Assembly (NCBI GenBank): GCA_014360805.1
Contig: JACIWU010000036.1
Coordinates: 1-32,825 of the forward strand
Direction of reading: 5' to 3'
Length of the DNA stretch: 32,825 bases
From: Chloroflexota bacterium
GTDB taxonomy: Bacteria; Chloroflexota; Anaerolineae; DTLA01
In this document: in pieces, positions 1 through 32,825 of the stretch
Layout: every line of letters starts with the position of its first letter
Numbering within the stretch: the first letter of the stretch is position 1
The notes under the pieces: model-generated
What the model saw: the letters and a program-made list of their open reading frames with translations, nothing else
What the model was told of the DNA's origin: nothing
Databases searched by the model: none
Position numbers and translations under genes: made by a program

Positions 1-85
1 GAGCAGCGTCGCGCGGGTTACGGTGGATCCGGCCCAGGTGGCCGAGCGAACGAGACGGTTCATCTACGAAGGCTACCTGGCGTAG
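1..85 (+). CDS. C-terminal fragment of an unknown protein (truncated by window edge)
   Basis: An open frame enters from the left edge and ends at the TAG at 83-85, giving the last 27 residues (…VARVTVDPAQVAERTRRFIYEGYLA). Composition and codon use look coding. The fragment is too short to assign a family. It is in the same orientation as the Mut7-C gene and could be the upstream member of its operon, though a strong hairpin lies between them. Confidence 0.5.
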   Translation, partial: SSVARVTVDPAQVAERTRRFIYEGYLA

Positions 86-93
86 AGAAAGTG

Positions 94-138
94 CCCCGCG
101 GGCCGGCGGTTGGGTCGCTTCAACCACGGCCCGCGGGG
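94..138 (+). promoter_or_regulatory. Strong GC-rich hairpin between two genes
   Basis: An 11-bp perfect stem pairs 94-104 with 128-138 and is continued by an inner 5-bp stem (GGTTG at 108-112 with CAACC at 121-125) closed by an 8-nt loop. No T-run follows, so it is not a classical intrinsic terminator. It ends 13 nt before the first possible start of the Mut7-C gene and may stabilise the upstream mRNA or limit read-through or translation of the next gene. Confidence 0.5.
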
Positions 139-151
139 ATGGCGGTGGCCG

Positions 152-913
152 ATGATGCGCGTGAGCCTCCGCTTCTATGCAGAACTGAACGATTTTCTCC
201 CGCCCGAGCGCCGGATGGTGGAGTTTGAGCATCTGGCGGCCGACCGCGCGTCGGTCAAGGACGTCATTGAATCCGCCGGCGTGCCCCATGCCGAGGTGGA
301 TCTCATCCTCGTGAACGGCGTCTCGGTGGACTTCGCCCATCCGGTGTCCGACGGCGACCGCATCAGCGTGTATCCCGTGTTTGAATCGCTGGACATTACG
401 CCGGTGATTCGCCTGCGCCCGCGCCCGCTCCGCAACCCGCGGTTCATCTTGGACACGCATCTGGGCAGGCTGGCGACGTACCTGCGAATGCTGGGGTTTG
501 ATAGCCTGTATCGCAACGACTACGACGATGCGGAGATCGCGCGCATTGCCTGCGACGAGAATCGCATCATCCTCACGCGGGATAAGGGCTTGCTGATGCG
601 GAACGCGGTTACCCATGGGTATTGGGTGCGGGCGACACGGGCGGAGGATCAGACGGTGGAGGTGATCCGGCGGTTTGACCTGGCGGGGCAGGTGCGCCCG
701 TTCAGCCGCTGCATCGTGTGCAACCAGGAGTTGCGGCCCGTCGCGAAGGGGGCGATCGCAGACCGCCTGCCGCCGAAGACGCGACAGTACTACGAGGAGT
801 TCTCCATCTGCGATTCGTGCGGCCGCATCTACTGGAACGGCTCCCACTATGAGCGCATGCGGCGGACGGTGGATTGGATTCTATCTGAGTCTCGCGGAGG
901 TGAGGGGAGATGA
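152..913 (+). CDS. Mut7-C RNase-domain protein with N-terminal ubiquitin-like domain
   Basis: About 253 residues. Residues 1 to about 85 form a MoaD/ThiS-like beta-grasp domain (begins RVSLRFYAELNDFL, ends near DGDRISVYPVF), matching the Mut7-C_ub architecture. The rest is the Mut7-C PIN-related RNase domain (PRFILDTHLGRLATYLRMLG, then DDAEIARIA and ILTRDKGLL), followed by a C-terminal zinc ribbon with CxxC pairs (CIVC and CDSC). The family is predicted to be a metal-dependent RNase; substrates are unknown. The frame extends upstream to 110, but homology begins at the double Met at 152/155, preceded by GGTGG; either Met could be used. The stop overlaps the next start as ATGA, so the following lipoprotein gene is translationally coupled. 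Confidence 0.85.
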   Translation: MMRVSLRFYAELNDFLPPERRMVEFEHLAADRASVKDVIESAGVPHAEVDLILVNGVSVDFAHPVSDGDRISVYPVFESLDITPVIRLRPRPLRNPRFILDTHLGRLATYLRMLGFDSLYRNDYDDAEIARIACDENRIILTRDKGLLMRNAVTHGYWVRATRAEDQTVEVIRRFDLAGQVRPFSRCIVCNQELRPVAKGAIADRLPPKTRQYYEEFSICDSCGRIYWNGSHYERMRRTVDWILSESRGGEGR

Positions 914-1488
914 GGATGCGCGTGGGAGTGGTCTTGCTGGCGTGTGTAGTGGGCGTTGTGATTGCGGGCTGTGGTGGGGAGCGCGGCCCAACGCCGACGC
1001 CCGCGCTGACCGCACCGGGGGCGACCGTCGGGACGCTGACGCTCACTAGCCCGGCGTTCCCTGCAGGTGGCGAGATTCCGCGCAAGTACACGTGCGACGG
1101 GGAGAACGTCTCGCCGCCGCTGGAGTGGGGAGCGCCACCCCAGGGCACGCAAAGCCTTGTGCTCATCATGGACGACCCGGACGCGCCGGCGGGCGTGTGG
1201 GATCACTGGCTGCTGTACAACCTGCCGGCGGACGCGCGCGGGCTACCCGAGGGGATCGCACCCGACGCAGCACGGCCTGACGGGAGCCGCCATGGCGCCA
1301 ACAGTTGGGGGCGGCTCGGCTACGGCGGGCCGTGCCCTCCCAGCGGCACACACCGGTATTTCTTCCGGCTCTATGCGCTGGACACGACGCTGAACCTGGC
1401 GGCGGGCGCGAACAAGGCGCAAGTGCTCGCGGCCATGGCCGGGCACGTGCTGGCGCAGGGCGAACTGATGGGCACGTATCGGCGGTAG
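910..1488 (+). CDS. YbhB/YbcL-family (PEBP, Raf-kinase-inhibitor-like) lipoprotein
   Basis: 192 residues. The N-terminus is a type II signal peptide: a short basic start (MRMR), a hydrophobic run and a lipobox ending VIAGC with Cys at about residue 20, so the protein should be lipid-anchored on the outer face of the membrane. A short Thr/Pro-rich spacer follows, then a complete phosphatidylethanolamine-binding-protein fold of the bacterial YbhB type: IPRKYTCDGENVSPPLEW, the ligand-site segment LVLIMDDPDAPAGVWDHW, and GPCPPSGTHRYFFRLYALD. Bacterial members are thought to bind anionic ligands; no reaction is established. It starts inside the stop codon of the Mut7-C gene (ATGA). Confidence 0.93.
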   Translation: MRMRVGVVLLACVVGVVIAGCGGERGPTPTPALTAPGATVGTLTLTSPAFPAGGEIPRKYTCDGENVSPPLEWGAPPQGTQSLVLIMDDPDAPAGVWDHWLLYNLPADARGLPEGIAPDAARPDGSRHGANSWGRLGYGGPCPPSGTHRYFFRLYALDTTLNLAAGANKAQVLAAMAGHVLAQGELMGTYRR

Positions 1489-1545
1489 TGCGCGCGATGG
1501 GGTAGCCGTCTATGCCCTCATGATGGCACGGTTACCGGAAGTGCG

Positions 1546-1845
1546 TTACATAGCGGGGGTGCTGGCCAGCATCTCCTGTTTCAACTTGTTGGCCGACCAG
1601 AGGGGCACGCCGACTTGGATCACGAGTTGAATGGGGATGCACACGAAGCCCACGATGAGCGCGAGCAGCAGCGAGATGGCTACCGCCGCGATGATGTCAT
1701 ACACCAACCAGGCGATGAGGCGGATGATGCCGTCGTTGGTGCGGCCAGCGTAGAAATAGCCGAGGCCGAGTAGGCCGAAGAACCCGCCGACGAACTCAAT
1801 TAGAAAAGCCGTGTTGGGATCCTTGGGGCTAATTCCCGTTGCCAT
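1546..1845 (-). CDS. Small TM2-domain-like membrane protein
   Basis: 99 residues. Two hydrophobic segments dominate: FLIEFVGGFFGLLGLGYFYAG, with the Gly-rich turn typical of TM2 proteins, and a longer segment around LIAWLVYDIIAAVAISLLLAL running into LIVGFVCIPIQLVIQ. The start at 1845 (MATGISPKDPN) is chosen because AGGAGG lies 6 nt upstream; the frame extends to 1872 without such support. It is convergent with the lipoprotein gene and downstream of the glycosyltransferase gene in the same direction. TM2 proteins have no agreed biochemical function. Confidence 0.75.
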   Translation of the reverse strand: MATGISPKDPNTAFLIEFVGGFFGLLGLGYFYAGRTNDGIIRLIAWLVYDIIAAVAISLLLALIVGFVCIPIQLVIQVGVPLWSANKLKQEMLASTPAM

Positions 1846-1939
1846 CGGTAGCCTCCTGTGTGGCGAAATCACCGCGCTCGGTGTGGACGCACACTAGCGG
1901 AAATCCGTCAGCGTGTCAAACGTCAATTGGCTCAACAGA

Positions 1940-3988
1940 TCACCGGTCGGGGTCATCCGACCCTACGGCATATCGCGTGAGCAGGAGCAGCCCGTCCATG
2001 CGGCGGCGGTATTCGGTCAGCGAGCCGCCCGGAAAGCGCGATTGGAGTTCGGGCAGAATGTCGGCCTGGTCGGGCAGGATGTAGAAGCGCAAGGGCTGAT
2101 TGGGGTTCAGGCTGTCTATCACGGCGGGCACGCAGCCCAGGAAGCGGTCGCCCGAGACGTAGGCCGTGGGCGAATGATAGACCTTCCCCGAGGCGTCTAC
2201 TCCCTCGTGCGTGCAGAGCAGGAACGCGCCCTGTCCGCGGTGTCGCTCGTAGTCCAGCGCGGCGACCGTTACCGCTTCCTGCGTGGGCGTCTTGTACGCC
2301 TGGTGGACGTTGTACACGCCGAAGTAGAAGTGGATGTCCAGGGCGATCAGGCAGGCGGCGACGAGGGCCGCGATGCGCGTGGCTGCCTGGGGCGTCCATC
2401 CTAGCGCCTGCGCCAACTTCTCTGCCCCCGCGTCTATCCCGATGGCGACAACCAAGATGGCCGCCGGCAGGACGCCGAGCAGGCGGTGGAATGTGGCCGC
2501 GTCGGTGATGAGCACCGAACCCAGGGTCAGGACGACGAGCATCCAGGCGACAAGCCCCTGATAGGCGGGCTTCTTGATGCGGGCGAACACGGCCAGGAGC
2601 CCGATGAGGAAGATGGGGCCTTGTGCCGGGTGAAGCATCGCCTGCTGCGGATGGTAGAATGTGCCGCGGTCGGGCACGGCGGTGAAGACCAGGAGGCTAT
2701 CGCGCACCTGGTACCACCAGAGTTTCCATTCGGGCAGGCCCATCTGCGCCGACAACTGCTGCATCTTGTCGGAGAAGGGCATGGTCAGGAACAGGTGCTC
2801 GGAGATGCTCCCCGGGTTTCGCAGCCAGTGCCCGAATAGCGGCCCGGCAGTTACCAGCGTAACGAGCGCGAAGCCGAGGAGCAGTTTCCACGAGCGTAGC
2901 GTCCCGCGCCCATCGGCGATGAGCCATACGACAAGCGTCGCGAGGACGACGAAGGGAATGGCGCGGGTGCCGAAGTAGAAATACTGGGCGAACCCCAGGC
3001 CGAACCCCGCTATCGCATACGCCCAGGCGCTGCCGGTGGCCCCGGCGATCCACAGCGCGGCTAGCACCCACGCAATGAACAGGCTGTCGCCGTTGTTGTT
3101 CAGCCCCAGGCGGCTGAAGTGAACGGCTGTGTTGGACCCCAGCGCCAGGAGTCCTGCGATGACGGCCACGCGGCGGCCCCAGCAGGTTCGCGCCAAGACA
3201 TACAGCGCGACGACCATGAGCGCGCCCGCGATGGCCCAGGGTAGGCGCAATGCGAAGAACGTCCTGCCGAAGGCGCGGATGAACAGGCCGTTCAGAAAGA
3301 ACTGGAGCGTGGGATGGGTGGCCCAGCCGGTGGCGAAGGGGTCTGTCGCCAGACCTTCGGCCCCATCTGCTGCCGACAGGCCCAGCGACGCCTCGTCGGG
3401 GTCCACGCCCATGGGGATGGTCTCCAGGTACGGGATGCGGAGCAGGAGCGCGCCTGCCAGGAGCAGCGCGACGATGAGCCAGTCGCGTCGGCCGAACGGC
3501 TCCGGCCGGGGGAGGCCCAGGCGGATCGCCTGCGGCTCCAGCCGCGCGACGGCCCCGATGACGAAGGCGCATGCCACGCCCCACACCAGCAGCAATTGCC
3601 ACGTCTGCGCCCAGTGTTTCCACCCGCCTGGGTTGAGGGCGAGGGGCAGCATGATGTGGAGGCCAACGGCGGCCTGCACCCAGTCGGTGCGCGCGCGGGG
3701 GATCGCAGGCCGGACCCTCAGGGCGAGGAGGAGCAGGTTTGCGGCGATGATGGTGAACCCCCAAACCTGGGCGTGCGGGATGGCGCGGAGGAGGAACTGG
3801 CCGATGTACATACCGACGAGTGGCAGGAGGAGATACACGACAGATGAGAGTTTCGCCTTCTGTTCATCGCGGAGGGCCAGGCGAGGCATCCTGGCAGCCG
3901 CTATCAGATTCCTGATGCGGCGGGGAACTGAACGATAGGGCGAGGTGCTGTGGCCCGCGTCGGAGGATTGTCCAGGCTGCTCATACAT
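1940..3988 (-). CDS. GT-C fold membrane glycosyltransferase (GT39/PMT_2-like)
   Basis: About 682 residues with many predicted transmembrane helices. The first extracytoplasmic loop carries the acidic motif expected of dolichyl-phosphate-mannose:protein mannosyltransferase-like enzymes (IPYLETIPMGVDPDEASLGL). Such enzymes transfer a sugar from a polyprenyl-phosphate donor to proteins or lipids on the outer face of the membrane. The N-terminal 60 or so residues are polar and basic and probably cytoplasmic. The start at 3988 (MYEQPGQ) has AAGGAG 9 nt upstream; the longer frame to 4027 overlaps the promoter -10 and is unlikely. The donor and acceptor cannot be deduced. The nearby giant secreted protein is a possible but unproven substrate. 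Confidence 0.82.
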   Translation of the reverse strand: MYEQPGQSSDAGHSTSPYRSVPRRIRNLIAAARMPRLALRDEQKAKLSSVVYLLLPLVGMYIGQFLLRAIPHAQVWGFTIIAANLLLLALRVRPAIPRARTDWVQAAVGLHIMLPLALNPGGWKHWAQTWQLLLVWGVACAFVIGAVARLEPQAIRLGLPRPEPFGRRDWLIVALLLAGALLLRIPYLETIPMGVDPDEASLGLSAADGAEGLATDPFATGWATHPTLQFFLNGLFIRAFGRTFFALRLPWAIAGALMVVALYVLARTCWGRRVAVIAGLLALGSNTAVHFSRLGLNNNGDSLFIAWVLAALWIAGATGSAWAYAIAGFGLGFAQYFYFGTRAIPFVVLATLVVWLIADGRGTLRSWKLLLGFALVTLVTAGPLFGHWLRNPGSISEHLFLTMPFSDKMQQLSAQMGLPEWKLWWYQVRDSLLVFTAVPDRGTFYHPQQAMLHPAQGPIFLIGLLAVFARIKKPAYQGLVAWMLVVLTLGSVLITDAATFHRLLGVLPAAILVVAIGIDAGAEKLAQALGWTPQAATRIAALVAACLIALDIHFYFGVYNVHQAYKTPTQEAVTVAALDYERHRGQGAFLLCTHEGVDASGKVYHSPTAYVSGDRFLGCVPAVIDSLNPNQPLRFYILPDQADILPELQSRFPGGSLTEYRRRMDGLLLLTRYAVGSDDPDR

Positions 3989-4017
3989 GGGTTGATGCTC
4001 CTTGCTGTGTTGCGGGC

Positions 4018-4046
4018 AGTCTAGCATATCGCGATGAGAGGGTCAA
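4018..4046 (-). promoter_or_regulatory. Sigma70-type promoter of the GT-C gene
   Basis: Read on the minus strand: -35 TTGACC (4041-4046), 17-nt spacer, extended -10 TGC-TAGACT (-10 at 4018-4023). This places the transcript start about 20-25 nt before the chosen start codon. A 13-bp perfect dyad, GTCAACTATTGAC (4042-4054), overlaps the -35 and is a plausible operator. Confidence 0.65.
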
Positions 4047-4411
4047 CTATTGACTCTCGCTACTCCAATGCAACGCTCACGTCTCCATTTCGGCCTGTCT
4101 GACCAGGGAGCGCGCTAGACGTAGGGCAAATTGGCAATTTGCCCCACTTGGCCTACGATGACCGCCGAGAGGGCAGCGCCGACCGAACGTGCGACCTTCC
4201 GAGACGGTAACCGCGGATGAACGCGAATCCACGCGAAGGGGGAGATGGAGAGTACTTTGGGCGCCCCATGCCCTTGCACTGACGGTTTCCAGCGGGCTTG
4301 GGAGCCGAATCTGTCATCCCGCGGGATGGCGAGGGAGTGGGACTGCTGTTGAGGGCGAACGGCCGCGGCGAGAGCGGTGGGCTTATGCGCTCGGTTGAAG
4401 CATTGGGGGCG
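4047..4411. other. Intergenic region without a supported gene
   Basis: This stretch lies between the GT-C promoter and the end of the tungsten operon. It holds the inverted repeat described separately (4120-4157) and, around 4205-4240, text of the form ACCGCGGATGAACGCG that resembles interspersed intergenic repeats seen in other genomes. Short frames here have no recognisable protein and no convincing ribosome binding site. No clear terminator for the tungsten operon was found. Confidence 0.5.
4120..4157. repeat. Nested inverted repeat (palindromic intergenic element)
   Basis: The core is a perfect inverted repeat: GGGCAAATT (4124-4132), 3-nt spacer GGC, AATTTGCCC (4136-4144). Outer arms CGTAGG (4120-4125) and CCTACG (4152-4157) also pair. 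It could be a dispersed palindromic repeat or an operator; its distance from any start codon favours the former. Confidence 0.6.
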
Positions 4412-4792
4412 CTACGCCTCTGTGTCCCGGTACGAGTGGTGCAGCCCCAGGTCCTCAGCCTCGTTGATGGCGCGCGCCATCTCGGGGATCATGGCCGCGC
4501 CGTGCCGATATTGGAAGGGCCACATGCTGCGGGGGTCAAAAATGCCCACCCGGTCGCCGTCCTTGAGCACGTGCCCTAGGTCGGGCTGGAGGCCGGGCAT
4601 GGCGCTGAGGTTGCCGCTGATGAAGGTGATGCCGCGCTCTTCCGTAGGGAGGCCGAGATGCTTGAGGAGGTCGGCCATGGTGCTGCCTTCGGGCAGGCTG
4701 ACTTTCAGGTTGGCGTGCGCGGACTCGGCGGCCTCTCCGCCGTACTTGGCCAGCGCGCCATAGAGCCACACGTCCACTACGATGTTTGCCAT
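4412..4792 (-). CDS. MoaD/ThiS-like beta-grasp protein with C-terminal extension, no terminal Gly-Gly
   Basis: 126 residues. Residues 1 to about 88 follow the MoaD/ThiS pattern (IVVDVWLYGALAKYGG…LPEGSTMADLLKHLGLP…VLKDGDRVGIFDP), but where MoaD ends in Gly-Gly this protein continues for about 38 residues and ends YRDTEA. It therefore lacks the thiocarboxylate-forming terminus and is unlikely to be a standard sulfur carrier. It may be a scaffold or regulator for pterin cofactor assembly. It is the last gene of the tungsten operon. Its start is 1 nt after the upstream MoaD stop codon, and its ribosome binding site (GGAGGAGGG) lies within that gene's last codons. Confidence 0.75.
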   Translation of the reverse strand: MANIVVDVWLYGALAKYGGEAAESAHANLKVSLPEGSTMADLLKHLGLPTEERGITFISGNLSAMPGLQPDLGHVLKDGDRVGIFDPRSMWPFQYRHGAAMIPEMARAINEAEDLGLHHSYRDTEA

Positions 4793-4793
4793 T

Positions 4794-5033
4794 CTACCCT
4801 CCTCCGATGGGCGGGAAGATCCCGACCTCGTCGTCGTTGTTGAGTGCGAAGTTCAGGGGCTGGGCGCGCCCGTTGACGAAGATCACCCGCACCTCATCGG
4901 GCGGCAGGCCCAGTTCGCGGATGAGCGTCTCAAGCGTCGCTCCGTCGGGGAGTTCCACGTCCACGGGGTTCCCCGATGGCCTGCCTGCGAGATAGCGGCT
5001 CAACCCGGCGAACAGTTTCACATGTACGCGCAT
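4794..5033 (-). CDS. MoaD-family sulfur carrier protein ending in Gly-Gly-Gly
   Basis: 79 residues from the ATG at 5033 (MRVHVKLFAGLSRYLAG), with GAGGTG just upstream; a GTG at 5039 is an alternative. It is a complete beta-grasp protein (VDVELPDGATLETLIRELGLP, then VIFVNGRA) ending IFPPIGGG. The terminal glycines are the expected site of adenylation and thiocarboxylation, for molybdopterin synthase-like delivery of dithiolene sulfur to the tungsten pterin. MoaD-like genes commonly accompany AOR-family oxidoreductases. No MoaE or MoeB is in the window, so the partners must be encoded elsewhere. Confidence 0.87.
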   Translation of the reverse strand: MRVHVKLFAGLSRYLAGRPSGNPVDVELPDGATLETLIRELGLPPDEVRVIFVNGRAQPLNFALNNDDEVGIFPPIGGG

Positions 5034-5040
5034 GTTCACC

Positions 5041-6228
5041 TCACGGACACCGCACGATGTCCTGCGCCCACAGGCAGTCCGCGCAGGACGGGTTCCATCC
5101 CCAGCATCCTTCGTTCCGCTCGCGCAGGTCGCAGGTTTCTCTCAGGTCGCAGTCCGGGCATGACGGGAAGTGGAATCCCCGCACCTCGCTGCGAAAGCGG
5201 ACGTACTCCTCGGACGTCCAGATGCTGGCCAGGGACTGCTCATTTACGTTGCCCAGGACGTAGCGGGTTACCTGCTTTTGCCTGCCGTCAATGGCGAAGT
5301 ACGTGTAGTTGTGCGACAGGGCGTAGCAGGGCGAGACCCCGCCATCCCATCCTACCACAATGGCGCGGTCTTGGACAAATCGGCAGCGCCGCTCGGCGCC
5401 CCAGTGCATGCGGGGCAGTTCCAGCGTTCCCCAGGTAACCCATGCATCCAGCGACACGGGCCAGCCGCCCGCATTGAAGGGCGGGCGCGGCTCGTAGCCG
5501 TAGAGCATCTCGTCGCGCATGTCTGCGGTGTAGGCCAACACGTTGCTTACCAAGACGCGGGCCGCGCCCAGCCGAGAGGCCAGGCCGGTGAGCAGGCCCA
5601 GTTCGGCGACGTTGCTTTTGAGGGCGACGAACTCAATGCCCAGGGCGGGAACGAGCGACGCGCGGCGCGCCTTGGCGTCGTTCACGTGGCGGATGTTTTC
5701 CAACACCTGCGAGATCATCGCGCCGCGCACGCCCGCGTAGGTCTCGGGCTTCACGCCGTCCACCGACACGACCAGCCGGTCTACGCCGAGCCGTACCAGT
5801 TCGTCAGCCATCCTTTTGTCCAGTAGGAGGCCGTTGGAGCCGACCGTTACGGCCAGCCCTCTCTCGCGCACGGCCTGGATCATGTCCAGGATGTGGGGGT
5901 GGGTGAGGGGTTCGCCAAAGCCGGTGAAGATGACCCGCTCAAGGCTGGGGAGTTCGTCCAGGCTGGCGGCGATGCGCGCGAAGATGTCCATGGTCATTTG
6001 GGATTCCGGGTCCTGCCAGACGTTGCGGATGCAGGTGCGGCAGTGGAGGTTGCAGCCGGTGGTCGGTTCCACGTACAGTTTGCGGGCGTCGCGGGCGCAG
6101 GGGTGCAGGATCAGATCGCCCTCGCGCTCGTCCAGCCAGTACTCGGAGTCCGGCGGGATATGGCGGCGCTGGAGGAAATCTTCCGGGAGAACCAGTCGCC
6201 CTTGCTGGTCTGCGATCACTTTGGGCAT
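5041..6228 (-). CDS. Radical SAM maturase of tungsten AOR-family oxidoreductase, with N-terminal AbrB-like domain
   Basis: About 395 residues from the ATG at 6228, with GTGGGGA 6 nt upstream. Residues 1 to about 45 resemble a SpoVT/AbrB-type swapped-hairpin domain (VIADQQGRLVLPEDFL). The radical SAM motif is CNLHCRTC (C59, C63, C66), followed by FTGFGEPLTHP and VSVDGVKPETYAGVRG. The C-terminus is a SPASM-like Cys-rich region (CRF, PCYALSHN, CPDCDLRETC, CADC) suited to auxiliary Fe-S clusters. This architecture matches the radical SAM proteins paired with tungsten aldehyde oxidoreductases (cmo/W_rSAM_matur type), thought to modify the cofactor or the enzyme. It lies directly downstream of the AOR gene and 7 nt before the MoaD start codon. 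Confidence 0.88.
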   Translation of the reverse strand: MPKVIADQQGRLVLPEDFLQRRHIPPDSEYWLDEREGDLILHPCARDARKLYVEPTTGCNLHCRTCIRNVWQDPESQMTMDIFARIAASLDELPSLERVIFTGFGEPLTHPHILDMIQAVRERGLAVTVGSNGLLLDKRMADELVRLGVDRLVVSVDGVKPETYAGVRGAMISQVLENIRHVNDAKARRASLVPALGIEFVALKSNVAELGLLTGLASRLGAARVLVSNVLAYTADMRDEMLYGYEPRPPFNAGGWPVSLDAWVTWGTLELPRMHWGAERRCRFVQDRAIVVGWDGGVSPCYALSHNYTYFAIDGRQKQVTRYVLGNVNEQSLASIWTSEEYVRFRSEVRGFHFPSCPDCDLRETCDLRERNEGCWGWNPSCADCLWAQDIVRCP

Positions 6229-6248
6229 GGGATGTCCCCACAAAGACA

Positions 6249-6280
6249 GACCTCCCGCAGAGCAACGCCTGCGGGAGGTC
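6249..6280 (-). terminator. Perfect 12-bp hairpin between AOR and its maturase gene
   Basis: GACCTCCCGCAG (6249-6260) and CTGCGGGAGGTC (6269-6280) pair perfectly around an 8-nt loop. On the minus strand the hairpin is followed by TGTCTTTG, a weak U-tract. It sits 11 nt after the AOR stop and 20 nt before the maturase start, so it is likely a partial terminator or mRNA-stabilising hairpin that would make AOR more abundant than the maturase. Confidence 0.6.
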
Positions 6281-6291
6281 GTGATGGGATA

Positions 6292-8046
6292 CTACAGTTC
6301 GCCGAAGACCGAGTCCAGGGCCTCGTCCGGCACATCAAAGACCTGATTGTGCGGCGGGAGCGGCTCGTACTTCATGAACTCGGGCACCCGGTCGGCTTCT
6401 TTCGGGATGCCGGCAGCCTCGTTGAACGCGCGCTCCTTCTTGAGGATTTCGGCGCCCAATTTAGCCGCGTCCTCGGACTTCCAGTTGGTGCCCAGGACGC
6501 CGTTGCACTCCTGCATCATGCCCTCAAACCCGCTGGCGATGTCCAGGATGGCGAAGGCGATGAAGAGGCAGTGGCCTGTGGAGTCAATGAAGGCGGTGGT
6601 GGCCTGGAAGGCGCGGCTCAGCGCGGCCTTGCCCTCGGGGCTGAGCGGGTCCTGCTTGCCGCTGACGCCCAGGATTTCGGGGGCGATGGTGTAGCCGGCG
6701 GTGTGGTCGGCGCCCATGGTGGTCGTGGCGTAGGTGATGCCGATGCCCTTGACCGCGCGCGGCTCGTAGGCGGGCATGGACTGGCCCTTGACCACGGGCA
6801 CGCGGGTCAGGCCGAAGGCCTTGCCGGCGAACGCGGTGCCGCCGCCCAGAATGCGGCCCATGGGCGTGCCCTTGCCCATCTCGTGCACCAGGTTGATGGC
6901 GCCCTTGCCGTCGCCGAACTTGATGACGCCCGCCTCCATGGCCACGGCCAGGGTGGTGCCGGTCTCAATGGTGTCCAGGCCGTAGGCATTGCACAGGCGT
7001 ACCAGTTCCGCGATGTCGTCAAGATCATCAATGCCGCAGTTCGCGCCCAGCGACCAGTCGGACTCGTATTCCACGCAGGAGACGTGCTCGCTGCCATCGG
7101 CCTTGTGCCAGGTGTTGGAGCACTGGATGATGCAGCCGGGGCTGCAGGCATGGTTGTAAAGTTCTTTGCCGAGGCGTTTCTTGTTGCCCTCAAAGATGGC
7201 CTCGCCGGCGATTTTGGCCGCGCCTTCAAAGCGGCCGCTGGAGAAGTTGCGGGTTGGCAGGCCGCCTGCCTCGTTCAGGATGTTGATGAGGACGGCGGTG
7301 CCGTAGGTGTTGAGGCCGCCCTTGGGCTTGGTGATGTCGTGGGTGCGGAGGGCGTCAATGAGTTTCTTGCGGCCCTCGTCAAAGAGCGCCTTGTCCTTGA
7401 TGACCACGCCGGGGGCACCCTTGGGGTCGGCGATGATGAACTTGAGGCCGCGGCTGGCCATGACTGCGCCCATGCCGCCGCGCCCCGAGTAGCGGCTGGG
7501 CCGTCCCGCCATGTCGTTGAACACGACGCCGGAGTTGCCGTAGCCGAACTCGCCCGCATTGCCGGTGCCGGCGATGGAGACCTTGTCGCCGAACTTGGCG
7601 TACAATTTGGGGAAGATCTCGTATAGGTCTTTACCGGCGTACTCGTTGGCGGGCATGAATTCCACCTTGGGCTTGCTGGCCTTCTCGTCCCAGGTGATGT
7701 GGGCCAAGTGGTAGCCTTTGCCCTGGCCCTCTACGACGATGGCTTTGATCTGCATGTTGGCGATGTGCTGCGCCCAGGACGTGCCGGCGTTGGACTCCTT
7801 GATGCCGCCGGTGAGGGGCGACTTGGCCCCGACGGACACGCGGGCCGACGTGGGCGCGACGGTGCCGGTTACGATGCCCGGGGCGAAGACCAGTTTGTTG
7901 TTCGGGCCCAGGGGATGGCACAGCGGGGGAACTTCGTCGTGCACGATGGTGGAGGTCAACCCGCGCCCGCCCAGTTGCTGGTACTTGGCGGGGACCTCCT
8001 CAAGGCGATAGGACAGGTCTGCCATGTTCAACCGAAGGATCCACAT
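6292..8046 (-). CDS. aor: Tungsten-containing aldehyde:ferredoxin oxidoreductase
   Basis: 584 residues, close to the usual 600 or so. AOR-family enzymes oxidise aldehydes to acids, or the reverse, passing electrons to ferredoxin, using a tungsto-bispterin and a [4Fe-4S] cluster in the cytoplasm. Visible motifs include LGGRGLTSTI near the N-terminus, the pterin-domain segment APTSARVSVGAKSPLTGG, and SRYSGRGGMGAVMASRGLK. Cluster Cys are C301, C305, C309 (CSPGCIIQC) and the distal C493 (GHCLF). The proximal spacing is Cx3Cx3C, against Cx2Cx3C in the Pyrococcus furiosus enzyme. The start at 8046 (MWILRLNMADL) is chosen because AAGGAGGTG ends about 7 nt upstream. It is the first gene of the tungsten operon. 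The substrate cannot be deduced. Confidence 0.94.
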   Translation of the reverse strand: MWILRLNMADLSYRLEEVPAKYQQLGGRGLTSTIVHDEVPPLCHPLGPNNKLVFAPGIVTGTVAPTSARVSVGAKSPLTGGIKESNAGTSWAQHIANMQIKAIVVEGQGKGYHLAHITWDEKASKPKVEFMPANEYAGKDLYEIFPKLYAKFGDKVSIAGTGNAGEFGYGNSGVVFNDMAGRPSRYSGRGGMGAVMASRGLKFIIADPKGAPGVVIKDKALFDEGRKKLIDALRTHDITKPKGGLNTYGTAVLINILNEAGGLPTRNFSSGRFEGAAKIAGEAIFEGNKKRLGKELYNHACSPGCIIQCSNTWHKADGSEHVSCVEYESDWSLGANCGIDDLDDIAELVRLCNAYGLDTIETGTTLAVAMEAGVIKFGDGKGAINLVHEMGKGTPMGRILGGGTAFAGKAFGLTRVPVVKGQSMPAYEPRAVKGIGITYATTTMGADHTAGYTIAPEILGVSGKQDPLSPEGKAALSRAFQATTAFIDSTGHCLFIAFAILDIASGFEGMMQECNGVLGTNWKSEDAAKLGAEILKKERAFNEAAGIPKEADRVPEFMKYEPLPPHNQVFDVPDEALDSVFGEL

Positions 8047-8107
8047 TTTGAACACCTCCTTGTGATTTGTGGGGGCAGGGGCGCTGCCCGATTCCTTATC
8101 CGATTGT

Positions 8108-8151
8108 CAAAAACAAAAGGCAACGTCGGCCCGGACTGGGCTTCGGTTGCC
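8108..8151 (-). terminator. Intrinsic-terminator-like hairpin inside the AOR leader
   Basis: On the minus strand, GGCAAC pairs with GTTGCC (outer arms of 8119-8151) and the inner GCCC pairs with GGGC. The hairpin is followed directly by TTTTGTTTTTG (8118 down to 8108). It lies about 60 nt upstream of the AOR start and downstream of the operon promoter, so termination here would control the operon. Confidence 0.6.
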
Positions 8152-8199
8152 TCCTTTGCAAACACGGCAGGCGCAGGGATTGCTCCCCACACCCTATCG

Positions 8200-8227
8200 C
8201 CCACTCCTCCCGGTGGGAGAAGGTGGG
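8200..8227 (-). repeat. Stable leader hairpin
   Basis: CTCCTCCC (8204-8211) pairs with GGGAGAAG (8215-8222) around GGT, with one G-U wobble in RNA, and CCCA/TGGG extend the stem past a one-base bulge. It may be a structured leader element or a remnant of an interspersed repeat. Confidence 0.5.
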
Positions 8228-8285
8228 TCGGAGGTCTGTCCCGGGTGTTTGGTTGTGGCCATGCAGAATTCCATCCTGCGAATAC

Positions 8286-8314
8286 ATTATACGCGAATTC
8301 TCGTCGGATGTCAA
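8286..8314 (-). promoter_or_regulatory. Perfect consensus sigma70 promoter of the tungsten operon
   Basis: Read on the minus strand: TTGACA (8309-8314), exactly 17 nt, TATAAT (8286-8291). Both hexamers and the spacing match the consensus. It points toward the AOR gene. Confidence 0.85.
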
Positions 8315-8456
8315 TCGCTTTCGGCGGCCAATTTTGCGAATCGGTCTTCCCTCTGCGAAGCCGTCCGCGGGGGCGGCTGTAGCGGTGAAACGGTGCGCAA
8401 AATAGGACACAGAGGGTCTATATGAACAAACTGTAACACACAGGCAGAACATTTTG

Positions 8457-8465
8457 TGCTATAAT
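8457..8465 (+). promoter_or_regulatory. Extended -10 promoter of the giant secreted protein gene
   Basis: TGC-TATAAT (8457-8465) is an extended -10 with no good -35 at the usual distance. The predicted transcript start near 8472 leaves a leader of about 50 nt with GGGGAGG before the ATG at 8522. The earlier ATG at 8477 would be almost leaderless and is not preferred. Confidence 0.6.
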
Positions 8466-8521
8466 CATAGGGGGCGATGCGAGTCCCGCCGTTATGTCTT
8501 CTTTGCTGTGGGGAGGTGCTT

Positions 8522-11500
8522 ATGCGGAGGTACGTGGACAGGTACGCGCTGGCCTTCGCGGCGGTGTTCTTCGCTGCCGCGGCGCTCTTCTTTGGGATGA
8601 CCCTGATGGCCCATGCGCGTCCCCAGCCGAATGCTACTGCGTGGGGCGGCAATGACGGCCCGATCGCCCAGGATTCGGCCCTCGTCGTCGCGGTTACGGG
8701 GCCTTCGGTGCCTGTGGAAATCTGCGGCACCGCCAGGTTCACGGTTACGGTAACCAACCTGGGGCCGGATCCGGCCGACAACGTCGTGATCCAGAGCGCC
8801 ATGCCCGCAGGGTTTTCGCCAACGCCGCAGTCGGAGAACAAGGGCACGGTCGGCGTGGGCCAGATGGTTACTTCCACGTTCACATTCAACGCCGGCTGCG
8901 AGGCCGTCTCCGGCGATAACACGACGACCGTCTCCTATACGGGCGGCACTGACATCATCGTGTACACGTCGTTCGTGGTGAACCCGGGCGCCCTGTCGCT
9001 GACGAAGGAAGCGATTGCCGTGAACGGGGTCCCCATCGCGCCTACCACGTCGCCGTCCGCGTCTATCGGGGATGAGATCACGTGGCGGATTGTCGCGCAG
9101 AGCAGCGGTCTTGGCCCCATCTCCAACGTCGTCGTTACGGACGTGGTTGGCAGTGGGATGCAGTACGTTTCCTCCACGCCGCCCGGCACCTACAACGGCA
9201 CGGATACGATCGTGTGGACCGCCACCGAGGTTCCTGCGCTGGCCCGGATTGAGGCAGGGCAGGCGGTTACGCTCACCGAGGTTACGTCGGTGCAATCGTG
9301 CAGCGACCTGATCAATATCGCGCGGGCCACATGGGGGTGCACCGGCGAGACGTGTCAGACTCCCGAGGAAGCGCAGGCCAGCGTCGCGTTGCGACTCAAG
9401 GAACCGTTGCTTGCCTTCACCCCGCCGAACGTTGCGCTGCCGTATTGTTCACCCTCCATTTCGGTGAGTTTTGATGTGCAGAACACGGGCGAGGGCGCGG
9501 CGAGGAATGTGTTCCTGGCCGTGGATTTGACCGGCTACAACGTAACGGTTACGTCTCCGGGCGCCAGTTACGTGTGGTCGCCAACGCCTGGGTTCATCCT
9601 GCCCGACATTCCGGGCAGCGGCTCCTACACGCTGTCCTATCAACTGTCGTTCGCGGGGAATTGGTGCAGCAGCACGCCGCCCTCAGGGTCGCGCACCTGG
9701 TTCCCCACCTACGAGGATGATTGTGGTGTCGTATTCCACACGCCGGTTCGCACCAATTCGCTGAGCATCAGCGGCGGGCCGCCCTCGCTGTCGCTCAGCA
9801 AGTCAGGCCCCAGCGTCGCGGCCCTGGGCGATGACGTGCAGTACACGATCAACGTCAGTTACACCGGGGGCCTTTCCTGCGGCGCGGGAGGGGAGGCCGG
9901 CGACATTACTGTTACGGATACGGTTCCGGCAGGCTGGAGCGTGCTGGACGCCGATGGCGGGACCGTGGTGGACGGCAAGATCGTCTGGACGGGCATAGAC
10001 CCTGCTACGGGGGCCACGCTGCGCCCCACGTTCCACATTTCGGGCACGAATGAGAGCGGCTGCGACCTCTGCGGCAACGTCTACACTAACCAGGTTACGG
10101 CGTCAGTGCAGGATTGCTGCGGGTGCATCCGCACGGCATCGGCCTCGGCAACGACGGCGATAGAATGCCCGCAGACCGACATCGGCTTGGAGTCAAGCCG
10201 CACCATCGCCTCCGCCTATGACTTTGAATATTGCACGCCCATCACCTATACCAACACGTACACCTTTGACGATAACGCCCGCTGGGATAACGTCGCGTGG
10301 ACCGACCTCCTGTTCACCGAGGACATGCCTGCGGGCCAGGCGTATGTCTCCGGGTCGGCGCGGGTGCTGATCAACAGCGTGGACTACACGAGCCAGGTTG
10401 CGGTTTCGGTCGTGGGCGGCCACCTGGTGTTTGACTTCAGCGGCGGGACGTTCCCGCCCAGTGTTCGCAACAGCACCCTCGTGATCCAGTATGCGCTGGA
10501 CACGCATCCTTCCGGGTGTGGCGCGTCTACCACGTGGTACGATTTTGCCACGCTTGAGGTGGACATCACCGGCGATCCAGGGTTTGAAGGCCCGTGTACG
10601 ACGGCGGGGGACACGCTGGTAACCCGCGACGTCGTGGAGCCGACGGTGTACGGCTCCACCATGAGCGTGGAGGTTACGGGCATCCCGGACATTGTGTCCT
10701 CTTGCGGCACATACGTCATCACGGTTACGCTCACGCGCACGTCGGCGATGGACGCCTATGATGCCCTGCTGTTCCTGGATAGCAGCAACTACGAGATCAT
10801 CACGGTAACGGGGTGGTCCGGGCTTGAGCCACTGTCGCCGCTGGAGGGCACGCCTGTGCCGGGCGGGTACGAGTGGAACTACGGCGACCTGTTTTCAGGG
10901 GGCAACACGACCGCTGAACTTTACATAACCGTGCAGGCGCGGTGTCTGTCTACATCGTCGCTACCGGTTACCCTGTACTATAACAACCGCTGCAATGACC
11001 TGGCGTCTCCATCTTTTCCCATGGACGTGGCCAGCCCGGATCGGCAATGCTCAACGTCGGCCAGCGATTCGGGCCTTGTGCTGGATCCGGTGTTGACGGT
11101 GTACAAGTTCCCCGAGATGAAGTGGGTGTCGGGTACACAAGTCGCATGGCATGCTCACATCATCAACTCGGGTGCGGGGATAGCGCATGCCGTGCAACTC
11201 ATAGATGAGATGGGCCCCAGCCAGAGTTTCAACACCGCCGTTTGGAGCGACGCCACCGGTGTAACCACGTACACGAATCAACTTCCCGATGGCACGCCTA
11301 TCAACGGCGTGTCATGGGTCTTGTCGCTGGACCCGGGCGAATTCCGCGAGGTGGACATCATTGCCGATGTCGTGGGCTGCCAAGACGATGTCAACGTGCT
11401 GACCATGCAAACGAAGTGCCTGGGTGCGGTCTGCTCCGGGCCGGTGAGCGACTCCTCAACCCTACTGTTCCCGCCGGCCAACCTGGTTGCTACGTCCATG

Positions 11501-14500
11501 GCATATACACCTATCAACCCGTGTGGCCAGACCGATGTCGTCCTCACGGTGCGCAACGCGGGCCTGGCGCCGCTGTTTGACCTGGAACTCAACCTGACGT
11601 TGCCTGCCGGGCTGACCTACGCGGCGGCGCCCAACGCGGAGTACCGCGTCAACGGCGGCCCCTGGCTGGGCCTGGGGAGCAGCGAGCCGCTGATCACGCC
11701 GACGTCGCTGGTGTGGAGTTACACTCAGGGCGATTCCGGCCTGTTTGGCTACCTGGACAAACTGGACCCGGACACCACGGTGGAGGTGCGCTTCACGGTG
11801 GATGTGGCCTGTGAGTTCGTTCAGAGCCAACTGGCATTTTATGCGTCTTACACCGACTGCAAGACCGGCGGTCGCACCCAGACGGCCACCAGTTACTTCA
11901 GCGTCCGGCCGAACAATCCGATTCTGACCGTGTCCAAAGTCCAGACGCCCGCCGGCAACATCACCTGCGGCGCGCCCGTAGTCTGGACGATTACGGTGAA
12001 CAACGCCCTGCTGGGCACGGATGGCGCGCCGGTTACGGCAAAAGTGGTAACGCTCGCCGACACGCTCGGTGGCGCGTTCAACTTCGTGGACCTGCGCGAG
12101 GGCGGCGTCTCTGTCCCGAATCGTCAGGTGGTCGGGCAGACGGTAACTTGGGAGGTGGCGAACTTGGGCCCGGGCGAGACGCGCACGTTTACGCTCCACG
12201 CGACGCTGGACAACGCGCCGTGCAGCCCGTCGCTCGGCAACACGGTATCGGCGGCGTGGGGCTGTGGGGACCCGGACGAGGACCCGTCCACGCCGGCCAC
12301 CTGCCAGGGCACGCCGGTAACATCTAGCGCCACGGTAACTCGCGCCACACCTAACATCGTGGCGTCGTTCGCTCCGTCCGCGCTGGCTGCCTGCACGTCG
12401 GGCAATTTGGTTACGATTACGCTCACGAACAACGACTCTGTGGCGACGGCCTACAGCCCTGCCGTAGCGATCACGCTGCCATCGGGGGCCGCCTACGTGG
12501 CGGGCACGGCGAATCCGATCCCTAGTTCTTCTACTTCCACGCGCCTCGTTTACAACGCGGGCATCTTGCCGGACCTGGGGCCCGGGGAATCCACGACGAT
12601 CAGTTTCCAGGTGGATCTGCTGTGCATCCGCAGCGGCTCTTTCAACGTGAGCGGCTCGTATCTGGACTGCTGCGACAGTTTGCACACGCTGAATCAAAAT
12701 GTGGGGCCGACGTGGCAGTATCCGACCCTCACGATCACGAAGACCCCGACAACGCAGGCGATTCTGCCGGACAACGACGTTACCTGGACCATCCGCGTTA
12801 CCAACACTAGCGCGGTTGCAACGGCGGGCTACATCCTGATTGAAGACACGCTGGGCAACGGATTCTCGTTCGTAACCGCCACGAACCCGGCCACGGGCAT
12901 CGGCGACTTTGTGAACGTGGGGCAGAGCGTTACGTGGGAATTGGACGACCTGGGGCCCGGCCAGAGCAAGACGGTAACCCTGACTGCTCACTACAACGGC
13001 ACGGGCAATGACTGCAATTCCACCCTGCGCCGCAATCGCGCCCGCGCCACGTGGGGGTGCGATAACGACGACAACATTGACGGAGACCCCACCACAACCG
13101 CCGACAGGGATTGCGCGAGTGGGGTGTACACGTCCTACGCCAACGCCTACGTAACCAGTCCCGACCTGTACTTCTCGGCCGGGCCTACGTACACGTGCAA
13201 CACCGATGGCTCCATCACCGTGTCTGGGACGGTGCGCAATCACACCGACCAGAGCAACACGGCCACGGGCGTACAGGTGCGCATCATCGTGGACGGCGGC
13301 GCGCCCATAACCCTGTCCACGACGCCGGCCAACCTCAACCCGGGCAGCACCGGCACGTTCTCGTACAACACGGGGCCCCTGGAAACCGGCGTGCCGCACA
13401 CATTCCAAGTGGTCATAGACCCCGCCAACACGATTGTGGAGTGCAACGAGACCAACAACTCGGCCAGCGGGGCCGCGACGTGCAATGTGCCGGTGCTGGA
13501 CTTGACGAAGGACATCGCCCAAATCACGCGGGGCGGGGAGGTCCTGACGTCCTTCTCCAACATTCAACAGGGCGACCTCATCCGGTATCGCATTCGCATC
13601 AACAACCCGGGCGCGACGACGGCGTACAACGTGGTGATTACGGATGTGTTGCCGTCGCCGCTGGCGCAATTCGTGTACCAGGCCGGTTCCACTCAGGCGA
13701 CTTGGCCGAACTACGCGGGCACGTACACCACCGACCCGACGGGCACCGGCTCTGCTGCGGACCCGCTGACCTGGACGTTCGCCGATGTGCCTCCTCGCGG
13801 CGCGACCATTGACCCGGGCGAGACGCTCACGCTGACGTTTGAGGTCCTCGTGGGCAATGACATCACCGACGGCGCGAGTTACACCAACACGGCCTATACC
13901 ACGGCCCAGGATGGCTATGGGCAGGATTTGCCCGACGACTGGGACGACGAGACGCTCCCTGGCGCGCTCCCCGGCCTCGTGGTGGACAAGACCATCGCAG
14001 ACATCAACGGCGGGCCGAATGACGGGTACGCCGAGCCGGGCGACATCGTTACGTACCGCGTTGTGGTTACCAATGTGGGCGCGGGCAACGCCTACTCGCT
14101 GGTGCTGACCGACACGCTGCCGCCTGCCTTTGAGTACGTAGCGGGCACTACCCTGGCCGCATGGCCCGGCGGCTCCTACACCAGCGACCCGACAATCAAC
14201 GGCGCGACGCTGTTCTGGGACATCGGCGCGACGCTCCAGGGCGGCACGCCGACCGGTGAGGCGCTGACGCTCACCTTTGACGCGCGGGTAACGGCGGCGG
14301 TAACCCAGGGCGTAACGTACACCAACGTTGTTACGGCAGCGGGCAAGACCGGCGCAGACGTCCCCATCCCGCCCGATTCGGGCCTGCCCGACGACACCGA
14401 CCCGGACGATTCGGATGACATTTCGCTCACGGGCGCGCGGCCCGGCCTGGTGCTGGACAAGAGCATCCCGCTGCTGATTCGGCAGGGCACGCCTATCCTG

Positions 14501-17500
14501 AACCCGACGACAGTAGAGGCGGGCGACATCGTCTCGTACACGGTGGTGGTAACCAACGTGGGGCTGGGCACGGCGCACAACCTGGTGCTGTCGGATACCC
14601 TGCCTACGGCATTTGAGTACGTGGCGGGTTCCACCATGGCCACGTGGCCCAGCGGCTCGTACACTAGCGATCCGGTGCAGGGCGGCGGCTATCTCCGCTG
14701 GAACGTCGGCGCGACACTGAACGGCGGCGACCCAATGGGCCAGGCGCTGACGCTGCGCTTCGCCCTGCGCGTAACGTCGGCCATCGCGCGCGAGCAATTC
14801 TATCCGAACACGGCCCTGGTCAACGGGCGCGACGGTTTGGGCACGCTGATTCCCGCGGACTCCGGCGACGCCGAAGACAATGACCTGGATGACCAAGACG
14901 ATGCGACGCTCCAGGCGCTGAAGCCGGCGCTGGTAACGAGCAAACTCGTCGCCGATATCAACGACCAGCCGAGCGATGGCACGGTGGAGCCAGGCGACAT
15001 CGTTACGTTCCTGGTAACGGTGCGCAATGTGGACCGCGGGACCGCGTACAACGTGGTGGTAACGGACACGCTGCCGTCGCCGGGTTGGGTCTATGTGCCA
15101 GGGACGACCTACGCGGAGTGGAACGGCGGCGCGAATACGTACACGGGCGATCCCACCATCACGGACGGTGGCGCGGTGCTCCATTGGCCGATCGGCGCCA
15201 CGCTCGTCGGTGGCAGCCCCGTCGGCGACATCCTGACGCTTCGGTTTGACGCGCGCGTAACGTCGGACATCGTGTCGGATCAGACCTACACCAATGCGGT
15301 GTGGTTCACGGGCGAGGACGGCGCAGGCACGCCGATTCCCGCCGACACCGAAGACCCCGAAGACACCGATGATGACGACCAGGACCGCGTCCAGTTGCTG
15401 GGCCTGGAGCCCGCGCTGATCATGGACAAGGCGGTGGTGGACATCAACGGCCAGCCCTCGGCGGGGACCGTCGTGGCGGGGGACGTGGTAACCTTCACGA
15501 TTGTCGTTACCAACGTCGGGCCGGGCGCGGCGTACAACGTGGACGTTACCGACCTCATGCCGTCGGGCTGGCAGTACGTCGCCGGGAGCACGCAGGCCAA
15601 CTGGCCTTCGGGTTCGTCCACGGCTGACCCGACGGTGGCGGGGCAATTGCTGACGTGGGACTTGAGCGCGACGCTGAATGGCGGAGACCCCACGGGTGAA
15701 ACTCTCACCCTGCGGTTCAAGGCGCAGGTAACTTCTTCCGCCATCGCGGGGCCGAACACGAACACCGGCGCGACTACAGGCGAGGACGGCGCAGGCACGC
15801 CGATTCCCGCCGACACCGGCCAGCCGAATGACACCGACCCCGACGACCAGGATCAGGAAACGCTGAACATGCTGAAGCCCGCGCTGGCGGTGGACAAGGA
15901 GATTACCCGTATCTTTGACCGCAACGGCGTGGAGGTTTCGCCCACGCCCACGGGCGTTGAGGCGGGCTATCGGGTGGAGTATCGCTTCGTCGTTACCAAT
16001 GTGGGCACGGCCACGGCTTATAGCCTGAACGTTACCGACACGCTGCCTGCGGGCCTGGCGTACCACGCGGGGACGTCGGCGCTCAACGGCGCGCCCATAG
16101 CCGACCCGTCCGTCGAGGGGCAGAATCTCATCTACACGCTGAACCACACGCTGGCGGCGGGCGAGCGCATGACGCTCACGCTCCGCGCGGATGTTACCAG
16201 CGCCATCGTGGCTAACGCGACGCTTACCAATGTGGCCTACGTCCGCGGGCGAGACGCTTCGGGCGCAGTGATCCCCGGCGAGAACACGGATTTGGGCGAT
16301 GTCAGCGATCCCGATCCCGACGACCCTGACGCCGACGACACCGGAAGCGAGTCGGTTACCGCGCTGGTCCCGGCGCTGGACGTGAACAAGGACATCGTTC
16401 GCATCTACGACCGGCTTGGCGTGGAGATTTCGCCGATGCCGTCGGCGGTGGAGCCTGGGATGCGGATTGAATACCGCTTCGTGGTAACGAACGTGGGCAC
16501 GGGCACGGCGTACAACGTGGATGTAGAAGACCGCATGCCCATTGGGCTGGATTACCGCACGGGCACGTCCACGCTCAACGGCGCGGGCATCGCTGACCCA
16601 AGCGTTGCGGGGACGCCAGGCACCGGCCAGACGCTGACCTACGACCTGAACCACACGCTAGCGGCGGGCGGGCGCATGACGCTGACGCTACAGGCGACGG
16701 TAACCAGTCTGGTAACCCAGGGCACGGACCTGGTGAACTACGCCGAGGCGACGGGCTACGACGGCGCGGGCACTGAGATTCCCGACGCCAATGCTGTCCT
16801 GGGCGACGTGGCGGATTCGGATCCCGATGATGCCGACGCCGACGACACCGGCCGCGAGGATATCGGCGTCGTCGTGCCCGCGCTCAACGTGGACAAGACG
16901 GTCGCGCGTGTCTACGACCGCATGGGGTCCCAGATTAGTCCTACGCCGTCCGCGGTGGAAGCCGGCTACACGGTGGAGTATCAGTTTGTCGTAAACAACG
17001 TGGGTGGCGGCACGGCCTACGGCGTGGATGTGGTGGACAATCTTCCGGTGGGTCTGGAATATGTAACGGGCAACAGCGCCTTGAACGGCGTTCCCATCGG
17101 CGACCCCGCCGTTGTGGGGACGCCGGCGACGGGCCAGACGCTGACCTATGACCTCAACGCCACGATACCGGCGGGCGAGGCCATCACACTGACCTTCCGC
17201 GCGCGTGTAACGAGCCTTATCCGCGCGGGCGTCCCGCTGACCAACACGGCGGAGGCTACCGGCTACGATGGCTACGGCACGGAGATTCCCGATGCGAATC
17301 CGGGCATTGGAGACACGTTTGACCCCGACCCCGATGACTCGGATGCCGACGACACCGGCAGCGAGACGCTGGATACCCTTGTTCCGGCCCTGGATGTGGA
17401 TAAGATTGTCCTGCACCTTTGGGACAATTTCGGCACGCCGATCCCGACCACGTCTCCGGTGGAGCCGGGTTATCGCGTGGAATACCAGTTCGTGGTAACG

Positions 17501-20500
17501 AACGTGGGCACGGGGACGGCGTACAACGTGGATGTGGAAGACCGCATGCCCGTTGGGTTGGAGTACCGGACGGGCACGTCCACGCTGAACGGCGCGGGCA
17601 TCGCCGATCCGAGCGTGGCGGGGACGCCGGGCACCGGCCAGACGCTGACCTACGACCTGAATCACACGCTGGGTGCGGGCGAGCGCATGACGCTCACGTT
17701 CCAGGCGGACTTGACGAGCCTCATCACGCAGGGCGTCTCGCTGGCGAACTACGCCGAGGCGACGGGCTACGACGGCACGGGCACTGAGATACCCGACAGC
17801 AATGCCGACCTGGGCGACGTGGCCGATTCGGATCCCGATGATGCCGACGCCGACGACACCGGCATGGCGTATCTGGAGGTCAACGAACCGTTCCTGATTA
17901 CCGACAAGACCATCGTGAGCGTGGCGGGCGATCCCAACCGCGACTACATCCTGCCCAATGAGGTCATCCGGTATCGGTTCGTGGTAACCAACGTGGGCCT
18001 GGGCACGGCCTACTCGCTGGTGCTGAGCGATGTGCTTCCGTCGCCGGGGTTCTCGTATGTGCCCGGCAGCACGGTGCTGGAGACGCCTTCGGGCACATCC
18101 ACCGCCGACCCGACGGTGGCCGGAACGCTCCTCACCTGGAACACGGGGGCGACGCTGCTGGGAGGCGTGCCTGTCGGCCAGGCGGTTACGCTGACCTTCT
18201 CGGCGCTGACGGGTTCCGACTTGCCCGATGGCCAGTTTATGGTGAACACGGCCTACGCCGGCGCGCTGGACGGCAGCGGCGCACCGGTGCAGAAGGATGG
18301 CGTGGATCCGCAGGATACGGATCCGGACGATCAAGATGACGTCCAGATATGGGCGCAGAACTCCGGCCTGGTAACGGACAAGAGCATCGTCTCGGTGAAT
18401 GGGCTGCCCTACGACGGGTCGGTGGAGCCTGGGGACATCATCCGCTACCGCTTCGTGGTAACGAACGTGGCGGCGGGCGCGGCGTATTCCCTGAACATCA
18501 CGGATACGCTGCCGTCGCCTGGCTTCGTGTACGTGCCCGGCTCCACGGTAGCGGTGTGGCCGTCGGGCTCGTCCACGGCGGACCCGACGGTTGCGGGCGT
18601 GGTGTTGAACTGGAACCTGGGCGCAACCTTGTTGGGCGGCGTGCCTGTCGGCGAGGCGCTCACGCTGACCTATGATGTGCACGTTACGAGCGCCATCGTC
18701 GCGGCGCGCACGTACATCAATACGGCCACGGTAACGGGCTTCAACCAGGCGGGCGAGCAGATTCGGCCCGATAGTCCCGACCCAGAGGACGATGATCCGG
18801 ACGACACGGATTTCACCACGGTCTCGGGCGTTACGCCTGCGCTGGTCATTGACAAGCGCATTACCGACATCAGCCGCGGCATGGGGACGACCGTGATCTA
18901 TCCGGGCGATGTCATCACGTATCAGGTCGTCCTCACCAACGTGGGAGGCGGCATCGCCTACCACGTGAGCCTGACGGATACCCTGCCGTCGCCCGTGTTC
19001 ACGTATGTGGCCGGCTCAACCCAGTCGATCTGGCCTTTGGGATCGTCCACGGCGGATCCGACGGTGAACGGCATTGTGCTGCACTGGCCGTTGGACGCCA
19101 CGTTGCGCGGCGGCGAGGCGCTGACGCTGACGTTCGCGGCGCAACTGGGCAACGACTTCCACGGGACCGTCTCGTTCGTCAACCACGTTTACGCCACGGG
19201 CCGCGACGGCGACGGTACACCCATCCCGGCACCTTCTACCGATCCGGCCGACTGGGACGTGGACGACGCCGACGATGTGCCGGTGGAAGGGCAGAAGCCG
19301 ACGGGCACGCTGGACGTGGAGCCGCTGTGTCCCATCGCGTGCGCCGGATGGAAGCACACCTTCGTGATCACGTACACCAACGACACAGCGATTCCGCTGA
19401 CTCAGGCGCAGTTGGTGATTACGCCACCGAATCACACTCTGGTGGTCTTCGCCGACTCCTCGGCGGGGCTGGTGTCGGGGCCGAACCCCGGCCAAGTCTC
19501 GTGGAATCTGGGTACCGTGGGCGTCGGCGAAGTGGTGGTGCGCAACCTGGTGCTGCATCTGTACTCCAGCATTCCGCACGGGACGGTGCTTACGTTGCCT
19601 GTGGGCGCGTTTGCCTACGAGAGCGATCCATTGCAGGTGCTGGAGACGTTCACGGTGCGCCGCGACGGCGTGTGCCTGGGGCCGACGCCGACGCCGCTGC
19701 CGACGAGCACGCCGACCCCGACACGCACCGCGACGCCGACGGCGACGCAAACGCGAACGCCGACTCCATCGCCAACACCGACGGCAACAGGTACACCGAC
19801 GCTGACGCCTTCGGCGACGCCCACGGCGACGGCCAGCCCGACGGCCACGCGCACGCCGACGCCTACGCCCAGCCCGACGCCAACCCCGACGCCGCCAGGC
19901 CCCACCGCAACGCCGACGCGGACGCCGTTCGCCGGCTGCGATTGGATCTCCGGCGGCTGGGTGGACTACGCTCCGCATGGCGTGCCCGACTTTGACATGC
20001 GCCAGGAGGGTTGGCAGAACCCGAGCGGCAAGTGGTCTTACGACGGGCCGGCGGCTGCGGCGAACGTCCTCTGGTGGTACGACTCGCGGTTTGAGACGGG
20101 AGGCAGCCCGCCGCCCATCATCAGCGACAACTATCCGCTGGTACAATCCTACGACACGCTGGGACCGTTACGCCGCGACGACCACGACCCGATGAACGTG
20201 GACCTGCCGGGCAATCCGGGGATGCGGCAAGGCGAGTTCGTGGAAGATCTGGCCTACGTGGCGCGCACGGATTCCAGGGGCCAGACATCGGAGGGGACCG
20301 ACCTGGAAAGCCTGGCGCTGGGTATCGGCCAGTACATCCACGAGAAGGGCCTGTGGCCCGACTACACGGTGGAGGTGCGCAAGTCGCCTTCGCTCATCTG
20401 GCTCACGGACCAGGTTCAGCAGAACAAGCCGATCATCCTGCTTGTGGGCTTCTGGGAGTACCAGTGGGTAACGGATTACGAGGGCCATGGTTCGTGGCAG

Positions 20501-20929
20501 TGGCGACGCCTGGGTGGGCACTACGTGTCCGTCGCGGGCACGTGCCTGGTGAGCAACCAGGTGGCCTTGAGCGACCCGTGGCGGGACGGGGCGGAGATGG
20601 GGATGAGCGCCGGGCGGGTCTTGCCGCCGCACAGCCCGCACCTCGGCGATGCTACGGTCCACAACGACGCGCAGATGGTTAGCCACGACTTGTACGGCGT
20701 GCAGCCCTCGGCCAGCCCGGGCGGCCTGTGGGAACTGATGGGATACGCCCCGGCCTACGAGGAGATTGCCAACTTCGTGGGCCTGAACTGGGCGCAGGAC
20801 TTGCGTGCGTACCAGGGCGAGTACAAGGGCGGTGCCATCCACGTGGAAGCGGAGTATGCGATCCTTCTCACGCGGGCGAACCACCCGGTGGTTCGGCGAT
20901 ACCTGCCCATCCTATGGAGCATTGAGTAG
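8522..20929 (+). CDS. Giant secreted DUF11-repeat protein with Pro/Thr stalk and C-terminal peptidase-like domain
   Basis: 4135 residues. The start at 8522 has GGAGG 5 nt upstream and gives a type I signal peptide ([12 protein letters not shown]…LMAHA). Modules in order: about 11 divergent DUF11-like beta-sandwich repeats containing many Cys (to about residue 1545); a CARDB domain (about 1546-1656, ending [12 protein letters not shown]); 12 tandem DUF11 repeats of about 155-170 residues without Cys (about 1657-3595), each with a TNVG…YNV…DTLPSG core and an Asp-rich tail such as [11 protein letters not shown]; one further beta domain with Cys; a Thr/Pro linker (about 3719-3804); and a 331-residue C-terminal domain with a papain-like layout. 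That domain has Asp3841 in [10 protein letters not shown] where a Cys nucleophile would be expected, plus His4000 (GGHYVSV) and Asp4018 (LSDPW). It ends [11 protein letters not shown]. Likely a cell-surface or extracellular fibre. No LPXTG sorting signal is seen. Confidence 0.9.
13491..19306 (+). repeat. Twelve tandem DUF11 modules within the giant gene
   Basis: The module boundaries fall near 13491, 13977, 14446, 14929, 15415, 15883, 16375, 16882, 17389, 17893, 18367 and 18842, ending at about 19306, with period about 465-507 bp. Each module starts with a hydrophobic strand plus DK (for example LVVDKTI, LDVNKDI), has the TNVG core, and ends with an acidic linker. Modules 6-9 form a longer subtype with the linker ending DADDTG; the others end in forms such as DTDPDDQD. 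Confidence 0.85.
16481..17863 (+). repeat. Recent internal duplication: near-identical copies 1011 bp apart
   Basis: 16481-16852 and 17492-17863 align end to end with few differences, including an identical 33-bp block encoding the acidic linker. The offset of 1011 bp equals two modules. Module 9 therefore resembles module 7 much more than its neighbour module 8, which fits a two-module duplication or gene conversion. Confidence 0.8.
19678..19931 (+). repeat. Low-complexity Thr/Pro-codon tract (stalk region)
   Basis: Dense ACG/CCG codon repeats encode about 85 residues of alternating Thr-Pro with some Ser, Ala and Arg. In the protein this should be an extended, possibly O-glycosylated spacer between the repeat fibre and the C-terminal domain. 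Confidence 0.85.
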
Positions 20930-20947
20930 TGCAGTGAGACTCTACGC

Positions 20948-20985
20948 AGAGCGCCGCCCATCCGAGCGGCGCTCTGTTTGTTTCT
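20948..20985 (+). terminator. Intrinsic terminator of the giant gene
   Basis: AGAGCGCCGC (20948-20957), an 8-nt loop and GCGGCGCTCT (20966-20975) form a perfect 10-bp stem followed by GTTTGTTTCT. It lies 19 nt after the giant gene's stop codon. Its T-rich tail touches the stop codon of the convergent amylase gene. Confidence 0.88.
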
Positions 20986-22444
20986 AGCCCACGACGGCAA
21001 GCACGCGGCCCTGCCTGGGCGGTACAGGCACGCCGCTCAGGAGGGAGCCGCTGGCGCGGAACTCCTCGCCGCTCCACACGTCCTTGACCGTGAGGTTCTG
21101 GCCCCATGTGGCATCCAGTTGCAGCGCGACTGGGCGGGGAGAGCGGCTGGCGTTGAGCATGATGATCATCGTCTCAGCATCCAGCCTGCGCGCGAACGCG
21201 TACACGTCGTCGCGCGCCAGGAGCGGGAGGAAATCGCCGCGTCGTAGCGCGGGGTGCGACTTCCGCAGCGCCACGCACTGCTTGACATAATCGCGCAGGC
21301 TGTGATTCCACTTCACTTCGTCCCACGGGAACGCGCGGCGGCAGTCGGGGTCGTGGCCGCCTTCCATGCCGATCTCATCGCCGTAGTAGATGCAGGGCGC
21401 GCCAGGGTAGGTCATCTGGAACAGGATGGCCAGGCGCAGGGCCGACTCATCGCCGCGGGCAAGGGTAAGGAATCGCGGCGTGTCGTGGCTATCCAGAAGG
21501 TTCAACTGGGCGAAATTGACTTCGGGATGGTAGAGGCCGAGGATACGGTCAATCTCCGCCGCGAACTCGGCCAGCGAGCGCGGACGCAAATCTCGGTAAC
21601 TCCATACCTGCTGCGCCATGCCTACATTCAGGGCGTTGCCCGCGAAGTAGGATAGGCAAGCCTTGGTGAAGAGGTAGTTCATCACGGCGTCAAACTGGTC
21701 GCCCTGGAGCCAGCGCTGGGATTCGTGCCATATCTCGCCGACGATGTAGGCGTCGGGGTTGATGGCCTTGACCCTGCGGCGAAACTCCTGCCAGAAAGCG
21801 TCGTCGTTGATCTCGGTCGGCACGTCCAGACGCCAGCCGTCTATCCCCTGCCGAATCCAGTGCTCGGCCACGCCGAAGATGAACTCGCGGACGGCAGGCG
21901 TGTCGGTGTTGAACTTGGGCAGCGCGCGCAGTCCCGCCCAGGCCACGTAGTTGGGCGGACGCTTGGGGTCGTAGGCGTGCAGGGGGTAGCCTTTGATGTG
22001 AAACCAGTCCACGTAGGGCGAGGCGGGGCCGTTCTCCAGGATGTGGTTGAACTGGAAGAACCCTCTGCTGGCGTGGTTGAAGACTCCATCCAGCACGATG
22101 CGAATGCCTCGGCGATGGGCCTGCTCCAGGAGCGTGGCCAGGGCAGCATTGCCGCCGAGGATGGGGTCCACGTTGTAGTAATCGTGGGTGTGGTATCGGT
22201 GATTGGCCGTGGACTGGAAGATGGGCGTGAAGTAGATGGCCGTGATGCCCAGATCCGACAAGTAGTCCAGCCGTTCGGCCACGCCTATCAGGTCGCCGCC
22301 CTTGAATCCGTACACGGTGGGCGGCGAATCCCACGGCTCCAGGTTGGACGGCTTGCGCACCAAGGGGCTGGTGGCAAACCGATCTGGGAAAATCTGGTAG
22401 AAAACGGCATCTTTGACCCAGTCGGGCGTATGAATCTCACCCAT
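20984..22444 (-). CDS. GH13 alpha-amylase-family enzyme (neopullulanase/cyclomaltodextrinase-like)
   Basis: 486 residues. It is a retaining glycoside hydrolase with a TIM barrel: YQIFPDRF near the N-terminus, region I DGVFNH (about 119-124), nucleophile Asp207 in [10 protein letters not shown], acid/base Glu237 in VGEIWHES, and transition-state Asp321 in [11 protein letters not shown] short C-terminal beta domain follows ([17 protein letters not shown]). The segment WRLDVPTEI and the overall layout resemble neopullulanase/maltogenic amylase enzymes, but the N-terminal domain N of that group is absent. There is no signal peptide, so it probably acts on maltodextrins or glycogen fragments in the cytoplasm. 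It starts 3 nt after the isomerase stop. Confidence 0.92.
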
Positions 22445-22447
22445 GCC

Positions 22448-23422
22448 TTACACTCCATCTCGCCAGGTTTTGGCAATGAGCCGCCTGGTTTCGGCGATGA
22501 CTTCTTCCAGGTACGGCAGGTAGCGGGGCCTCAATTCCACCACCAGCAGGCCGTCGTAGCCCGCGGCCTTCAGGATATCCAGGACCGCTGCCAGGGGTAT
22601 CCGTCCCCATCCCGGCGGCATGTGATTGTCGGCCTCGCCGAACACGAGCCTGTCGCCCAGCGATTCGTTCATGTCGTCGGTGATGCCGAAGTTGTCGTGG
22701 AAATGCAAATGGTTCACCCAGGGCGCGCAGGTCCGGATGGCGGCCAGGTAGTCAGGGTCCGGCCAGTACGGAGCGGCCAAGAACGCATGGGCCACGTCCA
22801 GACAGATGCCCACGTTGGGGAGGCTCACCGCTTCCATCTGCTGGGCGAGCAGGTCCAGGCGCATGCCCTGGTGGTAGTGGGCGAGTTCGGCGGCGGGTTT
22901 GCCGTGCATGGCGAGGGCGGAGATTTCCCACTGGTGGGGGTCTCGGTTCTCTACCGCGAGGATTACCCCCATGTCCGCGGCGCGGCGGCCCACCGCGATC
23001 AGCGCCTCCGTCTCCCGCTCCCACATCTCGCGGAGTTCGTCCTCGGACGGGAGCGGCGCGAGGTGCCGATAGGGGGCGTGCAGCGCGATCTGCGCGCTGT
23101 GGTACACGACGCGTCGGGCGCCCAGGGCCTCGGCAAGGCCCAGGATGGCGTTCATGACCTGATAGTGCCGTTCGTTGCGGATGAGGCTGAGGTTGTTGGG
23201 GCAGTGGAGCGTTACGTTCAGGCCGTGCGCGGCCAGAATCTCGCGAACGCGCCTGGCCTCGGATTCAATCAGGACGCCGCCGCGAATCGCGTTGAGACCA
23301 GGGACGGAAATCTCTACGGTGTCAAAACCACAGGCTTTGTACTTCTGGAGCAGGCCCTCCAGAACCGAGGTCTGCCCGTCTATGTACTCGTGATCTGCGT
23401 TGATCCCGATGCCACGAATCAC
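22448..23422 (-). CDS. Sugar phosphate isomerase/epimerase-like TIM-barrel protein
   Basis: About 324 residues from a GTG at 23422, which has AAGGAG 7 nt upstream; the frame extends to a TTG at 23443 that overlaps this site. It belongs to the AP-endonuclease-2-like (xylose isomerase-like) superfamily: FDTVEISVPG, LHCPNNLSLI, VVYHSAQIALHAPY, ILAVENRDP, VGICLDVAHAF, HLHFHDNFG and VVELRP. The Glu, Asp and His residues in these segments form the usual divalent-metal site. The exact substrate is not predictable. Pairing with the amylase in a two-gene operon suggests sugar metabolism. Confidence 0.85.
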   Translation of the reverse strand: MIRGIGINADHEYIDGQTSVLEGLLQKYKACGFDTVEISVPGLNAIRGGVLIESEARRVREILAAHGLNVTLHCPNNLSLIRNERHYQVMNAILGLAEALGARRVVYHSAQIALHAPYRHLAPLPSEDELREMWERETEALIAVGRRAADMGVILAVENRDPHQWEISALAMHGKPAAELAHYHQGMRLDLLAQQMEAVSLPNVGICLDVAHAFLAAPYWPDPDYLAAIRTCAPWVNHLHFHDNFGITDDMNESLGDRLVFGEADNHMPPGWGRIPLAAVLDILKAAGYDGLLVVELRPRYLPYLEEVIAETRRLIAKTWRDGV

Positions 23423-23464
23423 CGGAAGGCTCCTTGTCAACAATGATTGCGAGACGCCTTGCGC

Positions 23465-23492
23465 ATTCTAGGCGACGGGGCGCGATTGTCAA
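23465..23492 (-). promoter_or_regulatory. Sigma70 promoter of the isomerase-amylase operon
   Basis: Read on the minus strand: TTGACA (23487-23492), a 16-nt spacer, TAGAAT (23465-23470). The -35 overlaps the stop codon of the rRNA methyltransferase gene. The predicted transcript starts about 36 nt before the isomerase start, so these two genes form their own unit. Confidence 0.75.
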
Positions 23493-24940
23493 ATGGAAGG
23501 GGTGCGCGACATCTGGCGCAGGTGGCGGGGGTAGTGGTTCTTCACGGTGTCTCCGACGCGGAAACCCCAGCCCAGCGGGAACTCGCCCGCGCCGACCAGC
23601 ACCCAGCCGGGCTCCCCAGCGGCTATGAGCGGTTCGCCGCGGAGGTAGCGTGCCGTGTCCTCGCCGTCGGGCGGGAGCGACAACCGCCGACGCGCGTCGG
23701 ACATGGCCAGCCCCAGCGCCAGGGCGTGGCTCGGAACGAGGCGGCTTTCTCGCAACAAGCCCACATGCCAGCCGGGCCACAGGGCGCGCAGGCCCACAGG
23801 CGCGGGCATACCGTCTGCCACCAGGAAGACGCGGTGGCCGTCGCGGATGACCGTGCCTGGAAGATCTTGCGCCAGGGCCTCGGCGGTGAAGTCGCGGAAG
23901 GCGCGCGCGGCGGCGGGGTCTTCTCGCGCGGCGGCGCGGCGCGGGGGCGGCCCGGGTTCGTCCGTGCGGCGCATTAGGGCGATGAAGTGGCCGTCGCCAC
24001 GGACGCGGTGAGGCCAAAGCCTGGCAGCGTGTTCCAGCGGGAGGCGGCAGCCTTCGGGCAGGGAACACCATTCGCGCCGCCCGCGTTCCGCCACGCCAGG
24101 GAGGTGCGCGGGTATCAATTCGTAGTTCGGGTGGGCGAGCAGGAAGCGCGCTACCACGTCTTCGTTCTCTTCGGGGCTGAAGGTGCAGGTGGAATAGACG
24201 AGGATTCCACCCCCTGCCACCATCTCGGCGGCGCGGTTCAGGATCAGGAGTTGCCGCCGCGCGCAGCCGGCCACCGTCTTCGGCGACCAGGCCAGGCGCG
24301 CCTGGGCACTGCGCCGAAACATGCCTTCCTCGGAGCAGGGGGCGTCTGCGAGGACGCGGTCAAAGAACCCGGGCAGAGCGGCGGCCAGGCGTTCTGGCGC
24401 ATCCGACGCGACGACGGTGTTGCGCGCGCCGAACCGCGCCAGGTTCTCGGCCAGGATGCCGGCCCGGCTCCGCACGGGGTCGTTGGCGACGAGAAGGCCA
24501 CGGCCTTGAAGTCTGGCGGCGATTTGCGTGGCCTTGCCGCCGGGCGCGGCGCACAAATCCAAGATGCGCTCTCCTGGCTGTGGACTCAGGGCTTCCACCG
24601 CCGCCATGGCCGACGGCTCTTGCAGGTAGTATAGCCCGGCCCAGTGGTAGGGATGTTTGCCGGCCCGGACATCGGCCTCCTGCAGGTAGTACCCAGCCGA
24701 GCACCACGGGACGGGGTCCAGTCGCCAGCGGGTCAGGGCTTGGAACGCCTGGGGCGTGATCTTGAGTAGGTTGATGCGGAGACCGATCGGGCTTGGGTCA
24801 TCTAGCGCGTCTCGGAACTCCGCGAATTCGGCGCCGAGGAGCGCTTGCATCCGCTCAAGGAAGGCTGCGGGGATGTCCGGCAGCCGGTTGCCTATGGCGG
24901 GCAAGTGCTTGGGACCAGGGCGAGGGCTTGGGGATGTCAT
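23489..24940 (-). CDS. RsmF/NSUN-like RNA (cytosine-5) methyltransferase
   Basis: About 483 residues from the ATG at 24940 (MTSPSPRPGPK), with GAGAGG upstream; the longer frame to 25018 overlaps the GNAT gene. It is a NOL1/NOP2/Sun-family SAM-dependent enzyme: SAM-binding DLCAAPGGKATQIAA (about 128-142), motif IV PCSEEGMFRR (Cys202) and motif VI STCTFSPEENE (Cys252, the expected nucleophile). The C-terminal half (EALAQDLPGTVIRDGHRVFL, then the GWGFRVGDTVKNHYP tail) fits RsmF-like proteins that methylate 16S rRNA. It is the last gene of the KamA operon, 16 nt after the GNAT stop. Its function is probably unrelated to the pathway upstream. Confidence 0.88.
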   Translation of the reverse strand: MTSPSPRPGPKHLPAIGNRLPDIPAAFLERMQALLGAEFAEFRDALDDPSPIGLRINLLKITPQAFQALTRWRLDPVPWCSAGYYLQEADVRAGKHPYHWAGLYYLQEPSAMAAVEALSPQPGERILDLCAAPGGKATQIAARLQGRGLLVANDPVRSRAGILAENLARFGARNTVVASDAPERLAAALPGFFDRVLADAPCSEEGMFRRSAQARLAWSPKTVAGCARRQLLILNRAAEMVAGGGILVYSTCTFSPEENEDVVARFLLAHPNYELIPAHLPGVAERGRREWCSLPEGCRLPLEHAARLWPHRVRGDGHFIALMRRTDEPGPPPRRAAAREDPAAARAFRDFTAEALAQDLPGTVIRDGHRVFLVADGMPAPVGLRALWPGWHVGLLRESRLVPSHALALGLAMSDARRRLSLPPDGEDTARYLRGEPLIAAGEPGWVLVGAGEFPLGWGFRVGDTVKNHYPRHLRQMSRTPSI

Positions 24941-24956
24941 CTCACAACCTCTCGTG

Positions 24957-25454
24957 TCATGCGGCGCAGACTGCTGCCGGCACAGGGCGCAGCGTTTTGC
25001 CGAAGATAATGAGGTCATCGCCGGACGCGTAGAAATCGTGGATGACGGCCTGATACCGGTAGCCGCAGGATTCGTAGAACCGCCGCGCGGGTTCGTAGGC
25101 TGGCGTCCCCGAAGTCTCCACGAGGATGAGGCGACCCTGCTGCGCCGACACGATGTCCTCTACTTGATGCAAGAGCGCGCGGCCTACGCCCTGCCCATGT
25201 GCGGCGGGATCCACGGCAATCCAGTACAGATCCCACACGCCCTCGGCAAGGGGGTGGGGGCCAAAACATGCGTAGCCTAGGGTTCTGCCGCCGTCGTGGA
25301 AGGCGAGGAAGGTGTAGCCGCTTTTCTCGCCTTGTTTCAGATATTCATTCCACAGTTCCGCTACACACTGGATCTCCGACGGGCTGAAGACTCCGACTTC
25401 GGCTGTAATCGCCGCTATGGAGTCCCCGTCTTCGGGTTGGGCGAGACGTATCAT
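24957..25454 (-). CDS. GNAT-family N-acetyltransferase
   Basis: 165 residues. The acetyl-CoA-binding motif A is present (LYWIAVDPAAHGQGVGRALLHQVE), and motif B follows at YEPARRFYESCGYR. The start at 25454 (MIRLAQPEDGDSIAAI) matches the usual first strand of the fold. It overlaps the upstream ATP-grasp gene by 110 nt in another frame, which is unusual. In archaea beta-lysine made by a lysine 2,3-aminomutase is N-acetylated by AblB, a GNAT protein of about 270 residues. The present protein is shorter and not clearly an AblB, but the genomic pairing makes acetylation of a beta-lysine product a reasonable hypothesis. Confidence 0.87.
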   Translation of the reverse strand: MIRLAQPEDGDSIAAITAEVGVFSPSEIQCVAELWNEYLKQGEKSGYTFLAFHDGGRTLGYACFGPHPLAEGVWDLYWIAVDPAAHGQGVGRALLHQVEDIVSAQQGRLILVETSGTPAYEPARRFYESCGYRYQAVIHDFYASGDDLIIFGKTLRPVPAAVCAA

Positions 25455-26481
25455 AGGTTTGCCTTTGCCTCATTGCGATGTCTAATATCCGGAGGGCCAT
25501 TTCGGGATACGAGTAGCCCACCGTCCTCGCGGCGCGGAAGAAGCCCGCATCGGGCGAGAGGTCGGGGTTGCAGTTGACTTCTATGACGTAGGGGATGTTG
25601 TCCTGCGACAGGCGCATGTCCACCCTGGCGTAGCCCTGACACCCAATGGCTCTCCACGCTCGGAGCGCCGCGCCGCGAATGCGGTCGGCGACCTCCGGAT
25701 CCACGTTGGCGGGGCACACCACGGGCGTATGCGTGTACGCGAACGAATCCTCCACCCATTTGGCCGAGAACGACACGATGCGCTCCAGCGGGTCCTGGAA
25801 GGCGCTGAAGTCCACCTCGGCCAGGGGTAGCACTTGGGGCGGGTTGCCCCAGAGGGAGATGTTGAACTCGCGGCCTGCGATGAATTCCTCCACCAGGGCC
25901 GCCTGGCGATAGGTGCCGACCAGGTACGCGACGCGCTCGCGCATTTCCTGGAGGGAGCGAACCACAGCACTGCCTTCTATGCCCTGGCTGGCATCCTCGG
26001 CTACGGGCTTGACGATGGCCGGCAGGGGCAGGTCGCCGAGCGCATCTCGCGTAACTTCCACGGGGTGGCGGAACAGTCGCCAGTTGGGCGTTGGCACGCC
26101 AGCGCGGCGCAGGGCCTCCTTGGCCCGCGCCTTGTGCGTGGACAGGGCAAGGGCCGCCGCATCCGAGCCGGTGAAGCGATAGCCCATCGCCTCAAGCGCC
26201 CAGGCGATTCGGACTTCTTCAAACAGCCGTCCGCCCAGCCCTTCTCCCAGATTGAACACAACCCACTCCGTTGCCGGATACGGTAGAAGGGCCGATTCCA
26301 CGTCGTCTGTTATGGCCACCAGGGCGGCCTGGACACCTGCTTCCGCCAGGGCACCGGCCAGGGCGTGCGCGCAGGCGATGACTGCCTGATCGGCCACGAT
26401 GTCCTCTGGGCTGCCCTTGACCAGGGATTCTGTCTTGTTGTACACAATCGCAACGCCGCAAGGGCGCTCATCGTTCTCCAT
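25345..26481 (-). CDS. D-Ala-D-Ala-ligase-like ATP-grasp enzyme (second of pair)
   Basis: 378 residues. ATP-grasp features are VFNLGEGLGG near the N-terminus, LSTHKARAKEALRRAGVPTP, AIVKPVAEDASQG, LVEEFIAGREFNISLWG, and the metal-binding pair ARVDMR … YVIEVNCNPDLSP. Family members form an amide bond through an acyl-phosphate; the amino acid partners cannot be read from sequence. The catalytic core ends at about residue 337 (LRILDIAMRQ). The last 41 or so residues are encoded over the start of the GNAT gene and are basic and low in similarity to anything I recognise. The start overlaps the upstream ligase stop as TGATG. Confidence 0.88.
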   Translation of the reverse strand: MENDERPCGVAIVYNKTESLVKGSPEDIVADQAVIACAHALAGALAEAGVQAALVAITDDVESALLPYPATEWVVFNLGEGLGGRLFEEVRIAWALEAMGYRFTGSDAAALALSTHKARAKEALRRAGVPTPNWRLFRHPVEVTRDALGDLPLPAIVKPVAEDASQGIEGSAVVRSLQEMRERVAYLVGTYRQAALVEEFIAGREFNISLWGNPPQVLPLAEVDFSAFQDPLERIVSFSAKWVEDSFAYTHTPVVCPANVDPEVADRIRGAALRAWRAIGCQGYARVDMRLSQDNIPYVIEVNCNPDLSPDAGFFRAARTVGYSYPEMALRILDIAMRQRQTYDTSRPTRRRGLHSGDYSRSRSLQPVGDPVCSGTVE

Positions 26482-27530
26482 CAGACCCTCTCAAGCCCGT
26501 AGCGTCTGGCCGCCAGGCGTAGGACTTCCAGGATCAGGGTGTTGTAGGGCAGGTTTTCGCCCCTGGCGGCCAGGACAATGTCGCTGTAGGTTGGGTTCAG
26601 TCCCGGCAAGGTGTTGATTTCCAGCAGGTACGGTTGGCCATCCGCGCCCAGGCGAAAGTCCACCCGCGCCACGTCCAGCCCGCCGATGGCCTCAAAGGCG
26701 CGAACCGCCAGGTCTTTGAGTTGGCGTTCCAGGTCTGTGGGTATCGGCGCGGGGCAGAGGTATTTCGGCCCCAGGGGCATCTCCGACTTGATGTAGCCGG
26801 TGTACAGCCGCTCCCCTTCGGAAAGATGGCTTACGTCTATCTCCATGACCGGCAAGACGTGGAAGCCCCTCTCGTTGTAGAAGGGCGAGAGGGGGCGCTC
26901 CCCAGGGGCCAGCGTGTTGCCGAGGAGCCCAACGGTGAACTCCCTGCCCGGGAGATACGATTCTACCAGCGCCGGCTGGCGGTAGGTGCGGATGACCCAG
27001 CGCACCTGCTCGCGGAGCGCCGCCTCGTCCTTCACGACGGATTGCTTGTTGATGCCCATGCCCGAGCCTTCGCGGGACGGCTTCACGAACAGCGGGAAGG
27101 CGAGCGCGGCATCCAGCGGCTCATCGCCGAGGTAGAACGCCTGGAACGGAGCCGTGGGCAGACCCGCATCCCGCCAGATGCGCTTCGCAATCACCTTGTC
27201 CAGCGAGATCGCGTGCGCCAGCGCCTTGGACGCGGTGTAGGGAATGCCCAGCATTTCCAGCAGCGCGGGCACATGGGATTCCCTGGATTCGCCGCGCAGA
27301 CCCTCGCAGATGTTGAAGCAGATGTCGGGTCTTGCGCGGCGGATCGTGTCCAGCAAGGTCTCGTCGCCTTCCAGTGGGATGACCTCATGCCCGCCGGATT
27401 CCAGCGCCGATTTCAGGCCCTCCACCGTCTCTTCGGAGTCATACTCCGCGAGGGCGTCTTCGGGCGCGTCCTCGGGCACAGGTACGTGTTTCTTTAGGTT
27501 GTAAAGCAGGGCAATGCGCAGCCGCCTCAT
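26481..27530 (-). CDS. D-Ala-D-Ala-ligase-like ATP-grasp enzyme (first of pair)
   Basis: 349 residues. The full Ddl-type plan is visible: RIALLYNLKK, FNICEGLRGESRESHVPALL, GIPYTASKALAHAISLDK, FPLFVKPSREGSGMGI (nucleotide-binding Lys and Gly-rich loop), LVESYLPGREFTVGLLG, and the metal ligands VARVDFR … YLLEINTLPGLNP. True Ddl enzymes join two D-Ala for peptidoglycan. Two non-identical copies in an operon with lysine 2,3-aminomutase make a role in ligating another amino acid, possibly beta-lysine, more likely (inference). It overlaps the KamA gene by ATGA and the next ATP-grasp by TGATG, so all three should be made together. Confidence 0.9.
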   Translation of the reverse strand: MRRLRIALLYNLKKHVPVPEDAPEDALAEYDSEETVEGLKSALESGGHEVIPLEGDETLLDTIRRARPDICFNICEGLRGESRESHVPALLEMLGIPYTASKALAHAISLDKVIAKRIWRDAGLPTAPFQAFYLGDEPLDAALAFPLFVKPSREGSGMGINKQSVVKDEAALREQVRWVIRTYRQPALVESYLPGREFTVGLLGNTLAPGERPLSPFYNERGFHVLPVMEIDVSHLSEGERLYTGYIKSEMPLGPKYLCPAPIPTDLERQLKDLAVRAFEAIGGLDVARVDFRLGADGQPYLLEINTLPGLNPTYSDIVLAARGENLPYNTLILEVLRLAARRYGLERV

Positions 27531-28867
27531 CGCTGCTCAACCTCTGCCGTACGGGTGGCGATGGAGTGGATGGGCACGGGCTGCTCGCGATGGTGCACGT
27601 GATCCCAGCCCTCCGGCGCGATGGCCAGGCGTTCCCCGCTGAGGAGGCCGGCGAGGCCTTCCTGCCCGCCTTCGGAGTGGCGCGCCTGGCAGTAGGGGCA
27701 CGTCCGCGGGTCGTGCGACACGTAGTCGGTGGGCTGCGTGTAGGTGCTGATGAAGCCCTCGTAGTTGCGGATGACGACCCGACTTTCGGACATGCTCATC
27801 AGGTAGTTGGGCAAGATGGGGACTTTGCCACCGCCTGCCGGCGCGTCAATGACGTAGGTGGGAATGGCATAGCCGGAGGTGTGCCCTCGCAGCGCCTCCA
27901 TGATCTCAATGCCCTTGGCGACAGGCGTGCGGAAGTGCCCCGCGCCGTGGACCAGGTCGCATTGGTAGAGGTAGTAGGGCCGCACGCGGTTCCTCACCAG
28001 TTTGTGCACCAGCGCCATGATGACGTTGGGGCAGTCGTTGACGCCGGCCAGGAGCACCGTCTGGCTCCCCAAGGGGATGCCGGCATCCGCAAGTTTGTTG
28101 ACGGCCTGCTCAACCTCCGGCGCCAGTTCCTTCGGGTGATTGAAATGGATGTTCACCCAAAGCGGGTGGTATCGCTTGAGCGTGTTCACCAGTTCGTCGT
28201 TGATGCGCTGGGGCAGGAACACCGGCACCCGCGTTCCGATGCGGATGACTTCCACATGCGGGATGGCCCGCAGGCGCGCCAGGATGTGGTCCAGCACCTT
28301 GACCGGCAAGGTGAAGGGGTCTCCGCCCGAGATGAGCACGTCCCGCACTTGCGGGTTCGCCGCCACGTAGGCGATTTGCCGATCGTAGTCGGCGGGCGAG
28401 AACTGGGCGTGCGAATTGCCCACGACCCGACTTCGCGTGCAATAGCGGCAGTAACTGGCGCACTGAGTGGTTACCAGCATCAGAACCCGATCGGGGTACC
28501 GGTGGACCAGGCCAGGGACGGGCGAGTGGGCGTCTTCCGCCAGCGAATCCTCCATTTCAGCCACGAACGGGACGAGTTCCTGGGCCGTGGGGACCACCTG
28601 GCGGCGGATGGGACAATTCGGGTCGTCGGGGTCCATCAGGCTCGCGAAGTACGGAGTGATGTCGGTCCGGAACCGATTTGGGGCGCTGAGCGCATCTCGC
28701 TCCGACTGGGTCAGATGGATCACTTGTGAGAGTTCTTCAATGGAACTCAGACGGTGGCTGAGTTGCCAACGCCAATCATTCCAAAGGGATGGAGGCACAT
28801 TCTCCCAGGGGCGGGGAGGCCTCCCGGTACCGGGGGGCTCCTCAAACTCCGTTGCCATCGTTTCCAT
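27527..28867 (-). CDS. kamA: Lysine 2,3-aminomutase (KamA/AblA-type radical SAM enzyme)
   Basis: 446 residues. It converts L-lysine to L-beta-lysine using SAM, a [4Fe-4S] cluster and pyridoxal phosphate. The cluster motif is CASYCRYC (C136, C140, C143). The PLP lysine lies in VIDAPAGGGKVPILPNY (Lys348). The two Asp that hold the substrate side-chain amine in the Clostridium enzyme are present: Asp304 in YLYQCD and Asp341 in VIDAP. Glutamate 2,3-aminomutases differ at these positions, so lysine is the likely substrate. The C-terminus carries CPYC (C390, C393) near the zinc site. The start at 28867 has GAGGAG 9 nt upstream. It lies second in the operon, 60 nt after the LysW-like gene. Confidence 0.95.
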   Translation of the reverse strand: METMATEFEEPPGTGRPPRPWENVPPSLWNDWRWQLSHRLSSIEELSQVIHLTQSERDALSAPNRFRTDITPYFASLMDPDDPNCPIRRQVVPTAQELVPFVAEMEDSLAEDAHSPVPGLVHRYPDRVLMLVTTQCASYCRYCTRSRVVGNSHAQFSPADYDRQIAYVAANPQVRDVLISGGDPFTLPVKVLDHILARLRAIPHVEVIRIGTRVPVFLPQRINDELVNTLKRYHPLWVNIHFNHPKELAPEVEQAVNKLADAGIPLGSQTVLLAGVNDCPNVIMALVHKLVRNRVRPYYLYQCDLVHGAGHFRTPVAKGIEIMEALRGHTSGYAIPTYVIDAPAGGGKVPILPNYLMSMSESRVVIRNYEGFISTYTQPTDYVSHDPRTCPYCQARHSEGGQEGLAGLLSGERLAIAPEGWDHVHHREQPVPIHSIATRTAEVEQR

Positions 28868-28927
28868 TTGCGTCGTCTCCTCTACAAGATGCTGATGATA
28901 ACTTTGCTCGGTGCGTTAGCGCGGGTC

Positions 28928-29158
28928 TCAGGCGTCGTTGTCGGCATTTTCCATCAGGCGCACGCGCTCGCGTAGAATCCAATCCTTGTCTTGTTCCTCG
29001 GGCGCCGGGGGATTGAAAACCCAGTCCACCTCCGGCGGATTCGCATTGATGACCTCAAGTTTCGCCCCGCATTGGGGGCAGACAACCTTCGCCCCGACTT
29101 CCGCATACTTGCCGATTGGAAGGGTCGCCCCGCATTCAGGGCACGATACAGATGGCAT
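28928..29158 (-). CDS. LysW-like zinc-ribbon protein with extended C-terminus
   Basis: 76 residues. Residues 1 to about 46 match the LysW/ArgW amino-group carrier pattern: two zinc-binding pairs CPECGA (C6, C9) and CPQCGA (C27, C30), then LEVINANPPEVDW. The acidic tail PAPEEQDKDW aligns with the PAPEEAEDWGE end of LysW. LysW terminates there in the Glu that accepts the amino acid; this protein instead continues ILRERVRLMENADNDA and ends in Ala. It may be a scaffold, a carrier with a different attachment point, or a carrier trimmed after translation. It is the first gene of the operon, upstream of lysine 2,3-aminomutase and two ATP-grasp ligases. Confidence 0.8.
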   Translation of the reverse strand: MPSVSCPECGATLPIGKYAEVGAKVVCPQCGAKLEVINANPPEVDWVFNPPAPEEQDKDWILRERVRLMENADNDA

Positions 29159-29273
29159 CTCGTTTTGTCCCTGCTTCTGCTAACCTCTGCGCTACCGCTG
29201 GTATGCCTGGGCTTCTTCCCCCGGATTGGAGGGTATGCAGAACTGTGGCCAGGCCTTCTTGAATACCCTGCGC

Positions 29274-29328
29274 ATTATAACCCGATTGCGTGTAAAAGGT
29301 GTGCAAGAAGTGTATCAATATGGTACAC
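29274..29328 (-). promoter_or_regulatory. Candidate promoter and upstream operator of the KamA operon
   Basis: Read on the minus strand, TATAAT (29274-29279) is a consensus -10 with no acceptable -35 at 16-18 nt. About 31 nt further upstream is the dyad GTGTATC-AATAT-GGTACAC (29310-29328), 7-bp arms with one mismatch. A good -10, a missing -35 and an upstream dyad fit an activator-dependent promoter. The leader to the LysW-like start would be about 110 nt. Confidence 0.45.
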
Positions 29329-29364
29329 AGGGGCGCCCAGGTATCGCAACATTTCAACACGCGG

Positions 29365-30048
29365 CTACGCGTCGGGGTTCTGGAGTTTGTAGCCGATACC
29401 CGGGACGGTCAGGATGTATCGCGGGTTCTTGGGGTCCTGCTCTATCTTCGCCCGCAGCCGGCTGATAAGCCCCCGGACGAGTTCGCGGTCGCCCTCGCCG
29501 CTGTAGCCCCAAACGCGCTCCACGATGGCCTCGGTCGGCAGGGTCTGACCCTGGTGCATCATGAGCGTGTAGAGCAGGCGAAACTCCAGGTGGGTGAGGC
29601 GATGGGGAGGGTGTCCCTCCCGCTGGACGTCGCGCGACGACGGGTCCAGTGTGATGCTGCCGACGCGAAGGGTGGGGAGGCTGAGCAGGGGAACGCCGCT
29701 GCTGCGCCGCAGGAGCGCGCGCAATCGGGCCAGGAGCAGCCGCGTACTGTACGGACGGTTGAACACCACGTCGGCGCCGGCCTCAAACGCCGCGAACAGC
29801 GAGTCCTCGTCCTGGGCGTTCGTGAGGACGGCCAGGGGGACATCCGTCTCGGCGCGCACACGCCGCACCTGTTCATGCGGCGCGCCTGCCCGTAGCGCGA
29901 CGACAACCATGTCGGCGGGGCGCTGCGCCCAACTGCGCATGGCCCGCTCCAGGTCGTTCGCAATGGTTACGGCTAGCCCCACTCGCTGGAGCACCAGCGA
30001 GAGAATCGCGGTTTCATCGTTGTCATCGCAGACCAGCAAAGCGTACAC
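29365..30048 (-). CDS. OmpR/PhoB-type response regulator with degenerate receiver
   Basis: About 227 residues from a GTG at 30048 with GAAGGA upstream; the TTG at 30126 lies in the promoter -10. The receiver begins VYALLVCDDND with the paired acidic residues, but the phosphoacceptor position in PADMVVVAL is Ala51, and the conserved Lys of the KP motif is Arg (FNRPYS). The DNA-binding half is a complete winged helix (LTHLEFRLLYTLMMHQGQ, VWGYSGEGDRELVRGLISRLRAKIE, ILTVPGIGYKL). It is predicted to bind DNA without Asp phosphorylation, perhaps controlled by protein level, a ligand or a partner. It lies in the same direction just upstream of the KamA operon and is a candidate regulator of it. Confidence 0.88.
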   Translation of the reverse strand: MYALLVCDDNDETAILSLVLQRVGLAVTIANDLERAMRSWAQRPADMVVVALRAGAPHEQVRRVRAETDVPLAVLTNAQDEDSLFAAFEAGADVVFNRPYSTRLLLARLRALLRRSSGVPLLSLPTLRVGSITLDPSSRDVQREGHPPHRLTHLEFRLLYTLMMHQGQTLPTEAIVERVWGYSGEGDRELVRGLISRLRAKIEQDPKNPRYILTVPGIGYKLQNPDA

Positions 30049-30125
30049 AGCCTCAGTTCCTTCGGCAAGCGTCAGCGGCTCTGCCTGGCCCTCTGCGCTC
30101 CATGGCAGGGCCGGTTGCCAGTACA

Positions 30126-30154
30126 AGTATAGCGGTTTCGCGCGCCAGGGGCAA
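30126..30154 (-). promoter_or_regulatory. Sigma70 promoter of the response regulator
   Basis: Read on the minus strand: TTGCCC (30149-30154), 17-nt spacer, TATACT (30126-30131). The predicted transcript start near 30119 supports the GTG start at 30048 and excludes the TTG at 30126. Confidence 0.6.
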
Positions 30155-30178
30155 GAAGCACTGGGCGCGCGGGCATTT

Positions 30179-30207
30179 TTGCAGAATCGGGCGAATTGTG
30201 GTAATAT
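30179..30207 (+). promoter_or_regulatory. Promoter of the 6S-like RNA
   Basis: TTGCAG (30179-30184), 17-nt spacer, TAATAT (30202-30207). It directs transcription from about 30214, exactly at the base of the long RNA stem. Confidence 0.5.
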
Positions 30208-30213
30208 TTATGC

Positions 30214-30390
30214 AGAACCCTGCTGTGTGCGTGAAGTCTCACCTAGTGTTTTGAGCCAACACCTAATAGACGGGGGCCTGGCACTGCTGGGGCTGTAGTA
30301 ACCCTTCGGGGTCAGGCATTAACCAGCGGGCTGGCTCCCACCTGCGTGAGCAGGTTCAAAACTCATTGAGACGCACGGCACAGCGGGGTA
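30214..30390 (+). ncRNA. ssrS: Probable 6S RNA
   Basis: A rod-like RNA of about 177 nt can be folded by eye. The terminal stem pairs CCCTGCTGTG (30218-30227) with CACAGCGGGG (30379-30388) without mismatch and continues through UGCG/CGCA and UCUCA/UGAGA. A central unpaired bubble follows. Its 3' side holds the short hairpin ACCTGC-GTGA-GCAGGT followed by TCAAAACTCA, which resembles the 3' central-bubble hairpin of 6S RNAs. The apical part forms GGGGGCC/GGCTCCC and CTGCTGG/CCAGCGG stems. 6S RNA mimics an open promoter and binds the housekeeping RNA polymerase. Size, shape and the promoter at its 5' end support the call. No coding sequence fits here. Confidence 0.8.
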
Positions 30391-30554
30391 TCTTTGTGCC
30401 CTGCGGGCGGCGAACGCTGCGGGTTGCCCCCTCTCGCTCCGCTGCCTTCTCGCCCCGGGAGCGGGCAGAGGATGGGAGGCGAGCGCCATCCCACGGCAAG
30501 GCTCCTTCTCCCAGCGCGGCGGGATCCGTCGGATGCGGCGGGCGTCGCAGGGCT

Positions 30555-30583
30555 TTGACTTTTCGCCGCTTGCGTGCTATGCT
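30555..30583 (+). promoter_or_regulatory. Sigma70 promoter of the MBL-fold hydrolase
   Basis: TTGACT (30555-30560), 17-nt spacer, TATGCT (30578-30583) with an extended TGC. The predicted transcript starts near 30590, about 28 nt before the ATG at 30618, which rules out the longer upstream frame. Confidence 0.7.
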
Positions 30584-30617
30584 TCGCGCTGCAAATTCCG
30601 TAGCGGAAGAGTGCCTC

Positions 30618-31520
30618 ATGGGATACGAGAGAATTGATGATGACGTCTACGTCTTTTCCAGCGATACCTATGCGCAGGTAACGGCAGGCCTTGTGTTCAC
30701 GAGGGCAGGGGCGATCCTGATTGACACGCTTCCCTTTCCGCGGGAGACGCAGTCCATCGTGCAGTTTGAGCGTCGCCGCGGTGGGCTGGGCGTGCGATAT
30801 GTCATCAACACCCACCACCATGCCGATCACGTGTACGGCAATTACCTGTTCCCTGGGGCTCGGGTGATCGCGCACGAAATCTGCCGCACGATCATGATGA
30901 AGGAGGGGCCGGCCCTCCTGGAACGCGACCGCCAGTCCATGCCGCAACTCATGGAAGTAGTGCTGCGCTTCCCGGACATCACCCTGGATAAGGGCGGGGC
31001 CATCCACATCGGCGGCAAGTCCATGGAGATCATTCCCCTGCCCGGTCATTCGGACGACGTGCTGGGCGTGTACCTGGTGCAGGAGAAGATTCTCTTCGCC
31101 AGCGACGCCATGATGCCGGTGCCCTACATTGTTGGGGGCGACCCGGATGCGTACAAGCGTTCGCTCCTGCGGATGGGCGAATTGAACCTGGAGAACCTGG
31201 TGCAGGGGCATGGCGAAGTGCTCTTGCGCGGTGAGATTCCCGAAGCCCTGAATGCGAACGTCGCCTACCTGGATACAGTCCGCGCGCGGGTCAGGGAGGG
31301 GATTGAGATGGGCCTGTCGCGCGATGAAATCGCGGCCCTGGACATTGAGGAATGCGGCCTGTCGCGCGTGCCTTTAGGTGGGCTTGCCCAGCACTTGCAT
31401 CGGGCCAACGTGCTGTACCTGTACGACGAGATGCGCCGCGGCGGGCTGCCCTTCGCCGCGGATGGGCCTGGGACTTCCCCCGCGCGTGCCCCGGCAGACG
31501 AGGATGAGCCGCTTGAGTGA
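30618..31520 (+). CDS. Metallo-beta-lactamase-fold hydrolase
   Basis: 300 residues from the ATG at 30618 (MGYERIDDDVYVF). The metal motif HxHxDH is intact (H66, H68, D70, H71 in THHHADHVYGN), followed by a Gly-His motif PLPGHSDDVLG and the bridging Asp in ILFASDAMMP. The family includes glyoxalase II, lactonases and cyclic-dipeptide or quorum-signal hydrolases; the substrate is not predictable. The C-terminal 60 or so residues are helical with an acidic Pro-rich end. The downstream RNase HI-like gene begins 17 nt before this stop codon, so the two are co-translated. Confidence 0.88.
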   Translation: MGYERIDDDVYVFSSDTYAQVTAGLVFTRAGAILIDTLPFPRETQSIVQFERRRGGLGVRYVINTHHHADHVYGNYLFPGARVIAHEICRTIMMKEGPALLERDRQSMPQLMEVVLRFPDITLDKGGAIHIGGKSMEIIPLPGHSDDVLGVYLVQEKILFASDAMMPVPYIVGGDPDAYKRSLLRMGELNLENLVQGHGEVLLRGEIPEALNANVAYLDTVRARVREGIEMGLSRDEIAALDIEECGLSRVPLGGLAQHLHRANVLYLYDEMRRGGLPFAADGPGTSPARAPADEDEPLE

Positions 31521-31959
31521 TCGGCCTCGTTCCGCACGCCGCTTGCCGCATACCAAGGCGGACTTCACCGTGGTCTTTGACGGCGGGAGCAAGGGCAACC
31601 CCGGCCCCGGGTATGGCAGTTTCGTGTTGATGCGCAACGCCGATGGCGCGCAGAAGAGGCAGCGCCTGAATCTGGGCGCTCGCATGACCAGCAACGAGGC
31701 CGAGTACGACACGCTGATCCGCGCCCTGGAGGCGCTGCTGGATTGGATTCGCGAGATGGGCCTGCAGGCGCATGAGGTTACGGTGGAAGTGCGCGGGGAC
31801 AGCCAACTGGTCATGCGCCAGGTTCAGGGCACGTGGAAAGCGAGGGAGCCGCGGATGGCAGCGCGGCGCGACCGCGTTGTGGCGCTCGCAAGCCGATTGG
31901 GCGCTGTGCGGTGGGTGGAGCAGCCCCGCGCGGCCTCGGTGCGGCTGCTGGGGCACTGA
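31504..31959 (+). CDS. RNase HI-like (reverse-transcriptase-like RNase H fold) protein
   Basis: About 151 residues from the ATG at 31504; a TTG at 31513 is an alternative with better spacing from GAGG. The RNase H active-site residues are in place: Asp26 in VVFDGGSKGNPGPG, Glu67 in TSNEAEYDTLI, Asp99 in EVRGDSQLVMRQVQG and Asp123 in AARRDRVV. Members of this short group cleave RNA in RNA-DNA hybrids; some are poorly characterised. It overlaps the hydrolase gene by 17 nt. Confidence 0.88.
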   Translation: MSRLSDRPRSARRLPHTKADFTVVFDGGSKGNPGPGYGSFVLMRNADGAQKRQRLNLGARMTSNEAEYDTLIRALEALLDWIREMGLQAHEVTVEVRGDSQLVMRQVQGTWKAREPRMAARRDRVVALASRLGAVRWVEQPRAASVRLLGH

Positions 31960-31996
31960 CGCCGCGCCCGGCCACCGGCCGCAGCGAGGGCAGGCG

Positions 31997-32416
31997 CTAC
32001 TCTTCGGGGAGTTCCTGCACCGGCAGGTTGAGGTCCACCAACTCGCCGTGAACGTTGACGGTGGCGCGGAAGCCCATCATACCGAGGTAGAGCCTCGCTT
32101 CCTCGGGCAGGCCGAACTCCATCATCTGGTCCACCTGCTTGTCCAGATTCTGCAATGTGGCATCTACGGCCGCTTTCGTGAACAGGTCGTCGCGCCCCAG
32201 GAGTTCCAGAATCTGGGCCGTAACCAGGTCGCGGTGTTGGAGCATCTGGTCGCGCAGGCGCGTGAGGATTTGCTGGTCCACGTCGCGCGCCGGGACGTGC
32301 CGAAGGAAGCCGTACTCGGGGATTGTGTAGCACGGCTCATCGCCGACGTAGGCCACGCCCACAGGCTCGCCTACCTCGTTGAAGATTAGGTTCTCAAAGA
32401 GTGGTTTCTTGACCAT
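31997..32416 (-). CDS. Hypothetical protein, unrecognised family
   Basis: 139 residues. The start at 32416 (MVKKPLFENLIFNEVG) has AGGGGA 5 nt upstream. The protein is soluble, with an N-terminal beta-rich part (VGVAYVGDEPCYTIPEYGFLRHV), a central helical part rich in Leu, Gln and Asp (ILTRLRDQMLQHRDLVTAQ) and an acidic C-terminus (LPVQELPEE). One Cys, no membrane segment, no signal peptide. I do not recognise a family. It stands alone between the RNase H-like gene (convergent) and tRNA-Arg. Confidence 0.75.
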   Translation of the reverse strand: MVKKPLFENLIFNEVGEPVGVAYVGDEPCYTIPEYGFLRHVPARDVDQQILTRLRDQMLQHRDLVTAQILELLGRDDLFTKAAVDATLQNLDKQVDQMMEFGLPEEARLYLGMMGFRATVNVHGELVDLNLPVQELPEE

Positions 32417-32478
32417 GCCGTTCCCCTGGCAGGCCCGCCGTCGCCAGGCGCGATGTCGGGGCGGCGGGACTCCGCAGG

Positions 32479-32551
32479 TACCCCCGGAGCGATTCGAACG
32501 CTCAACCGACTGCTTAGAAGGCAGTTGCTCTGTCCGTTGAGCTACGGGGGC
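32479..32551 (-). tRNA. tRNA-Arg (anticodon UCU)
   Basis: 73 nt on the minus strand. The acceptor stem is GCCCCCG/CGGGGGT with one G-U pair, the D stem GCTC/GAGC, the anticodon stem ACTGC/GCAGT with loop CTTCTAA (anticodon TCT), and the T stem GAGCG/CGCTC with loop TTCGAAT. The discriminator base is A. The 3' CCA is not encoded. It decodes AGA (and AGG by wobble). Confidence 0.95.
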
Positions 32552-32591
32552 TCGGCTGAATTATAGCACGATGCGCGACGGTCTGGCAACT

Positions 32592-32825
32592 CGCTCGCAA
32601 TGGGCGGGTGGCACAATGCCCGAAGATGTGGGGCGGCTTTCCATAGCCGCCGGAGGCTGGGGGCAGGTATGGAAACCTGCCCCTACGCTCGCAATGGGCG
32701 GGTGGCACAATGCCCGAAGATGTGGGGCGGCTTTCCATAGCCGCCGGAGGCTGGGGGCAGGTATGGAAACCTGCCCTACGCTCGTGATGGGCGGGTGGCA
32801 CGACGTCCAAACCCGTAGGGCGGCT
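32592..32825. repeat. Tandem 94-bp hairpin repeat (about 2.5 copies, cut by window edge)
   Basis: Units begin at 32592, 32686 and 32779 (periods 94 and 93). Units 1 and 2 each contain two hairpins: GGCGGCT-TTCCAT-AGCCGCC (32632-32651) and GGGGCAGGT-ATGGAA-ACCTGCCCC (32660-32683), repeated at 32726-32745 and 32754-32776. The two loops, TTCCAT and ATGGAA, are exact reverse complements. Unit 3 diverges after its start and runs off the window. This resembles REP/BIME-type bacterial intergenic repeats. Short frames across it are artefacts. Confidence 0.88.

Follow-up and report, generated by a model that had tools for sequence, protein, structure and literature searches.

Regulski et al. (2008, PMC2408646) found that 58 of 176 Moco RNA members lack the P3 helix, an absence that tracks tungsten-cofactor metabolism. 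Four members carry a GCAA tetraloop, and all four lack the tetraloop receptor (PMC2408646). One paper describes the exact ligand of the Moco/Tuco riboswitch as still unidentified (PMC10845959). Biochemical proof has been elusive because the cofactors are unstable. Here, we analyze a leader RNA of a Chloroflexota bacterium that has no P3, a GCAA loop, and no receptor. It thus fits both of the 2008 correlations.

The window, i.e., the whole stretch of DNA that was analyzed, is the 32,825 nucleotides of contig JACIWU010000036.1 (assembly GCA_014360805.1). On its minus strand, a perfect TTGACA-N17-TATAAT promoter lies 5′ of a leader of about 233 nt and a gene for aldehyde ferredoxin oxidoreductase (AOR). 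A preliminary description had pointed out this promoter and a leader of about 230 nt with a terminator-like hairpin. Both hold up: the promoter is the sole 12/12 match in positions 1–20000, and the hairpin sits mid-leader and is followed by UUUUGUUUUU. The base composition predicts about 0.001 perfect sites per window. Three sites matching at least 9 of 12 positions are seen in 1–20000, versus 3.5 expected from shuffles. In the relatives described below, a match of at least 10/12 is found 5′ of the RNA in 12 of 16 AOR leaders (4 of 800 shuffles), and such a match in 38 of 44 leaders from named genomes, a set partly overlapping the 16 (27 of 880 shuffles). At the other end of the leader, the AOR ATG, at 8046, lies 3′ of AAGGAGGTG. 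The features are collected in Table 1.

Table 1. Features of the AOR operon and its leader, in window coordinates.
Feature	Position	Strand	Evidence or remark
-35 hexamer TTGACA	8309..8314	-	promoter scan; kept 5′ of the RNA in relatives
-10 hexamer TATAAT	8286..8291	-	promoter scan; spacer 17 nt; predicted transcription start about 8279
Moco/Tuco RNA aptamer, compact P3-less form (RF01055)	8135..8245	-	cmscan, 50.2 bits vs gathering score of 36 bits
P1 5′ strand CCUCC	8230..8234	-	RF01055 alignment, relatives' alignment
P2, CCCAC/GUGGG plus UUCUCCC/GGGAGGA, without 11-nt tetraloop receptor	8200..8227	-	RF01055 alignment, relatives
P4, GCAA tetraloop at 8183-8180	8169..8194	-	RF01055 alignment, relatives
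P5, 8168-8167 with 8159-8158, first pair G-C vs family C-G	8158..8168	-	alignment
P1 3′ strand GGAGG, putative switching sequence, common to terminator 5′ arm	8150..8154	-	RF01055 alignment, terminator scan
Intrinsic terminator stem, 5′ arm 8155-8146, 3′ arm 8124-8115	8115..8155	-	folding, single-hairpin scan
U-tract TTTTGTTTTT / UUUUGUUUUU	8109..8118	-	sequence
Shine-Dalgarno region AAGGAGGTG	8050..8062	-	sequence
AOR gene, presumed regulated gene	6292..8046	-	PF01314 7e-78, PF02730 5e-52
Tungsten cofactor oxidoreductase radical SAM maturase	5041..6243	-	TIGR04317, 432 bits vs cut-off 380
ThiS/MoaD-like protein	4794..5039	-	PF02597
Second ThiS/MoaD-like protein	4412..4792	-	PF02597, weak

The leader is, with near certainty, a member of the RF01055 (Molybdenum/Tungsten riboswitch) family. 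The preliminary description had been unable to match it to the Moco/Tuco consensus and considered that it might be a different element, a view overturned by a covariance-model match above the gathering score that spans the full model, positions 1–135 (E 2.5e-9 in the window scan). No other Rfam family matches positions 8000–8480 even at E = 1. P1, P2, P4, and P5 are all present, as is the conserved core (CUCCGA, AAAGGAG), and the family's GNRA loop on P4 is here GCAA. There is no P3: J2/4 reads CGAUA, with no helix inserted. The tetraloop receptor in P2, which is usual but not obligatory in RF01055, is also absent. A model of the compact subtype, R1, built from relatives plus the window sequence itself, scores 103 bits at 8150–8236.

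The genes adjoining the RNA supply the molybdenum or tungsten cofactor context typical of the family. The operon order is AOR, the TIGR04317 maturase, and the two small ThiS/MoaD-like proteins. Both AOR domains score above their cut-offs (PF01314, 262.9 bits versus 27; PF02730, 177 versus 29.8); the cut-off of the NCBIfam equivalog NF007354 is not reached. The nearest solved structures are AOR enzymes, two of which are labelled tungsten-containing or tungsten-dependent. The earlier suggestion of riboswitch or attenuator control of a tungsten operon is supported. Between the AOR and maturase genes, a 13-bp hairpin with a poor U-tract (6249–6280) is a possible partial terminator or processing site. 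Divergent from the operon, 8477–20929 (plus strand) encodes a predicted 4150-residue protein that contains many similar repeats and, close to its C-terminus, a Thr/Pro-rich linker. Elsewhere in the window are a Mut7-C RNase-domain protein (110–913), whose N-terminus carries a ubiquitin-like (ThiS-like) domain and which shares the window with the operon's two MoaD-like genes, and a 6S RNA (30214–30393, plus strand, 89.5 bits).

AFOR_C is matched nine times in the host genome, which has only two Moco/Tuco RNAs; eight of its nine AOR genes lack the RNA. The second RNA (G000:C6:33181-33328, L001/L003) has P3, the receptor, and a GAAA loop, and it lies 5′ of a tupB-tupC-tupA-type transporter, an assignment based on sequence and Pfam, with a putative substrate. 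It is the only other real member in the genome, so the leader's hairpins are not dispersed through unrelated intergenic regions. Two weak R1 matches, C6:7285 and C67:16235, proved to be GGGGAGAGGGTGAGGG-type low-complexity repeats.

To see how the RNA is distributed, 61 related genomes, host included, were surveyed. RF01055 is carried by 36 of the 60 relatives tallied, with 70 matches listed in all. The compact form accounts for 12 matches of 108–113 nt, with a GNRA loop (mostly GCAA) and neither receptor nor P3. All 12 precede AOR, or an Fe-S subunit gene followed by AOR. In a set of named genomes, the R1 model places the compact RNA directly 5′ of 47 of 80 AOR orthologues; the named and unnamed sets overlap (e.g., G001, G002, G160, and G059 are among L109–L188), and their counts are kept separate. 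Isolates with the compact RNA include Anaerolinea thermolimosa, Levilinea saccharolytica, Ornatilinea apprima, and Bellilinea caldifistulae. The Rfam gathering score misses most Anaerolineaceae copies, including those of A. thermolimosa, Levilinea, and Ornatilinea. The RNA is absent from those Deltaproteobacteria and Spirochaetes AOR orthologues that Rfam scans covered, and from the scanned Chloroflexota orthologues without an R1 match.

The structure is kept before orthologous AOR genes, and its helices covary. Among the 12 compact relatives, 13 of 30 pairs are changed on both sides, P2 contributing 8 of its 12. Such both-side changes fill 29 cells of the alignment versus 12.6 after shuffling, and none of 500 shuffles reached as high a value. 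Paired cells make up 92% of the compact alignment versus 39–53% in slid controls. P5 is invariant within the compact set and thus lies outside the covariation signal there.

Which cofactor is sensed? From the absence of P3 and the gene context, the tungsten form, Tuco, is probably the ligand rather than Moco. The same switch might instead sense the molybdenum cofactor, both cofactors, or a pterin precursor common to the two. Taken by itself, P3 predicts the ligand only indirectly; its deletion in E. coli left specificity unswitched (PMC2408646). P3 may even fail to tell tungsten from molybdenum: the host has a P3-bearing RNA before a tungstate-type transporter, so the rule does not hold strictly here. 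Against this alternative, all 16 AOR-linked RNAs of the first survey lack P3, and tungsten is indicated by the AOR's relatives as well as by the TIGR04317 maturase. We consider a molybdenum-sensing or mixed switch rather unlikely. Contrary to the published rule that P3 goes with molybdenum only, the congeners G001 and G002 also have a P3-bearing RNA before a tupBCA-like tungstate transporter.

The P1 3′ strand (8154–8150) lies wholly inside the terminator 5′ arm (AGGAGGCAAC). Thus, the bound aptamer and the terminator would be mutually exclusive, which predicts an ON switch: with the cofactor present, AOR is transcribed. A dedicated single-hairpin scan gives the terminator -20.5 kcal/mol; when the downstream sequence was shuffled 60 times, no equally strong hairpin taking in the P1 strand arose. 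The hairpin's internal loop kept it off the list of a simple terminator scan. A second hairpin, GGGCAG...CUGCCC at 8073–8089, lies between the terminator and the Shine-Dalgarno site and is also found in G001, G002, G003, and L114.

The proposed sequence of events is as follows. The strong promoter would start the leader, which would fold into a compact Moco/Tuco-family aptamer. Binding of the cofactor, which we infer to be most likely its tungsten form, would hold P1 (8234–8230 with 8154–8150) shut. The terminator 5′ arm would then be unavailable, and polymerase would read into the operon for AOR, the tungsten maturase, and the MoaD-like proteins. Without cofactor, 8155–8146 would pair with 8124–8115, the terminator would form, and transcription would stop near 8110. 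The tungsten enzyme would thereby be made only when its cofactor exists. The second host RNA, before the tupBCA-type uptake operon, would be OFF when bound. ON logic in the window leader is highly probable. The whole model, a Tuco-sensing ON riboswitch controlling the AOR operon, we regard as likely.

A skeptic might take the aptamer as vestigial or constitutive, with the hairpin a fixed partial terminator that tunes a strong promoter and responds to no ligand. Thermodynamic folding strongly favors the terminator: the leader's minimum free energy is -75.5 with the terminator versus -67.6 with P1 forced, a cost of 7.9 kcal/mol for P1, and P1 appears in the folds at none of the transcript lengths tried. 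P1 would therefore have to be brought about by ligand, tertiary contacts, or kinetics. Further, many Anaerolineaceae leaders keep the P1-taking stem with a U-tract interrupted by GCG, making intrinsic termination doubtful in them and leaving some copies without a clean U-tract. Against a vestigial aptamer, the core nucleotides are invariant and the helices covary across families, and the complementarity between P1 and the terminator is kept while the sequence changes. A stem taking the P1 3′ strand is found in 43 of 47 named leaders (shuffles are as strong in 11 of 188). In predicted folds, offered as illustration, an invariant GGAG is followed by compensating changes such as GGCAAC/GUUGCC, GAUCC/GGAUC, and GGUAAAC/GUUUACU. 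We therefore hold a vestigial aptamer to be improbable. In seven Anaerolineaceae AOR leaders (L143, L147, L148, L156, L160, L168, and L184), a UUUGCG(U/C)-UUU tail recurs after the stem, in place of an unbroken U-run.

One fixed rule was applied to the layouts across the family: we call a layout overlapping when the hairpin starts in the P1 3′ strand and separate when it starts after it. Among called terminators in the 61 genomes, operons for AOR or PF00384 molybdopterin enzymes have 20 overlapping layouts and no separate one (in one further AOR leader, L043, no U-tract follows the stem). For biosynthesis and uptake operons, a class that takes in a few whose first gene is unidentified, the counts are 5 overlapping and 36 separate. 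The association gives a Fisher value of 9e-12, which includes related sequences and is indicative only. In other genomes of the phylum, AOR leaders are 2 overlapping, 0 separate, and 2 uncalled (one with the stem), versus 2 overlapping and 39 separate for biosynthesis and uptake (p 0.007, relatedness included, likewise indicative only). The host has one RNA of each layout, the tupBCA-type operon carrying the OFF layout, opposite to that of the AOR RNA. Exceptions exist: the separate layouts of an XDH-like operon (L056) and of three sulfite-oxidase-like operons (L092, L094, and L096) count against a universal sorting rule.

Two sequence signatures accompany the layouts. An anti-P1 segment, CUCCUUUCC, complementary to GGAAAGGAG over at least 5 nt, lies in the terminator 5′ arm or loop in 24 of 40 separate layouts, where it would be the expected antiterminator of an OFF switch, and in the terminator 3′ arm in 17 of 25 overlapping ones. 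The P5 3′ strand is GC in 20 RNAs, 18 of them overlapping and none separate; with GG, 10 are overlapping and 82 separate. The GC variant also occurs in receptor-bearing members, one with P3, before molybdopterin enzymes. Related sequences are included in these counts as well. A broader proposal is that the sign of control is sorted by function within one family, with enzyme operons ON, synthesis and uptake operons OFF, and the P5 G-C swap foreshadowing the sign, and that the compact, P3-less GCAA form is a dedicated Chloroflexota tungsten-cofactor ON sensor, much of it below the Rfam cut-off. We rate this broader proposal evenly between right and wrong. Tandem Moco/Tuco RNAs precede molybdate/tungstate-type binding-protein genes at G006:C28:50541-50856, G025:C130:620-968, and G230:C20. 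Separate-layout Moco RNAs at G162:C1:477368 and G162:C1:902096 (L247, L260) precede NiFe hydrogenase operons, whose genes are without Mo or W.

Another reading is an ordinary feedback (OFF) riboswitch, with cofactor binding causing termination. Repression by Moco is known for E. coli moaA, the member that has been studied best (PMC2408646). Here, however, the 3′ strand of P1 is itself part of the terminator 5′ arm. A ligand-stabilized P1 should therefore block the terminator, and the window leader has no separate terminator that outcompetes the P1-overlapping one. Moreover, feedback repression would bring no benefit for an enzyme that uses the cofactor up. An OFF switch is accordingly very improbable. 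ON logic makes sense for an enzyme that cannot work unless its cofactor is there, and it is the counterpart of the OFF logic at uptake and synthesis genes. Lastly, a new element such as an aldehyde-sensing attenuator, which the preliminary description had put forward as a candidate, has only the gene's substrate in its favor, and no tool result speaks for it. It is barely conceivable given the full-length RF01055 match, on which an aldehyde or unknown-ligand element was rejected, and given that other cofactor genes are preceded by an RNA of the same architecture.

The Tuco-sensing ON model suggests that bacteria gate tungsten-enzyme synthesis on cofactor supply. A natural, predicted ON/OFF pair in one genome, together with the cultured relatives carrying the ON form, makes a genetic test of tungsten versus molybdenum sensing feasible.

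How does the window RNA compare with known systems? It shares with the Moco RNA motif RF01055 (PMC2408646) P1, P2, P4, P5, the core, the GNRA loop on P4, and the molybdenum/tungsten cofactor gene context. It differs from the usual member in lacking P3 and the receptor, in having GCAA rather than GAAA, and in its P5 G-C swap and P1-overlapping terminator. With the Tuco/Wco subclass (Regulski 2008, PMC2408646; Wco in PMC9481103), it shares the lack of P3 and a tungsten-enzyme gene; the window type is distinguished by its compact, receptor-less GCAA form, its large coherent Chloroflexota set before AOR, and its ON layout. No description of an ON-type Moco/Tuco switch was found in the open-access literature searched. 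Already known are the RF01055 family and, glimpsed in 2008 as four GCAA members, the compact form. Within the literature searched, the systematic Chloroflexota AOR link, the P1-overlapping ON platform, and the ON/OFF sorting with its P5 signature appear to be new. In adenine pbuE-type ON riboswitches, the terminator competes with P1. The window RNA resembles them in that the terminator 5′ arm is drawn from the P1 3′ strand and ligand is predicted to activate, whereas aptamer and ligand are unrelated.
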